From Xanthomonas sp. NCPPB 1128 (GTDB taxonomy: Bacteria; Pseudomonadota; Gammaproteobacteria; Xanthomonadales; Xanthomonadaceae): DNA of 64,000 nt. Under the pieces are notes generated by a model. It made no database searches. It was not told where the DNA came from and worked only from the letters and a program-made list of their open reading frames with translations. The DNA lies in assembly GCF_001043115.1 (NCBI RefSeq), contig NZ_LFME01000001.1:248001-312000 (forward strand), read 5' to 3'. Shown here in pieces: positions 1 through 64,000 of the stretch (within the stretch, counting starts at the first letter, position 1; each line of letters starts with the position of its first letter). The position numbers were made by a program, and so were the translations under genes.

Positions 1-3000
1 GGCGATTGCGAGATGGCGATCGCCGGTGGCGTCAACGTGATCGTGCATCCTAACAAGTATCAGACGTTGTCCGCCGCGCAGTTCCTGTCCAGCGACGGCC
101 GCTGCCGCGCGTTCGGCGCCAACGGCGACGGTTACGTGCCGGGGGAGGGCGTCGGCGCGATAATGCTCAAGCGCTTGAGTCAGGCGATCCAGGACGGCGA
201 CCACGTCTACGGCGTGATCAAGGCGACCAGCCTCAACCACGGCGGAAAGACCAACGGCTACACCGTGCCGAATCAGGTCGGGCAGACCAATGTGATCGGC
301 AAGGCGCTCAGCCAGGCCGGTTGGGACCCACAAAGCATCGATTACATCGAAGCGCACGGTACCGGCACGTCCTTGGGCGATCCGATCGAGATCGCCGGGC
401 TGACCCGCGCATTCGATACGGCATCCGCATCCTTCGGCCGCGGTGCGGAATCGGGTCGCCAGAAATGCCGCATCGGTTCGGTCAAGTCCAACGTCGGCCA
501 TCTGGAGTCGGCCGCGGCGATCGCCGGATTGACCAAGATCCTGCTGCAGTTCCGCCACGATGCCATCGCGCCGTCATTGCACGCTTCGCCGGCGAATCCG
601 AACATCGACTTCGCCCAGGCGCCTTTCCGCGTAGTTCAACAACAAGAGCCCTGGATCGCGATCGGCTCGCGCAGCCCGCGCCGCGCCGGCTTGAGCTCCT
701 TCGGTGCGGGCGGCGCCAACGCGCATTGCCTGATCGAGGATCATCCACGAACCTTGCCGGCGGCCGCCGACGGCCGGCCGGTGCTGTTCGTGCTGTCGGC
801 CGATGGGGAAGAGCGCCTGATGCGCTACGTCGATCGCATGATCGCATTCCTGGAGCGCGGCGGCGATCCGGATGTCGGCCTGGACCTTCGTTCGCTCGCC
901 TATTCCTCGCAGATCGGCCGCGAGGCGATGGACGAGCGCCTCGCGGTCGTCGCGACCAGCGTTGCCGATTTGCTGGATGCGCTGCGCGCTTGTCGCGCTG
1001 GCTCCAGCGCCGAGGGCGTTCTGCGCGGGTCGCCACGCCGTCAAGGCGAGAAGCTCGAAGCCATCGTCGGGGAAGGCGAGCGCGACGCGATCATCCGTGG
1101 CTTGATCGCTGGCGGCCGCTTGCCGCAGTTGGCGCGCGCCTGGGTGTCGATGCTCGACGTGGATTGGGCGCGCTATGTCGACCTCTTGTATCCGCTCGCT
1201 GATGGGGGCGCCCGACCGTATCGCATGCCGTTCCCGACCATGCCCTTTGTCACGCAGCGTTACTGGGTCGACGAGAGGCGCAGCGATGCGGTTGCCGATG
1301 CTCCACATCCGCTGATCGACCGCAACCATTCCACTCTCGCCGCGCAGATCTACCGCAAGCGCTTCGATGGCCAGGAATTCTATCTGCGCGACCATATCGT
1401 CCATACCGATCGCGACCGCAAGATTCTGCCTGGCGTGGCCTATCTGGAAATGGCGCGTGCGGCCGGCGATCTCTCCGCGGGAGAAGGCTGGCGCGTGTCA
1501 CGTATCCGCAATTTCGCCTGGCGGCAGCCGTTCGAAATCGTCGGCATGCCCGATGCGCTGACGATCCGCATGCACAGCGACGAGACCGGATTGCAGTTCG
1601 ACATCCTGCGTGAGTCCGATGCTGCGATCTGCGCGGACGGCGAACTGGTATTCCAGGGTGCCGACGACGAGGTCGCCGACGAATGGCTGGATATTCAAGC
1701 CATCGTCGCACGCGGGGTCCGCATCGAACGCGATTCGGAAGAGATCTACTCGGCATTCCGTCGCATGGGGTTCCATTTCGGCCCATCCTTCCAGGTCACC
1801 CAGGCTCGCTATCGACTGGCCGAAGGCGCGCTATGCGAACTGCGCCTGCCTGCGCATCTGCGCTCGGGCATGAGTCAGTTCGGTCTGCACCCTTCCTTGC
1901 TCGATGCGGCGTTGCGCGCTGGGCTGGCGGTCGAAGTGGCCGGTAGCGGCGATCCGGTCGTGCCGATCGTGCCGTTCGCGTTGGACGAAATGGAGATTCG
2001 CCACCCGCTCAGCGAAACTTGCTATGCGCATGTCGTGCGCAGTCGCGAGGCGCTGGCCGCCGCGCTGCCGTCCGGATTGATGCCCATCACCGACGCGACC
2101 GCGTACAAATACGACATCTTGGTGACCGATGCAGACGGCCGTGTGCTGGTGAAGTTGCACGGTTTCAGTGGCCGCGCGCTTGTGCGACAAGAGGCGCAGG
2201 CTCGCGCGGTGCAGTTCTTCGACGATCACTGGTTGCCTGCTGCGCCTCCGGCACAGGCTGCAACCGCAGGCCGCGCCGCACGGACGGTGCTGGTGGTCGC
2301 AGACGACCTCGACCTTGCGCAAGGCCTGGTTCGCGCGTTGCCCGATGGCGATCGCGGCATCGCGGTCGCGTTCGCCGCGAATGGAGACGATGCATCCGCA
2401 TCGGACCGGTTCGATCCGTTTAGTGCCGCGAGTGGGTCGGCCTTGTTCGACTCCCTGCGTGACCGGGATCTGCTGCCGGAGCGCATCGTGATTTTGAACG
2501 GTACGCCCGATGCCGCGTGGTCGGCCGGTGATACCGGCACGAGCGTTTTGCATCGTGGACTGCAGTCGGTACGCCAATTGTTCGTCGCCTCGGAGCGGGT
2601 CAATCCCGGCGCTGCGGTGCGGTTGCTCTATGCCTATCGTGACGACGGCGGTGTCCATCCGCAACACGAGGCGATCATCGGATACGCGCGTTCGCTGTTG
2701 ATGGCCAATCATCGTTTCGAACTGTCCACGCTCAGCGACGATCGAGACGGGATCGAGGTGCGTGCACGGGCGATCGTCGACGAGCTGGACGTGGATGGCA
2801 GTTTCGGCGCCAACGAGATCGCCTGGCGCGGCGGTCGGCGGCATCGCCGTACGCTGCGCGCTTTGCCGATGGCCGCGCATGATGCAAATGCCGCATTACC
2901 CTTGCGTGATGGGGGGGCGTATCTGATCACCGGCGGCGCGGGCAAGCTTGGTCTGGCGGTAGCCCAATGGTTGGCGACGAAGTGCCGGGCGCAGCTGCTT

Positions 3001-6000
3001 CTCTGTGGCCGCTCGGCCGAAGTGCCGGCGAGCGCGCACGACGCCTTGGACACGATCCGTGCGCTTGGCACACAAGTCGAGTATCGCAGCGTCGATATCG
3101 CCGATGCCGCGGCGATAGCGGCATTTGTAGCGGTGGCCGAACGCGAGTTTGGCGGCCTGAGCGGTGTCATTCACTGTGCCGGCTCCGCCAGCGATCGCTC
3201 CATTCTCGAACTCGACGATGCAGGTTTCAACGCGCTGCTCGCGCCCAAGGTCGACGGTTTGATTGCGCTCGACCGTGCGACGGCATCGCTGCCGCTGGAT
3301 TTCTTCGTCGCGTTCTCGTCGGTCTCGGCGCTGATCGGCGATCTGGGGTCCGGCGCGTATGCGGCCGCCAACCGTTTCATGGACGGCTATGCGCTGTGGC
3401 GCGACGCGCAGCGCGTCCGCGGACTGCGTCATGGTCGCAGCCTGTCGATCGGATGGCCATTGTGGGCGACCGGCGGTATGGAAATCACCGGCGGCGACTC
3501 GGTGGTGTTCGGGTACTCCGGCATGCAGGCGCTGAGCGAGGCAGAAGGGTTGGAGATCCTCGGCACGCTGCTGCGTTCGGCACAGGGCCGCGTGCTGGTG
3601 ACGGTCGGCGACCCGAAGCGCATTGCAAAGACCTTGCGGTTGGCAGAGGGGGGCGAGCCACGAGCGGACACGCCGATCGCCATCGAGCGTGCCGTAGCGA
3701 TGCGCATCATCGATGCCAAGCCGGTGATGCACGACGTTGCGTCGATTGCAGCCCCGCCGACTGTGCATTCCGAGCCGCAAGTGCCGCCAGCCAAGTACAG
3801 CGCAGTCGCACACACCGTCGATGACGCGCTGGGTAGCGAGGTCGAACATCTGATCAAGCAACGCATGGCCGCGGTCACCAAGACCCAGGCCTCGGCCATC
3901 GGCTCGCGCACCAGCTTCGAGCAGTGTGGGATGGATTCGGTGTTGATGCTCGAATTGCATACAGCGCTGCGCGCAGACTTCACCGAACTGCCGAAGACCG
4001 CGCTGTTCGAATACGACAGTGCCGCGCAGCTCGCCCACTATCTGCTAGCGCGCTATCCGGAGGCGGTGCGCCGGCTCTTCCCTGTTGCCGACGCGGTGGC
4101 TACCGTCGTCCCGGCTCGCGATGCCGGCGCAACCCCGGCCATGCCGACTGCGGCTCGCGAGAGGACGGTTGCGCCGCTGCACTCCAAGCGCCCGCCGGCC
4201 GGACGTGCGCCTGCCGCCGCGGCCGAGGCCATCGCGATCATCGGCATGGCCGGCGAGTTTCCGTCCTCGCCCGACCTGGATCGGTTCTGGCGCAATCTGC
4301 GCGAGGGCCGTGATTGCCTGACGCGCGTTCCGGCAACGCGTGGGTTCGCGCCTTCGCTCAACGAATATCGCTCGCGTTCGGGCCAATCGATCGCCGACGC
4401 CGGAGGTTTCCTGTCCGATGTCGAGCTGTTCGATCCGAAGCTGTTCCGCATGTCGCAGGCCGAGGCCGACAAGGCCGATCCGCAACTGCGCGTGCTGCTG
4501 CGCACCGCATGGCGCGCGGTCGAGGATGCCGCGTATACGCCGCAGACCTTGGCCCTCTCCAGCGTTGGCGTGTTCGTCGGCGCGATGAACGACGACTTCA
4601 GCCGTGTCGCCGCCGACCTGCAGCGGGGTAGCCGCGAGTACATCGGTCCGGGGTCGGTGACCAGCGAACTGTCGAACCGTTTGTCGTTCGTGATGAACTT
4701 CCATGGACCCAGCCTGACCGTCTCGACCGCGTGCTCGGGCGGGCTAACGGCACTGCATCTGGCCCGACAATCGATTCTTGCGAACGATTGCGAAGTGGCC
4801 CTGGTCGGTGGCATCAATCTGTCGCTGCATCAGAGCAAGTACCAGCTGTTGCACGACATGAAGGTCTTGTCGCCGGACGGCAAGGAACGCACCTTCGATG
4901 ACATTGCCAATGGCCTTGTACCGAGCGAGGGCGCAGGCGTGGTGGTGCTGAAGCCGCTCAGTCGTGCGATTGCCGATGGCGATCATATCCACGGCGTCAT
5001 TCGGTCCTCGCGCATCGGCCACTTCGGCACCGGGCCGGGACAGTTCATGCCCAATCTGCAGGTGATGGAGGACACCGTCGCCGAGTGCATTCGCGATGCC
5101 GGTCTGGTCGCCGACGACATCGGCTGCATCGAAGCGCATGGCACCGGTACCGAATTGGGCGATCCGATCGAATTGAAGGCGCTCGATAACGCGCTGCGGC
5201 GCACGTCCAGTGCTGTCGGTCAGTGCATGATCGGCAGCAAGGCGGGTATCGGACACATGGAGGCCGCGTCCGGCGTCGGTTCGCTGATCAAGGTATTGTT
5301 GAGCATGCGTCACGGCGAATTCGCACCTTGCGCGGGGCTGCGCCGAATCAACAGCAATTTCGATCATGCCGGTTCGGCGCTACGGTTTCCCGATGCGGCG
5401 ACCGTCTGGCCGCGCAACGCCAAGGGCACGCGTATCGCCGGCATCAACTCGTTCGGCATGGGCGGTTCCAATGCATTCGTGATCGTGGAATCGCATGCGC
5501 CTGCGCCGGGGGGCGTTCCGAGCGACGCGTCCCCGGTCTTGTTCGTATTGTCAGCGCGCAGCCAGGATGGATTGAAGGCCTATGCGGGCTCGCTTGCCGC
5601 CTTCATACGCGAGCAGACTGCGCAAGGGCTGACCCATGCGGCCTTCGCCGACCTCGCGTACGCGTCGCAGGTCGGGCGTATCGCCTATCGCTATCGTCTG
5701 GCAGTGGTTGCCGCCGACGCGCAGGCGCTGATTGCGGCGCTGGAGCAGCCGAGCGAGGCCGACGGCCATCGCGGACTGTTCTCTGGCGACATTGAAGCCC
5801 ATGGTTCGCTGGACGTGCTGCGTTTGTTGAGCGGCGATGCAGGAGATGGCTTTGTCGACACCCTGCTGCGGGCGCGAGACCTCGACAAACTCGCCGAATT
5901 GTGGGTTCGCGGCGCGGCGATCGATTGGTCTGAAATTCACCATGGCCAACCGCGCCGTCGCGCCTCTTTCCCGGGCACGCCTTTCGAACAGGTGCATTGC

Positions 6001-6996
6001 GATTTACGCAATGTGATCGTCTCGGACCGCGCCTCCTCTGCACAATCGACGTCGAGCGACGCCCAGGCCGACCACGGCCTGCACATCGGCCAAGCCGACG
6101 CCTTCGCCGCGACGGCGGAAGACTCTGTGGAATGGTGCCGCCTGTCGGATGTCCCGTCCGCCGACGTCGAGGATGCATCTGGCCCAACCGCGGCCGATAT
6201 GCCCGACGATGGGTGGGTGCGCCGTTACTGGATCGAGCACCTGGGCGACGCGACCGATACCGTGGTCGCCTTGGGCGAGCGCATGTCGCTGGAATCCGCC
6301 GCACCCGGTGGCGACAGGGCAGGCACGGTGCACGTCGTGTCCGAGGTGGTCGATCCAGCACTGACGCAGTTGCTGCAAGCCTTCGGTTCGCGCCACAGCA
6401 TTGCCCTGGAAACCTTGCTTGCCGGGGCTTGGGCCGTGTTGCTCAATCGCTACAGCAACGCCCGTTATTCCCAGTTCGGCCTGCTCGGTGCCGATCAGGC
6501 CGGCGAGCCGGTCCTGCTGCCGGTTCGGGTGCACACCGTCGGTCGGAAGAAGGTGCTCGAATGGCTGGACGAGTTGCAGGCCACTCTGCTGCGCAAGCAT
6601 CGCCATGCCTGTACGACGATCGAACGGATCGGCGAATGGGTCGGGCGCGAGCAGTTGTTCGATTGCGTCGTGAGCTTCGCTTCGCCGGTCGCGCCGGGCG
6701 AGGATGGCGAACGCCACTTGACCTCGGAAGCGTATCCCTGCGGTCTGCGGCCGCGCATGGAACTGGCTGCGGCGATCGATGTCGATTCGTTGGAACTGAG
6801 CTTGATGTATCGCGCGGTCGAACCCGATCATGCCAGCGCGGCAATGTTGCTCGAACAGATCGCCGTGCTGCTCGAAGGCATTGTCTCCAATCCCGATCGC
6901 ATGCCGTCCGCGCTAGGCATGCGCACCAAATCCGAGAGCCGGGAACGCTTCTGGAAGACCATGGAAGCCAAAGCCATCACCACGGAAGGTTCCTGA
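1..6996 (+). CDS. Trans-AT type I polyketide synthase, 5'-truncated by window edge
   Basis: The frame is open from base 1, so the true start lies upstream. Domains, numbering the codon at base 1 as residue 1: C-terminal half of KS1 to about 245, with His119 in EAHGTGT and His167 in GHLES (its Cys is outside the window). A dehydratase fold follows at about 430-725, with His465/His468 before ILPGVAYLEM and an Asp in HPSLLDAAL. A structural ketoreductase half (about 745-965) leads to a catalytic KR with GGAGKLG and Tyr1120. The ACP has GMDS with Ser1313. KS2 spans about 1410-1835 with Cys1578 in TACSGGL, HGTGT and GHMEAA. After a post-KS linker the protein ends in the C-terminal lobe of an NRPS condensation domain (about 2075-2310) without HHxxxDG. 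No AT domain is embedded, so acyl loading must be in trans. The stop codon directly abuts the next start. Family assignment is secure; the substrate is unknown. Confidence 0.93.
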   Translation, partial: GDCEMAIAGGVNVIVHPNKYQTLSAAQFLSSDGRCRAFGANGDGYVPGEGVGAIMLKRLSQAIQDGDHVYGVIKATSLNHGGKTNGYTVPNQVGQTNVIGKALSQAGWDPQSIDYIEAHGTGTSLGDPIEIAGLTRAFDTASASFGRGAESGRQKCRIGSVKSNVGHLESAAAIAGLTKILLQFRHDAIAPSLHASPANPNIDFAQAPFRVVQQQEPWIAIGSRSPRRAGLSSFGAGGANAHCLIEDHPRTLPAAADGRPVLFVLSADGEERLMRYVDRMIAFLERGGDPDVGLDLRSLAYSSQIGREAMDERLAVVATSVADLLDALRACRAGSSAEGVLRGSPRRQGEKLEAIVGEGERDAIIRGLIAGGRLPQLARAWVSMLDVDWARYVDLLYPLADGGARPYRMPFPTMPFVTQRYWVDERRSDAVADAPHPLIDRNHSTLAAQIYRKRFDGQEFYLRDHIVHTDRDRKILPGVAYLEMARAAGDLSAGEGWRVSRIRNFAWRQPFEIVGMPDALTIRMHSDETGLQFDILRESDAAICADGELVFQGADDEVADEWLDIQAIVARGVRIERDSEEIYSAFRRMGFHFGPSFQVTQARYRLAEGALCELRLPAHLRSGMSQFGLHPSLLDAALRAGLAVEVAGSGDPVVPIVPFALDEMEIRHPLSETCYAHVVRSREALAAALPSGLMPITDATAYKYDILVTDADGRVLVKLHGFSGRALVRQEAQARAVQFFDDHWLPAAPPAQAATAGRAARTVLVVADDLDLAQGLVRALPDGDRGIAVAFAANGDDASASDRFDPFSAASGSALFDSLRDRDLLPERIVILNGTPDAAWSAGDTGTSVLHRGLQSVRQLFVASERVNPGAAVRLLYAYRDDGGVHPQHEAIIGYARSLLMANHRFELSTLSDDRDGIEVRARAIVDELDVDGSFGANEIAWRGGRRHRRTLRALPMAAHDANAALPLRDGGAYLITGGAGKLGLAVAQWLATKCRAQLLLCGRSAEVPASAHDALDTIRALGTQVEYRSVDIADAAAIAAFVAVAEREFGGLSGVIHCAGSASDRSILELDDAGFNALLAPKVDGLIALDRATASLPLDFFVAFSSVSALIGDLGSGAYAAANRFMDGYALWRDAQRVRGLRHGRSLSIGWPLWATGGMEITGGDSVVFGYSGMQALSEAEGLEILGTLLRSAQGRVLVTVGDPKRIAKTLRLAEGGEPRADTPIAIERAVAMRIIDAKPVMHDVASIAAPPTVHSEPQVPPAKYSAVAHTVDDALGSEVEHLIKQRMAAVTKTQASAIGSRTSFEQCGMDSVLMLELHTALRADFTELPKTALFEYDSAAQLAHYLLARYPEAVRRLFPVADAVATVVPARDAGATPAMPTAARERTVAPLHSKRPPAGRAPAAAAEAIAIIGMAGEFPSSPDLDRFWRNLREGRDCLTRVPATRGFAPSLNEYRSRSGQSIADAGGFLSDVELFDPKLFRMSQAEADKADPQLRVLLRTAWRAVEDAAYTPQTLALSSVGVFVGAMNDDFSRVAADLQRGSREYIGPGSVTSELSNRLSFVMNFHGPSLTVSTACSGGLTALHLARQSILANDCEVALVGGINLSLHQSKYQLLHDMKVLSPDGKERTFDDIANGLVPSEGAGVVVLKPLSRAIADGDHIHGVIRSSRIGHFGTGPGQFMPNLQVMEDTVAECIRDAGLVADDIGCIEAHGTGTELGDPIELKALDNALRRTSSAVGQCMIGSKAGIGHMEAASGVGSLIKVLLSMRHGEFAPCAGLRRINSNFDHAGSALRFPDAATVWPRNAKGTRIAGINSFGMGGSNAFVIVESHAPAPGGVPSDASPVLFVLSARSQDGLKAYAGSLAAFIREQTAQGLTHAAFADLAYASQVGRIAYRYRLAVVAADAQALIAALEQPSEADGHRGLFSGDIEAHGSLDVLRLLSGDAGDGFVDTLLRARDLDKLAELWVRGAAIDWSEIHHGQPRRRASFPGTPFEQVHCDLRNVIVSDRASSAQSTSSDAQADHGLHIGQADAFAATAEDSVEWCRLSDVPSADVEDASGPTAADMPDDGWVRRYWIEHLGDATDTVVALGERMSLESAAPGGDRAGTVHVVSEVVDPALTQLLQAFGSRHSIALETLLAGAWAVLLNRYSNARYSQFGLLGADQAGEPVLLPVRVHTVGRKKVLEWLDELQATLLRKHRHACTTIERIGEWVGREQLFDCVVSFASPVAPGEDGERHLTSEAYPCGLRPRMELAAAIDVDSLELSLMYRAVEPDHASAAMLLEQIAVLLEGIVSNPDRMPSALGMRTKSESRERFWKTMEAKAITTEGS

Positions 6997-7983
6997 ATGA
7001 CTGTCTTCGTCACCGGCGGCAATGGGTTCGTCGGTCTCAACATCGTCTCTGCGCTGGTCGACGCCGGGCACCGCGTCACCGCCATCGTGCGGCCGGACTC
7101 GAACACGAAGTACCTGGAGCCGTTCGGCGTGCGGATCGTTCGTGGCGATCTGGGCGATGTGGATGCGTTGTCGCAGGCCATGCGCGGCGCGGAGGCGGTG
7201 ATTCATACGGCTGGCAACACCAGTTGCAAGTGGAGCGATCTGCCGCTCTTGCAGGCAGCCAACGTCTACAGCACGCGCAATGTCGTCGATGCGGCTTTAC
7301 GCAACGGCGTGCGCCGGCTGGTCTACACCAGTACCACATCGACGGTGGGCGCCTTCGACGACGCATCGCGCGTGGCCGATGAAAGCGTACCGCTCACCGG
7401 CTACCGCAGGCGCAGTCCGTACGCGGCGACCAAACAGCAGGCCGAACGCGTCGTATTCGAGGCCAATGCCCGCGGCCTGGAGACGATCGTGCTGAATCCG
7501 GCGGAAGTGGTCGGGGCCTACGATCACAATCTGCAGTGGGGACGGTTGCTGATCGCCGCGTATTACGACCAGCTCCCATTCAGTCCACCTGGCGGTGCGA
7601 GCTATTGTTCCGCGGCCGATGTGGGGCGTGCGCATGTCAGCGCGTTGTCCCATGGAAGGCCCGGACAGCGTTATCTGTTGGGAGGGGAGAATATCCGCAT
7701 CGCTCGCTTCCTGAACGTGATTGGCGACGTGTTGGAAAAGCCGCTGCGCATTCCGAGAACGAATTATCGCTGGTTGCGGCTAAAGACCACGCTGCAGGAG
7801 CGCCGGTTCCCGTTCGTACCGGGCCGGCCTGCGGTCGAGGCGTACCGGATGCGCGTGATGGGATGTACGTATTACTTCGATTCGAGCAAGGCCCAGCGCG
7901 AGCTCGGCTATCGTTCCGCGCCGATCGAAGCGATGGTGCGCGACAGCGCGGAGTGGTACAGGCGCAACGGGTTTTTCGGCTAA
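6997..7983 (+). CDS. Extended/atypical SDR, NAD(P)-dependent epimerase/ketoreductase-like (CerR-like candidate)
   Basis: A 328-residue protein of the extended short-chain dehydrogenase group. It begins with the Rossmann motif TGGNGFVG and has the catalytic YAATK (YxxxK) and a Thr/Ser-rich stretch (YTSTTS) where the catalytic Ser is expected. Family members include dihydroflavonol reductases, 3-beta-hydroxysteroid dehydrogenases and the CerR-type reductases of bacterial ceramide synthesis. The ATG follows the PKS stop codon with no gap, so translation is probably coupled. With an alpha-oxoamine synthase and a free ACP directly downstream, reduction of a 2-amino-3-keto intermediate is a reasonable inference. 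Tailoring of a beta-keto group on the polyketide is the alternative. Confidence 0.85.
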   Translation: MTVFVTGGNGFVGLNIVSALVDAGHRVTAIVRPDSNTKYLEPFGVRIVRGDLGDVDALSQAMRGAEAVIHTAGNTSCKWSDLPLLQAANVYSTRNVVDAALRNGVRRLVYTSTTSTVGAFDDASRVADESVPLTGYRRRSPYAATKQQAERVVFEANARGLETIVLNPAEVVGAYDHNLQWGRLLIAAYYDQLPFSPPGGASYCSAADVGRAHVSALSHGRPGQRYLLGGENIRIARFLNVIGDVLEKPLRIPRTNYRWLRLKTTLQERRFPFVPGRPAVEAYRMRVMGCTYYFDSSKAQRELGYRSAPIEAMVRDSAEWYRRNGFFG

Positions 7984-8045
7984 GCCCTTGCGTGGACGAT
8001 GCCCTGGTAGCGGCAGGGATACTTAACAGGAAGGAATGGAAGAGC

Positions 8046-9290
8046 ATGGACTCAAGAGCTTTGATCGAACTCGAACGCAAGCCTTTCAAGGAACGGCTCG
8101 CGCACCAGTACGAAACCTATGTGAAAGAGTTGGAGGCGGGGTACATGGTCGGCCGCCAGGGCTTCGGTCCGGTCGATCGCCGCATGAAGTACAAGGACCT
8201 CAACAGCGACGTCTTCAATGACGTGCTGGTGTTCGGTTCCAACAGCTATCTGGGCCTGTCAAACGATCCCTATGTGAAGCGCAAGGTGATCGAGGCGGTC
8301 GAACTGTACGGTATCGGCAGTGGCGGGTCGCCGGCGTTCTCCGGTTACACCAAGCAGCATCGCGACTTGGAGCTGCGTCTGGCCAAGCTGGCTGAACACG
8401 AAGATGCTGTGCTGTTGCCGGGCGGCTACATGGCCAATCTGTGCTGGGTCGCTGGCCTGATGAACCGCAACGACGTCATCGTCTACGACAAGAACAGCCA
8501 CGCCAGCGTGATCAACGCGATCAAGATGGCTGGCGTTCCGTTCTATACCTTCGATCCGGACGAACTCGATGGCTTCGAGAGAATTCTCGAGCGGATCAAG
8601 TCCAAGGCCAAGCCGGGCGCGCAGATCTTCTCCACGGTCGAAGGCGTGCGCTCGGTCGACGGTCTGATCATCGACTTGAAGAAGTATGTCGAGATCTGCA
8701 AGCGCCACGATGTGATCACCATCCTCGACGACGCGCACGGTCTGGGCACGGTCGGGCGCAACGGGCGCGGCACGCTGGAGCATCTGGATCTGCTCGGCCA
8801 GGTCGACCTGCGCATGTCTACCTGCAGCAAGGCGATTGGTGCGCAGGGCGCGTTTGTGTCGGGCAGCAACGAGCATATCTTCCTGCTGCGTAATTTCTCC
8901 TATCCGTACCTGTTCACTTCGGGTCTGGCGCAACCGACCATCGCCGCGATCTCGGCCGCGCTCGACGTGATGGAGCGCGAGCCGCAGCGCATCGAGAACC
9001 TGCATGCCAATGTCCGCTACATCCAGGATCGTCTGGAAGCGGCCGGCATGCGTATCGCACGCGGCGAATCCGGAATCGTGCCGGTGTTCTTCGGCGAGGA
9101 CGGCGCGGTCAGGCGATTGAACAAGGAACTGTACCGTCGCGGGCTGTTCGCCAACATCATGGAATACCCGATGGTTCCACCGGGCGCCGAACGCCTGCGT
9201 TTGTCGGTGATGGCCACGCATACGCGAGAAGAAATCGATGCCGCCGTCGATCTGATCACCTCGACCGCGCGCGAGATGGGGTTGCTCTAG
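8046..9290 (+). CDS. PLP-dependent alpha-oxoamine synthase (serine palmitoyltransferase/KBL/BioF family)
   Basis: A 414-residue fold-type I aminotransferase-like enzyme. Family marks are the SNSYLGLS N-terminal motif, GSGGSPAFSGY, NSHASV, DDAHGLGTVG (PLP-ring His and Asp) and the Schiff-base Lys in STCSKAIG. The family condenses an amino acid with an acyl thioester and loses CO2, giving a 2-amino ketone (serine palmitoyltransferase, 2-amino-3-ketobutyrate CoA ligase, BioF, ALAS). The start at 8046 is preceded by a purine-rich GGAAGGAATGG stretch. In a polyketide cluster such enzymes can use an ACP-bound chain and either release or initiate it; the adjacent free ACP supports an ACP-linked substrate. 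The amino-acid donor cannot be read from the sequence. Confidence 0.9.
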   Translation: MDSRALIELERKPFKERLAHQYETYVKELEAGYMVGRQGFGPVDRRMKYKDLNSDVFNDVLVFGSNSYLGLSNDPYVKRKVIEAVELYGIGSGGSPAFSGYTKQHRDLELRLAKLAEHEDAVLLPGGYMANLCWVAGLMNRNDVIVYDKNSHASVINAIKMAGVPFYTFDPDELDGFERILERIKSKAKPGAQIFSTVEGVRSVDGLIIDLKKYVEICKRHDVITILDDAHGLGTVGRNGRGTLEHLDLLGQVDLRMSTCSKAIGAQGAFVSGSNEHIFLLRNFSYPYLFTSGLAQPTIAAISAALDVMEREPQRIENLHANVRYIQDRLEAAGMRIARGESGIVPVFFGEDGAVRRLNKELYRRGLFANIMEYPMVPPGAERLRLSVMATHTREEIDAAVDLITSTAREMGLL

Positions 9291-9384
9291 CGCCAGTTTG
9301 GGCATTCGCGCGCCGCGACGCGCCAACCAGGTCCGGGTGAGCGCTGTCTTGTGCCGGACTGCAATGTCAGCTCAGGAGAAGGTC

Positions 9385-9642
9385 ATGAACGTGTACGCAG
9401 AAGTGTTGTCCGCCATCAACGAGATCAAGCGCACCGGGTTCACCATCGATACGGTGGAGCCGGATTTCTATCTGGGAGGCGATCTGGGCGTGGATTCGAG
9501 GGAGATGCTGGAGATCTGGTACGAACTGGAACAACGCCTGAGCGTGCGTATCGCCGATTCGGACAAGCGCGATCGCTATACGCTGCAGGATGTCGTCGAC
9601 GTGCTGAGTGCGCAGTTGAGCGCCCGCGCGCTCGTCGCCTGA
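9385..9642 (+). CDS. Free-standing acyl carrier protein
   Basis: An 85-residue acidic helical protein with the phosphopantetheine site GDLGVDSREML (Ser in GVDS) and the helix-II hydrophobic pattern of ACPs. I chose the ATG at 9385 because AGGAG lies six bases upstream; an ATG at 9364 would add seven residues. It sits between the oxoamine synthase and the acyltransferase. That position resembles the dedicated ACPs that serve bacterial serine palmitoyltransferases or starter-unit supply in trans-AT systems. It needs activation by a phosphopantetheinyl transferase such as the one at 28.8 kb. Confidence 0.88.
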   Translation: MNVYAEVLSAINEIKRTGFTIDTVEPDFYLGGDLGVDSREMLEIWYELEQRLSVRIADSDKRDRYTLQDVVDVLSAQLSARALVA

Positions 9643-9662
9643 GACGGAAGAGGACGGCTTCG

Positions 9663-11507
9663 ATGACGACGGTGTGGGTGTTTCCCGGACAGGGATCGCA
9701 ACACAAGGGCATGGGCGAGGACCTGTTCGGGCGCTATCCGGAACTGGTTGCGCAGGCCGATGCGGTGCTGGGTTACTCCCTGCGCGAGCTGTGCCTGGAG
9801 GATCCGAGCGGCTTGCTCAACCAGACCGAGTACACCCAGCCGGCGCTGTTCGCGGTATCGGCGCTGGCGTTTATGCAGGCGCGCGATGATGGTGCGGCAG
9901 TCCCGGCGGTCTTCGCCGGCCACAGTCTCGGCGAATTCGCCGCGCTGTTCGCCGCCGGCGCGTTCGATTTCGCGACCGGAATCGAATTGGTCGCCAAGCG
10001 CGGCGCACTGATGGCGCAAGCGCCACACGGCGCGATGGCGGCGATCATCGGGCCGGATCTGGCGCGGGTGCGGACGATCCTGGATCAATCCGGATTGAGC
10101 GACGTCGATATCGCGAACGTCAATTCCGACAGCCAGCACGTCATTTCGGGGCTGCACGAGGACATCGATCGCTGCGAACCGGTGTTTGCCGAAGCAGGGG
10201 CGCGCTTCGTGCGCCTGAGAGTCAGCGCGGCCTTCCATTCACGCTACATGCGCGAGGTCGAGAGCGCCTACGCCGAGTTCGTCGGACGGCTATCCGCAGA
10301 GGGGCGCCTGCATCCGCTGCGCGCCGATGTCGTCTCCAATCGCACCGCCCGCCCGCATGCGCGCGACGCTTGGCTGCCGAAGTTGATCGAGCAGATCAGT
10401 CATCCGGTGAACTGGTACGAATCGATGTCGTGGTTGCTCGCGCAGGGCGAGGTCGCGCTGCGGGAAGTCGGACCGGGCGATGTGCTGAGCGGCTTGTTCT
10501 CGAAGATCCGCAAGGCACCGATGATATTGAGCGCCCCGGCGCAGCCGGCGCCCATCGCGGCGAAGTCGCGTATCGTTTTCATGTACTCGGGGCAAGGCTC
10601 CCAGTACTACGGCATGGGCCGAGAGCTGTACGCGACGAACGCGGCGTTCCGGGAAGCGATGGACGCTTGCAATGCCATTTATCGGCAAATGACATCGCGC
10701 GACTTGGTCGCCGAGCTCTACGACGAAGCGAACAAGCGCCGCGAGATGACCGACATCGGCCTGTCGCATCCGGCCATCTTCAGCATCGGTTACGGCCTCA
10801 CCCAAGCCATGGCGCATGCCGGCATTCGTCCGGATGCCGTGCTCGGCTACAGCCTGGGCGAATACGCCGCCTCGGTCGCCGCCGGAACCTTGTCGCACGA
10901 GCATGCGATGCGTACGGTGATCCGCCAGGCCGGGGTATTCAGGAGCGAGGCTGCCGGCGGTGGCATGCTGACCGTGATGGCGCCGGTCGGGCACTTCCAT
11001 AGCCATCCTGAACTCTACCGGGATACCGTGATCGGCAGCGTCAATTTCGACGGCAACTTCGTCGTCAGCGGCAGCCGTGCGGCCATCGACGACACCCGAC
11101 GCGGGCTGGATGCTCGCGCCGTCGTCTCGATGAGCCTGCCGGTCGAGTATCCGTTCCATTCGCCCTTGCTCGCGCCGATCGAGGGGACGTTCTTACGCAT
11201 GTTCGATGGCGTGCCGATTTCGCCGCCATCCATCGCACAGTATTCCTCCGCGACCGGCGGTCGCCTGGAACGGGTCGAGCCGTCGCATTACTGGAAGGTG
11301 ACCAGCCAAGTGGTGGATTTCCGCGCCGCCATTGCCGCCATTGCCGACGAAGGGCCATGCCGCTTCGTCGATCTCGGCCCTACCGGGACGTTGTCGGGGT
11401 TCATCAAGTACGGTTATGGCGATCGCCTGGAACAGATCGTCACGATCAATCAGTTCGGACGCAATGCGGAAACCGTCGCCGGCGCGATCGACAAGCTTGC
11501 GGCCTGA
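9663..11507 (+). CDS. Tandem trans-acyltransferase / acyl hydrolase (two FabD-like domains)
   Basis: A 614-residue protein made of two malonyl-transferase folds joined by a short Ala/Pro linker. Domain 1 (about 3-285) has GQGSQ, the nucleophile Ser88 in GHSLGEF, KRGALM with the Arg that binds the malonyl carboxylate, and AAFHS with the catalytic His. Domain 2 (about 300-610) has GQGSQ, Ser397 in GYSLGEY and YPFHS, but RQAGVF replaces the KRG segment, so the carboxylate-binding Arg is missing. In trans-AT systems such a pair usually consists of the malonyl loader and a proofreading acyl hydrolase that clears stalled thioesters (PedC/PedD type). Assigning hydrolase activity to domain 2 is my inference. 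GAGGA upstream supports the start. This protein supplies the AT activity the PKS lacks. Confidence 0.92.
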   Translation: MTTVWVFPGQGSQHKGMGEDLFGRYPELVAQADAVLGYSLRELCLEDPSGLLNQTEYTQPALFAVSALAFMQARDDGAAVPAVFAGHSLGEFAALFAAGAFDFATGIELVAKRGALMAQAPHGAMAAIIGPDLARVRTILDQSGLSDVDIANVNSDSQHVISGLHEDIDRCEPVFAEAGARFVRLRVSAAFHSRYMREVESAYAEFVGRLSAEGRLHPLRADVVSNRTARPHARDAWLPKLIEQISHPVNWYESMSWLLAQGEVALREVGPGDVLSGLFSKIRKAPMILSAPAQPAPIAAKSRIVFMYSGQGSQYYGMGRELYATNAAFREAMDACNAIYRQMTSRDLVAELYDEANKRREMTDIGLSHPAIFSIGYGLTQAMAHAGIRPDAVLGYSLGEYAASVAAGTLSHEHAMRTVIRQAGVFRSEAAGGGMLTVMAPVGHFHSHPELYRDTVIGSVNFDGNFVVSGSRAAIDDTRRGLDARAVVSMSLPVEYPFHSPLLAPIEGTFLRMFDGVPISPPSIAQYSSATGGRLERVEPSHYWKVTSQVVDFRAAIAAIADEGPCRFVDLGPTGTLSGFIKYGYGDRLEQIVTINQFGRNAETVAGAIDKLAA

Positions 11508-11588
11508 AGCGTATCGGACCGCTCGGTCCGCACCATGGACAGGATCGGCTGAAAAGCCGGTTCGATGCAGCAAGGACAGGGATTAGGG

Positions 11589-14500
11589 ATGTCAAACGGA
11601 AATTTCTTGGACGCTTCGATCCGTACCGATGCCGATGCGGGTACGTCACCCGTCAACCCTGCAATCGGCAACGATTTCGATCGTCACGTTGCCTATTGGC
11701 GCGACGCGCTTGCAGGCGCGCCTGCCATGCTGGAATTGCCGACCGATCGTCCGCGCACCGGGCAACAGGGTGCCGCTACCGCCAGCATCGGTGTCGCCAT
11801 CGATTCCGAGTCGACCGCGCTCCTGGACGCGCTCGCCGCACGTTGCGGCACGACCCTGCAAACCGCCCTGTTGGCGGCGTGGGCGGCGACGCTGGCGCGC
11901 TTGTCGAGCCAGCACGATGTCGTGATCGGCGTGCCGACCGAGGGCGGTGCGCCGGCCGGTTCGATCGGCGATGTGCTGCCGCTGCGCGTCGATCTCAGCG
12001 GCCAGCCCAGCGTTGCCGAACTGCTGGCGCGGGTGGATCGTCGCCTGCGCGACGCATTCGCGCATGCGGTGCCCAGCTTCGAAGGCATCGTCGCATCCAC
12101 CGCATCGCTGGACGGCGTGCTGTCGGCGCCTGTTTTCCAGAGCGCGCTGGCCTTGCGCGAGGCAGATACGCCGGCGCAGGTGCAGTTGGCGGGCGTGGAT
12201 CTGGCGTTGGATCTACGCCAGTCCCGGGACGGCGTCTATGGTGAATTGCGCTACGCGATCGCGTTGTTCGAAGCCGAAAGCATCGGGCGCTACCTCGGCC
12301 ACTGGCGGCGCTTGTTGCGTGCGATGGCCCTGGACGAGACGCAGGCGGTTTCGCACCTGCCGATTCTGGGCGAAGAAGAGCGCCGCTCGGTTCTGCAGAC
12401 CTGGAATGCGACGGCGATCGAATATCCGCGCGACGCCTGCATGCACGAGTTGTTCGAAGCGCAGGTCGCGCGCTCGCCGGAGGCGGTGGCGCTGGTCGCT
12501 GGCGCCCGCACGCTGAGCTATGCGCAACTCAACGAACGCGCCAACCGCCTCGCGCATCATTTGCGTGCGCTCGGCCTTGGCCCGGACGAGCGCGTCGGCA
12601 TCTGTGTGCAGCGCAACGCAGAGATGCTGGTTGCGCTGCTGGCCTCGCTGAAATCCGGCGCCGCCTATGTGCCGCTGGATCCGGCCTATCCGGCGGACCG
12701 TCTGGGTTACATGCTCGACGATGCCGTGCCGCGCGTGGTGCTCACCGATGCCGTCGGCGGCCCCGTGCTGGCGCAAGCGCTGTCCCTGGCCGAACAGACG
12801 CAGTCGTTGACCGTGCTCGACCTGCAGGCCGATGCGGCCGCATGGGCGAACGCGTCCAGCGAGAATCCGTCGGCGCAAGCGGTCGGCCTGAATTCGCGCC
12901 ACCTGGCCTATCTGATCTATACGTCCGGTTCGACCGGTCGGCCCAAGGGCGTGGCCATCGAACATCGCAATGGCGTCAATTTCATCTGCTGGGCCTTGCA
13001 GGAATTTTCGGCCGAGACGCTGCGCAATTGCCTGTTCTCGACTTCGATCAATTTCGATCTGTCGATCTACGAATACGGCGTGCCCTTGTCCTGCGGCGGT
13101 TGTGTGACCTTGGTCGACAACGCGCTGGCACTGTTGAACACGGCATTGCCGGTCACCCTGATCAACACCGTGCCCTCGGTGATGATGGAGCTGACCCGTG
13201 CCGAGGCGATTCCGGCCAGCGTGCGGGTGGTGAATGTCGCTGGCGAGCCGCTCAAGCGCGCGCTCGCCGAGCGCATCATCGCGACTCCACAGGTCGAGCA
13301 GCTGTGCAATCTCTATGGCCCGTCGGAAACCACGACCTATTCGACATGGACGCGGATGGATCGCAGTACTGGTTTCCTCGCCGACGTCGGCCGCCCGATC
13401 GGCAACACGCAGGTCTATATCCTGGATGAAGTTGGCGCTCCTGTGGCGATCGGCGTGGCTGGCGAGATCTTCATCGGAGGCCACGGTGTCGCCCGCGGCT
13501 ATCTCGGCAAGGCGGACCTGACCGCCGATCGCTTTCTCGACGATCCGTTCAGCGCCGAGCCCGGCGCGCGCATGTACAAGACCGGCGACCTCGGGCGTTG
13601 GTCGAACGACGGTACGATCACCCTGCTGGGCCGCAACGACTTCCAGGTGAAGATCCGCGGCTTCCGCATCGAGCTGGGCGAGATCGAAGCCAGGCTTGGC
13701 GAATGCACAGGCGTGCGCGAAGCGGTAGTGGTTGCGCGCGACGACGACAACGGCGGCAAGCGCCTGGTCGCGTATTGCCTGGCCGACGAGGCGCTGGACA
13801 TTGCCGCGATTCGCGAGCATGTCGCCAGCGCTCTGCCCGATTACATGATGCCGTCGGCATTCGTGCGCTTGGAAGCCTGGCCGCTGACCGCCAACGGCAA
13901 GCTCGACCGCAAGGCGCTGCCAGTGCCCGACGACGCGGCATATACCCGCCGCGCCTATGCAGCGCCGCAGGGCGAGATCGAGACTACGCTGGCCTCCATC
14001 TGGTCCGATCTGCTGCGGCTCGATAAGGTCGGACGCAACGACGACTTCTTCGAACTAGGCGGGCATTCGTTGCTCGCCGTGCAGCTGGTGTCGCGCGTAC
14101 GCAAGGCGCTCGATGTCGAGTTGACGTTCCGCGATGTGTTCGATGCCTCGGAACTGTGCGAGCTGGGCGAGCGCCTGCCGCGCATCGCCGCCTCCAGCCT
14201 GAGCCCGATCGAGCCGGTGGCGCGACGGCCGTTCCTGCAGATGCCGCAGATCGTACGCGGCTTCTGGGTCATGACCCAGCTCGGCCAGGCGACCTCGGCG
14301 CATCATATCGGTGGTGCCTATCGCCTCGCTGGCGACCTCGATCGCCCGGCGCTGGAGCGCAGTTGGCGCGCCATCGTCGCGCGGCATGAAATCCTGCGTA
14401 CCCGTTTCGTTCAGATCGACGGCGAGCCCATGCTGAGCATTGGCGACAGCGCGCCATTCGATCTGCGCTTTCAGGATATCCGTGGCGTTGAGGACGCGGT

Positions 14501-17500
14501 CACTCGTTGCGACACGCTCTATTCGCAGTTGTACGCGGAACCCTTCGATCTCAGTCGCGACGTGCCATTGCGCGCGCAAGTGCTGCAACTGGACGAGCAT
14601 GCGTTCGAGCTGCAATGGGTGACCCACCATATTGTTTCCGATGGTTGGTCGATCGGCGTCATGCTCAAGGAGCTGAGCGAGTTCTATGCTGCCGAAACCG
14701 GCCGGGCGCAGGCGTCATTGCCTGCGCTGCCGGTGCAGTACATCGATTACGCATTCTGGAAGGGTGAACATCTGCCGGCTGCCGAGCTGGATCGGCAGAT
14801 CGGCTACTGGCGCGACACGCTGGCGGGTGCGCCGTTGTTGCTCGAGTTGCCGACCGACCGTCCGCGAGCGCCGCAGCAGGATTTTGCTGGCGCAGCGATC
14901 GATCTGCATCTGGACGAAGCCTTGACTGCACGGTTGAAGTCCTTGAGTCGGCGTCATGGCGTCACCCTCTACATGACGATCCTGGCCAGTTGGGCGGCGG
15001 TATTCTCGCGCCTGTCGGGGCAGTCGGAGGTTGTGATCGGCAGTCCGATGGCCAGTCGCGACCGCGAGGAGGTCGAACCGCTGATCGGCTTCTTCATCAA
15101 TACCCTTGCGCTGCGGATCGACCTGGATGGCAACCCTTCCACCGGCGAGCTGCTCGCGCGTACGCGCCAGCGGCTGCTGGATGCGCAGGCGCACGGGGAT
15201 GTACTGCTAGATCGCGTGATTGAGGCGCTCAAGCCGCCGCGCAACAGCGCCTACAACCAGATGTTCCAGGTGATGTTGGCCTGGCAGAGTCAGGATGAAG
15301 GTGAATTGGCGCTGCCGGGCGTCGAAGTCGTGCGCGCACCGAAGGCGATGAAGACCGCGCAGCTTGATCTGCTGATGGATCTGCGTGAGAAGGACGGCTC
15401 CATCAGCGGCTTCCTGAACTACATGACCGCGTTGTTCGATCGCGAGACGATCGAGCGCTTCGTCGGCTACTGGCAGCGCTTGCTGACAGCGATGGCCGCC
15501 GACGACACGGTGCCTGTCTCGGCGCTGCCGGTGCTGGGCGACGCTGAACGCGCGCAGGTGCTGCAGCAGTGGAACGCGACGGCGCAGCCCTATCCGCGCG
15601 ACAGCTGCATCGGTGCGTTGTTCGCTGCGCAGGCCACGGCGCACCCGGATGCGGTGGCCCTGGTGTGGGGCGAGCGGCGGGTCAGCTACGCGGCGTTGGA
15701 TCGCCGGACCAACCAGATCGCGCAGTGGCTGGGCGCGCAGGGCATCGGGCGCGGGGCGCGAGTGGCCTTGTCGCTGTCGCGCGGCGTGGCGATGGTGGAG
15801 ACGCTACTCGGCGTGTTGAAGGCCGGCGCTGCCTATGTGCCGATGGCGCCGGATCTGCCGTGGACGCGGGTGGCGTTCATGCTGGAGGACGCGCAGCCAG
15901 CGCTGTTGATCGCGGATGCGAGCGCGCAGCTGCCGGACGCGCCGGGGGTGCCGGTGGCGCGCCTGGAGGCAATGGCCGACGCGCTGTCGGCGCATGCCGA
16001 TCACGCGCCGGCGGTCGCGGGGATGGAGGCGACGCAGCTGGCGTACGTGATCTACACCTCCGGCACGACCGGCACGCCCAAGGGCGTGCAGGTCTCGCAC
16101 CGCAACGTGGTGAACTTCTGTTGCTGGTGCCGCGATGCCGGCTTGCTGGCGGCGGGCGTGCGCATGACCCAGTTCGCGCCGTATACCTTCGACGCATCGG
16201 CAGGGGAAATCTTCGCCGGCCTGCTCGGCGGCGCCGAGTTGCACCTGCTGGACGAGGAGACGATTCATAGCCCGCAGCGCCTGCAGGCATATCTACTGGA
16301 GCAGCAGATCGGCTTTGCGGCCTTGCCGCCGGCCTATCTGCAACAGCTGGATCCGGGGCTGGCACCGAGCAGCATGAAGCTGCTGACCGCCGGTTCGGCA
16401 CCGACGCCGGAGCTGGTGCGGCGTTGGGCCGGTCGTGGCGAGTACGTCAACGGCTACGGCCCGACCGAGACGACGATCCTGTCGACCACGACGGCGCTGA
16501 GCGCGGAGGAAGCGCGCATCAGCATCGGCCGTCCGATCGCCAATACCCGGGTGTACGTGCTGGACGCGCACCGTCAGCCGGTTCCGGTCGGGGTGACCGG
16601 AGAGTTGTGGATCGGCGGCGACGGCGTCACGCCGGGCTATCTGAACCGCGACGCGCTGACCGCGGAGCGCTATGTCGCCGATCCGTTCTGCAGCGAGCCT
16701 GACGCGCGCATGTACCGCACCGGCGACCTCGGCCGTTGGTCGTCGGACGGCAGCCTGGAGTTCGCGGGTCGCAACGACTTCCAGGTGAAGATCCGCGGCT
16801 TCCGCATCGAATTGGGCGAGATCGAAGCCAAGCTGCTCGAATGCCCTGGGGTGCGCGAGGCGGTGGTGGTCGCGCGCGGGGAGGGGGGCGAGCCGCGGCT
16901 GGTGGCGTACTGCCTGACCGACGGCGTCGCGGACGAGGCGCTGGATGCTGGTGCGTTGCGCGAGCGGTTGGCCAGCCAGTTGCCCGAGTACATGGTGCCG
17001 GCGGCGTTCGTGCAGTTGCAGGCCTGGCCGCTGACCGCGCATGGCAAGCTCGACCGCAAGGCGCTGCCCGCGCCGGACGACAGTGCCTATGCGCGGCGTG
17101 CGTACGAGGCGCCAGAGGGCGAGATCGAACAGCGCCTGGCGCAGTTGTGGAGCCAATTGCTGAAGGTCGATCAGGTCGGCCGCCACGATGGCTTCTTCGA
17201 ACTGGGCGGGCATTCGTTGCTGGCGGTGCAGCTGAGTTCGCGCGTGCGCCAGAGCCTGGGCGTGGAACTGCCGTTGCGTTGGGTGTTCGAAGCGCCGGTG
17301 CTGTCACAGCTGGCGCAGCGTCTGGCGAGCGGCGACGCCGCGCAACTGAGTGCGATCGCGGTGGCCGAGCGTTGTCCGCACATGCCGCTGTCGCTTGCGC
17401 AGCAGCGCCTGTGGTTCCTGACCCAGATCGATGGCGCCAGTGCCGCCTATCATACTGCTGGCACGTTGCGCTTGACCGGTCGCCTGGACGTGGACGCGTT

Positions 17501-20500
17501 GGAGCGTTCCCTGCAGCGTGTCGTCGCGCGGCATGAATCGCTGCGCACGCGCTTCGTGCTGATCGAGGGTCAGCCGATGCAGCGAGTGGATGCAGATGCG
17601 ACGCTGCGGCTGCGCTTCGAGGACCTGCGCGGCGAACACAATCGCGACGCCTTGCGCGTCGCGCAAGGCGAAGCGCTGTACGCGCAGCCCTTCGATCTGA
17701 GCGTCGATCCGCCGCTGCGGGTATTGCTGGCGCAACTGGAGGACGAGGAGTACGCGCTGTATGTGGTGATGCATCACATCGTCTCCGACGGCTGGTCGAT
17801 CGGGGTGATGCTCAGTGAGATCAGCCAGCTGTATACCGCCGAGCTGGAGCACGTAGCCGATCCTCTGCCGCCACTGCCCATCCAGTACATCGATTATGCG
17901 CAATGGCAGCGGCAGTGGTTGGCCGACGGCCAGCTGGAACGACAGGCCGCGTACTGGCGCGAGACCCTCGCCGGCGCGCCGACCCTGATCGAATTGCCGA
18001 CCGATCGTCCGCGTCCGGCGCATCAGGACTTCGCAGGCGCCGCGCTCGCAATCGATCTGGATGCCGCACTCACTGCGAGACTGAAAGCGCTGAGTCAGCG
18101 CCACGGCGTGACGCTCTACATGACCTTGCTGGCGAGTTGGGCGGCGCTGCTGAGCCGCCTGTCGGGGCAGGAGGAGGTGGTGATCGGCAGCCCGATGGCC
18201 GGCCGCACCCGGGCCGAGATCGAACCGTTGATCGGTTTCTTCGTCAACACGCTCGCGCTGCGGATCGACTTGGGCGATGCACCGACGGTGGCCGAGTTGC
18301 TGACGCGTACGCGCCGGCAGGTCCTCGATGCGCAGGCGCACCAAGACCTGCCGTTCGACCACGTGGTCGAAGTGACCAAGCCGGCGCGCAGTACCGCGCA
18401 CACGCCGATCTTCCAGGTCATGCTGGCGTGGCAGAACCAGGAGCAGGCAGGTCTGTCCATGCCTGGCATTACGACCGAAGGTCTGCCCCAGGAAACCAGC
18501 AAGGCGCGGTTCGACCTGGCCTTGGACCTGGCCGAACGCGATGGAGGCATCGTCGGTGTGCTGACCTACATGACTGCGCTATTCGATGAGCCGACCGTGG
18601 TCCGCTATGCGGGCTACTGGCAGCGCCTGCTGACCGGCATGGCGCAGGACGAGGCGATGGCCGTGGCGCGCCTGCCATTGCTCGACGAAGCCGAGCGTAT
18701 GCGCCTGCTGCATGAATGGAATGCGGTCAGCGAGATCCATCCGGAGTCGACCGTGCATGCGTTGTTCGAAGCGCAGGCACGGCGCACGCCCGATGCGCAG
18801 GCGCTGATCTGTGAAGACCTTACCCTCAGCTACGCCGAACTGAACCGCCGCGCCAATCAAGTGGCGCATCGCTTGATCGGCCTGGGTCTGCAGCCCGACG
18901 ACCGGGTGGCGATCTGCGTCGAGCGCAGCGCGTCGATGATCGTGGGTCTGCTCGGCATTCTCAAAGCCGGCGCAGCCTACGTGCCTTTGGATCCGAGCTA
19001 TCCGGTAGATCGGCTGGCCTACATGCTTGAGGACAGCCGGCCCAAGGCGTTGCTGACGCAAGCGCAGGTGTACGCGCGCCTGCCATCGCTGCAGGCTGCA
19101 CAAGCGCCGCTGCTGGTGCTGGATGACAGCAGCCTGGATGCCGTGGACACGCACGATCCGAACATCGCGGGTCTTACCTCGCGCCACTTGGCCTACGTGA
19201 TCTATACCTCCGGTTCGACCGGCCAGCCCAAGGGGGTGATGGTCGAACATCGCTCGCCGGTCAATTTCTGGCGGGCGATGTGCCAAACCACCCATCGCGA
19301 ACTCGCGCCGAATTCGCGCGTTGCCTTGAACGCGGCGTTCTCCTTCGACATGTCGCTGAAGGGCATTCTGCAGCTGCTGTCGGGTCACTGCGTGGTGCTG
19401 GTGCCGCAGGCGATCCGCGCCAACGGCCCGGCCATGCTGGCCTTCTTCGAGCGCTACCGGATCGAGGCAATGGACAGCACACCGTCGCAGTTGCAGGTGT
19501 TGCTGTCGGCCGGCTTGATCGAATCCGGCGGGCATCGTCCGACCAGTATCTATCTGGGCGGCGAGCCGGTGAGCCGCCGCATGTGGGAGCGCCTGAAAGC
19601 CTCTCCGAAGATACACTTCCACAATATGTACGGCCCGACCGAGTGCACGGTTGATGCGACCATCGGCAGCATTCGCGAGTCGCTCGGCGGTCCGGTCATT
19701 GGTAAGCCGATCCTCAATACGCCGGTGTATGTGCTCGACGCCTACGGCGAGCCGTCGCCGGTCGGTGTGCCCGGAGAGATGTTCCTCGGCGGCGTGCAGG
19801 TTGCGCGCGGCTATCTGGATCGTGCGGAATTGACCGGCCAGCGTTTCCTGCGCGATCCGTTCGCGGCGCACGCCGATGCGCGCATGTACAAGACCGGCGA
19901 CCTCGCACGCTGGACCGCCAACGGCGAACTCGAATATCTGGGCCGCAACGACTTCCAGGTGAAGATCCGCGGCTTCCGCATCGAGCTGGGCGAGATTGAG
20001 GCCAAGCTCGCCGCGTGCACTGGTGTAGATGCAGCGGCGGTCGTGGCGCGCGAAGACGCGTCGGGCGAGAAGCGGCTGGTCGCTTACGTGACGCTGCAGT
20101 CCGGGACGACCTCGTCGATCGCCGACCTGCGCACGCAGCTGCTGGCACAGTTGCCCGAGTACATGGTCCCGGCGGCGTTCGTGGTGTTGCTGTCGCTGCC
20201 GCTCACCCCCAACGGCAAGCTCGATCGCAAGGCGTTGCCTGCACCGGACGATACCGCTTATGCGCGGCGCGATTACGCAGCCCCGCAAGGGCGCGTGGAA
20301 ACCGCGCTGGCGACGATCTGGGCCGAGTTGTTGCACGTGGACCGGGTCGGCCGCTTCGACGATTTCTTCGAGCTTGGCGGTCACTCGCTGATGGTGTTGG
20401 TGGTAATCGACAAGCTCGCCGCTGTTGGCATCGAGCTGAAGCTAGCCGACATCTACCGACTCGGCACCGTGCAGGCCATCGCGGCCGCGATCGAGGCCGA

Positions 20501-23009
20501 TGGCGATACGGCCGCCGCCGAGCCCACGATGGAAGCGTGGTTGGATCGCCGCGGCTGGAGTTACTGCACCGAAACCATCGGCGAGCGTCGGATTCTGCGC
20601 CTTTCGCCGGCCACGCCGGCCGACATTGCCGCATTGAAAAAGTTCAGTGCTTGGCTGGACGGCGCTGGGAAACCGAGCCGTATCGTGATTGGCGAGGAAC
20701 CGCTACCGATCAGCGATGCCAAATTCGATCAGCGGGCCTTCCTCGCGGGCCTGGAAGCCTCGCTTGCGCAAGGCGAGCGCGCCGTCCGCGCGGCGGACGT
20801 CGTCGAGCGGTATCCCTTCAGCGAAGTGCAGAAGTCCGGCATCGAGTGGCACGATCGCGTGTCCCAGCACGTCGTCCCGGTCAACGGCTGGTGGTCGGCG
20901 GATGAATTGCGCAGTGCGTTCGCCGTGATGGTGCGCAGCCAGGACATGCTGCGTGCGGCCGCTGACTTCGATGCATCGCGCTGGGATGTGCTGGATCCGG
21001 CAGCGTTCCGCGCGGACGATGTGCCGTGGCTCGATCTGCGCCAGCTGCCGTCCAGTGACGCGGATGTGGCCTGGTCGGCGATCGTCGCCGCGCTGCATCG
21101 GGCGCAGGCGACATCCCGCCTATGCCATGTCGGCGTATTGCTGTCGCGCAGCGACACCGACCATCTGTTGCTGATGGTGAACGATCACCTGATCAGCGAC
21201 GGCCGCTCCTTCGAAGCCATCGCCGAAGGGATGCGCCGGATCCTGGTCGAAGACAGAGAGCCGCTCCCGGGCCGCTATGGCGATTTCGTCGCGGCATGCG
21301 GGCAAGAGCACGATCCATCCTTGCTCGACCGGCTGGCGATCGAGCTGGACAACGCAGGCATGGCACAGGTCACGCGCGCCACTGCCGAGGCGCTCGCAGC
21401 GAATGCGGATCAACCCGCACGCATGCTGGTGATCGAACTGCCTGCGGCGTCCTCCGATGGCTCGGCCAGGCGAGCCTTCGATCTTTTCCGGACCCTGGTC
21501 GCAACGGTCACCGGTTTGGATCGCTTCGCGATGACGATGACCCATCACGGCAGACAGTTGGGCAACCGAAGCTTCGTCGGTCAGTTCGGCCTGTTCCTCG
21601 ACAAGATACCGGTCGCGGTCGGACCGGAGAGCGTGCTCGAAGACGCGATCAAGCGCGCCGAGCTGCTGCATCGCCAGGGCGTTCGCTTCCTCGACTGGTG
21701 TCGCTCCGGCGACGCCCGCGCCGTGACGACGCTGGCCTCGGCAAAGGGCGAAGTTACCTTCAATTTCCAGCGTGCTGCCGGCGAAGGGCTCGACCACGCG
21801 CATGTCGACTTCCAGGCCCTGTGCGCCAACATCGAAGCCGTGCGGGGTGTCGTGTTCGATGCCTATGCCGGAACCTCAAGACTCGACGCGATGTTCGTCT
21901 TCAAAGGAAGTAGTGCCATGGTCGAAAAAGTGAACGCCTTGATCGCGTCGGCGGGAGGGGCCGTCCGCAATGGCGGCGACATCGCCGGGTCCGACCCTGC
22001 ACCGGCGCCGGTCCTGGCGGCGGCACCGATCCTCGCGGTGGTGGCGCCGTCGGTCGCAGTCGCAGAACCTGCGATCGTCGTGCAGGACTTGTACAAGCGC
22101 TATGGCGATGTCGAGGTGGTCAAGGGTCTGAACTTCAGTGTGCCCAAGGGGGCTTGCTTCGGCATCCTGGGCCCCAATGGCGCCGGCAAGACCTCGCTCC
22201 TGGGCATGATCGAAGGCATCGTTCCGATCACCTCCGGCCGCATCACCATGCTCGGCATGGACGTGGGCACGCAGATCCGCAAGATCCAGCCGCGGCTCGG
22301 CGTGCAGTTGCAGAGCAGCAACTACTTCCAGTTCCTGACCGTCAAGGAGCTGCTGGAGTTCTATTCGCAATACCGAGCCGCGGCGAGCGGCAAACGTAGG
22401 CTCGACACGACGGCGCGCTTGCTCGATCGCCTGGATCTGGCCGACAAGATGAGGTTCAAGGTCGACGATCTGTCCGGCGGGCAGAAGCAGCGCCTGTCGA
22501 TCGCGATCGCGCTGCTTGGCGATCCGGACATCCTGTTTCTCGACGAACCCAGCGCTGCCCTCGATCCGCACAGCCGTCGCCACCTGTGGGAGTTCATCGA
22601 AGAGCTCAAACATGAACGTACTCGCACCATTGTGCTGACCACGCATTACATGGAAGAGGCCGAGCGCCTGTGCGACGAGATCATGATCATGAGTAAAGGA
22701 ACGATCGTCGATCGCGGCGATCCCAGGTCCTTGGTGGCGCAGTTGAACGCAACCCAGCAGGTCGTGGTCAAGCTCGACGTCGGTGCGCCGGGTGAGGAGA
22801 TCGCTGTGGACATGGCGCCGACGTTCGTCGCGAGCTGGGACGGGTTCACCGATTCGCTGCGCATCCCTACCGACGACGTGACCGGCGCGATCCGCCAGAT
22901 CCTCTCCATCGCCGAAGCGCGCGGCGTTGCGGTGGCCGGCATCCAGGTGGACCGCTTGAATCTGGAAGACGTGTTCTTGAACAAGACAGGGAAGGAATTG
23001 CAGTCATGA
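11589..23009 (+). CDS. Three-module NRPS fused at its C-terminus to an ABC-transporter ATPase
   Basis: A 3806-residue protein; the ATG at 11589 is preferred because AGGGA lies six bases upstream (11565 is an alternative). In order: half condensation domain without HHxxxDG (about 20-275), A1 (285-770), PCP1 (Ser827), C2 with HHIVSDG near 1013, A2 (1325-1820), PCP2 (Ser1876), C3 with HHIVSDG at 2062, A3 (2370-2870), PCP3 (Ser2933), and a divergent condensation domain (3000-3440) with DHLISDG. An Ala/Pro/Val-rich linker (about 3455-3490) follows, then an ABC-2-type ATPase with Walker A GPNGAGKTS (Lys3534), LSGGQKQR, Walker B ILFLDEP and H-loop TTH. My alignment to the GrsA pocket reads DLYSNALTY for A1 (Ala-like), DAGALAGIL for A2 (no match known to me) and DMKSYGMVD for A3 (weak Glu/Gln resemblance). 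There is no thioesterase or reductase domain. The stop overlaps the permease start (ATGA). Confidence 0.93.
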   Translation: MSNGNFLDASIRTDADAGTSPVNPAIGNDFDRHVAYWRDALAGAPAMLELPTDRPRTGQQGAATASIGVAIDSESTALLDALAARCGTTLQTALLAAWAATLARLSSQHDVVIGVPTEGGAPAGSIGDVLPLRVDLSGQPSVAELLARVDRRLRDAFAHAVPSFEGIVASTASLDGVLSAPVFQSALALREADTPAQVQLAGVDLALDLRQSRDGVYGELRYAIALFEAESIGRYLGHWRRLLRAMALDETQAVSHLPILGEEERRSVLQTWNATAIEYPRDACMHELFEAQVARSPEAVALVAGARTLSYAQLNERANRLAHHLRALGLGPDERVGICVQRNAEMLVALLASLKSGAAYVPLDPAYPADRLGYMLDDAVPRVVLTDAVGGPVLAQALSLAEQTQSLTVLDLQADAAAWANASSENPSAQAVGLNSRHLAYLIYTSGSTGRPKGVAIEHRNGVNFICWALQEFSAETLRNCLFSTSINFDLSIYEYGVPLSCGGCVTLVDNALALLNTALPVTLINTVPSVMMELTRAEAIPASVRVVNVAGEPLKRALAERIIATPQVEQLCNLYGPSETTTYSTWTRMDRSTGFLADVGRPIGNTQVYILDEVGAPVAIGVAGEIFIGGHGVARGYLGKADLTADRFLDDPFSAEPGARMYKTGDLGRWSNDGTITLLGRNDFQVKIRGFRIELGEIEARLGECTGVREAVVVARDDDNGGKRLVAYCLADEALDIAAIREHVASALPDYMMPSAFVRLEAWPLTANGKLDRKALPVPDDAAYTRRAYAAPQGEIETTLASIWSDLLRLDKVGRNDDFFELGGHSLLAVQLVSRVRKALDVELTFRDVFDASELCELGERLPRIAASSLSPIEPVARRPFLQMPQIVRGFWVMTQLGQATSAHHIGGAYRLAGDLDRPALERSWRAIVARHEILRTRFVQIDGEPMLSIGDSAPFDLRFQDIRGVEDAVTRCDTLYSQLYAEPFDLSRDVPLRAQVLQLDEHAFELQWVTHHIVSDGWSIGVMLKELSEFYAAETGRAQASLPALPVQYIDYAFWKGEHLPAAELDRQIGYWRDTLAGAPLLLELPTDRPRAPQQDFAGAAIDLHLDEALTARLKSLSRRHGVTLYMTILASWAAVFSRLSGQSEVVIGSPMASRDREEVEPLIGFFINTLALRIDLDGNPSTGELLARTRQRLLDAQAHGDVLLDRVIEALKPPRNSAYNQMFQVMLAWQSQDEGELALPGVEVVRAPKAMKTAQLDLLMDLREKDGSISGFLNYMTALFDRETIERFVGYWQRLLTAMAADDTVPVSALPVLGDAERAQVLQQWNATAQPYPRDSCIGALFAAQATAHPDAVALVWGERRVSYAALDRRTNQIAQWLGAQGIGRGARVALSLSRGVAMVETLLGVLKAGAAYVPMAPDLPWTRVAFMLEDAQPALLIADASAQLPDAPGVPVARLEAMADALSAHADHAPAVAGMEATQLAYVIYTSGTTGTPKGVQVSHRNVVNFCCWCRDAGLLAAGVRMTQFAPYTFDASAGEIFAGLLGGAELHLLDEETIHSPQRLQAYLLEQQIGFAALPPAYLQQLDPGLAPSSMKLLTAGSAPTPELVRRWAGRGEYVNGYGPTETTILSTTTALSAEEARISIGRPIANTRVYVLDAHRQPVPVGVTGELWIGGDGVTPGYLNRDALTAERYVADPFCSEPDARMYRTGDLGRWSSDGSLEFAGRNDFQVKIRGFRIELGEIEAKLLECPGVREAVVVARGEGGEPRLVAYCLTDGVADEALDAGALRERLASQLPEYMVPAAFVQLQAWPLTAHGKLDRKALPAPDDSAYARRAYEAPEGEIEQRLAQLWSQLLKVDQVGRHDGFFELGGHSLLAVQLSSRVRQSLGVELPLRWVFEAPVLSQLAQRLASGDAAQLSAIAVAERCPHMPLSLAQQRLWFLTQIDGASAAYHTAGTLRLTGRLDVDALERSLQRVVARHESLRTRFVLIEGQPMQRVDADATLRLRFEDLRGEHNRDALRVAQGEALYAQPFDLSVDPPLRVLLAQLEDEEYALYVVMHHIVSDGWSIGVMLSEISQLYTAELEHVADPLPPLPIQYIDYAQWQRQWLADGQLERQAAYWRETLAGAPTLIELPTDRPRPAHQDFAGAALAIDLDAALTARLKALSQRHGVTLYMTLLASWAALLSRLSGQEEVVIGSPMAGRTRAEIEPLIGFFVNTLALRIDLGDAPTVAELLTRTRRQVLDAQAHQDLPFDHVVEVTKPARSTAHTPIFQVMLAWQNQEQAGLSMPGITTEGLPQETSKARFDLALDLAERDGGIVGVLTYMTALFDEPTVVRYAGYWQRLLTGMAQDEAMAVARLPLLDEAERMRLLHEWNAVSEIHPESTVHALFEAQARRTPDAQALICEDLTLSYAELNRRANQVAHRLIGLGLQPDDRVAICVERSASMIVGLLGILKAGAAYVPLDPSYPVDRLAYMLEDSRPKALLTQAQVYARLPSLQAAQAPLLVLDDSSLDAVDTHDPNIAGLTSRHLAYVIYTSGSTGQPKGVMVEHRSPVNFWRAMCQTTHRELAPNSRVALNAAFSFDMSLKGILQLLSGHCVVLVPQAIRANGPAMLAFFERYRIEAMDSTPSQLQVLLSAGLIESGGHRPTSIYLGGEPVSRRMWERLKASPKIHFHNMYGPTECTVDATIGSIRESLGGPVIGKPILNTPVYVLDAYGEPSPVGVPGEMFLGGVQVARGYLDRAELTGQRFLRDPFAAHADARMYKTGDLARWTANGELEYLGRNDFQVKIRGFRIELGEIEAKLAACTGVDAAAVVAREDASGEKRLVAYVTLQSGTTSSIADLRTQLLAQLPEYMVPAAFVVLLSLPLTPNGKLDRKALPAPDDTAYARRDYAAPQGRVETALATIWAELLHVDRVGRFDDFFELGGHSLMVLVVIDKLAAVGIELKLADIYRLGTVQAIAAAIEADGDTAAAEPTMEAWLDRRGWSYCTETIGERRILRLSPATPADIAALKKFSAWLDGAGKPSRIVIGEEPLPISDAKFDQRAFLAGLEASLAQGERAVRAADVVERYPFSEVQKSGIEWHDRVSQHVVPVNGWWSADELRSAFAVMVRSQDMLRAAADFDASRWDVLDPAAFRADDVPWLDLRQLPSSDADVAWSAIVAALHRAQATSRLCHVGVLLSRSDTDHLLLMVNDHLISDGRSFEAIAEGMRRILVEDREPLPGRYGDFVAACGQEHDPSLLDRLAIELDNAGMAQVTRATAEALAANADQPARMLVIELPAASSDGSARRAFDLFRTLVATVTGLDRFAMTMTHHGRQLGNRSFVGQFGLFLDKIPVAVGPESVLEDAIKRAELLHRQGVRFLDWCRSGDARAVTTLASAKGEVTFNFQRAAGEGLDHAHVDFQALCANIEAVRGVVFDAYAGTSRLDAMFVFKGSSAMVEKVNALIASAGGAVRNGGDIAGSDPAPAPVLAAAPILAVVAPSVAVAEPAIVVQDLYKRYGDVEVVKGLNFSVPKGACFGILGPNGAGKTSLLGMIEGIVPITSGRITMLGMDVGTQIRKIQPRLGVQLQSSNYFQFLTVKELLEFYSQYRAAASGKRRLDTTARLLDRLDLADKMRFKVDDLSGGQKQRLSIAIALLGDPDILFLDEPSAALDPHSRRHLWEFIEELKHERTRTIVLTTHYMEEAERLCDEIMIMSKGTIVDRGDPRSLVAQLNATQQVVVKLDVGAPGEEIAVDMAPTFVASWDGFTDSLRIPTDDVTGAIRQILSIAEARGVAVAGIQVDRLNLEDVFLNKTGKELQS
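21903..21920 (+). promoter_or_regulatory. Possible internal ribosome binding site and start for a separate ABC ATPase
   Basis: Inside the NRPS frame, AAAGGAAG at 21903-21910 lies seven bases before an in-frame ATG at 21918 (Met3444 of the fusion). Initiation here would give a 363-residue protein consisting of the linker and the complete ABC ATPase, ending at 23009. That is a normal size for an ABC-2 ATPase partner of the downstream permease. No codon change or stop separates it from the NRPS, so the fused product must also be made. Whether the site is used is inference. Confidence 0.4.
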
Positions 23010-24073
23010 GAACGGTGTGGGTGTTCTTCAAGTTGCGCATGCGCCAGCTCCGCTACGACAAAGTGGCGCTGGTGTTCTGCTACGTCTTCCCGGTGGTGCT
23101 GCTGCTGGGCATCGGCTATCCCTTGGAGTTGTCCGGCAATCACAGGATCAAGGTCTCTTACCTGGAAGCGGAGGTCGCGCCGGCCGGCAAGTCCCTGATC
23201 GATGCGCTCGGCAAGCAAGACCTCGTCCACGTCGTGCCCTTCGTGGGCGAGCGCGCGCAGGCCGAAACCGCGCTCAAGAACAACGAGATCCAGCACTTGC
23301 TGAGCGTCTCCGGGGCGTCTGCGGACGGGCCGGCGAACCTGACGATCGAAAGCAATTCGCTGGAGGAGAACCGCATCGCGGCGATCGCGCTGGCGTCGAT
23401 CCTGAAAACCAACGTTTATGGCGCGTCGGGGACCGAAGTCCGCCTGCAGAACGTAGAGGTAAGCCGGCGCTCCTCCTATCTGGCCACCTTGTTGCCGGGC
23501 CTGATCGGGATGACGATGCTGGTGATCGGCTTGAGCGGTTTCGGCTCGGTGCTGATCGGCGAGGAAAGCGCGGGGCTGTTCAAGAATCTGAAAGCCATCG
23601 ACGTTTCGCCGACGCCGTTCTTTGCCGGATTGTTTCTCTCTCGCGTCTTGGTCGCCTACAGCGTGGTCGCCGGCATGCTCGCCGTCTCGGTGTTCGGACT
23701 CGGCGTATCGGCCGACATCAACTATCTGTTGCTGTTGCTGGCGGTGACCATGGGCGCGGCGACCTATCTGGGCATCGGCCTGATCGTGTTCCTGTTCAGC
23801 CGTTCGGTGATGGCGTTCAGTGGCATCGTCAGCTTCATCCAGGTGCCGATCTTGCTGCTCGGTGGCGCGTTCTTCTCGATCAAACTGTTTCCATCTTGGT
23901 TGCAGCCGATCGCCCAGCATTCGCCGCTGGCGCCATTCACCTCGATCCTGCGCGAACTGATGTTCGGCGGGGTCGGTTTGCAAGACGTCTCGCAGCTGTA
24001 CCCGTCGCTGATCACCATGTCGGTCTGGATGGTGGTGATTCTCTTGCTGGCGCGCTGGAGATTCCGATGGTGA
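23006..24073 (+). CDS. ABC-2 type transporter permease
   Basis: A 355-residue membrane protein with an N-terminal membrane anchor near residues 20-40, a large periplasmic loop, and a C-terminal cluster of about five hydrophobic helices from about 160 to 350, typical of ABC-2 permeases. The start overlaps the NRPS-ATPase stop (ATGA at 23006-23009), which indicates translational coupling. It is the obvious membrane partner of the ATPase fused to the NRPS, and together they would export the cluster product or confer self-resistance. The substrate is inferred from context only. Confidence 0.9.
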   Translation: MRTVWVFFKLRMRQLRYDKVALVFCYVFPVVLLLGIGYPLELSGNHRIKVSYLEAEVAPAGKSLIDALGKQDLVHVVPFVGERAQAETALKNNEIQHLLSVSGASADGPANLTIESNSLEENRIAAIALASILKTNVYGASGTEVRLQNVEVSRRSSYLATLLPGLIGMTMLVIGLSGFGSVLIGEESAGLFKNLKAIDVSPTPFFAGLFLSRVLVAYSVVAGMLAVSVFGLGVSADINYLLLLLAVTMGAATYLGIGLIVFLFSRSVMAFSGIVSFIQVPILLLGGAFFSIKLFPSWLQPIAQHSPLAPFTSILRELMFGGVGLQDVSQLYPSLITMSVWMVVILLLARWRFRW

Positions 24074-24538
24074 TTGCCGCGTCCGTGGGGCCGATGCGCG
24101 CATGCGCCGCCGTGCTGGACGTGGGCGATCTTGTCGACGTCTTCCCAGGCGGCCGCGACATGCGTGAGGCGGAATGGAAAGGAGATGCGCGGTACAGCGC
24201 GGACGGCGGCGGCGATCACCGCATCCAGACACGAGGAGCGGTCTCGAATCTCGATCCATCCATGCCATCAGTTGGGTCCAAATGGTAGACAAGTGCGCCG
24301 CTATCGTCCGTGTTGGTGTTACGGTTACCTACAGCACCATATGTCTTCGTCGGCGAGATGCGATTGACCGCACGCTCGACCACTCACCTGCAGTGTTGTT
24401 CGTTCCGTCATCGCTGACACAGCTGGCCGCGCCGGCGATGGTAGCTACCGCACCGGGGCAGGCCGAATTGCCGCTGCGGTCCGATAGGCACTCGTCGCTG
24501 GCCAGTTTCCACCGTTCAAGCACCGAAGTGGTTTCGCT
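24074..24538. other. Intergenic stretch between ABC permease and RND adaptor genes
   Basis: These 465 bp hold no gene I can support. Base composition is close to that of the neighbours in the first half and more mixed after 24280. I see no convincing terminator hairpin. A promoter for the downstream efflux pair is plausible here because the gap is much longer than any other within the cluster, but I cannot point to clear -35/-10 boxes. Confidence 0.5.
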
Positions 24539-25594
24539 ATGAAAATGCGTCCAATGATCTACGCCGCAACCTTGCTGGGCACCGGTCTGTTGTTTGGTTT
24601 TTTGCTCAGCGGTCGGTCCGCCAAGTCTGCCGTCACCACCAATCAAACCACGCCACCGCTGACGGTCAGCGTGGTCAAGTCACAACGCAAGGCGCTGGCC
24701 GAGGCGGTCTCCGTGGTCGGCGCCACGCGCAGTCGCGAGAATGTGCCGGTGATCCCGCAACTGTCTGGACTGCAGGTGCAACGCGTGGAAGCCGAGGTCG
24801 GCGACTATGTCAAGGCCGGGCAGGTATTGGCAGTACTGGATGGCAAGGGCATGGGGATCTCCAGCAACGAGCTGCGATCCGACTTCGAGCGCGCACGGGG
24901 CGACTACGAGCGCATGCGTCTATTGCTGCCGCAGCAACTGGTCAGCGTGGAGTCGTTCAAACAGAAACAGGCGGATTTCGAGGGTGCACGCGCGCGCTAC
25001 GACAACGCGCGACTGAGTGTGCAGCGCACCAACGTGGTTGCTCCGGCCGCAGGTTTCGTCTATCGGCGTACCGCGGAGATCGGCAACCTCACCAGCGATA
25101 GCGTCGCCTTGTTCGAGATCGCCAAGGACGGCGAGATGGAGGTGGATGCCAGCGTGCCCGAAGCGGTGGTCGGGCGCCTTAAGCCGGGCATGAGCGCGAG
25201 CATCAAGCTGGCCGGGCGCGCCGAGCCTATTCCTGGCGAGATTCGCTTGATCACGCCGAACGTGGACAGCGCCACTCGTTCGAGCGAAGTGCGGATCCGT
25301 CTGCACGCACAAGATGTCGTTCCGGTGGGCATCTTCGCTCAGGCGCGCATCGATCTGGCGAAGGTGCAAGGCTGGACGATTCCGCGCACGGCGATGCAAC
25401 AGGATTCGCTTGGCAGCTACGTCTGGTGTGTCGATGGCAAGGGCCTGGTGTCGCGCATGCCGATCACGCCGACCTTGCAGACTGTCGACGAAGTTCTGGT
25501 GTCGGAATCGCTCGACGGCCTGCGCATTGTGGCCAAGGCCGGCCCGTTCCTGCGCGAAAGGGACAAGGTGCTGATCGCCGACGCGAGTCGCTGA
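24539..25594 (+). CDS. RND efflux periplasmic adaptor (HlyD/AcrA family)
   Basis: A 351-residue membrane-fusion protein with an N-terminal membrane anchor (about residues 6-27, followed by SGRSAKS). It then has a split biotinyl-lipoyl segment (QVQRVEAEVGDYVKAGQ and VVAPAAGFVYRR) around a helical hairpin, followed by beta-barrel and membrane-proximal domains. It bridges an RND pump to an outer-membrane channel. The RND gene starts 70 bp downstream, so the two form a transcription unit. Its position inside the biosynthetic cluster suggests export of the product or self-protection. No outer-membrane factor gene is in the window, so a TolC-like partner encoded elsewhere is likely. Confidence 0.9.
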   Translation: MKMRPMIYAATLLGTGLLFGFLLSGRSAKSAVTTNQTTPPLTVSVVKSQRKALAEAVSVVGATRSRENVPVIPQLSGLQVQRVEAEVGDYVKAGQVLAVLDGKGMGISSNELRSDFERARGDYERMRLLLPQQLVSVESFKQKQADFEGARARYDNARLSVQRTNVVAPAAGFVYRRTAEIGNLTSDSVALFEIAKDGEMEVDASVPEAVVGRLKPGMSASIKLAGRAEPIPGEIRLITPNVDSATRSSEVRIRLHAQDVVPVGIFAQARIDLAKVQGWTIPRTAMQQDSLGSYVWCVDGKGLVSRMPITPTLQTVDEVLVSESLDGLRIVAKAGPFLRERDKVLIADASR

Positions 25595-25664
25595 GTGCGT
25601 TGCTGATCCAGGTATCGTGACGTTGCACCTTCCGCACTTCCTCATTGGATAGAGACCTTTCGAA

Positions 25665-28600
25665 ATGAACTTCGGCTTCTCGACCTGGGCGATCCGCAAT
25701 CCGGTGCCGCCGATTCTGCTGTTCGTCATGCTCACGCTGGCAGGCATCGTCGCCTTCATCCAGTTGCCGATCACGGCGATGCCGAATGTGGTCACGCCGG
25801 TGGTGGACGTGCTGATTCTGCAACCCGGCGCGACCCCTACCGAGATGGAGACGGAGACGACGCAGAGGGTCGAGGACGCGGTGGCGTCGATCCCGGGCAT
25901 CAAGCGCATCGTATCGACTGTGACGGAAGGCCAGTCGACGACGCAGATCGAATTCAACCTCGATGTAGGCGTGGATCGCGCGACCAATGACGTACGCAAC
26001 GCGGTGGCCGCGATCCGGCAGAACCTGCCGGCGACGGTACGCGAGCCGATCGTCCGCCGCGCCAGCGATACTGGCCGGCCAGTCGGTATCTATATCGCCG
26101 AAGCGCCGGAAATGCCGATGGAAGACCTTAGCCGCTTCGTCGATCAGACGGTCGCGCGCGAACTGCTAACGGTCAAGGGCGTATCGCGCGTGGACCGCAG
26201 CGGCGGCAGCGATCAGGAGATCTCCATTGTGCTGGACCCGGCGACCCTGGCTTCACTCGGAATCAGTGCCGCCGATGTCAGCCAGCAACTGCTGGCCAGC
26301 AATGCCAACTCGCCGGGCGGGCGCTTGACTCTGGGCGCGACCGAGTATGCGCTGCGCACGATCGGCCGTGCCGACAGTCTTGACGCCTTGGCGGGAACGC
26401 GCATCTCGGTGCCTGGCGGACGCACGGTGAAGCTGTCGGACATCGGTGTCGTTTCCTACGGCCCGTCGGACGTGCGCAACATCACCAAGGTCGATGGCCG
26501 CCCGGCGGTGACCTTCATGGTCTACAAGGATCCCACTGTCAGCGAGGTTTCGGTCGCCAAGGCGGTGCGCGAGCGTCTGGAGGCACTGTCGAAGACGCAT
26601 GCAGTGCTGTTCCGTGTAGCGTTTTCGGATATCGATTTCGTTGAGATTGGATATCGCGCGACGATGTTCAACTTCCTGGAAGGCGCCATCCTGACCGTGC
26701 TGGTGGTGTTCTGGTTCCTACGCAATCGGCGTGCGACGCTGATTGCGGCGCTGACGATCCCGTTGTCGATCATTCCCACATTTTTGGTCATGCAGTGGCT
26801 GGACTTCAGCCTGAACATGATCAGCTTGCTGGCGATTACACTGGTCACCGGCGTGCTGGTCGATGATGCGATCGTTGAGGTCGAGAATATCGATCGGCAT
26901 ATGCGGTCCGGAAAGTCGGTCATGCAGGCAGCGATTGAAGCGTCCGAAGAGATCGGATTGTCGGTGATCGCGACGACCCTGGTGATCTGTGTGGTGTTCA
27001 TTCCTGTCAGTTTCATGGATGGCTTGCCGGGCTTGTACTTCCGCCAGTTCGGCCTGACGGTTGCGGTCGCCGCGTTCTTTTCGCTGGTTGTAGCGCGCTT
27101 GCTGACGCCGATGCTGGCGTCGCGACTGATGAAGGTTCCAACGACGGATCATCCGCAGGACAGTGCCTTGATGATCCGATATCTTGCGATCGTCCGATGG
27201 ACGCTTAAGCACCGCATCAAGACGTTGGTGATGGCGCTGATTGGTGTCGTGATGTCGTTCGGACTGGTGCCTTTGTTGCCGCTGGGCTTCATGCCGTACG
27301 ATGATTATTCGGTCTCCAGCATCACACTGGAAGTTCCTCGCGGTAGCACCATCGAGCAGACCGATCAGGCGGCGCAGCAAGTGGCCGCTGTAGTGAGCAA
27401 GCACGCGGAGGTCGAGTATGTGCTCACGCTTTCCGGGGGCGCCGATGGCGCGGTCAACAAGTCGCGCATCTACGTCAAGCTGGTTCCTCCGGAAAAGCGT
27501 GATATCAGCGAGCGCGAGTTTACTTCGCGTGTCTACCCGGAGATCGCCAAGTTGCCCGACATGCGAGTCAACTTCGATAGTCTGTCAGGTCGAAAAGACG
27601 TTTCCATCGCGCTCGTGAGCGAAGATGATCGTGCGCTCACTCGCGCAGCCGATGCAGTCAAGCGCGACATGCAGAAGATTCCCGGCTTGATTGGCGTCGA
27701 CACCAGTGTCGGTCAGGAACAGCCGGAAATCGTCGTGCAAATGGATCCGCTCAAGGCGGCCGATTTTGGAGTTACCGCACAGCAGGTCGGAGATGCTATC
27801 AGTACGTCGACGATCGGAGACGATATTCCGCGCTTGTCCAAGTTCAATTACATGAGTCGCGAGATTCCCGTGCGCGTTCTCCTGCCGCGCGAATACGGGA
27901 CGGATCTTGGCGTCTTGGAGAATCTCAAGCTACGTACAGCCTCAGGTGGAAGTGTGCCGTTGGCATCTGTAGCCACCTTGCGATTTGCCAAGGGGCCGGC
28001 GACCATCGAACGCTATGACAGGGAGCGCCGCATCGATCTGCAGGCCAATCTCGACGGCGTTGCCCTGGGCACCGCCATGGCGGCTATCAAGGCCTTGCCA
28101 TCGATCAAGCGCCTGCCGCACGGCGTGCGTGTGCTCGATACTGGCGATGCTGAGTTTGTAAACGAATTGCTGGTGAGCTTCCTGAAAGCGCTTGGTACCG
28201 GTCTGTTCTTGGTCTATGCGATTCAGGTTCTACTGTACCGCGACTGGTTGCAGCCATTGGCTCGAATGATGGCCTTGCCGCTGTCGATTGGCGGCGCATT
28301 CCTGCTGCTTTTCGCGACGGGCATGGAGTTGAGCCTACCGGCTCTGCTGGGAATGCTGATGCTGATGGGCATCGCAGATAAGAATTCGATCCTCCTCGTG
28401 GATGCGATCTTGGAAAACCTCCGCAAAGGTATGCTCAGGTTCGATGCCATCATGCTCGCTTGTCGCGCACGCGCTCGCCCAATCGTAATGACCTCGGTGG
28501 CGATGACTGCGGGCATGTTGCCGCTGGCATTCGGTGTATCTTTGGATTCCGCATTTCGAGCACCCATGGCGATCGCAGTGATTGGTGGTCTGATTTCTTC

Positions 28601-28718
28601 CACGATTCTAAGTTTGATTCTGGTCCCGCTGTTATTCAGCTTCGTTCATGATGTCGAGCTTTGGATGGCTAGGAAATTCGTGTCTAAGGCGCAGGTAGCT
28701 GTTCCGGGTGTGGCTTAA
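25665..28718 (+). CDS. RND-family efflux pump inner-membrane protein (AcrB/MdtB-like)
   Basis: A 1017-residue proton-driven pump of normal family length. The first membrane helix is near the N-terminus, followed by the large periplasmic porter region and the second helix set. The proton-relay Asp pair is visible in GVLVDDAIVEVEN, and the matching Lys of TM10 in GIADKNSILLVDAIL. The HAE1-type pattern suggests small-molecule export. It is encoded directly after its adaptor. The 3' third of the gene is visibly AT-richer than the NRPS, a trend that continues into the next gene. The substrate cannot be read from sequence; the cluster product is the natural candidate. Confidence 0.93.
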   Translation: MNFGFSTWAIRNPVPPILLFVMLTLAGIVAFIQLPITAMPNVVTPVVDVLILQPGATPTEMETETTQRVEDAVASIPGIKRIVSTVTEGQSTTQIEFNLDVGVDRATNDVRNAVAAIRQNLPATVREPIVRRASDTGRPVGIYIAEAPEMPMEDLSRFVDQTVARELLTVKGVSRVDRSGGSDQEISIVLDPATLASLGISAADVSQQLLASNANSPGGRLTLGATEYALRTIGRADSLDALAGTRISVPGGRTVKLSDIGVVSYGPSDVRNITKVDGRPAVTFMVYKDPTVSEVSVAKAVRERLEALSKTHAVLFRVAFSDIDFVEIGYRATMFNFLEGAILTVLVVFWFLRNRRATLIAALTIPLSIIPTFLVMQWLDFSLNMISLLAITLVTGVLVDDAIVEVENIDRHMRSGKSVMQAAIEASEEIGLSVIATTLVICVVFIPVSFMDGLPGLYFRQFGLTVAVAAFFSLVVARLLTPMLASRLMKVPTTDHPQDSALMIRYLAIVRWTLKHRIKTLVMALIGVVMSFGLVPLLPLGFMPYDDYSVSSITLEVPRGSTIEQTDQAAQQVAAVVSKHAEVEYVLTLSGGADGAVNKSRIYVKLVPPEKRDISEREFTSRVYPEIAKLPDMRVNFDSLSGRKDVSIALVSEDDRALTRAADAVKRDMQKIPGLIGVDTSVGQEQPEIVVQMDPLKAADFGVTAQQVGDAISTSTIGDDIPRLSKFNYMSREIPVRVLLPREYGTDLGVLENLKLRTASGGSVPLASVATLRFAKGPATIERYDRERRIDLQANLDGVALGTAMAAIKALPSIKRLPHGVRVLDTGDAEFVNELLVSFLKALGTGLFLVYAIQVLLYRDWLQPLARMMALPLSIGGAFLLLFATGMELSLPALLGMLMLMGIADKNSILLVDAILENLRKGMLRFDAIMLACRARARPIVMTSVAMTAGMLPLAFGVSLDSAFRAPMAIAVIGGLISSTILSLILVPLLFSFVHDVELWMARKFVSKAQVAVPGVA

Positions 28719-28802
28719 TTCTATGAAGGCGTCTGGTAGTAGGTGTAATAATCGATTTTAGTGATGCTGTTGAATAAACAATATGTATTAAGAAAAAACT
28801 AC

Positions 28803-29588
28803 ATGTTCGTTCCTTTAGTAAAGCTTGGTGAATGCGATATCGATATTTGGCTCGCATTCTATGAGGGCATTGGCGAAGGTCCGCTTGTGGAAATTTATCC
28901 GCTGCTTGACTCCGATGAACGCAAGAAGCAGGCGCGTTTTTTGCTTGAAGATGATCGTAAGCGCTACCTTGTCACGCGAGGTATGGTGCGTTCGGTATTG
29001 TCCGGATATGCGGAGGTGGCTCCAAGAGACTGGAGATTCCAAAAGGGTCGCTTTGGGCGTCCCGGTATCTCCGATAGACATGGCGTCGATGTGTGTGCGC
29101 TGTCATTCAACATCTCACACACGCGTGGTTTGATCGCAATCGCCGTTACTTTGAAGCGTGCAGTAGGCGTGGATGTTGAGCATTTTGCGTTGCGTCGTAT
29201 TTCATTGGAGGCGGCAAGAAGTAGTTTCACTCATGAGGAAATGGCGGAGCTTATGCGTCTGCCAGCACATCTACGACAGGAACGATTTTTCGAGTATTGG
29301 ACGTTCAAAGAGGCATACGCAAAGGCTAGGGGTTTTGGAATGGCGCTTCCACTTGATCGTTTCGGATTCGATTTGACGATGGAGCGATCTGTACGGTTGG
29401 TAGCCGATCCGGGTTTGGATGACGACCCGCACCGATGGCGATTCTGGCAATGTAGACCTGCACAGCATCATCTATTGGCGCTTTGTGCCGATGTTGATCG
29501 TGCAGTAACGCCAAGGATTTTCATCTGGAAATGGAAGTCATTGACTTCACATGAAAAAATGGATTTTGAGTTTATTAGGACATCTTGA
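28803..29588 (+). CDS. Sfp-type 4'-phosphopantetheinyl transferase
   Basis: A 261-residue protein with the family's three signature regions: FNISHTRGL, GVDVE (Mg-binding Asp and Glu) and WTFKEAYAKARG. It transfers phosphopantetheine from CoA to the Ser of the ACPs and PCPs encoded upstream, and so is essential to activate the assembly line. I chose the ATG at 28803 because it best fits the family's N-terminus; GTG/ATG codons at 28761 and 28764 would extend the protein. No strong Shine-Dalgarno is seen for any of them. Codon use is clearly AT-richer than in the PKS/NRPS genes, so it may have a different origin. It closes the cluster on the right. Confidence 0.9.
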   Translation: MFVPLVKLGECDIDIWLAFYEGIGEGPLVEIYPLLDSDERKKQARFLLEDDRKRYLVTRGMVRSVLSGYAEVAPRDWRFQKGRFGRPGISDRHGVDVCALSFNISHTRGLIAIAVTLKRAVGVDVEHFALRRISLEAARSSFTHEEMAELMRLPAHLRQERFFEYWTFKEAYAKARGFGMALPLDRFGFDLTMERSVRLVADPGLDDDPHRWRFWQCRPAQHHLLALCADVDRAVTPRIFIWKWKSLTSHEKMDFEFIRTS

Positions 29589-29991
29589 AATTTGTGTTGC
29601 GCCGTTGCATTTGGTGGCGCTCCAGATGAAATTCGATATGGGTCTTCACTTGTGGCGGTATGCAGAAATTATCGATTTTTCAGATGCGGTAATCGGGGTG
29701 GGTTGATGCGAAGCTAAAATCTGGTGCAAGCTTCATGTCGCCAGCATTGCTGTTGCGCATTGGCGATGCATTCGAGTATTCCGGAATGCTTCATGGTATC
29801 GACTTGTTTTCGAGTTAAATAAAGGTTGGTTCACCGTTTTGGGTGGACTTCGACGCTGCAGATGGCAAGCGGTTCATTGGGTGGCGTCACTTAGTCACCA
29901 GGCTTTTATGCCTGATCTGGCGCTGCAAGCACTGCGCAAAATTGGCTAGTTAAATGTCATCGCCGGCATGGTTGACTGAATTTTTGGTTCT
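29589..29991. other. Gene-free, AT-richer stretch at the cluster's right border
   Basis: No open frame here has family features or plausible codon use. The segment is AT-richer than its surroundings on both sides and leads into a decayed transposase end. It looks like non-coding border DNA of an acquired island. Confidence 0.5.
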
Positions 29992-30130
29992 TCACCCAAG
30001 TCCGGGGAAGGCGCCGCGGATCTTCAGGAAGAAGGGAGCTTCGCGATAACCTTGGACCATGAGTTTGATGGCCTTGATCTTGTTGTGATGCCCTCGACCA
30101 AGTTGGTGCGCAGCGGCCAGCGGCAGGCGC
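29992..30130 (-). pseudogene. Remnant of an insertion-sequence transposase (C-terminal end)
   Basis: On the reverse strand the segment reads LRTNLVEG, then after a one-base frame change NKIKAIKLMVQGY, REAPFFLKIRGAFPGLG and a stop at 29994-29992. The order VEG-x-NKIK-...-FFLKIR resembles the C-terminus of DDE transposases of the ISL3 group. Only this tail survives and it is frameshifted, so it is not functional. No terminal inverted repeats are evident. It marks past insertion activity at the right edge of the biosynthetic cluster. Confidence 0.6.
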
Positions 30131-30483
30131 CATTGTGCGTGAGCTAGTGAACAACATACGGCTTGCGCGTAGCAACGTCATCGCACATCGTTGTCGATGC
30201 TTCCCGCCAACATGGTGGCAGCAATCAGCTGCAGGGTGCTGATGCTCGATCATCACGCGCGCCGACTAGGTGAGGCGTTCTGTATTACTTAATACATCAG
30301 CGACTTTCGCTGCTTCTGTCGATATGCCGACATCCTGGAGGCCTGTGTAAGTCCTGGACGCTAATGCGGTGCCAAGTGCATCAGCGGATCAGCTTGGCGG
30401 GATTGGTGGGATTGGTGGGAAAGGATAGGCCGCTCCCAGAAGCTCCCCAGCCATACCGGCAGGGGAGCATGAAGGCCTGGAGC
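30131..30483. other. Gene-free stretch between IS remnant and csbD-like gene
   Basis: I see no supported gene. Near 30401-30421 there is a short direct repeat (GGGATTGGT twice), and CTCCCC/GGGGAG at 30443-30467 can pair as a hairpin just beyond the 3' end of the csbD-like gene. It lacks a following T-run on the - strand. Confidence 0.4.
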
Positions 30484-30654
30484 TCAGCCGCGCGCGTGGT
30501 CGCGCGCCTTGCCCACTTCGCTCTGTACCTTGCCGGCGTTCTTCTGCATCTTGCCTTCGACTTCCTTCACCTTGTTGCCGGTCACCTTGCCGGCGACTTC
30601 CTTGATGGTGCCTTTGATCTGGTTCTTGGCGCCTTCGGTGCGATTCTTGTCCAT
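30484..30654 (-). CDS. CsbD-like small stress protein
   Basis: A 56-residue, highly charged, Lys/Glu-rich protein beginning MDKNRTEGAKNQIKG, with the repeated EVAGKVTGN/EVEGKMQKN helical pattern of the CsbD family. Members are induced by general stress or stationary phase; no biochemical role is established. The start at 30654 has GGAG seven bases upstream on the - strand; longer upstream extension is not supported. Two perfect short inverted repeats lie upstream. Confidence 0.85.
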   Translation of the reverse strand: MDKNRTEGAKNQIKGTIKEVAGKVTGNKVKEVEGKMQKNAGKVQSEVGKARDHARG

Positions 30655-30671
30655 CGTTGACTCCGCAGTAG

Positions 30672-30736
30672 GATGCCCGCAAGTGGGCATCGCCAAACTG
30701 CGCGTCGGCCGGTAGCGCTCGAGTGAAAATCGAGCG
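30672..30736. repeat. Two short inverted repeats upstream of the csbD-like gene
   Basis: GATGCCC/GGGCATC (30672-30678 and 30685-30691, 6-base loop) and CGCTCGA/TCGAGCG (30716-30722 and 30730-30736, 7-base loop) are both perfect. They lie in the 5' region of the csbD-like gene and could be operator or mRNA leader structures. Function is unknown. Confidence 0.4.
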
Positions 30737-30951
30737 GGTTCGCGCGCGCCATTTAGGCGGCGGATGGGTTGTGTGCCGACGCTCGAGCCATTCATCGCGC
30801 TTGTCGGTGCGCATTCCCTGCGATGCCGTACTCAGCGCCAGACGATGGGCGCGCCAGCACAGCGGTAGGATCCATTATCTTCCCCTTGGATGGACGTAGT
30901 TCGTCAGCATCGGCAGGTCGATCGTCGGCGGTTTGGGCCCGCACCGGGCGC

Positions 30952-31638
30952 TCAATACCAACCGAGATACAGGGTGGTCACGCCCCACGTGTCGATCAGT
31001 CCGTGCGCGAGGATCGTTGCCCACAGGTTGCGCCTGGAGCGCAGATAGGCATAGCCGAACAGCATGCCGACCATGCCGGTCAGCAGGATGCCCGAGGCGC
31101 CTTGCGCGGCGTGCATCAGGCCGAATATCACGCCACCGGCCAGTGCGGCGATCCAGCGGCTGCCGCGCAGGCGCCCCAGCAGCGCATCGAGTTGGTGCAT
31201 GAGGAAGGTACGGAATACCAGTTCTTCGCCAAGCGCCGCGCTCAGCCAAGCCGCGCCGATCAAGCGGAGCGTGGCGTCGACGTTGCCCTTGAGCGCGCCA
31301 TAGGCGCTGTAGTCGGTCTTGTGCCCGGTGATGGAGTCGATCAGCGGTTGCAGCACCGGCGTGATCAAGCCGACGGTCAGCAGCATCAGCAGCAGCGTCC
31401 AGCCGATCACGGACACCAGGCGGGGGCGCGCCACGCCGCAAGCTTCGCGCGAGCGCGTCTCGATCCACACCAAGGCCAGGCCGAGCAGGCCGACCACCGG
31501 CATCCGCAGCGGGAACGGCAGCCATGGAAAGGACGCCAGTGCGAGAATCGCGGCGCTCAGCGCGATGCGCAGCAGCGGGTGACGCATGAAGGAGGTGTCG
31601 GACGTGGTGTGGACGTTGCCTTGGATGGAGTGCTGCAT
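30952..31638 (-). CDS. CPBP-family intramembrane metalloprotease (CAAX protease-like)
   Basis: A 228-residue membrane protein with about six hydrophobic segments. The family motifs are present: GEELVFRTFL (EExxxR), the His in GLMHAAQG, and ILAHGLIDTWG (HxxxD-type). These residues form the metal-binding active site of CPBP (Abi) proteases. Bacterial substrates are mostly unknown. A second in-frame ATG 17 codons downstream (MRHPLL) is a possible start. It is on the same strand as glgX but more than 200 bp downstream, so probably has its own promoter. Confidence 0.85.
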   Translation of the reverse strand: MQHSIQGNVHTTSDTSFMRHPLLRIALSAAILALASFPWLPFPLRMPVVGLLGLALVWIETRSREACGVARPRLVSVIGWTLLLMLLTVGLITPVLQPLIDSITGHKTDYSAYGALKGNVDATLRLIGAAWLSAALGEELVFRTFLMHQLDALLGRLRGSRWIAALAGGVIFGLMHAAQGASGILLTGMVGMLFGYAYLRSRRNLWATILAHGLIDTWGVTTLYLGWY

Positions 31639-31737
31639 GCCGAACCTGGGAAGAAGCGAGCACTCAGCCTAGCGAGCCTACGCCGTCGGGCACTGTGCCA
31701 AAGGCCATGCAGGCCAATGGATATCGGTGCAACACTG

Positions 31738-31767
31738 TGCGTCTTGGGAGCGTGCGTCTTGGGAACG
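31738..31767. repeat. 15-bp tandem direct repeat
   Basis: Two adjacent copies of TGCGTCTTGGGARCG occupy 31738-31752 and 31753-31767 and differ at one base. They lie between glgX and the CPBP protease gene. No function is evident. Confidence 0.6.
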
Positions 31768-31787
31768 CACAGATGCTCACGTGTGGC

Positions 31788-31816
31788 GCGTCGCCGGCAA
31801 CCGGTGCCGGCGACGC
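31788..31816 (-). terminator. Strong GC hairpin downstream of glgX
   Basis: A perfect 12-bp inverted repeat, GCGTCGCCGGCA with a 5-base loop, begins 55 bp beyond the glgX stop. No T-run follows on the - strand, so it is not a classical intrinsic terminator. It may stabilise or end the glgX transcript. Confidence 0.4.
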
Positions 31817-31870
31817 CATGCAGGTGCGGACGTTGTGGTCCGCGGGCAATTCGAAAGCAGTGTGGCGCGA

Positions 31871-34006
31871 CTATGCGTTCGGCACCTGGCACTCGAACAC
31901 GCTGACGCTGCGCGGCGGCGCCAGGAACTCGCTGGCACCGGCGGGCATGCTGTCGACCTGCAGCGCGTCGTCGGTGGACAGCACCAGCTTCCAGTGCAAT
32001 TGCTCTTCGGAGGACGGCAGCATGAAGCTCACGCCCTCGTGGTAGGCGTTGATGACGATCAGCAGGGTGTGGTCGCTGGCCAGCTCCTTGACCCCGGAGG
32101 TCTGTGCCTTGCCTTCCAATAGCAGGCCGACCGAGCGCGCGCCCGCGTCGGTCCAATGTGCCTCATCCATTTCGGTGCCGCCGGGGTTGAGCCAGGTGAG
32201 GTCGCGCACCCCGGCTTCTTCGTTGTACTGGCCGTTGAGGAAGCGGCCGCGGGTCAGGATGGGATAGCGACGGCGCAGCGCGCTCAGTGCCTTGACGAAG
32301 TCGGTAAGGCGGCCTTCGGTCGGGTCGCGCTCCCAATCGATCCAGGTGATCTCGTTGTCCTGGCAGTAGGTGTTGTTGTTGCCGCCCTGGGTCTGCGCGC
32401 GCTCGTCGCCGGCCAGCAGCATCGGTGTGCCCTGCGACAGCAGCAGGGTCGCCAGCAGGTTCTTCATCTGCCGCTCGCGCAGTTGCAGGATCTCGACGTC
32501 GTCGGTCTCGCCTTCGGCGCCGTAGTTGCAGGAGCTGTCATGGTCGGAGCCGTCGCGGTTGTCCTCGCCATTGGCGTCGTTGTGCTTGCCGTTGTAGCTG
32601 ACCAGGTCGTGCAGGGTGAAGCCGTCGTGCGCGGTGATGAAGTTCACCGAGGCCCACGGCCGGCGCCCGCGCCGGTCGAACAGATCGGCCGAGCCGGTGA
32701 AGCGCGTGGCGAATTCGGCCAGCTTGCCCTCGTCGCCTTTCCAGAACGCGCGGGCGTTGTCGCGGAACTTGTCGTTCCACTCCGACCAGCCCGGCGGGAA
32801 GTGGCCGACCTGGTAGCCGCCCGGGCCGCAGTCCCAGGGTTCGGCGATGAGCTTGACCTGCGACAGCAGCGGATCCTGGTTGCAGGCATCGAGGAAACCG
32901 CCGCGCTGGTCGAAGCCGGTGGGCTCGCGGCCGAGGATGGTGGCCAGGTCGAAGCGGAAGCCGTCCACGTGCATCTCGCCGGCCCAGTAGCGCAGCGAGT
33001 CGTTGACGAACTGGATCACCCGCGAGTTGCTCAGGTTGAGCGTGTTGCCGGTGCCGGTGTCGTTGATGTAGTAGCGCTTGTCCTCGGCCAGGCGGTAGTA
33101 GCTGGCGTTGTCGATGCCACGGAAGGAGAGGGTGGGACCCAGTTCGCTGCCTTCGGCGGTGTGGTTGTAGACCACGTCGAGGATCACCTCCAGGCCCTGG
33201 CGGTGCAGCGCCTTGACCATGTCGCGGAACTCGTCGCGGTGGCCGCTGGCCAGGTAGCGCGACTTGATCGCGAAGAAGCCGAGCGTGTTGTAGCCCCAGT
33301 AGTTGCGCAGATCCTTGTCGAGCAGGTGCTGATCGTCGAGGTAGGCGTGCACCGGCAGCAGCTCCACCGCGCTGACGCCCAGTTCCTTGATGTAACGCAG
33401 CACCGGCTCCTGGGCCAGCCCAGCGCAGGAGCCGCGCAACTCGTCCGGCACCTGCGGGTGGCGCATGGTGTAGCCGCGCACGTGGGTCTCGTAGACCAGG
33501 GTCTCGCTCCATGGCGTCAACAGGCGCTGGTCGTCCTCCCAATCGTAGGTGTCTTCCACCACCACGCACTTGGGCATGAACGGCGCGCTGTCGCGCTCGT
33601 CGAAACTGAGGTCGCCGTCCGGATGGCCGACCGTGTAGCCGTACAGTTCGTCGGCCCAGATCAGGTCGCCCTCGAGTTCGCGCGCGTACGGATCGAGCAG
33701 CAGCTTGTTGGGATTGAAGCGGTGGCCTTCGCTGGGTTCATAGGGGCCGTACACGCGATAGCCGTAGCGCTGGCCGGGCTTCACGTCGGGCAGGTAGCCG
33801 TGCCAGATTTCGTTGGTGTATTCGGGCAGGTCCAGGCGCGTCTCGTTGCCGGCCTCGTCGAACAGGCACAGCTCCACGCGGGTGGCGTGTGCCGAGAACA
33901 GTGCGAAGTTGGTGCCCTGGCCGTCGAACACGGCGCCGCGGGGGAAGGGACGCCCTTCGCGAATGCGCGAGGGGGTGGCATAGGCGGCGCTGGTGGGGTG
34001 GCGCAT
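31871..34006 (-). CDS. glgX: Glycogen debranching enzyme GlgX (GH13)
   Basis: A 711-residue isoamylase-type enzyme. It has an N-terminal CBM48-like domain (FALFSAHATRVELCLFD), then the GH13 barrel with VYNHTAEG, the nucleophile Asp in GFRFDLATILGRE, the acid/base Glu in LIAEPWDCG, and TAHDGFTLHD; GTPMLLAGDE follows. It hydrolyses alpha-1,6 branches of phosphorylase-limit glycogen in the cytoplasm. Length matches the family. The ATG at 34006 gives the usual GlgX N-terminus (SRIREGRPFPRGAVFDG). No other glycogen genes are adjacent. Confidence 0.95.
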   Translation of the reverse strand: MRHPTSAAYATPSRIREGRPFPRGAVFDGQGTNFALFSAHATRVELCLFDEAGNETRLDLPEYTNEIWHGYLPDVKPGQRYGYRVYGPYEPSEGHRFNPNKLLLDPYARELEGDLIWADELYGYTVGHPDGDLSFDERDSAPFMPKCVVVEDTYDWEDDQRLLTPWSETLVYETHVRGYTMRHPQVPDELRGSCAGLAQEPVLRYIKELGVSAVELLPVHAYLDDQHLLDKDLRNYWGYNTLGFFAIKSRYLASGHRDEFRDMVKALHRQGLEVILDVVYNHTAEGSELGPTLSFRGIDNASYYRLAEDKRYYINDTGTGNTLNLSNSRVIQFVNDSLRYWAGEMHVDGFRFDLATILGREPTGFDQRGGFLDACNQDPLLSQVKLIAEPWDCGPGGYQVGHFPPGWSEWNDKFRDNARAFWKGDEGKLAEFATRFTGSADLFDRRGRRPWASVNFITAHDGFTLHDLVSYNGKHNDANGEDNRDGSDHDSSCNYGAEGETDDVEILQLRERQMKNLLATLLLSQGTPMLLAGDERAQTQGGNNNTYCQDNEITWIDWERDPTEGRLTDFVKALSALRRRYPILTRGRFLNGQYNEEAGVRDLTWLNPGGTEMDEAHWTDAGARSVGLLLEGKAQTSGVKELASDHTLLIVINAYHEGVSFMLPSSEEQLHWKLVLSTDDALQVDSMPAGASEFLAPPRSVSVFECQVPNA

Positions 34007-34231
34007 CGGGCAGGCTCTCGGCCGGCACGCCGGCAGTAGGGGAGGGAGAGCGGAAGCATTGCCGCGGAGGCCGTGCAGGACGCGTTACGGGGTGCCGAGG
34101 ATGGCGTGAGGATGTGGGCATCGCAGCGGATGCAGCGACCCACGCGGCGACGCCATGGCGCCGCTGCGTGGGCGGATTTCGCGAGGCCGTCGCGGCCCGG
34201 TCCAGTGGGTCCCGGGCGCGACCAGACCTGC

Positions 34232-34933
34232 TCAGCGCGGCAGGTCGAACAACAGGAACTCGCTGTCCTGGGCGTCGGCGAACCGCAGGCTCGCCTCGTC
34301 GATCGCCTGGGCCGCGTCGCCGGCCTGCAGGGTCTGGCCGTTGACGCTCAGCGTGCCGCGGATCACCTGCACGTAGGCGCCGCGCCCGGCCGCCAGCGGG
34401 TAGTCCAGGTGTGCGTCGCCATCAAGGATCGAGGCATAGATGCGCGCGTCCTGGTGGATGCGCACCGCGCCGTCCTCGCCCTGCGGAGCGGCGATCAGGC
34501 GCAGCTGGCCGCGCTTGCTGTCCGGGGCGAAGTGCTTCTCCTCGTAGCCCGGATCGATCCCGGCGCGCTCGGGCATCACCCAGATCTGCAGGAAGTGCAC
34601 CGGCGCACTGGCGGAGTGGTTGAACTCGCTATGGGTGACGCCGGAGCCGGCGCTCATGCGCTGCACGTCGCCGTAGCGCAGCACCGAGCCGTTGCCCATG
34701 CTGTCCTTGTGCTCCAGTGCGCCCTCGACCACGTAGGACAGGATCTCCATGTCGCGATGAGCGTGGGTGCCGAAGCCCTGGCCCGGCTGCACGCGGTCTT
34801 CGTTGATCACTCGCAGCGGGCCGAAGCCCATGTGGCGCGGGTCGTGGTAGTGGCCGAAGGAGAAGGTGTGGCGCGAGGACAGCCAGCCGTGTTCGGCGCG
34901 GCCACGGGTGTTGGCGGGGCGGATCTGCAGCAT
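34232..34933 (-). CDS. Pirin family protein (cupin)
   Basis: A 233-residue bicupin starting MLQIRPANTRGRAEHGWL, with the pirin signature FGHYHDP and the metal-binding His/Glu set in GTHAHRDMEIL and THSEFNHS. Bacterial pirins are metal-dependent and some act as quercetinases or redox-linked regulators; the role here is unknown. The ATG at 34933 has AGGAG at normal spacing. It is divergent from the LysR gene 148 bp away, a common pairing in which the regulator controls pirin expression. Confidence 0.92.
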   Translation of the reverse strand: MLQIRPANTRGRAEHGWLSSRHTFSFGHYHDPRHMGFGPLRVINEDRVQPGQGFGTHAHRDMEILSYVVEGALEHKDSMGNGSVLRYGDVQRMSAGSGVTHSEFNHSASAPVHFLQIWVMPERAGIDPGYEEKHFAPDSKRGQLRLIAAPQGEDGAVRIHQDARIYASILDGDAHLDYPLAAGRGAYVQVIRGTLSVNGQTLQAGDAAQAIDEASLRFADAQDSEFLLFDLPR

Positions 34934-35018
34934 GGGAGGCTCCTGGTGGCGTTGATGTGCAAGGGAATCGAAAGCGCCGGTCGCGTTGGTTTCGCGTGGG
35001 TTCCGGCTTGAAAACAAG

Positions 35019-35052
35019 TATCCGCGCTGTCGCCGGATTTGAAAAACGGATA
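35019..35052. promoter_or_regulatory. Candidate LysR operator between pirin and lysR
   Basis: TATCCG at 35019-35024 and CGGATA at 35047-35052 form a 6-bp inverted repeat with a 22-base spacer, in the shared promoter region of the divergent pirin and LysR genes. Size and place fit a LysR-type site, but the arms are short. Confidence 0.35.
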
Positions 35053-35081
35053 GATTCGGCATCCATCATCGAAAAATTCGA

Positions 35082-36017
35082 ATGCTCAAGCTCAGCCTCG
35101 ATGCCCTGCAGATCCTCGACGCCATCGACCGTCGCGGCTCGTTTTCGGCCGCCGGCAAGGCGCTGCACAAGGTGCCGTCGACCATCTCCTACACCGTCGC
35201 CAAGCTCGAGGAGGACCTGGGCGTGCAACTGTTTGAGCGGCTGGGGCCGAAGGCGGTGCCGACCTCCGCGGGGGCCGAACTGCTGCGCGAAGGCCGCCAC
35301 CTGCTGCGCGCGGCCGGCGATCTGGAACTGCGCGTGCGTCGCGTCGCCTCCGGCTGGGAGACCGAATTCGCGCTGGGCCTGGATGCGGTGTTCGCGCCCG
35401 AATGCCTGGCGCAGGACATGGCGGCGTTCTACGCGGTCGCCGACCAGACCCGGCTGCGGGTGGTGCAGGAATCGCTGTCCGGCACCTGGGAGGCGCTGCT
35501 GGACCGGCGGGTGGATCTGTTGGTCGGGGCGGCCGGCGAAGGGCCGAGCGGTGGCGGCTACGTGGCCGAGCCGCTCGGCACGCTGCCGTTCGTGTTCGCG
35601 GTCGCGCCCGGGCACCCGTTGGCGCAGGCGTCGGAACCGCTCAGCCGCAGCCAGTTGAGCGCGCATCGCGCGATCGCGGTGGCGGACTCGGCACGGCGCC
35701 TGCTCCCGCGCACGGTCGGGCTGTTGTTCGGCCAGGACGCGCTGACCGTGCCGGACATGCGCAGCAAGTATCGGCTGCAGTTGGCCGGGCTCGGCTTCGG
35801 CTTCCTGCCCGAGCCGTATGCGCGCGCGGCATTGGCGCGTGGCACCCTTGTGCGCAAGGCGGTGGAGGAGCCGAAGCCGGACGAGGTGTTCCAGCTGGCC
35901 TGGCGCAGCGGCGAGGAGGGCGCGGCGCTGGCCTGGTGGCGCGCACGCATGCGCCAGCCGGGCGTGTTCGCGGCATGGCTGGCGCAGATGGCGGTGCGGC
36001 TGGATGAGGGCGGGTGA
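35082..36017 (+). CDS. LysR-family transcriptional regulator (pirin-linked)
   Basis: A 311-residue LTTR: N-terminal winged helix-turn-helix (about 3-62, RRGSFSAAGKALHKVPSTISYTV in two segments, then LEEDLGVQLFER), followed by a periplasmic-binding-like effector domain. It is divergent from pirin, so self-regulation and control of pirin are likely. The effector is unknown. The start at 35082 is the usual LTTR N-terminus (MLKLSLDALQILDAI). Confidence 0.93.
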   Translation: MLKLSLDALQILDAIDRRGSFSAAGKALHKVPSTISYTVAKLEEDLGVQLFERLGPKAVPTSAGAELLREGRHLLRAAGDLELRVRRVASGWETEFALGLDAVFAPECLAQDMAAFYAVADQTRLRVVQESLSGTWEALLDRRVDLLVGAAGEGPSGGGYVAEPLGTLPFVFAVAPGHPLAQASEPLSRSQLSAHRAIAVADSARRLLPRTVGLLFGQDALTVPDMRSKYRLQLAGLGFGFLPEPYARAALARGTLVRKAVEEPKPDEVFQLAWRSGEEGAALAWWRARMRQPGVFAAWLAQMAVRLDEGG

Positions 36018-36381
36018 GCTTCGTCGGCGCGCATGCGGTCAGTTCCATGGCGCGTTGAGGCCGCGTTGCGCGCCATGCTCCGGCGGACCGGCCAGGGCAA
36101 GGTGATCGCCCTGGCCCAATCAAGCGGACGCCGCTTCCCTTTGGGTTCGGCGTCCGCGTCGCCGCCTAGGCATCGCGCACTCTGCGTTGGCGCCGGTCAT
36201 GGCTGCGCCCCGTAACCCGCTCCCCAGCGCAGGCGGCCAGCGCGTCTGGCCTCGGCGCGCGGCGCATGCTCCAGCGCGACGATGGATGGGTCTGTTCCGC
36301 CGGTGATGCCGTGGCGCCCGCGCACCTGGCGAATGCCGGGAGGATAATGCGCGGCATCTTCTTCTCTCCGCCCGGCAAGCC
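36018..36381. other. Intergenic stretch, no gene seen
   Basis: 364 bp between the LysR gene and the DedA-rhodanese gene. Several GC-rich open frames exist on both strands, but none shows a family pattern or ribosome binding site. Confidence 0.5.
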
Positions 36382-37371
36382 ATGCAGGACCTGATTGCGC
36401 GCTACGGACTCGGGCTGGTCTTCGTCAACGTCCTGGCCTTGTCGCTGGGCCTGCCGGTGCCCGCGCTGCCCACGCTGATCCTGGTCGGCGCGACCTATGC
36501 GCTGCTCGATGGATCGGCGATGTGGAGTGCGTTGCTCGGCGCCTTGTCGGTATCGATCGCGGCCAGCCTGCTCGGTGACCTGCTGTGGTTCGGCGCCGGG
36601 CGCCGCTATGGCAATCGCACGTTGCAGTCGCTGTGCCGGCTGTCGCTGTCGCGCGACACCTGCATGAAGCGCACCGAGCGCTTCTATGCGCGCTGGGGCG
36701 TGCGCGTGCTGGCGGTGGCCAAGTTCGTGCCCGGCCTGTCGATGGTGTCGGTGCCGATGGCCGGCGCGATGCGCGTGCGCGCTGGTGCCTTCCTGCGCTA
36801 CGACGCGCTGGGCGCGGCACTGTGGGCCGGTGGCGGGTTGTTGCTGGGCCTGTGCTTCGCCGACCAGGTGCAGGACCTGTTGGACTGGCTGAGCCTGCTT
36901 GGCAGGCGCGCGGCACTGCTGCTGGTCGGCCTGCTGGCGCTGTATGTCGGTTACCGCGCCTGGCGCCGGCATACGTTGCGCAAGGCGATGGAAACCCTCC
37001 GCATCGATGTCGACGAACTGCATGCGCTGCTGCAGGGCGAGACGCCGCCGCTGCTGCTGGACATTCGCGCCCCGGGTTATCGCACGCTGGAGCCGTATGC
37101 CATTCCCAGTGCGCTGGAAGTGGACGATCGCCAGGTCGATGCGCTCGTCGCCCGCTTGCCGCGCGACCGCAGGATCGTCATCTATTGCGCCTGCCCGAAC
37201 GAGGTGTCGGCCGCGATACTGGCCAAGCGCCTGCGCCATCACGGCTTCGAGGACGTGCTGCCGCTGCGCGGCGGCCTGGATGCGTGGCGTGCGGCAGGCC
37301 ATCCGCTGGTCGCGCTGGACGCTGCAGTTGCAGTGGCGCCGGCACCGAAGGGCAATACGATCGCGGCGTGA
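36382..37371 (+). CDS. DedA-family membrane protein with C-terminal rhodanese domain
   Basis: A 329-residue fusion. Residues 1-200 form a DedA/VTT membrane domain, with re-entrant hydrophobic segments, the conserved FGAGRRYGN and ARWGVRVLAVAKFVPGLS-type motif. DedA proteins act in membrane homeostasis and lipid-carrier flipping. Residues about 210-315 form a rhodanese domain with the loop CACPNEVS carrying a candidate active-site Cys, and PLRGGLDAW at its end. The rhodanese domain would face the cytoplasm and bind persulfide or oxyanions. Such fusions occur in other proteobacteria; the combined function is unknown. No strong Shine-Dalgarno precedes the ATG. Confidence 0.88.
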   Translation: MQDLIARYGLGLVFVNVLALSLGLPVPALPTLILVGATYALLDGSAMWSALLGALSVSIAASLLGDLLWFGAGRRYGNRTLQSLCRLSLSRDTCMKRTERFYARWGVRVLAVAKFVPGLSMVSVPMAGAMRVRAGAFLRYDALGAALWAGGGLLLGLCFADQVQDLLDWLSLLGRRAALLLVGLLALYVGYRAWRRHTLRKAMETLRIDVDELHALLQGETPPLLLDIRAPGYRTLEPYAIPSALEVDDRQVDALVARLPRDRRIVIYCACPNEVSAAILAKRLRHHGFEDVLPLRGGLDAWRAAGHPLVALDAAVAVAPAPKGNTIAA

Positions 37372-37747
37372 GTCGGCGTGGCGGAGGCGTCACGCGTGCC
37401 GATGGCGCCTACGAGGCACAGGCCGAGCGTGCGCCCCGGCTGATGCGGCGGGTGTGTTGTCCGCAGGCGCGCGGGCGTGCTGTGCACGGCGGGGCAAGTT
37501 CTGCGGTCATGCGCTTGATCCTCTTGCCTGTGCCGTCTGCGCCTCGCTGATGCGGCACCCTGCTGCAATGGGCGAGATCCACATCGCGCCGTTCACTTGC
37601 CGTTCCTTGCCTTGCGGTTGGATGCGCACATGATGAATCGACAGAACGAATGGACAGAACGACCGGCGCGGCCAACGCGTGTCGGCAGCGACGACCTCGC
37701 AGGGCGGGCGCCAAAGCGGATCCTCACCCTCATTCTTGGAGACAGCC
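37372..37747. other. Intergenic stretch, no gene seen
   Basis: 376 bp between the DedA-rhodanese gene and the SDR gene. An open frame runs into the SDR start from 37679, but the first recognisable SDR residues begin at 37748. I see no clear terminator or promoter. Confidence 0.45.
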
Positions 37748-38542
37748 ATGCACATCGATCTATCCGGTAAAACCGCCCTCGTCACCGGCTCCACCGCCGG
37801 CATCGGTTTCGGCATCGCCAAGGGCCTGGCCGCGGCGGGTGCCGAGGTCGTGCTGAACGGTCGCGACAAGGCGCGCACCGAGGCCGCCGTTGCGGCCCTC
37901 AAGCGCGATGTCGCCGCTGCCCGCGTGCGTGCCGTCGTCGGTGATGTGGCGACCGCTGCTGGCTGCGATGCGATCGTCGCAGCGCTTCCTGCGGTCGATA
38001 TCCTGGTCAACAACGCCGGCATCTTCGGGATGCAGGACTTCTTCGACACGCCCGACGCGGAGTGGGAGCGCTTCCTGGCCGTCAACGTGATGTCCGGCGT
38101 GCGCCTGTCGCGCGCGTATCTGCCGGGGATGGCGGACAAGGGCTGGGGGCGCGTGCTCTTCGTCTCGTCGGAGTCCGGACTCAACATCCCGGTCGAGATG
38201 ATCCACTACGGGGTGACCAAGACGGCCGATCTTGCCCTGTCGCGCGGGCTGGCCAAGCGCATGGCCGGCACCGGCGTTACCGTGAATGCCATCCTGCCGG
38301 GGCCGACGCTGACGGAAGGCGTCGCCGCCATGCTGTCCGACCAGGTGCAACAGTCGGGCAAGCCGCTGGACGAGGTCGCCGCTGATTTCGTCAAGGCGCA
38401 TCGCGCCAGCTCGATCATCCGCCGCGCCGCCACGGTGGAGGAGGTCGCCAATCTCTGCGTCTACGTCGCATCGCCGCAGGCATCCGCCACCACCGGTGCG
38501 GCACTGCGCGTCGATGGGGGCGTGGTGGACACCATCGCCTGA
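37748..38542 (+). CDS. Classical short-chain dehydrogenase/reductase
   Basis: A 264-residue SDR with TGSTAGIGFGIA (cofactor-binding TGxxxGxG), NNAG, the catalytic Ser in VSSESG and YGVTK (YxxxK), and a C-terminal TGAALRVDGG. Family members reduce or oxidise alcohols or ketones with NAD(P)H; the substrate is unknown. ATG 37748 is chosen because GGAG lies just upstream and the protein starts MHIDLSGKTALVTG, as is normal for this group. It stands alone in the window. Confidence 0.92.
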   Translation: MHIDLSGKTALVTGSTAGIGFGIAKGLAAAGAEVVLNGRDKARTEAAVAALKRDVAAARVRAVVGDVATAAGCDAIVAALPAVDILVNNAGIFGMQDFFDTPDAEWERFLAVNVMSGVRLSRAYLPGMADKGWGRVLFVSSESGLNIPVEMIHYGVTKTADLALSRGLAKRMAGTGVTVNAILPGPTLTEGVAAMLSDQVQQSGKPLDEVAADFVKAHRASSIIRRAATVEEVANLCVYVASPQASATTGAALRVDGGVVDTIA

Positions 38543-38731
38543 GCGGGCGAGGCCTCGTTGGTCGCGCAGGCTGGGCCGGCGGTGCGCATCGTCTGCCACT
38601 GCGCTCGACCTGCGCAGCGCAGCGGTGTTGCGAAAGCCTGCCCGCGCGGCGAGTGCAGCGATCGGCGCATCGCCCTGACGCGGATGCGCCGCTGGTTGCA
38701 GTGCGCGACATGCAATCGCCGCCGCGCAGGC

Positions 38732-38760
38732 AAAAAAAACGACAAGCACTGGCTTGTCGT
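38732..38760 (-). terminator. Rho-independent terminator of the first tRNA-Arg gene
   Basis: Read on the - strand, ACGACAAGC pairs with GCTTGTCGT over a 4-base loop and is followed by a run of eight T. It lies 12 bp past the tRNA 3' end. Confidence 0.9.
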
Positions 38761-38772
38761 TTGTGATCTGAC

Positions 38773-38849
38773 TGGTGCGCCCGGAGAGATTCGAACTCCC
38801 GACCGCCTGGTTCGTAGCCAGGTACTCTATCCAACTGAGCTACGGGCGC
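38773..38849 (-). tRNA. tRNA-Arg (anticodon ACG), copy 1
   Basis: A 77-nt cloverleaf including encoded CCA: acceptor GCGCCCG pairing CGGGCGC, D arm GCTCAGTTGGATAGAGT, anticodon loop CTACGAA in a CCTGG/CCAGG stem, and T arm GTTCGAATC. It reads CGN arginine codons after A34-to-I editing by TadA. Its sequence is identical to the copy 247 bp away, and each copy has its own promoter and terminator. Confidence 0.97.
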
Positions 38850-38864
38850 GTTGTCAGGCGCGGG

Positions 38865-38893
38865 ATTATTCACGACTTGCGGCGATTCGTCTA
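38865..38893 (-). promoter_or_regulatory. Promoter of tRNA-Arg copy 1
   Basis: On the - strand TAGACG, a 17-bp spacer and AATAAT lie about 15 bp before the mature 5' end. They match sigma-70 boxes moderately and sit at the same position as the better promoter of copy 2. Confidence 0.6.
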
Positions 38894-38977
38894 CACCTGT
38901 GTGTCGTCGGCATGACGGTCGTGGGCGAGTGCGCCGCTGTGGGCTGCTTCGATGCGACGGGATCGCCGCGGCAGGGC

Positions 38978-39007
38978 AAAAAAAAACGACAAGCGGTGGC
39001 TTGTCGT
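38978..39007 (-). terminator. Rho-independent terminator of the second tRNA-Arg gene
   Basis: Same stem as for copy 1 (ACGACAAGC/GCTTGTCGT) with a different 4-base loop and a run of nine T on the - strand. The stem is conserved while the loop is changed. Confidence 0.9.
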
Positions 39008-39019
39008 TTTTCATCTGAC

Positions 39020-39096
39020 TGGTGCGCCCGGAGAGATTCGAACTCCCGACCGCCTGGTTCGTAGCCAGGTACTCTATCCAACTGAGCTACGGGCGC
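39020..39096 (-). tRNA. tRNA-Arg (anticodon ACG), copy 2
   Basis: A 77-nt tRNA identical in sequence to copy 1, including the encoded CCA and the loop CTACGAA. It lies upstream of copy 1 on the - strand. The similarity extends beyond the tRNA into the terminator and the first bases of the promoter region, which indicates tandem duplication of the whole unit. Confidence 0.97.
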
Positions 39097-39111
39097 GTCG
39101 TCAGGAGCGGA

Positions 39112-39140
39112 ATTATGCGGGAGTCGATCGGGTCCGTCAA
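39112..39140 (-). promoter_or_regulatory. Promoter of tRNA-Arg copy 2
   Basis: On the - strand TTGACG at 39140-39135, a 17-bp spacer and CATAAT at 39117-39112 form a strong sigma-70 promoter, 15 bp before the mature 5' end of the tRNA. The boxes and spacing are read directly. Confidence 0.8.
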
Positions 39141-39157
39141 TGCTCTTTCCGAAAATT

Positions 39158-40024
39158 TCACCGATCCCCGCGCAGCAGCGCCTCGACCACGGTCGCTGGG
39201 CGCTTCATCCAGGCGAAATGGTCGGCGGCCACGCCCAGCTGTGCGGCATCCAGGCAGCGGATTTGCGCTGCAGGCGTGGCCAGCTTGTCCAGCAAGCCGC
39301 GCAGCGAGGTCTCCGGTGCCAGCCAGTCGTCCTGCAGCACCACGCCACGCGCCGGCAGCGTGAGCTGCGCCAGTTGCCCCTCCAGGTCGATCGCCAGGCC
39401 AGCCGCGGCGTAGCGGCCACTGCGGCCCACGCGCGCCCAGTCGGCGATCAGGCCGCGCGCTTCGGTGCCGCCGAAGCCCAGGCGGCGGCCGTGCAGCACG
39501 CCTTGGCGCTGCGCCAGCCACGGCAGCAGGCGGTAGGCCAGCGGCAGCAGATAGCCGCGCGGTGCGGGAAAACGGCGCCAGTACGGCGTGCCGCTGGCGA
39601 CCAGCCACAGCGCGGCGAAGGCCTGCGGCTGCAGGCTGGCGTAGCAGCAGGCGAGCTGTCCGCCGAGGCTGTGGCCGCCGACGACCAGCGGCGCCGCGAT
39701 CCCGCACCCGGCGATCGCCGCCTGGCTGGCGGGCAAATCCAGTTGCAGCAGGGCGCGATAGCCCCAGTCGCACTGCCGCGACGGCCGCAGCGTGCTGCTG
39801 CCGTTGCCGCGCCATTCGTGCAGGAGCACCGCGACGCCGTGCGCGGCCAGCGCTTCGGCGAACGGCAGGTAATGGCGCGCGGCCACGCCCAGCGCCGGCA
39901 GCCACAGCAGCGCCTGCCGCGGCGCGTCGGGAATGCGCGCCAGCAAGGTCCAGCGATGGCCGTCGGCCGCGGCGACGGGCAGGGCGTGCTCGGCGATCGC
40001 CGCGCCGAGGGGGGCTGCGCTCAT
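39158..40024 (-). CDS. Alpha/beta-hydrolase family protein
   Basis: A 288-residue alpha/beta hydrolase with nucleophile elbow GGHSLGGQ, an oxyanion-side HEWRGNGSS and a C-terminal His in VAADHFAWM, giving a plausible Ser/Asp/His set. The exact substrate is unknown; it may be an esterase or lipase-like enzyme. Its ATG overlaps the thiD stop (ATGA), so it is translated with thiD as a second cistron. It ends about 60 bp from the tRNA promoter. Confidence 0.82.
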   Translation of the reverse strand: MSAAPLGAAIAEHALPVAAADGHRWTLLARIPDAPRQALLWLPALGVAARHYLPFAEALAAHGVAVLLHEWRGNGSSTLRPSRQCDWGYRALLQLDLPASQAAIAGCGIAAPLVVGGHSLGGQLACCYASLQPQAFAALWLVASGTPYWRRFPAPRGYLLPLAYRLLPWLAQRQGVLHGRRLGFGGTEARGLIADWARVGRSGRYAAAGLAIDLEGQLAQLTLPARGVVLQDDWLAPETSLRGLLDKLATPAAQIRCLDAAQLGVAADHFAWMKRPATVVEALLRGDR

Positions 40025-40830
40025 GGGCCGCGTGCCGCGCCGAAATGGTCCAGCACTGCCACGTCGCTGCGGCCGGGCCGGTAGCTGCCGCGCAAGGCGC
40101 GCGCGACGTAGTCGATCGCCGCCTCGCAGGCGGCGGGCAGGGTCAGGCCCTGGCACAACTGCGCGGCGATCGCCGCGGCCAGGGTGCAGCCGGTGCCGTG
40201 CGCATCCAGTGGCAGCCGCGCATGGCTGAATTCGCTGCGGCTGACGCCGTCGTCGTAGCGGTCGATCACCCGCTGGCCTTCCTGCAGGTGGCCGCCCTTG
40301 AGCAGCACCGCCTGCGCACCGGCCTCGAGCAGCGCTGCAGTGGCGTGCTCGGCGTCGTCGGCGGTGTCGATCGGGCGGCCGAGCAGCAACTGCGCTTCCG
40401 GCACGTTCGGCGTCACCAGCGTCGCCAACGGCAACAGGCGGCCGCGCAGTGCGTCCAGGGCGTCGTCCTGCAGCAGCTTGGCGCCGCTGGTGGCGACCAT
40501 CACCGGGTCCAGCACCACCCAGGGCGGGCGATATTCTTCCAGTGCATCGGCGACCAGGTGGATCACCTCGGCGTTGGCGAGCATGCCGAGCTTGACCGCG
40601 GCGATGTCGAAGTCGGCGAAGCAGGCGTCGATCTGCGCGCGCAGGAACGACAGTGGCGGCACGTGTACCGCGGTGACGCCGCGGGTGTGCTGCGCGGTCA
40701 GCGCGGCCGCGGCAGCCAGCCCATGCACGCGGTGCGCGGCGAAGGTCTTGAGATCGGCCTGGAGGCCGGCACCGCCGCCGGAATCGGTGCCGGCGATGCT
40801 CAGTGCGGAGACGACGGTGGGTGCGCTCAT
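40021..40830 (-). CDS. thiD: Hydroxymethylpyrimidine/phosphomethylpyrimidine kinase ThiD
   Basis: A 269-residue ribokinase-fold kinase. It opens with SIAGTDSGGGAGLQADLKTF, the HMP-binding N-terminus, has QIDACFADFDIAAVKLGML, DPVMVATSG, TPNVPEAQLL, and ends with DAHGTGCTLAAAIAA containing the catalytic Asp and anion hole. It phosphorylates HMP and HMP-P in thiamine synthesis in the cytoplasm. It is the first gene of a two-gene unit with the hydrolase. No other thiamine genes are in the window. Confidence 0.95.
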   Translation of the reverse strand: MSAPTVVSALSIAGTDSGGGAGLQADLKTFAAHRVHGLAAAAALTAQHTRGVTAVHVPPLSFLRAQIDACFADFDIAAVKLGMLANAEVIHLVADALEEYRPPWVVLDPVMVATSGAKLLQDDALDALRGRLLPLATLVTPNVPEAQLLLGRPIDTADDAEHATAALLEAGAQAVLLKGGHLQEGQRVIDRYDDGVSRSEFSHARLPLDAHGTGCTLAAAIAAQLCQGLTLPAACEAAIDYVARALRGSYRPGRSDVAVLDHFGAARGP

Positions 40831-41089
40831 GCGCCGATTGTGCAGCGCCGGCGCGGGTTCTGCACTCGCGGCTGTGCGGTGAAGGTCAGCGCCGACAGGT
40901 AGGGGCAGTCACCGCATGCCGTGGGTGCGCGTGGCGGGTAGCAAGCATCGGTCAGGGCGGCGCTGGCGAGCGGCACCGCAGGCGTTGGCGCTGATCGCGC
41001 GTGATGCGCGGGAGTGCGTGCGTTTGCATGTTGCAACTGCTGCTACGTCGGGACTGCGCGGCGCCGATGCGTCACCTTCAACTGAGCCC

Positions 41090-41758
41090 TTAGCGCTCGC
41101 GGCGGCGGTAGTGCGCCTGCAGCGCGTACAGAATGCCGACCGTGCCGGTCAGCAGGGCGGGGCCGAGCAGGGCGTCGAAGCCGACACGGCGGTAGGCCCA
41201 GGCGCCGAGCACGCCGCCGCACAGGAAGCCGCCGATGATCAGCAGGCTCAGGCGGATGCGCCGGCGCGGCAGCGGCAGGCCGCGCATCGCCTGGCCCAGG
41301 CCGATGCCCAGGTCGGTGAACATGCCGGTCAGGTGGGTGGTGCGCACCACCGCGCCGCTGTAGATGGTGGTGGTGGCGTTCTGCAGGCCGCAGGCGATCG
41401 CGGCGAGCACGGCGCCGGCGAGTTGCTGCTGCTTGAACGCCTGCATCGCCGCCAGCAGCAGCAGCGCTTCCAGCGCCAGCGCCACGCCGTAGCTGCGTCC
41501 CAGGCGCAGGCGGCTGTCCTGCACGATGAAGCCGCCGAGCATCGATCCGCCGAGGAAGGCCAGGACCACGCCGGCCAGTTGTGCGATCGCGCGAGCGTCG
41601 CCATCGGCCAGCGCCGCGCCGAGCAGGGTGGTGGTGCCGGTGAGATGGGTGACCGCCTGGTGTTCGAAGCCCAGATAGCCGACCACGTTGACCATGCCGG
41701 CGACCGCGGCCAGCGCGCCGGCGAAGGCCCAGGCCCAGCGTGGCAGTTCCAGGTTCAT
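41090..41758 (-). CDS. DUF1275 (YoaK-like) membrane protein
   Basis: A 222-residue integral membrane protein with about six hydrophobic helices and the DUF1275 pattern: GMVNVVGYLGF, THLTGTTTLLG, a central GGFIVQDSR, CGLQNATTTIYSG and RTTHLTGMFTDLG. No function is established for the family. It stands alone, with about 260 bp to thiD and 85 bp to the lipoprotein gene. Confidence 0.9.
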   Translation of the reverse strand: MNLELPRWAWAFAGALAAVAGMVNVVGYLGFEHQAVTHLTGTTTLLGAALADGDARAIAQLAGVVLAFLGGSMLGGFIVQDSRLRLGRSYGVALALEALLLLAAMQAFKQQQLAGAVLAAIACGLQNATTTIYSGAVVRTTHLTGMFTDLGIGLGQAMRGLPLPRRRIRLSLLIIGGFLCGGVLGAWAYRRVGFDALLGPALLTGTVGILYALQAHYRRRER

Positions 41759-41842
41759 GCCGCGCGCAGTGCAGCCGCGGCGCGACGGCCGCGGTGTGGG
41801 GCGGCGTCAGCGCTCCGCCGCTGGCGCCTGCCTGCCACCATC

Positions 41843-42337
41843 TCAGCGTGCGCCGTTGACCGCGATCTCGGAGAAGCTGGCGCTGGCCGGGTCGTAGACC
41901 GCGCCCCAGAAGCGGCTGCCGCCGCCGCAGACACCGACCGCGTCGACGGTGGGGTCGCGCTCGCTGGTGTCATCCGGCGCGAAGGCGTTGACGTAGATCG
42001 CTTGCTTGCCGCGGTACAGGATGCCGACGTACTGGCGATCGGACGCGGTGGGATCGGCGATCTGCGGCTGCAGTTGCGCCAGGTGCGCCTCCAGTTGCGC
42101 GATCTGCTCCGGGGTCGGGATCCAGTAGCCGGTGACGTCGCCGTCGTGGCGCGCGGGGCTGTCGCGCGAGCAGGTGGCGAGCACCTGCGCCGCGGTGCTG
42201 TTGCGGGTGACGATCCACGACTGCCCGGCCTTGACCGCGGTCGGCACCATGGCCGGCCCGCGCGCGGTGGCACAGGCGCCGAGCAGGGCCATGGCCAGCG
42301 CCGCGCCGGCCAGGCGCACGCCGGCCGCCGCGTTCAC
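41843..42337 (-). CDS. Putative lipoprotein, unknown function
   Basis: A 164-residue protein with a lipoprotein signal peptide (hydrophobic run ending LLGAC, lipobox Cys near residue 19). The mature part contains two further Cys (ATCSRDS and VGVCGGG), which may form a disulfide. I do not recognise a named family. The GTG start at 42337 overlaps the phoH stop (GTGA) and has GGAGG five bases upstream, so the two genes are coupled. It would be anchored in the outer membrane by the usual Lol rules, since the residue after Cys is Ala. Confidence 0.75.
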   Translation of the reverse strand: MNAAAGVRLAGAALAMALLGACATARGPAMVPTAVKAGQSWIVTRNSTAAQVLATCSRDSPARHDGDVTGYWIPTPEQIAQLEAHLAQLQPQIADPTASDRQYVGILYRGKQAIYVNAFAPDDTSERDPTVDAVGVCGGGSRFWGAVYDPASASFSEIAVNGAR

Positions 42338-43737
42338 AGGACCTCCGAGGCGTAGTCGGCCAGGCGCGAACGCTCGCCGCGGCGCAGGGTGATGTGCGCG
42401 CTGTGCGGCCAGGCCTTGAAACGGTCCACCGCATAGGTCAGGCCGGAGGTGGTCTCGGTCAGGTACGGCGTGTCGATCTGTTCGACGTTGCCCAGGCACA
42501 CGATCTTGGTGCCGGGGCCGGCACGGGTGATCAGCGTCTTCATCTGCTTGGGGGTCAGGTTCTGCGCTTCGTCCAGGATCAGGTAGCGCGACAGGAAGGT
42601 GCGCCCGCGCATGAAGTTCATCGAGCGGATCTTGATGCGGCTGGCGAGCAGGTCGTTGGTGGCCTGGCGGCCCCAGGTGCCGCCTTCCTGGGTGTGGGTG
42701 AGCACTTCCAGGTTGTCGGTGAGCGCGCCCATCCACGGCGTCATCTTCTCTTCCTCGGTGCCGGGCAGGAAGCCGATGTCCTCGCCGACGCTGACCGTGG
42801 CGCGGGTCATGATGATCTCGCGGTAGCGCTGCTGGTCCATGGTCTGCGCCAGGCCCGCGGCCAGCGCCAGCAAGGTCTTGCCGGTGCCGGCGGTGCCGAG
42901 CAGGGTGACGAAGTCGATTTCCGGGTCCATCAGCGCGTTGAGCGCGAAATTCTGCTCGCGGTTGCGCGCGGCGATGCCCCACACCGCGTGCTGGCCGCTG
43001 CGGAAGTCGTCGACCAGCGCCAACGTCGCCTTGCGCTCGGCGTTGACCTTGACCACGCGCAGTTCCACTTCGTCCTCGCCGGGCAGGTACAGGTACTGGT
43101 TCGGGTACCAGTCCTCGTCGGCGGCCAGGGCGATCTCGTAGCAGGTGCGGCCCTTGTCGCTCCAGCTGCGCAGGTCCTGGTTGTGCTTCTGCCAGAAATC
43201 CTCCGGCAGCTCGATCGCGCCGGTGTAGAGCAGGCTGAAATCGTCGAGCGCGCGGTCGTTCTCGTAGTCCTCGGCGACCAGGCCGCTGATCGCCGCCTTG
43301 ATGCGCAGGTTGATGTCCTTGGACACCAGGATCACCGGGGTTTCCGGGTGCTCCTCGCGCAGCGCCAGCACCGCGGCCAGGATCTTGTTGTCCGGGGCGA
43401 CGCTGCCGAAGCTGCGCCCCGGCTCGACCGGGCGGATCTGGAAGTACAGCCGGCCGATGCTGCCGGTGCTCTTGAGCTGGATGCCCTGCGGGTGGCTGAG
43501 CGGGATGCCGGATTCGATCTGCTCGGCGCCGGCGCCCTCGATCAGCTCGTTGAGGAAACGACTGACCTGGCGCGCGTTGCGGCTGACTTCGGACATGCCC
43601 TTCTTGGCATTGTCCAGTTCCTCGATCACCTGCATCGGCAGGAACACATCGTGTTCCTCGAACTTGAACAGCGCGGTCGGATCGTGCATCAGCACGTTGG
43701 TATCCAGCACGTAGATGCGCTTGCCTCGGGTCATCAT
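42334..43737 (-). CDS. PhoH-like protein with N-terminal PIN domain (YlaK type)
   Basis: A 467-residue protein. Residues about 7-150 are a PIN-like nuclease domain starting YVLDTNVLMHDPTAL. Residues about 250-465 are a PhoH ATPase with Walker A GTAGTGKT and Walker B LILDEAQNL. PIN-PhoH proteins unwind and cleave RNA in other bacteria. Its length and domain order match the family. It forms an overlapping pair with the lipoprotein gene downstream. Confidence 0.93.
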   Translation of the reverse strand: MMTRGKRIYVLDTNVLMHDPTALFKFEEHDVFLPMQVIEELDNAKKGMSEVSRNARQVSRFLNELIEGAGAEQIESGIPLSHPQGIQLKSTGSIGRLYFQIRPVEPGRSFGSVAPDNKILAAVLALREEHPETPVILVSKDINLRIKAAISGLVAEDYENDRALDDFSLLYTGAIELPEDFWQKHNQDLRSWSDKGRTCYEIALAADEDWYPNQYLYLPGEDEVELRVVKVNAERKATLALVDDFRSGQHAVWGIAARNREQNFALNALMDPEIDFVTLLGTAGTGKTLLALAAGLAQTMDQQRYREIIMTRATVSVGEDIGFLPGTEEEKMTPWMGALTDNLEVLTHTQEGGTWGRQATNDLLASRIKIRSMNFMRGRTFLSRYLILDEAQNLTPKQMKTLITRAGPGTKIVCLGNVEQIDTPYLTETTSGLTYAVDRFKAWPHSAHITLRRGERSRLADYASEVL

Positions 43738-43816
43738 GGATTCCTGGAAGAGGGGCAGGGACGAGCCATCGCTGCCTGCAGGGCAGGGCGATGCGGGGTG
43801 CGGGAAACGGCGGTGG

Positions 43817-44296
43817 TCACTGCTGGGCGGCGGCCTGCAGCGCGTCGAGCACGGCCTGGGCGTGGCCGGGAACCTTGACCTTGCGCCAGCTGCGGACCAG
43901 CTGGCCGGTGGGCGAGAGCAGGAAGGTGCTGCGCTCGATGCCCAGCACCTGGCGGCCGTACATGTTCTTTTCCTTTATCACGTCGAAGGCGCGGCACAGC
44001 GCCTCGTCGGCATCGCTGATCAGCGGGAAGCGGAAGCCCTGCTTGGCGCAGAAGTTGTCGTGCGACTTCACCGAGTCGCGCGACACGCCCAGCACGGTGG
44101 CGCCGGCCTGTTCGAACTGCGGCAGCAGCGCGTTGAACTCGATGCCCTCGGTGGTGCAGCCGGGCGTGCTGTCCTTCGGGTAGAAATACAGCACCAGCCA
44201 GCGGCCGGCGTAATCGCCGAGCGTGGCGCTGGCGCCGCCGGACAGCGCCAGCGGCAAGGCCAGCGTGCTGCGGTCCAGGGTGTCGCCGTCCTTCAT
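43817..44296 (-). CDS. bcp: Thiol peroxidase, Bcp/PrxQ subfamily
   Basis: A 159-residue peroxiredoxin with the peroxidatic Cys47 in FYPKDSTPGCTTE and a downstream Cys in SHDNFCAKQGF. It reduces H2O2 and organic hydroperoxides in the cytoplasm with thioredoxin. The ATG at 44296 has GGAGG upstream. It lies 65 bp after the gcvR-like gene on the same strand and may be co-transcribed, an arrangement common in Xanthomonads. Confidence 0.95.
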   Translation of the reverse strand: MKDGDTLDRSTLALPLALSGGASATLGDYAGRWLVLYFYPKDSTPGCTTEGIEFNALLPQFEQAGATVLGVSRDSVKSHDNFCAKQGFRFPLISDADEALCRAFDVIKEKNMYGRQVLGIERSTFLLSPTGQLVRSWRKVKVPGHAQAVLDALQAAAQQ

Positions 44297-44361
44297 GGGG
44301 TGTCCTCCGCGTGCATCGCCATCATCCGCGTTCGATTGCGTCGGTGTCCAGCGCGGCGCAC

Positions 44362-44937
44362 TCAGAACTTCATCGGGTCCATGATCGCGTCCAGGTTGAG
44401 GTGGTCGCAGAACTCGAGGAAGTCGTCGCGCAGGGCGGCGATGTGCATGTTCGCCGGCACCCCGATCGTCACCTGCGCCGAGAACATCTCCGCGCCGGTC
44501 TGCATGGCGCGGTAGCGCGTGCTCTGCAGGTTCTCGATGGTGATGCCCTGGCGGTCGAAGAAGTCGGCCAACTGGAACAGGATGCCCGGTTTGTCGGCGG
44601 CGATGACTTCGACGATGTACGGCAGCAGGTTCGACTGCGCCTGCTTGGCGCCGGTGCGGTACCACACCAGCTTCATGCCTTCCTCGCGGTCGAGGCGGGT
44701 CAGCATGGCTTCGAGCTTGGCCACCGAGTCCCACGAGCCGGTCGCCAGTGCGGTCACCGACACGTCGCGGCCGACCGTGGCCAGGCGCGCATCGACGAGA
44801 TTGCAGCCGCTGTCGGCGATGCGACGCGTCACCGGCAACAAGGGCGACTCCGGATGCGTCGTGTAGGCGTTGATCAGGAGGTGGTTTTCGGTCGGCGCGG
44901 GCCGGGGCGTGGTGTCGGTCAAAGGGGCTTCCGGCAT
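44362..44937 (-). CDS. gcvR: ACT-domain regulator, GcvR-like
   Basis: A 191-residue protein with two ACT domains: about 20-90 (LLINAYTTHPESPLLPVTRRI) and about 105-185 (YIVEVIAADKPGILFQLADFF). GcvR in E. coli binds glycine and antagonises GcvA at the glycine-cleavage operon; here the function is by family only. The start is uncertain: ATG 44937 is chosen, with in-frame upstream candidates to 44988. It is divergent from dapA, as in other gamma-proteobacteria. Confidence 0.8.
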   Translation of the reverse strand: MPEAPLTDTTPRPAPTENHLLINAYTTHPESPLLPVTRRIADSGCNLVDARLATVGRDVSVTALATGSWDSVAKLEAMLTRLDREEGMKLVWYRTGAKQAQSNLLPYIVEVIAADKPGILFQLADFFDRQGITIENLQSTRYRAMQTGAEMFSAQVTIGVPANMHIAALRDDFLEFCDHLNLDAIMDPMKF

Positions 44938-45103
44938 TGCGTAAGGCTGAACGGCATCCGGGCGGTCGCCCGGCATGGTGTGCAGCATACTTGCCCGCGC
45001 TTTCGGGCCGCAAGTAACATGCGGGGCGACCTTGCCCCGCGTGCGGGGCCGATCCGTCCGCGCAACCTGCGCGGCCCTCCTCTCCCAGCGAGCACCCGGC
45101 ATC

Positions 45104-46012
45104 TTGTCCCTCTCCGGCATCATCACCGCCCTGGCCACGCCCTTCCAGGGCAATGGCGACCTCGACCTCGACGCCTGGCAGCGGCTGCTCAAACGCCAGC
45201 TCGACGGCGGCGTGCAGGGGCTGGTGGTGGCGGGATCGACCGGCGAGGCCGCGACGCTGCTGGACGAGGAATACGACCGGATCCTGCGCGAGGCGGTGCA
45301 GACGATCGGTGGCCGCGTGCCGGTGCTGGCCGGGACCGGCCTGTCCGGCACCGCCAAGACCGTGGCCCTGACCCGCCGCGCCGCCGCCAACGGCGCGCAG
45401 TACGCACTGGTGGTGACGCCGCCGTACGTGCGTCCGACCCAGGCCGGGCTGATCGCGCATTACACCCAGGTCGCCGAACACGGCGGCCTGCCGGTGGTGC
45501 TGTACAACGTGCCCGGCCGCACCGGCTGCGACCTGCTGCCGGAGACCGTGGCGCAGCTGGCGCAGCATCCGAACATCGTCGGCATCAAGGACGCCAGCAG
45601 CGACCCGCAGCGCATCGCCGCGCTCGCCGCTCTGCGCAGCGACGATTTCGCGGTGTTCAGCGGCGACGACGGCAGCGCCGCGCAGGCGATGCTGGCCGGC
45701 TTCGATGGGCTGATCTCGGTCGCCTCCAATGCCTTGCCGCGCGCCTACCGGCGCCTGTGCGATCTGGCGCGCGCGCGCCACGCCGAACCCGCGCAGGCCT
45801 GGGACGCGCGGCTGCAGCCGTTCCATGCGTTCTGCGGCATCGAATCCAACCCGATCCCGGTCAAGGCGCTGCTGCAGCGCGCCGGGATCGGCCAGGGCCT
45901 GCGGCTGCCGCTGTTGCCGCTGTCCGCGGCGCACCACGCCACGGCCGACCGACTTGCCGCCGACGCTGCCGCGTTGGAAGACCTATCCAGCCGTGAAACG
46001 CTCGCGGCCTGA
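45104..46012 (+). CDS. dapA: 4-hydroxy-tetrahydrodipicolinate synthase
   Basis: A 302-residue DapA. It has [10 protein letters not shown], the substrate-binding GSTGEAATL, the catalytic Tyr in [11 protein letters not shown] and the Schiff-base Lys in [10 protein letters not shown]. It condenses pyruvate with aspartate semialdehyde in lysine and diaminopimelate synthesis. I start it at TTG 45104, where the family N-terminus (SLSGIITAL) begins; an upstream in-frame start at 44975 would add residues without family similarity and run through the divergent promoter region. It is followed by the bamC-like gene, the order known from E. coli. Confidence 0.93.
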
Positions 46013-46029
46013 CTCCAGGAGATTGATTG

Positions 46030-46554
46030 ATGCGTGCTTCCGTTCCCTACGTCCGCGTGCTGTCGGCCGCCGTCCTGGCGACCACCCTGGTCGCGGCCAC
46101 CAGCGGTTGCAGCTGGTTCCACAAGGGCAAGCCGCGCGGCGACTATGCGCTGGCGCCCGACATGCGCCCGCTGGAAGTGCCGCCGGATCTGACCTCGCCC
46201 GACACCTCGGCGGCGATGAAGGTGCCGGCGCTGGCCTCGGCGCAGCGGCCTGCGGCCCCGGCCGGCCAGGCCCCGGCGGCGTCGAACAGCGGCTTCGTGG
46301 TGCCGGGTGCGCGCGACCAGGTGTTCGGCCAGGTCGGCGACGCGCTGGGTGGCATCGAAGGCGTCACCATCGCCAGCCGCGCGCAGCTGCTGGGCTCCTA
46401 CGACGTGGCCTACGAAGGCAGCAACTTCCTGGTCCGGGTGGTGGCGGTGGATGCCGGCGTGTACGTCTCGGCGGTGGACCCGCGCGGCCTGCCGGCCACC
46501 GGCGAAGCGCCGGTCAAGCTGATCGCCGCGCTGAAGGCCAAGCTGGGTCATTGA
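46030..46554 (+). CDS. BamC/NlpB-like outer-membrane lipoprotein
   Basis: A 174-residue lipoprotein: signal peptide with hydrophobic core, then TSGCSWF where Cys27 is the likely lipidation site. The N-terminal mature part contains DYALAPDMRPLEVPPDL, resembling the BamC segment that binds BamD, followed by one compact domain with repeated beta strands. It is shorter than E. coli BamC, which has two helix-grip domains. The position 17 bp after dapA matches dapA-bamC of E. coli. AGGAG nine bases upstream supports ATG 46030. A role in the BAM complex is inferred. Confidence 0.75.
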   Translation: MRASVPYVRVLSAAVLATTLVAATSGCSWFHKGKPRGDYALAPDMRPLEVPPDLTSPDTSAAMKVPALASAQRPAAPAGQAPAASNSGFVVPGARDQVFGQVGDALGGIEGVTIASRAQLLGSYDVAYEGSNFLVRVVAVDAGVYVSAVDPRGLPATGEAPVKLIAALKAKLGH

Positions 46555-46598
46555 GCCGGTGCGGGTCCGGCGCGTGCGCCGGAGCTGTTGCAGGACGC

Positions 46599-46630
46599 GA
46601 AACGGGCGCCGCAGTGCGCCCGTTTTCGTT
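46599..46630 (+). terminator. Intrinsic terminator after the dapA-bamC-like unit
   Basis: CGAAACGGGCGC and GCGCCCGTTTTCG pair over a short loop, with TTTTCGTT as the downstream pyrimidine tract. It lies 45 bp past the lipoprotein stop. Confidence 0.75.
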
Positions 46631-46766
46631 CGGCTAGAAAGCTGCGCGGTTTCTTTGTGGATGCAAGGAGCGGCTTTGGCCGCGATGGGCTTTACCGGGA
46701 TATCCCTCGCGGCTGATCAAGAACGTTGACAGAGCCGTTCCCTGCGTCAGCGCGATGCTGCGCGCC

Positions 46767-46865
46767 GTACCCTCACCCCAACCCCTCTCCCGAGGGGAGA
46801 GGGCTTCGGCTTCTTCTTCCTTCTCCCCTCGGGAGAAGGTGCCCCGAAGGGGCGGATGAGGGTAC
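46767..46865. repeat. Xanthomonad-type intergenic inverted repeat element
   Basis: A 99-bp element bounded by GTACCCTCA and TGAGGGTAC. Inside are two nested hairpins (around CTCTCCCGAGGGGAGAG and CTTCTCCCCTCGGGAGAAG) and the CGCCCCTTCGGGGC stem at its right end. This arrangement is the dispersed repeat commonly seen between genes in Xanthomonas and Stenotrophomonas. It may act as a transcript end or a nucleoid site, or be a non-autonomous mobile element. Confidence 0.75.
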
Positions 46866-47003
46866 GGGCGAAGCCTCACGTCCTACCAGGGTGTGACCAC
46901 GTGTCCGGTTGCACTGAGGCAACGCGAGTTGTTGGAGGCGCCCTGAAGCCGCCGCTTGTATCGACTGTTTGGCGGGCGGCGCCTGGGCGGAATCCGCGGC
47001 GGA

Positions 47004-47327
47004 TTACTTCTGCAGCAACGGCAACTTGTTCGGCTTGCCGTCCCACTCGGCGGCATCGGGCAGCGGTTCCTGGCGCGTGGTGAGCACCGGCCAGGCCTTG
47101 GCCAGTTCCGCGTTGAGCGCGACGAAGCCTTCCTGGCCGGCCGGCACGTCGTCTTCGGGGTAGATGGCGTTGGCCGGGCATTCCGGCTCGCACAGGGTGC
47201 AGTCGATGCACTCGTCCGGATCGATCACCAGGAAGTTCGGGCCGGCGTGGAAGCAATCCACGGGGCACACTTCCACGCAGTCGGTGTATTTGCACTTGAT
47301 GCAGTTTTCGGTGACGACGAAAGGCAT
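47004..47327 (-). CDS. fdxA: Seven-iron ferredoxin
   Basis: A 107-residue ferredoxin of the FdxA type. It has the 3Fe-4S-type pattern with Cys9, Cys17 and CP at 21-22, and the 4Fe-4S motif [12 protein letters not shown]. The C-terminal tail (about 55-107) lacks further Cys, as in the family. It carries low-potential electrons in the cytoplasm. It stands alone on the - strand; the partner is unknown. Confidence 0.95.
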
Positions 47328-47422
47328 GGCTCGGTCCGGCGATTAACCCGGTGATTCTAATGCAAAGCGGCGGTCGCCGCCGTGTGTGCGGGCCGGCCGG
47401 ACGGCGGGGCGCGGCGTGCGGC

Positions 47423-48322
47423 TCAGCCGGCGAGGCCGCCGTGCTGCTGCGCCAGCCGATACAGGCCGCGCGCGGCCAGATCTTCCGGATGGGTGCGCAC
47501 GGCGCTGCCGAGCGCGGCGAGCGCATGCGCATAGCGCGCCAGCAGGCCACTGCCGCCGACCAGGTGCACCACCGGCGGCAAGGCGGGGCGCCCGCGCAGT
47601 TCGTGGCCGATCAGCAGGCCGGACAGATACGACGGCGCCGCGGCCGCGCTCAGGCGTTCGAACAGGCCCAGGCTGCGCACGCCGAACAGATGATGCAGCA
47701 GGCCGCCGTCGTCGCCGCTGCGCTGCACGCCGGCATCGAATGCGGCCGCATCGAAGGCGCCGTCGTCGGCGTCCATCAACCGCGCCAGCAGGCTGTGCGT
47801 GCGCAGCAGCGCATACAGCTCGCCGGTCATCATCGTCGCCACCGAGACAATGCGCCCATGCTGCAGCGTCACCCACTTGCTGTGGGTGCCGGGCAGGCAG
47901 ACGTGGTGGGATTCAGCGGCTGGCGATTCGGCCGCAAGCACCGCGAGCAGGCCGATCAGCTGGGTCTCCTCGCCGCGCATCACGTCCGGCACGGCGTCGG
48001 CGTCGCTGGCCACGCCGGGTACGAACCACAGCGTGCGGCCGGGCAGGGCCGGATCCTGCAGTGGCTGCATCGCCGCGGCCAGCGCGGCGGCGTCGGCCGG
48101 GCAGGGCGCATACGGCAGTTCGATCCAGCCGTTGCGGCTGCCGATCATCCCGCACAGGACAACGTCGCCGTCCCAGCCGTCGATCAAGCTGGCCAGGGTC
48201 GCGGCGAAGCGGCCCTGGCAGGCGGCGATGCCCTGGTCGCTGCGACGCTGTTCGAGAATGCCGCCATCGGCGGCGAGCCGATAGCCGCGCAGGCTGCTGG
48301 TGCCCCAATCGACGACGATCAT
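47423..48322 (-). CDS. dgoK: 2-dehydro-3-deoxygalactonokinase
   Basis: A 299-residue sugar-acid kinase of the DgoK family. It begins VDWGTSSLRGYRL (ATP-binding phosphate-1 motif), has LCGMIGSRNGW, the substrate and Mg site LPGTHSKWV with MTGELYALL, and ends with VGGSGLLARY. It phosphorylates 2-dehydro-3-deoxygalactonate. Its ATG overlaps the lactonase stop (ATGA). It is the last gene of the four-gene galactonate operon. Confidence 0.93.
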   Translation of the reverse strand: MIVVDWGTSSLRGYRLAADGGILEQRRSDQGIAACQGRFAATLASLIDGWDGDVVLCGMIGSRNGWIELPYAPCPADAAALAAAMQPLQDPALPGRTLWFVPGVASDADAVPDVMRGEETQLIGLLAVLAAESPAAESHHVCLPGTHSKWVTLQHGRIVSVATMMTGELYALLRTHSLLARLMDADDGAFDAAAFDAGVQRSGDDGGLLHHLFGVRSLGLFERLSAAAAPSYLSGLLIGHELRGRPALPPVVHLVGGSGLLARYAHALAALGSAVRTHPEDLAARGLYRLAQQHGGLAG

Positions 48323-49242
48323 GCGCTGGCGATGCGTCCTTCGGGCAGGCCGGCGATGCCGACTGCGGCGACGTACACGCCGCCTGCCTGCGGCGTGCGC
48401 GCCAGTTCGTCTTCGCTGTGATCCTGCCGCGACGTGCTCAGGAACAGGGTGCCGCCGTCGGCGCCGCCGAGGGCGGGGCAGGTGGGATGCTTGACCGGCA
48501 GGGCGACGCGGCGCTCGACGCTGCCGTCGGGGCGGTAGCGCACCACCTGCCAGGCGCGCCATTGCGCGTTCCACAGGTGGCCTTCGGCGTCGACGATGGC
48601 GCCGTCCGGCTCGGCACCGGCATGGTCCAGTTCGGCGAACACGCGGCTGTTGGCGGTGTGCGCGGTGTCCGGGTCGTAGTCGCAGCACAGGATGCGCGGC
48701 TGCACCGAATCGCAGTAGTACAGGGTGCGGCCGTCGGCGCTGAAGCAGATCGCGTTGGGAATGGCCACGCCCGGCAGCGGCAGGCGGCGCAGGCCGTGGC
48801 GCGCGGACCATTGGTAGAAGCTGCCGACCGGCGCCTGGTCGTCGCGTTCGCTCATGGTGCCGAACACGAAGTTGCCGTGGCGGTCGGCGCGGCCGTCGTT
48901 GCTGCGGGTGTCGTCGCGCTCCGGTTCCACGTCCGCCAGGTGCTGCAGCGGCAGCGCGCTGTCGCCTTCGGCGGCGGCATCCGGATCGGCGGCGTACACG
49001 CCCTTGGCCAGTACCAGCAGCAGGCGGCCGTCGTCGAACAGGCCCAGGCAGCCCGGGCGATCGGGCAGGTCCCAGTATCGGGTGGCATCGCTGGCCGGAT
49101 CGTGGCGCCACAGGCGGCGGCCGCTGATGTCGACCCAGAACAGCACGCCGCGGCGCTCGCACCACAGCATGCCTTCGCCATGCGCACAGCGGCTGTCCAC
49201 CGCCAGCGTGGCGGTGTGGCGGGGCGGAGTGGCAACGTTCAT
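48319..49242 (-). CDS. SMP-30/gluconolactonase-type sugar lactonase
   Basis: A 307-residue six-bladed beta-propeller of the SMP-30 family, with the metal-binding Glu in HGEGMLWCE, Asn in RSNDGRAD, and IPNAICFSADG and EPDGAIVDAEG motifs. It would hydrolyse galactono-1,4-lactone (or a related aldonolactone) formed by galactose dehydrogenase. It starts five bases after the dgoD stop with GGTGAG as ribosome binding site and overlaps dgoK. Lactone specificity is inferred from the operon. Confidence 0.9.
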   Translation of the reverse strand: MNVATPPRHTATLAVDSRCAHGEGMLWCERRGVLFWVDISGRRLWRHDPASDATRYWDLPDRPGCLGLFDDGRLLLVLAKGVYAADPDAAAEGDSALPLQHLADVEPERDDTRSNDGRADRHGNFVFGTMSERDDQAPVGSFYQWSARHGLRRLPLPGVAIPNAICFSADGRTLYYCDSVQPRILCCDYDPDTAHTANSRVFAELDHAGAEPDGAIVDAEGHLWNAQWRAWQVVRYRPDGSVERRVALPVKHPTCPALGGADGGTLFLSTSRQDHSEDELARTPQAGGVYVAAVGIAGLPEGRIASA

Positions 49243-49246
49243 TGGC

Positions 49247-50398
49247 TCACCATTCGGCGATGCTGCCGTCGGCGTGACGCCAGATGGGGTTGTGCCAGTC
49301 GGGTGGGTTGGCGTTGGCATGGCGCAGGCGCTCCTCGTCGATTTCCACGCCGAGGCCCGGTTTGGGCAATGCGGCGATGCTGCCGCCATTGTCGCAGGCG
49401 AAGTCGTCCTTGTTGAGCACGTAGTCGAGCAGGTCGGCGCCTTCGTTGTAATGGATGCCGATGCTCTGTTCCTGCAGCACTGCGTTGTGCGAGACGAAAT
49501 CCACCTGCAGGCAGGCGGCCAGCGCCACGGGGCCGAGCGGGCAGTGCGGCGCCAGGCCGACCTCGTAGGCCTCGGCCATGCTGGCGATCTTCAGGCATTC
49601 GGTGATGCCGCCGGCGTGCGAGAGGTCCGGCTGCAGCAGCGACAGGCGGCCGGCCTGCAGCACCGGCTTGAAGTCGAAGCGCGAGAACATGCGCTCGCCG
49701 GCCGCCAGCGGGATCGGCGTGGACGCGGCCAGCCGCGGGTAGTACTCGGCCTGCTCGGGCAGAACCGGTTCCTCGACGAACAGCGGCTTGAACGGCTCCA
49801 GTTCGCGCAGCAGCACGCGCGCCATCGGCGCGGCGACGCGGCCGTGGAAGTCGATGCCGAAATCGATGGCGGTGCCGAACGCCTCGCGGATCTGCGCCAC
49901 CTTGGCCACCGCCGCGTCCACCGCGCGCGGGCCGTCGATCAGCTTCATTTCCTCGGTGCCGTTGAACTTGAAGGTGTCGAAGCCGAGGTCGCGGTAGCCC
50001 TGGATCTGCGCGATGGTCGCCGCGGGGCGGTCGCCGCCGACCCAGCGATAGGTCTTCATGCGGTCGCGCACACGCCCGCCGAGCAGTTCGTACACCGGCA
50101 CGCCCAGCGCCTTGCCCTTGATGTCCCACAGCGCCTGGTCGATGCCGGCGATGGCGCTCATCAGGATCGGGCCGCCGCGGTAGAAGCCGCCGCGGTAGAG
50201 CATCTGCCAGATGTCGTTGATCCGCGCCGGGTCCTTGCCGATCAGGCTGTCGCCGAGTTCGCGCACCGCGGCCTCGACGCTGCGCGCGCGGCCTTCGATG
50301 ACCGGCTCGCCCCAGCCGGTGATGCCCTCGTCGGTCTCGACCTTCAGGAACAGCCAGCGCGGCGCGGCGTGGTAGGTGGTGAGGCGGACGATCTTCAT
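49247..50398 (-). CDS. dgoD: D-galactonate dehydratase
   Basis: A 383-residue member of the enolase superfamily of the usual DgoD length. It has an N-terminal capping domain ([21 protein letters not shown], in two parts), metal ligands in IDFHGR and [18 protein letters not shown] and a catalytic His in APHCPLGP. It dehydrates D-galactonate to 2-dehydro-3-deoxygalactonate. The start overlaps the dgoA stop (ATGA). The open frame extends far upstream but no family similarity exists there. Confidence 0.95.
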
Positions 50399-51015
50399 GC
50401 GCGGTCCAGATAGGCGTGGCGGAAGGCGGCGGCGTGCGCCTGGGTCTGTGCGAGCGACTGGCCGGGGCGGTACAGCTCGCCGCCGATGCCGGCACCGATC
50501 GCGCCGGCGGCCAGGTAGTCGTGCAGGGTCTCGGTATTGACGCCGCCGACCACGAACAGCGGCACCTGCGCCGGCAGCACCGCGCGCAGGGCGCGCACGT
50601 GGCCAGGCCCGTAGGTGGCGGCGGGGAACAGCTTGAGCATCTGCGCGCCGGCATCCAGCGCGTCGAACGCCTCGGTGGCGGTGGCGAAGCCGGCCACCAC
50701 CTGCAGGCCGCGCGCGACCGCGTGGCGGATCACCGGCGGACGCGTGTTGGGGGTGACGATGAAGCGCGCGCCGAGATCGGCCAGCGCGTCGACGTCGCCG
50801 ATCTGCAGTACGGTGCCGCCGCCGATCCAGCAGCGCTGCCCGAATGCCTGCGCGGCCGGGCCGATGCTGTCGGCCCAGCGCGGCGAATTGAGCGGGATCT
50901 CGATCGCGTCGTAGCCGGCATCGGCCAGCGCCCCGACGTGCGCCAGCGCGTCCTCGGGGGTTAGGCCGCGCAGGATCGCGATCAGCGGGAGTCGGAACGG
51001 GGAAGCGGCGGACAT
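50395..51015 (-). CDS. dgoA: 2-dehydro-3-deoxy-6-phosphogalactonate aldolase
   Basis: A 206-residue class I aldolase of the KDPG/KDPGal family, with the catalytic Glu39 in [18 protein letters not shown] and the Schiff-base Lys128 in [12 protein letters not shown]. It cleaves KDPGal to pyruvate and glyceraldehyde 3-phosphate. The start is set at 51015 ([17 protein letters not shown]), which gives the family length. It is the first gene of the operon; the promoter region to the divergent LysR gene spans 283 bp. Confidence 0.94.
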
Positions 51016-51216
51016 CGGGGTACCTGGCGGGAAGCGGCGGTGAAGGAGACGCGCGGTCAGCACGGTGCCGCGGTGGGGCCGGGCGGCAAGGCCGCGGTCC
51101 GCGCCCGCTGCATCGACGCTGGCGCGAACCCGGCTGAATCGGCCTGCCTGCGCAAGCAGGGGCGGTGGCAGCGACGCCAGCAGGGGGCGCGATGGGCAGT
51201 AGCCTGCGCGCGTGAG

Positions 51217-51247
51217 ATATGCTCTGCAAATGAAATTTTAGGCATAT
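51217..51247. promoter_or_regulatory. Candidate operator between dgoA operon and lysR
   Basis: ATATGC (51217-51222) and GCATAT (51242-51247) form an inverted repeat with a 19-base AT-rich centre. The centre, read on the - strand toward dgoA, contains ATTTCATTTGC, which recurs upstream of the TonB receptor gene. Position and size fit binding by the adjacent LysR regulator. Confidence 0.5.
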
Positions 51248-51298
51248 TCTATTCCGCCGCCGAATAGGCGGCTTCGCTCCCCAGGACGCCTGCCCACG

Positions 51299-52261
51299 AT
51301 GAATGCTTCCGCCAATCCCTGGTTCAATGCCGCGCGCCTGAAGACCCGGCATCTGTTGCTGCTGCTGCAGTTGCACGAGCACCGCTCGGTGCTGCGCGCG
51401 GCCGAGGCGGCCAGCATGACCCAGCCGGCGGCGTCCAAGCTGCTGGCGGAAATGGAGGACCTGCTGGGCGTGAAGCTGTTCGAGCGCCACGCGCGCGGGG
51501 TCGAGCCGACCTGGTACGGGCAGGTGCTGATCCGCCGCGCGCGTGCGGCGATGTCGGAGATCGGCCGCGCCCAGGAAGAGATCGCGGCGCTGTGCGAGGG
51601 GCGCATGGGCCAGGTCTCGATCGGCACCGTGGTCAATCCGGGCACCAACCTGGTGCCGCAGGCGATCGCCGAGGTCAAGCGCGAGTTTCCCGGGATCCTG
51701 GTGCGGGTGGAGATGGACTACAGCCGGCCATTGGTGGCCAAGCTGCTCGACGGCCAGCTCGACATCGTGATCGGGCGCATCCTCGGCCCCTACGGCGCCG
51801 AGGCGCTGGAGTTCGAGCCGCTGGCCGACGAGCCGCATTCGGTGATCGCCCGCGCCGGCCACCCGCTGTCCACCCGCGCCGACCTGCGCCATGCCGACCT
51901 GGCCCGCTACGGCTGGGTATTGCCGCCGGCCGACAGCGTGCTGCGCGCGCGCCTGGACGCGATGTTCCTGGAGCATGCGGTGCCGGCGCCGCAGAACGTC
52001 ATCGAGACCTCGTCGCTGCCGGTGATGACCAGCCTGCTGCGTGGCAGCGACCTGCTGGCCGCACTGCCGGCGGAGGCAGTGGCGCCCTACGTGCAGGCCA
52101 AGTTGCTGACGGTGTTGCCGATCACGCTGGGAGTGCGCATGGAATCGTTCGGCATTGTGCGTCGCCGCGATTATCTGCTGCCGCCGGGTGCCGAACGCGT
52201 GTTGTTGGCGCTGCGTAACGCCGCAAAGCGGCTGTATCCCGAACGCGCAGCGAGCCTCTGA
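51299..52261 (+). CDS. LysR-family regulator of the galactonate operon (GbpR-like)
   Basis: A 320-residue LTTR: wHTH at about 15-75 ([19 protein letters not shown], then [18 protein letters not shown]) and an effector-binding domain. It resembles the GbpR type of regulators, linked in other bacteria to galactose uptake genes. It is divergent from dgoA, so control by galactose, galactonate or a lactone is likely. The start at 51299 is preferred from the family N-terminus; no strong Shine-Dalgarno is seen. Confidence 0.92.
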
Positions 52262-52351
52262 CCCTCGTCGCTGGCGTCCTGGTGCCGCGAATGGACGATT
52301 TCGTAGACATGCCGTGGTGCGCGTCCCGCTAGTCGCAACTGGCATAGCTGG

Positions 52352-52377
52352 GCGTGAAATTTTCATTTGCGTCACGC
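52352..52377. promoter_or_regulatory. Inverted repeat upstream of the TonB receptor gene
   Basis: GCGTGA (52352-52357) and TCACGC (52372-52377) enclose AATTTTCATTTGC-like sequence. The CATTTGC core is the same as in the dgoA/lysR region and is in the same orientation relative to the downstream gene. It could be an operator for the glycan locus. Confidence 0.45.
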
Positions 52378-52549
52378 GAAGTGCATTCCTAGTCTCGGCC
52401 GATCGCGGTAACGACCGGCCTGCCGATCCGCGCAGCGGCGCCACCCGATACGGCAACGGCCTCGGCCAGTGCCGTCACAACTCGCAGGACGGCGCCCTGG
52501 CGCGACCGTCGCCCGTGTCTGTGTGCATGTCTCCTGGGAGGGAAACAGC

Positions 52550-55480
52550 ATGGCATCGCAGCATCCTCGTGGTCCGGCCAAGCCGACCGCAGCGTCACGT
52601 CGTCCCCGCGTTTTGCCGCGTTCCCTCATCGCGCTGAGCATCGGCGTGTTGCTCAGCGCACAGGCGCTGGCGCAGGAGGCGGAACCTGCCGCCAAGCAGC
52701 CTGCCGCCAAGAAGGGCGACCCGGTCCAACTCGACGCGATCGAGGTCAAGGGCGTGCGCGCGAGCCTGATCAAGTCGCAGTCGATCAAGCACGACGCCGA
52801 GCAGATCGTCGACGCGGTCAGCGCCGAGGACATCGGCGCATTGCCGGACCGCAGCGTCACCGAGACCCTGCAGCGGGTCAGCGGCGTGACCATCGATCAC
52901 TTCATGGCGCGCAACGATCCGGACCACTTCTCGGCCGAAGGCAGCGGGGTGATGATCCGCGGCATGACCCAGGTGCGCGGCGAACTCAACGGCCGCGACA
53001 GCTTCAGTGCCGCCAGCGGGCGCGGTCTCAGCTTCGAGGATGTGCCGGCCGAACTGATGGCCGGGGTGGACGTGTACAAGAATCCTTCAGCGGAGATCAT
53101 CGAGGGCGGCCTCGGCGGCACGGTCAACCTGCGCACGCGCATGCCGTTCGACCAGCCCGGTCGGGTGATCGGCGCCACCGCCGACGTCAACTACGGCGAT
53201 CTGAGCAAGACCTACAAGCCGTCGGGCTCGTTCCTGTTCAGCGATCGCTGGAACACCGGGCTGGGCGAAATGGGCTTCATGCTCGATGTCGCGCACTCGG
53301 AACTATCCACGCGCAGCGACGGTATCCAGGTGGAACCGTTCGTGCGCCGCACCGATCCCGCATTGCTGGCGGGCACCCGCTTCGACAAGGTCTACGTGCC
53401 CGGTGGCGTCAACTGGCGCCAGCTGGAATTCGAACGCAAACGCAAGGGCGTGGCGGCCGCCTTCCAGTGGCGACCCAGCGACGCCACCGACCTCTACGTG
53501 CAATACCTGCGCTCGTCCTACGACATGAACTGGCAGGAGCGCGCGGCGTTCTTCAACGACGACACCAACGCGATCGCGCCGGCGCCCGGCACCACCTTCA
53601 CCTACGACGACGCAGGCCGCTTCGTCAGCGGTTCGCCGGCGTCGAGTTCCTGGCGCGGCAACGTCACCGGCAACGACGGCGTGCGTTTCTACACCGACAA
53701 CCGTTACGCCCGGCAGAGCACCACCACCTCGGATCTGTCCGGCGGCTTCACCCATCGCCTGACCGACCGGCTGACCGTGCGCGGCGACATGCAACTGGTG
53801 CAGTCGCAGAGCGACACGTTGGACTTCACCCTGTTCAGCTCGATCTATCTGCCGGGGCTGACCTTCGATCTCAGCGGCAAGTACCCGGCGGTGACCCTCG
53901 CCGACCCCAGCTACACCGCCGACCCCTCCAACTATTTCTGGAGCGCGGCCATGGATCACCTGGCGAAGAACCGTGGTCGCGAACTGGCCACGCGCTTCGA
54001 CCTGGAGTACAGCTACGACGACAACCCGTGGCTGCGCACGTTCCGTGCCGGCATCCGCGCCACCGACCGCACCCAGACCAACAAGAACTCCGGCTACAAC
54101 TGGGGCGTGATCAGCGACAACTGGGCCACCATCCCCGGCACCGCCACCGGCCTGGCCGACCTGGCCAGCTACATGACCGCGTCCTCGTCGCTGTATTCCT
54201 TTTCGAACCTGCTGCGCGGCAATGCGCGCGTGCCCAACAACCTGTATTTCCCGCGCAACAGCACCGTCAAGGACTACACCGGCACCTCGGCGCTGATCGA
54301 GCAGATCGTCGCGCTGCGCGGCTGGGGCTGGGCACCAGACCAGTATCAGTTGCAGGACACCAACCGCCAGTTCGAGCGCACCCAGGCGGCCTACATGGTG
54401 ATGTACTTCGGCAACGACGAGGCGCTGGGGGTGCCGGTGGACGGCAACATCGGCGTGCGCGTGGTACAGACCAGGACCGAGGCCTCCGGCTATGGCCAGT
54501 ATCCGAACCTGTCCGGCACCTCGGCCTCGGACGCGCTCAAGGCGCAGTACTACGGGCAGTACTTCCCGAACAACGCGCAGGGCAGCTACACCGACGTGCT
54601 GCCGAGCCTGAACCTGCGCTTCAAGTTCTCCGATGCGCTGCAGTTGCGCCTGGCCGCCTCCAAGGCGATGGCGCGGCCGGACTACACTCAACTGCAGCCG
54701 TACCTGTTGTTGACCGCGACCGTCAACGACGACGGCTCGTTGAAGGACTGGACAGGCACCGCCGGCAATCCCAATCTCAAGCCGATGAAGGCCGACCAGT
54801 ACGACGCGGCGCTGGAGTGGTACTTCGACAGCAGCGACATGATGTATGTGACGCTGTTCTACAAGAGCGTCAAGGACTACTTCTCCAACCAGACCGTCAC
54901 CGAGAACTACAACGGCCAGGATTTCCTGGTGACGCGCCCGTACAACATGGACAAGGGCCGCATCCGCGGCTTCGAGTACGGTTACACCCAGTTCTTCGAT
55001 TCGCTGCCGGGCTGGATGAGCGGCTTCGGGGTCAATGCCAACTTCACCTTCGTCGACAGCAGCGGCGGCGTGAACACGGCCACCGATCCCTACACCAAGA
55101 CCACCGTCACCGGCGTGGCGCTGCCGCTGGAAGGCCTGTCGCGGCGCAGCTACAACCTCGCCGGCATCTACGAGAAGGGGCCGCTGTCGGTGCGCCTGGC
55201 CTACAACTGGCGCTCGCGCTACCTGCTGACCGCCAGCGACGTGTCGACCAAGCTGCCGACCTGGTCGGACGACTACGGCCAGCTCGACGGCTCGGTGTTC
55301 TACCGCTTCACGCCGCACCTGCAGTTGGGCGTGCAGGCCAACAACATCACCAATTCGCTCACCAAGGTGCTGATGGGGCCGACCTCGTACAGCGACGGTG
55401 AGGTCGACCGCCGTCTGTACACGCGCAGTTGGTTCGTCAACGATCGCCGCTATTCGCTGGTGTTGCGCGCCACCTGGTAA
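52550..55480 (+). CDS. TonB-dependent outer-membrane receptor (glycan uptake)
   Basis: A 976-residue receptor. Signal peptide with cleavage likely after AQALA; a TonB-box-like DAIEVKG follows, then the plug domain (about 65-200; LPDRSVTETLQRVSGV, GLGGTVNLRT) and a beta-barrel ending in an aromatic residue (LRATW). It belongs to the large Xanthomonad group of carbohydrate TonB receptors. The start at 52550 has GGAGGG upstream at good spacing. It leads the acetylesterase/GH35/GH31 genes, so import of xyloglucan oligosaccharides across the outer membrane is the likely role. Confidence 0.94.
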   Translation: MASQHPRGPAKPTAASRRPRVLPRSLIALSIGVLLSAQALAQEAEPAAKQPAAKKGDPVQLDAIEVKGVRASLIKSQSIKHDAEQIVDAVSAEDIGALPDRSVTETLQRVSGVTIDHFMARNDPDHFSAEGSGVMIRGMTQVRGELNGRDSFSAASGRGLSFEDVPAELMAGVDVYKNPSAEIIEGGLGGTVNLRTRMPFDQPGRVIGATADVNYGDLSKTYKPSGSFLFSDRWNTGLGEMGFMLDVAHSELSTRSDGIQVEPFVRRTDPALLAGTRFDKVYVPGGVNWRQLEFERKRKGVAAAFQWRPSDATDLYVQYLRSSYDMNWQERAAFFNDDTNAIAPAPGTTFTYDDAGRFVSGSPASSSWRGNVTGNDGVRFYTDNRYARQSTTTSDLSGGFTHRLTDRLTVRGDMQLVQSQSDTLDFTLFSSIYLPGLTFDLSGKYPAVTLADPSYTADPSNYFWSAAMDHLAKNRGRELATRFDLEYSYDDNPWLRTFRAGIRATDRTQTNKNSGYNWGVISDNWATIPGTATGLADLASYMTASSSLYSFSNLLRGNARVPNNLYFPRNSTVKDYTGTSALIEQIVALRGWGWAPDQYQLQDTNRQFERTQAAYMVMYFGNDEALGVPVDGNIGVRVVQTRTEASGYGQYPNLSGTSASDALKAQYYGQYFPNNAQGSYTDVLPSLNLRFKFSDALQLRLAASKAMARPDYTQLQPYLLLTATVNDDGSLKDWTGTAGNPNLKPMKADQYDAALEWYFDSSDMMYVTLFYKSVKDYFSNQTVTENYNGQDFLVTRPYNMDKGRIRGFEYGYTQFFDSLPGWMSGFGVNANFTFVDSSGGVNTATDPYTKTTVTGVALPLEGLSRRSYNLAGIYEKGPLSVRLAYNWRSRYLLTASDVSTKLPTWSDDYGQLDGSVFYRFTPHLQLGVQANNITNSLTKVLMGPTSYSDGEVDRRLYTRSWFVNDRRYSLVLRATW

Positions 55481-55559
55481 GCGCTACGCAGCATCCGGTG
55501 CGCGGTTTGCCTGCTCGATGCCGGCCGCCGCCGGCCCTTCCCCGATGCAGGATCCACGC

Positions 55560-57497
55560 ATGGCCGTCCCCTTGCTCCGCACCGTTCGCCGCCTTGCCTT
55601 GCTGGCCTTGGCCGCCGCGTCATGGCCGGCGGCCGCCGCACTGGAACTGCCCTTGCTGGTCGCCGACGGCGCGGTGCTGCAGCGCGATGCGCCGATTCCG
55701 GTGTGGGGCTGGGCGACGCCCGGCGCACGTATCCAGGTGCGCCTGGACGGCGCCAGTGCCAGCACGGTCGCTGGCGCCGATGGTCGCTGGCAACTGCAGT
55801 TGCCGGCGCATGCGGCCGGCGGCCCGTACGTGCTGGAGGTGCAGGGCGACGGCAGCCAGCGCCGCATCGGCGACGTGCTGATCGGCGACGTGTGGTTGGC
55901 CAGTGGCCAGTCCAACATGGAGTGGCCGCTGGCGCAGGCGCGCGACGGCGCGCGCGAAGTGGCGGCGGCGACGGATCCGCAACTGCGCAACTTCAAGGTA
56001 CCCAAGGCCTGGGCGGCGCAGCCGCAGCCGCGGCTGCCCGGCGGTAGCTGGGTCGCGGCGACGCCGGCCACTGCCGGCGCGTTTTCGGCGGTGGCGTACT
56101 TCTTCGCCCGCGACCTGCGCCAGCATACCGGGGTGCCGATCGGCATCATCGACAGCAGCTGGGGTGGCAGCGCGATCGAAGCCTGGATGGACGCGGCCTC
56201 GCCCGGCGTGGACACGGCGCAGGTGCGCACGCGCATCGCACAGATGCAGGCCAAGGACGCAAAGGAGCTTGGCGAGACCAAGCGACGCCTGGCGCGCTGG
56301 CCGCAGGTCACGGATGCACAGACGGACACGACTTGGGCCGCCGCCGATCTGGACGACCGCGACTGGGACCGCCAGCCGCTGCCGGGGCTGTGGGAGCAGC
56401 ACGGCTACGTCGGCATGGACGGCGTCGCCTGGTACCGCACCACCTTCACTTTGAGCGCGGCCGAAGCCAAGGCCGGCGCCGTCGTAGGCATCGGCCCGGC
56501 CGACGATGCCGACACCACCTACGTCAACGGCGTGGAGGTCGGCCATACCGAAGGACGCTACACCGAGCCGCGCCGCTATCGCGTGCCGCCGACGGCGCTG
56601 CGTGCCGGCATCAACCATGTCGCGATCCGGATCCTGGACACGGGCGGCTTCGGCGGCATTCCCGGCGATGCGTCGGCGTTCTTCGTGCAGCCGGACGGCG
56701 GCCAGCCGCGTTCGCTGGCCGGCGACTGGCAGTTCCGGCCGGGCAAGGTGACGCTGGCCGCCAACGACGACAAGAACCAGATCCCGACGCTGCTGTACAA
56801 CGCGATGATCCATCCGCTGCAGCCGTTCCCGGTCAAGGGCGTGATCTGGTACCAGGGCGAGAGCAACGCCTACCCCTATGGCGCGCTGCGCTACCGCGAG
56901 CAGTTCGCGGCGATGATCAGGCGATGGCGGCAGGAGCGCGGACAGCCGCAACTGCCGTTCCTGTGGGTGCAGCTGGCCAACTGGAAGGCCGGCAACGACC
57001 AGGGCGACCTGAGCCCGTGGGCGCAACTGCGCGAATCGCAGACCAGGACGCTGGCGCTGCCGGCGACCGGACAGGCGGTGACCATCGACATCGGCATGCC
57101 GGACAACATCCATCCCACCAACAAGCAGGACGTGGGGCATCGCCTGGCGCTGGTCGCGCGGCACGTGGCCTACGGCGAAACGCTGGTCTACAGCGCGCCG
57201 GTGTTCGCGCGCGCCACGTTCGCCGATGGCCAGGCACGCGCGATGTTCGACATGATGGGCAGCGCGCTGGCGGTGCGTGGCGGCGGCAGCGTGGTGCGCG
57301 GCTTCGCCCTGGCCGGTGCCGATCGTCGCTTCCATCCGGCGCAGGCGCGCATCGAGGGCGACCAGGTGGTGGTCCGCAGCGACGCGGTGCCGCAGCCGCA
57401 GGCACTGCGCTACGCCTGGAGCGAGAACCCCGAGGACGCCAACCTGGTCAACCGCGAGCAGTTGCCGGTGGGCCCGTTCCGCACCGACAGCTGGTGA
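55560..57497 (+). CDS. Sialate O-acetylesterase-like SGNH carbohydrate esterase
   Basis: A 645-residue secreted esterase with a signal peptide ending near PAAAA. The SGNH core has the nucleophile Ser118 in [20 protein letters not shown], and His518 in [16 protein letters not shown] beta-rich jelly-roll-like domain (about 250-390) is inserted in the catalytic fold, as in the family. Despite the family name, members in plant-glycan loci remove O-acetyl groups from hemicellulose side chains. It acts in the periplasm, between the receptor and the glycosidases. ATG 55560 with AGGA seven bases upstream is chosen; 55545 is an alternative. Confidence 0.9.
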
Positions 57498-57514
57498 GGC
57501 AGGCTGCGCGCCGC

Positions 57515-59197
57515 ATGCGAGGCACTGAATCGCAGCCGTGCGGCGCGCGTTGTGGATGGTGGCTGCCGATCCTGCTGTCGCTGCTGCTGGCGGCCTGCCA
57601 GGCCGCGCCGGATGTACCGCCGTCCCATGCGCGCGCTGCCGGCACCGCTGCGCCATCGGCGCCAGCGCCGATCCCGCGCCTGGTCAGCAGCGACGGCCGC
57701 CACGCGCTGCTGGTCGACGGTGCGCCGTTCCTGATCCTCGGCGCGCAGGTCAACAATTCCAGCAACTATCCGGCAGCGCTGGCGCAGGTGTGGCCGGCAA
57801 TCCGCGCGCTGGGGCCGAATACGGTGCAGGTACCGATCGCCTGGGAGCAGGTGGAGCCGGAGGAGGGGCGTTTCGATTTCTCCTTCGTCGACACGCTGTT
57901 GGCGCAGGCGCGCACGCAGCGGGTGCGGCTGGTGCTGCTGTGGTTCGGCACCTGGAAGAACAACGGCCCCAACTACGCGCCGCACTGGGTCAAGACCGAC
58001 GACGCGCGCTTCCCGCGCGTGGTCACGCACGATGGACGACGCCTGGGCTCGCTGTCGCCGCTGGCCCCGGCCACGCTCGAGGCCGATCGCAAGGCCTTCG
58101 TCGCCTTCATGCGGCATCTGCGCCAGGCCGATCCGCAGCGCACGGTGATCATGGTGCAGGCGGAGAACGAGCCGGGCACCTACGGCAGCGCGCGCGACTT
58201 TTCGCCGATGGCGCAGCGCGTGTTCGATGGCCCGGTGCCGCAGGTGCTGCTGCAGCGGCTCGGCAAGCCGCCGGGCAGCTGGGCGCAGGTGTTCGGCGCC
58301 GATGCCGACGAGATCTTTCATGCCTGGCACATCGCGCGCTTCATCGACCGCGTCGCCGAGGCCGGCAAGGCCGCGTATCCGTTGCCGGTTTACGTCAACG
58401 CGGCGTTGCGCGGCCCGTTCAATCCCGGCCAGCCCGGGCAGTACGCCAGCGGCGGCCCCACCGACAACGTGCTGGACGTGTGGAAGGCGGCGGCGCCGCA
58501 CATCGATCTGCTGGCGCCGGACATCTACATGCCCGAGTACCCGCTGTACACCACGGTGCTGCAGCGCTACGCGCGGGCGGACAACGCGCTGTTCGTCGCC
58601 GAGACCGGCAACCGCCCCGAGTACGCACGTTATCTGTATCCGGCGCTGGGCCACGACGGCATCGGCTGGTCGACCTTCGGCATCGATTACAGCGGCTACT
58701 CCAATTATCCGCTCGGCGCCAAGCGCGTGGACGCGCAGGCGCTGGCGCCGTTCACGCTGGGTTACCGCGCGGTGGGCATGGGCATGCGCGTGTTCGCCCG
58801 GGCCGCGGCCGCGGGCAAATTGCACGGTACCGCCGAGGCGCCGGGTCAGGCGGTGCAGGAGCTGCCGCTCAACGCGCGTTGGAGCGCCACCGTCACCTAC
58901 GGCGTGCCGCAGTTCTGGTTCCAGGGCGAGCCGCCAGGTAACGCCACGCCGATCGGCGCGGCGCTGATCGCCGAACTCGGGCCGGACACCTTTCTGATCA
59001 CCGCCCAGCACGCGCGGGTGACCCTGCATCCGGCCAGCGCGGCCACCGCCAACATGCTCTACGACCGGGTCGAGGAGGGCGTGTACGAGGGCGAGCAGTG
59101 GCGGTTCCGGCGCAACTGGAACGGCGATCAGACCGATTACGGGCTCAACTTCTCCGACGTGCCGCAGTTGCTGCGGGTCACGCTGGCGACCTACTGA
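57515..59197 (+). CDS. GH35 beta-galactosidase, lipoprotein
   Basis: A 560-residue glycoside hydrolase with an N-terminal lipoprotein signal ([10 protein letters not shown]; lipobox LAAC). The barrel has the acid/base Glu219 in MVQAENEPG and the nucleophile Glu363 in LFVAETGN; the C-terminal region is beta-rich and matches the DUF5597 type seen in Bacteroides and Xanthomonas enzymes. It would remove terminal beta-galactosyl residues from xyloglucan side chains (L units). The start lies 17 bp after the esterase stop, so they are one transcription unit. Confidence 0.9.
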
Positions 59198-59248
59198 CGC
59201 CGGGCGGCGCCTGCGGCGCCGTCTTGCGCGACCCTCCAAGGAGTGACC

Positions 59249-62131
59249 ATGCACAACGCGAACCTTCATCTGCCACCGTCGTTGCCGCGCCTGCTGGCGC
59301 TGGCGTTGTGCGTGGCCACCGCGTCCGCCGCAGCGCAGGAGGTGACCCGCGATGCCGACGGCGTCACCGTGCATCCCAGCGCCAAGGGCGCAGCGCCGGT
59401 GCGACTGCAGGTGATCGACCGCGGCATCGTCCGGGTCAGCGCCGATCCGACCGGCGCGTTCCAGCGCACGCCCAGCCTGATGCGGGTGCCGGTGCAGGGC
59501 GAGACCGGCTTTACGCTGGAGCAACACGGCCAGACGGTGCAGCTCAAGACCGCCCGGATGACCGCGCAGGTCTCCACCGTCGACGGCCATGTCGGCTTCA
59601 CCGATGCGCAGGGCACGCACTTGCTGGCGGAAGTGGCGGGCGGGCGCAGCTTCGTGCCGCTGCAGGTCGAGGGGCGCAATTATCTGAGTGTGCGCCAGCG
59701 TTTCGTCTCGCCGCCCGACGAGGCCTTCTACGGATTCGGGCAGCACCAGCAGGGCTGGATGAACCAGAAGGGCCGCGACATCGAGCTGCTGCAGAGCAAC
59801 CTGGACATGGCGGTGCCGTACCTGGTGTCCAGCCGCAACTACGGCATCCTCTGGGACAACAACGCGATCACCCGCTTCGGCGATCCGCGCGGGCTGCAGC
59901 CGCTGCCGGCGACGCTGCGCCTGTACGACGCGCAAGGCAGGCCGGGCGCGCTCACCGCGCACTACGCGATCGACGGCAAGCCGGTGCTGGAGCGCCGCGA
60001 GCCTGACATCGACTACCAGTACATCAAGGACCTGGCGAAGTTTCCTGCTGCCGCCAAGCCCGGCGACAAGCGCCGCATGCAGGTGCGCTGGGAAGGCCAG
60101 ATCGAGGCCGAGCGTGGCGGCACGCACACCTTCTCGCTCTACGCCAGCGAATACGCCCGGCTGTGGGTCGACGGCAAGCTGCTCGTCGACCGCTGGCGGC
60201 AGAACTGGAACCCCTGGCACCACGAGTTCGCGCTGCAGCTGCAGCCCGGCCAGCGGCATACCCTCAAGGTCGAGTGGGACCTGATCGATCCCAGCTACAT
60301 CGCGCTGCTGCATCGCGACCCGCTGCCGGCGGCCGAGGCCGGCGACCTGTCGCTGTGGTCCGAAGCCGGGCAGATGATCGACTACTACGTCGTTGCCGGC
60401 GACAACGCCGACCAGGTCATCGCCGGCTACCGTACGCTTACCGGCAAGGCCGTGTTGCTGCCGAAGTGGGCCTACGGCTTCTGGCAGAGCCGCGAGCGCT
60501 ACAAGACCCAGGACGAACTGCTCGGCGCGCTGGCCGAGTACCGCCGGCGGCAACTGCCGATCGACAACATCGTGCTCGACTGGTCGTACTGGCCGGAGAA
60601 CGCCTGGGGCTCGCACGCGTTCGATCGCGAGCGCTTTCCCGACCCGGACGGCATGGTCAAGGCGGTGCACGACAGCCACGCGCAGCTGATGATCTCGGTC
60701 TGGCCGAAGTTCTATTCGGCCACCGCCCACTACAAGGAGCTGGACGCGGCCGGACACATCTACCGGCGCAACGTCGAGGTGGGCGAACTGGACTGGATCG
60801 GCAAGGGCTACACCAACGCGTTCTACGACCCGTATGCGGCCGACGCGCAGGCGATCTACTGGCGGCAGATCGACGAGACGCTCAACCGCAAGGGCATCGA
60901 TGCCTGGTGGCTGGACGCCGACGAGCCCGACGTGCATTCCAACCTGGACATCGCCGAGCGCAAGGCGCGCACCACCCCGACCGCGCTGGGGCCGTCCACC
61001 GAGTTCTTCAATGCCTATCCGTTGCCGCACACCCACGGCGTCTACGCCGGCGATCGCGCCGCCGATGGCAAGCGCGTGTTCATCCTCTCGCGCAAGGGTT
61101 ACGCCGGCATCCAGCGCAACGCCGTGGCGGTGTGGAGCGGCGACATCGCCTCGCGCTGGGAGGACATGCGCGAGCAGATCTCCGCCGGCGTCAACCTGTC
61201 GATGTCGGGCCTGCCGAACTGGACCTTCGACATCGGCGGCTTCGCCGTGGAGAAGCGCTACGAAAGCCAGGATCCTGCGCATCTGCCCGAGTGGCGCGAA
61301 CTCAACACGCGCTGGTTCCAGTTCGGCGCCTTCGTGCCGCTGTTCCGCTCGCACGGCCAGTTCCCGTACCGCGAGATCTGGAACATCGCGCCGGAAGGCA
61401 CGCCGTACTACGCCAGCATGGCCTACTACAGCCGCCTGCGCTACGCGCTGCTGCCCTACATCTACACGCTCGCCGGCGACACCTATCATCACGACGGGGT
61501 GATGATGCGCGGCCTGCCGATGGACTTCCCGCACGACCCGAAGGTCGCCGACATCGACGACGAGTATCTGTTCGGCCCGGCGTTCCTGGTGGCGCCGGTG
61601 ACCCGCTTCGGTGCGACCTCGCGCAAGGTGTACCTGCCGGCCGGTACCGACTGGATCGACTTCAACAGCGGCGCGCGCCACGCAGGCGGCCAGACCATCG
61701 ACGCCGCCGCACCGCTGCAGCGCATGCCGCTGTTCGTGCGCGCCGGCGCCATCGTGCCGATGACCCGCGTGCAGCAGTACGTCGACCAGATCCCGGACGC
61801 ACCGCTGACCGTGGTGGTCTATACCGGTGCCGACGGCCGCTTCTCGCTGTACGAGGACGACGGCACCGGCTACGGCTACGAAAAGGGCGAGTTCAGTCGC
61901 ATCCCGCTGCAATGGGACCAGGCCAGGGGCGTGCTGCGCATCGGTGCGCGCGAAGGCCGCTGGCCGGGCATGCAGGAACGGCGCACTATCCACGTGCGCT
62001 TCGTCGATGGTCCGCGCGACGATGCCGGTGCGCTGGAGCCCAAGGCCGATGCCACGGTGGACTACCGCGGTGAGGGCGTCGATGTGCCGCATGTCAGCGC
62101 CGGGCGCGCCGGTGTGGCCGGCGCCGGATGA
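59249..62131 (+). CDS. GH31 alpha-xylosidase with PA14 insert
   Basis: A 960-residue secreted GH31 enzyme: signal peptide ending near ATASAAAQ, an N-terminal beta-sandwich with a PA14-like domain inserted (about 270-357, TFSLYASEYARLWVDGK), then the barrel with nucleophile Asp556 in WWLDADEPD and acid/base Asp632 in VWSGDIASRW, and a C-terminal beta domain. The WLDxxEP signature is typical of xyloglucan-specific alpha-xylosidases, where PA14 helps bind longer oligosaccharides. ATG 59249 has AAGGAG five bases upstream. The product, xylose, leads to the kinase encoded next. Confidence 0.92.
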   Translation: MHNANLHLPPSLPRLLALALCVATASAAAQEVTRDADGVTVHPSAKGAAPVRLQVIDRGIVRVSADPTGAFQRTPSLMRVPVQGETGFTLEQHGQTVQLKTARMTAQVSTVDGHVGFTDAQGTHLLAEVAGGRSFVPLQVEGRNYLSVRQRFVSPPDEAFYGFGQHQQGWMNQKGRDIELLQSNLDMAVPYLVSSRNYGILWDNNAITRFGDPRGLQPLPATLRLYDAQGRPGALTAHYAIDGKPVLERREPDIDYQYIKDLAKFPAAAKPGDKRRMQVRWEGQIEAERGGTHTFSLYASEYARLWVDGKLLVDRWRQNWNPWHHEFALQLQPGQRHTLKVEWDLIDPSYIALLHRDPLPAAEAGDLSLWSEAGQMIDYYVVAGDNADQVIAGYRTLTGKAVLLPKWAYGFWQSRERYKTQDELLGALAEYRRRQLPIDNIVLDWSYWPENAWGSHAFDRERFPDPDGMVKAVHDSHAQLMISVWPKFYSATAHYKELDAAGHIYRRNVEVGELDWIGKGYTNAFYDPYAADAQAIYWRQIDETLNRKGIDAWWLDADEPDVHSNLDIAERKARTTPTALGPSTEFFNAYPLPHTHGVYAGDRAADGKRVFILSRKGYAGIQRNAVAVWSGDIASRWEDMREQISAGVNLSMSGLPNWTFDIGGFAVEKRYESQDPAHLPEWRELNTRWFQFGAFVPLFRSHGQFPYREIWNIAPEGTPYYASMAYYSRLRYALLPYIYTLAGDTYHHDGVMMRGLPMDFPHDPKVADIDDEYLFGPAFLVAPVTRFGATSRKVYLPAGTDWIDFNSGARHAGGQTIDAAAPLQRMPLFVRAGAIVPMTRVQQYVDQIPDAPLTVVVYTGADGRFSLYEDDGTGYGYEKGEFSRIPLQWDQARGVLRIGAREGRWPGMQERRTIHVRFVDGPRDDAGALEPKADATVDYRGEGVDVPHVSAGRAGVAGAG

Positions 62132-62625
62132 GTGTGGCGCGAGGCCAGCGAAGCGACGGCCATCGTCCTTGCGCCGCCATCATCGCGGCGGGCTGCATGC
62201 ACGCGCGTCGTCCGCATGGAGAGGCAGACGCGGCAGCAGCGTGTGCTCCTATATCTGCTGCAGCGCATCAAGACGGTGCCGTGTGTAGACATATCCTGCG
62301 CAGAGTCGAGACCGCGCCATTCGCCATCGTGTCGCGCATGCGACGCGCCATCACGGCATGCAGTGACATCCATTGGCTCGATCGGTGTCCTGCTTCTGCA
62401 TGCGTTGACCGCGAATTGGCTGCAGGACAGCCGGATGCACGGCGTGCGTGCGCCATCGCGCGAGCCGCGCTGGCAGGGCGGGGGCACTCGGCGTCATCAT
62501 GCGCCGCTGCGTGATGCGTGCGGTGCGCACTACACTCGGCGTCACGGCGGGTGGCCCCCGCACGCCGGCCTTTCTCCTGGAGCGATGATGGACGTGGGTG
62601 TGTGCAAGATGTGGCAGGTGCGGCA
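62132..62625. other. Intergenic stretch before xylulokinase, no gene seen
   Basis: 494 bp without a supported gene. GTCGC/GCGAC at 62331-62344 is a short palindrome that could be a regulator site. The length suggests that the kinase gene has its own promoter, but I cannot define its boxes. Confidence 0.45.
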
Positions 62626-64000
62626 ATGAGTCTGTACATCGGTCTGGACGTGGGCACGCAGAGCGTCAAGCTGCTCGCCTACGATGCCGACAGCCGGCAG
62701 GTGGTGGCCACCCACGGTCATGCGCTGGAACTGATCAGCCGCGACGACGGCACCCGCGAGCAGCAGGCGCAGTGGTGGATCGACGGCATCGTCGCCTGCT
62801 TCGCCGCGCTGAGCGCCGCGCAGCGGGCGCAGGTGCGGGCCATCGCGGTGTCCGGGCAGCAGCACGGCTTCGTGCCGCTGGACGCGCACGGCCAGGTCAC
62901 CGCGCCGGTCAAGCTGTGGTGCGACACCAGCACCCAGCGCGAGTGCGAGGAGATCATGGATGCGGTCGGCGGCGCGCAGCGCTGCGTGGCGCTGGCCGGC
63001 AATCCGATCCTGGCCGGCTACACCGCCTCCAAGCTGCCGTGGACGCGCAAGCATCGCCCAGAGGCGTACGCCGCGATGACCTCGGTGCTGCTGCCGCACG
63101 ACTACGTCAATTTCTGGCTCACCGGCGAGCGCTACGCCGAGGTCGGCGACGCGTCCGGCAGCGGCTGGCTGGACGTGCGCACGCGGCAGTGGTCGGCGCC
63201 GCTGCTGCAGGCGATCGATCCGCAGCGCGACCTGGCCGCGGCGCTGCCGCCGCTGGTGCCGACCGAAACCAGTTTCGTCCTCTCCGCCGCCGCGGCGCAG
63301 ACGCTCGGCCTGCCGCGCGAGGTGCGCGTGGCCACCGGCGGCGGCGACAACATGACGGCGGCGATCGGCACCGGCAATGTGGTGCCCGGACGCCTGAGCA
63401 TGAGCCTGGGCACCTCCGGCACGCTGTTCGCCTACGCGGAGCGGCCGGTGGTGGACCCCGACGCACGCTGGGCCGCGTTCTGCTCCTCCAGCGGCGGCTG
63501 GCTGCCGCTGATCTGCACCATGAACTGCACGGTCGCCACCGAGACCATCGCGCGCCTGTTCGGCATCAAGACCGGGCAGGGCGAAGCATTGCTCGCCGCC
63601 ACCGAGCCCGGTGCCGACGGACTGGTGCTGCTGCCGTTCTTCAACGGCGAACGCACCCCGAACCTGCCGGCAGCGCGTGGCTGCCTGACCGGCATGGACC
63701 TGCACAACACCACGCCGGCGCATTTCTATCGCGCGGCGATGGAGGGCGCCAGCTACAGCCTGCGCAACGGCTTCGACGCGTTCGTCGATGCCGGCCTGCA
63801 GTTCGATGCGATCTCCCTCACCGGCGGCGGCAGCAACAGCGCCGGCTGGCGCCAGCTCATCGCCGACTTGTTCGAGCTGCCGGTGCACGTGCCGGCGCAA
63901 CCGGAGGGCGCGGCGTTCGGCGCCGCGCTGCAGGCGCTGTGGGCCGACGGCTGGGCGCAGGGCGAGCGCGCGAGCCTGGCCGAGGTGGTGCTGCAGCACC
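62626..64000 (+). CDS. xylB: Xylulokinase, 3'-truncated by window edge
   Basis: 458 residues of a FGGY-family sugar kinase are present and the frame is open to the last base. It starts SLYIGLDVGTQSVKLL (ATP-binding phosphate-1 motif) and has SGQQHGFVPLD and LWCDTST, typical of xylulokinase, then LPHDYVNFWLTG, a catalytic Asp in GGGDNMTAAIG, and LTGGGSNSAGWRQLIAD (adenosine motif). It phosphorylates D-xylulose. The location after the alpha-xylosidase gene fits use of xylose from xyloglucan. About 30-40 residues are expected to be missing at the C-terminus. Confidence 0.94.
   Translation, partial: MSLYIGLDVGTQSVKLLAYDADSRQVVATHGHALELISRDDGTREQQAQWWIDGIVACFAALSAAQRAQVRAIAVSGQQHGFVPLDAHGQVTAPVKLWCDTSTQRECEEIMDAVGGAQRCVALAGNPILAGYTASKLPWTRKHRPEAYAAMTSVLLPHDYVNFWLTGERYAEVGDASGSGWLDVRTRQWSAPLLQAIDPQRDLAAALPPLVPTETSFVLSAAAAQTLGLPREVRVATGGGDNMTAAIGTGNVVPGRLSMSLGTSGTLFAYAERPVVDPDARWAAFCSSSGGWLPLICTMNCTVATETIARLFGIKTGQGEALLAATEPGADGLVLLPFFNGERTPNLPAARGCLTGMDLHNTTPAHFYRAAMEGASYSLRNGFDAFVDAGLQFDAISLTGGGSNSAGWRQLIADLFELPVHVPAQPEGAAFGAALQALWADGWAQGERASLAEVVLQH

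Follow-up and report, generated by a model that had tools for sequence, protein, structure and literature searches.

A Nonribosomal Peptide Synthetase Gene Running in Frame into an ABC-2 Exporter ATPase in Xanthomonas

Results

Gene Content of the Locus

The window, a 64,000-nucleotide stretch of Xanthomonas sp. NCPPB 1128, holds a forward-strand row of genes that runs from a polyketide synthase (PKS) through a nonribosomal peptide synthetase (NRPS) to exporter genes and a phosphopantetheinyl transferase. Its features, in window coordinates, are as follows:

1–6996, + strand: 3′ part of the PKS gene (KS, DH, KR, and ACP units; the frame opens upstream of the window)
6997–7983, + strand: extended short-chain dehydrogenase/reductase (Pfam Epimerase, 1.3e-33; NCBIfam HpnA, 5.5e-68, below cut-off)
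7536–9290, + strand: PLP-dependent alpha-oxoamine-synthase-like enzyme of the BioF/serine palmitoyltransferase type (Aminotran_1_2, 2e-40)
9351–11507, + strand: tandem acyltransferase (Acyl_transf_1 in two stretches; fabD in two stretches)
11565–23009, + strand: NRPS–ABC ATPase fusion gene (3814 aa, uninterrupted by a stop)
11589, + strand: alternative ATG start of the fusion gene, conserved in the related genome G018
20643–21953, + strand: divergent terminal condensation (C) domain with its preceding spacer (DHLISDG motif)
21903–21920, + strand: possible internal start, AAAGGAAG and then, after 7 bases, an in-frame ATG (21918)
21954–22064, + strand: Ala/Pro/Val-rich linker of 37 codons
22065–23009, + strand: ABC-2 exporter ATPase domain (with each of the six motifs sought)
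23006–24073, + strand: ABC-2 permease (ABC2_membrane_3, E 7.5e-28; ATGA overlap with the fusion gene)
24539–25594, + strand: RND periplasmic adaptor, HlyD/RND_mfp (RND_mfp, 158.4 bits, above cut-off)
25665–28718, + strand: RND efflux pump (ACR_tran, 4.9e-223)
28761–29588, + strand: 4′-phosphopantetheinyl transferase (ACPS, 4.9e-16)

The PKS frame measures 5409 aa from stop to stop. Seven PKS pieces were searched and gave no acyltransferase match; we read the tandem acyltransferase as a trans-AT. The oxoamine-synthase-like enzyme scores 2.8e-87 against the bioF model, below that model's cut-off, and has relatives in all eight genomes searched (76–91% identity). Its true start probably lies further in, because the alignment with most relatives begins only around residue 130–170.

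The fusion gene lines up A, PCP, and C domains that bear core motifs, the arrangement of an NRPS. Pfam places three AMP-binding, three PP-binding, and three Condensation stretches ahead of ABC_tran (residues 3520–3663; E 3.2e-27), with no thioesterase among its matches to the 3814-aa protein. The order is three A–PCP modules, the divergent terminal C domain, the linker, and a complete ABC-2 ATPase. An initial annotation of this DNA had placed a full NRPS unit before the linker; what stands there is a terminal C domain with no A–PCP after it, and the interval marked by that annotation (21840–23009) opens in the tail of this domain. Its other structural claims hold: a single NRPS–ATPase frame, a linker leading into a complete ATPase with its motifs, and a cognate permease overlapping through ATGA.

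The terminal C domain is divergent and is placed in the condensation-domain superfamily tentatively. Its DHLISDG lies at residue 3207 of the fusion protein, and in all nine terminal C-domain rows the HHxxxDG motif keeps the second His and has Asp for the first. Pfam Condensation matches the window's domain weakly (18.0 bits vs. a cut-off of 30.6), and none of seven terminal C domains searched reaches that cut-off (18.0–30.4 bits); a profile built from nine relatives matches PDB chains of NRPSs, the best at E 5e-9.

The ATPase domain carries GPNGAGKT, GVQLQ, LSGGQKQR, ILFLDEP, SAALD, and TTHYM, and the six motifs (Walker A/B, Q-loop, signature, D-loop, and H-loop) recur in nine of nine ATPase rows. 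These motifs and the neighboring permease, which adjoins the ATPase in seven of eight genomes searched, mark it as an ABC-2 type exporter ATPase. DrrA and NodI are its nearest models and ABCA proteins its nearest solved chains; with 235.1 bits against a cut-off of 312.45 (drrA) and 201 against 549 (NodI), it falls outside both subfamilies by curated model score. The permease, at 52 bits, likewise scores below the curated cut-off of drrB.

Fused and Split Relatives

The join between C domain and ATPase is open in five genomes: G000 (the window), G018, SJ66, G078, and G247, the other four being 87, 54, 42, and 41% identical to the window. G018 carries the fused locus in a single-contig genome. 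Four further genomes hold a split form, with C domain and ATPase as separate genes overlapping by ATGA (4 nt) in each. In a tenth cluster (G225), where neither the ATPase nor the permease has a close relative, the C domain continues in frame into an RND adaptor. Since four of ten clusters are split and one lacks a close ATPase relative, pathways of this kind can do without the fusion. G225 was not counted as another proven fusion: between C domain and adaptor core lies an ATG with AGGAG (−6.9), GC3 falls to 0.45 in the linker, and across 80 codons the two remaining frames contain just 1 and 0 stops.

The plasmid collection gave no match to the C domain plus junction. For six weaker loci (L034–L039), the match is confined to the ATPase portion of the query (residue 154 of 483 onward). 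A motif scan covered four of them (L034, L035, L038, and L039); L035 has one 691-aa frame with both ABC signature-like and condensation-like patterns.

In none of the five fused loci does the fusion frame contain a stop codon within the 77 codons that precede the ATPase core. Base shuffling gives such a run a chance of 0.03–0.12 per locus, before a further factor of one in three for frame; a stop-free join in all five is more than chance. Where split relatives start their ATPase, a start codon is absent from every fused locus, and four of the five have a GTG or TTG 4–6 codons past that site (Shine–Dalgarno energies 0, 0, −4.9, and −1.5). In the alignment, fused forms continue for 17–23 residues after the final column occupied by any split C domain. 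The G000 and G018 sequences align over 1269 codons with no indels, giving dN/dS of 0.28 in the C domain, 0.61 in the linker, and 0.12 in the ATPase; the linker value, over 37 codons, is weak evidence that the linker is translated.

Proposed Mechanism

In the explanation we favor, the fusion gene would yield one polypeptide, translated through the linker, in which the cluster's ABC-2 exporter ATPase is attached at the C-terminus of the terminal C domain. Two ATPase domains would pair under the permease and so hold the terminal C domain and its synthetase at the inner membrane. While the completed peptide is still bound to the final carrier protein, the C domain may couple it to a nucleophile, the likeliest being a lipid-like amine from the PKS and the oxoamine-synthase-like enzyme; the amphiphile would then pass into the exporter without crossing the cytosol. 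We hold this explanation as a whole, from the single polypeptide through anchoring and last-step chemistry to hand-off, with moderate confidence. The pump whose ATPase is fused probably exports the product, a small peptide.

Because an ABC-2 pump should require a pair of ATPases, each pump would carry two synthetases, which counts against the tether. A further version, which we consider doubtful, would couple ATP-driven pump cycling through the linker to the last bond: attachment of the peptide to a membrane-resident amine and its expulsion would be a single event, and synthesis would stall with export.

Alternative Readings of the Fusion

The fusion could instead be an ordinary one of little function, in which overlapping genes lost their ATGA by a small change and the parts work as they do when apart. 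Such a step fits the 4-nt overlap in all split relatives and the coexistence of fused and split forms in the family, but the fused state has been kept where C domains are only 32–41% identical to the window's (84% in G018) and linkers differ in sequence among genomes. Also weighing against it, at least two switches between fused and split states are required on the C-domain tree and at least one on the ATPase tree, although these points do not show a function. We judge this reading to be somewhat unlikely.

A single origin of the fusion was rejected by the C-domain tree, tested as one fused clade (p-AU 1.5e-8), and not by the ATPase tree (0.246). Because neither tree has a reliable root, an ancestral fusion with later splits is possible; an initial ATPase tree that included outgroups resolved poorly, and the outgroup rows G185 and G606 were missing from it because none of their frames passed the motif filter.

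Another reading, compatible with the membrane tether, has the locus give two products: the long frame yields the fusion, and initiation within the gene, close to where the C domain ends, yields a free ATPase that forms most of the pump, while a tethered minority docks the synthetase. This would ease the problem of two synthetases per pump. The duplex energy of AAAGGAAG is −6.0 (a value of −6 or stronger occurs at 9% of 290 internal starts), and the element, its 7-nt spacing, and ATG 21918 are nearly unchanged in G018. In its Shine–Dalgarno-like sequence, the best junction ATG is equalled in only 6, 5, 41, 7, and 2% of other same-gene windows (G000, G018, SJ66, G078, and G247), but these shares become 25, 24, 0, 25, and 24% once every start codon is admitted. 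The ATG-only view was picked after the data were seen, and G000 does not count independently of G018. The sites also differ in place (−84, −84, −77, −72, and −47 codons from Walker A), and the window's ATG falls within the conserved C-domain tail. Dual output is, in our estimate, improbable. A separate ATPase from ATG 21918 as the sole product was rejected, given the position of that ATG in the conserved tail and the lack of a Met there in SJ66.

A sequencing or assembly error that removed a stop codon or frameshift, named by the initial annotation as a possible refutation, might be suspected in a 71-contig draft genome and in a fused set with three of five members from metagenome assemblies, but it is refuted, to the point of near impossibility, because four other, independent genomes, one a single contig, carry the same join.

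Discussion

Comparison with Known Systems

The favored membrane-tethered reading can be set beside several systems. DrrAB and NodIJ ABC-2 exporters have the same ATPase and permease sequence type as the window pair, with scores below the curated cut-offs, and their ATPases are stand-alone proteins, unlike the fused ATPase here.

Cereulide synthesis in Bacillus cereus offers a noncovalent parallel. According to the portions of PMC7527721 consulted, the CesC ATPase binds NRPS condensation domains of CesA and CesB and anchors CesA C* at the membrane, and loss of CesCD stops cereulide synthesis. CesAB with CesCD resembles the window in having an ABC ATPase beside NRPS genes, an ATPase–C domain link, and a separate membrane subunit; membrane tethering is shown there, whereas for the window fusion we infer it. 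The two are likened by description, and they differ: In cereulide the contact is between separate proteins, whereas the window ATPase is covalently joined to the C domain in one predicted polypeptide, and the window gene row also holds an RND pump.

The discussion of PMC7527721 describes MmpL7, an RND protein, bound to the polyketide synthase PpsE. Here too an exporter is bound to a megasynthase, as in the window, but the binding is noncovalent and the exporter is RND rather than ABC; the pair recalls the C domain–RND adaptor frame in G225. Lysobacter carries hybrid PKS–NRPS clusters (lysohexaenetides and others), some with trans-AT PKSs (PMC11451712, in part), which are of the window's hybrid type by description rather than by cluster sequence. 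An NRPS–ABC fusion is not named in the available portions of PMC9581180 and PMC11451712, and in those of PMC4859500, PMC4558948, PMC2739229, and PMC3849588 the NRPS and ABC phrases carry other senses.

If correct, the fusion would supply covalent evidence from nature that NRPS lines act as one complex with ABC exporters, an idea that in the literature consulted rests on interaction studies such as that on cereulide. The fused and split pairs offer matched natural constructs for asking whether tethering controls yield, and the C–ATPase unit lends itself to structural study and to efforts to position assembly lines at the membrane. That synthesis is tethered to the pump, as the initial annotation had proposed, is plausible given the experimental noncovalent precedent. 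Its statement that no established system exists stands, within the literature searched, for the covalent form of the C domain–ATPase contact; it does not stand for the noncovalent form, already known from CesC and the CesA/CesB C domains in the consulted text of PMC7527721.

The Fusion Gene and Its Neighborhood

The NRPS of the window continues without a stop into an ABC transporter ATPase, as the initial annotation had claimed: A single 3814-aa frame carries the C-terminal half of a condensation (C) domain, A-PCP, C-A-PCP, C-A-PCP, a terminal C domain, a linker, and the ATPase. A motif scan confirmed the complete ATPase motif set ascribed to the fused part, and the proposed permease overlap is likewise present, as an ATGA in which the permease start falls inside the fusion gene's stop.

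11565–23009 (+), fusion gene, NRPS through ABC ATPase
21954–22064, within it, 37-codon linker between terminal C domain and ATPase
Upstream of the fusion gene, PKS frame of 5409 aa
Upstream of the fusion gene, reductase, oxoamine-synthase-like enzyme, and tandem acyltransferase
Downstream of the fusion gene and permease, RND adaptor, RND pump, and phosphopantetheinyl transferase

The 5409-aa PKS frame gave no acyltransferase match in the seven pieces searched. Its C terminus (5200–6996) carries a condensation domain represented by the C-terminal half alone (profile 196–448 of 456, below the Pfam cut-off), as does the NRPS N terminus (11565–12464; profile 188–454 of 456). The window NRPS has three A-PCP modules (11565–20500) versus six in G018, a second genome of the genus (L043/L044). 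The G018 NRPS contains a 4.4-kb internal repeat, 87% identical, so the shorter window version could reflect either a deletion by recombination or, in a draft of 71 contigs, the collapse of a repeat.

Distribution of Fused and Split Forms

The read-through is not confined to the window. Among 20 genomes of the genus, a full-length C-plus-ATPase match occurs in two, the window's own and G018, the latter assembled as one contig with a fusion frame of 7144 aa. At the family level, 11 of 395 genomes matched at E 1e-52 or better, five of them full-length in one open frame: G000 (the window's genome; 100% identity to the window), G018 (87%), G236 (54%), G078 (41%), and G247 (42%). The C domain and ATPase lie in separate frames in G286 and G302, G225 has the C domain only, and three genomes have an ATPase only.

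Besides the window, the order sample (398 genomes) gave one ATPase-only match and the class sample (369 genomes; C-domain profile, E 1e-25) gave nothing; 373 genomes around a Collimonas genome gave two matches, both split. These four samples, family included, scored two candidates per genome at strict limits, so weaker relatives may be missed. A scan of genome contigs returned 12 loci: three fused (L028, L030, and L033), two split (L029 and L031), one ATPase standing alone (L032), and six weaker, ATPase-only loci. L028, L030, L033, and L029 are the loci of G236, G247, G078, and G1028 and were counted once; L031 appears to be the G286 locus. The total set comprises 10 clusters—five fused, four split, and one without the ATPase—with three of the five fused cases being metagenome assemblies (completeness 75, 82, and 99%).

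L032, in the same MAG as L033, holds an unfused ATPase–permease pair (9905–11997; sharing 52 and 42% identity with those of the window) upstream of another NRPS. A Rhodococcus locus (L035, 8996–11071) encodes a 691-aa frame with ABC signature-like and condensation-like motif patterns, a combination that may be chance.

In G225 (L064, minus strand, about 12606–15213), the reading frame of the terminal C domain extends into an RND periplasmic adaptor 56% identical to the window's. Since a start codon preceded by a good ribosome-binding site intervenes and the region is also open in another frame, we count this fusion as apparent only.

The Junction and Its History

All four split clusters have an ATGA overlap between the stop codon of the C-domain gene and the start codon of the ATPase gene; none of the five fused clusters has a start codon at that place. 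Fused chains extend 17–23 residues beyond the last alignment column occupied by any split C domain, and this extension differs in sequence between lineages. The 77-codon stretch leading up to the ATPase core contains no stop in the fusion frame of any fused locus and zero to five in the other two frames; when its bases are shuffled, the chance that one frame stays open is 3 to 12%. The window and G018 differ by no indel over 1269 codons, with dN/dS of 0.28 (C domain), 0.61 (linker), and 0.12 (ATPase); the linker value, from 37 codons, does not by itself prove translation.

An in-frame ATG at 21918 is preceded by AAAGGAAG (duplex −6.0), and 9% of the fusion gene's 290 internal starts reach −6 or stronger. 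Across the five fused genes, an ATG matching the junction's in strength occurs in 6, 5, 41, 7, and 2% of the other windows within each gene, a ranking by ATG alone that was chosen afterwards; with GTG and TTG allowed, the values are 25, 24, 0, 25, and 24%. Given these rankings, a free ATPase could possibly be made in addition to the fusion.

The C-domain tree (nine rows) splits into two halves, one with the window, G018, SJ66 (one of the five fused cases), and G225, the other with G078, G247, and the split Collimonas and Lysobacter forms. A single fused clade is rejected on this tree (p-AU 1.5e-8) and not rejected on the ATPase tree (p-AU 0.246); both trees exclude G1158, found later. Either the fusion originated twice, or it is ancient and was later undone.

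Conserved Company and Proposed Working

The permease adjoins the ATPase in seven of eight genomes. In G225, no permease matched at E 1e-12, and the best ATPase matches (35 and 33% identical) are about as distant as unrelated paralogues are in G018 and G302. The oxoamine-synthase-like enzyme is present in all eight (76–91% identity), no more than about 27 kb from the C domain on the same contig in six and on another contig in G236 and G286. Between permease and RND adaptor, L059 (G078) and L061 (G302) carry a 451–456 aa frame that may be a diaminobutyrate-type aminotransferase.

Because thioesterase is absent from the Pfam matches of the fusion protein, the terminal C domain probably achieves release by coupling the chain to a nucleophile. 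Judged by domain content, the PKS and oxoamine-synthase-like enzyme would yield a long-chain amine residing in the membrane. It would then make sense for the final enzyme to be tethered to a lipid-type exporter; the nearest models of the exporter ATPase are DrrA and NodI, and the nearest solved chains are ABCA proteins.

Searches of open-licence papers brought up no report of a covalent NRPS–ABC ATPase fusion; such proteins may be noted elsewhere, e.g., in subscription papers or protein-architecture databases. We file the fusion as a new, covalent form of ABC–NRPS coupling. In the cereulide system as published, the CesC ATPase binds CesA and CesB at their condensation domains, the CesA C* domain needs CesCD to reach the membrane, and synthesis stops on transporter loss (PMC7527721). 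There, ATPase and condensation domains are separate binding partners (PMC7527721), whereas in the window the corresponding partner domains lie in one chain.
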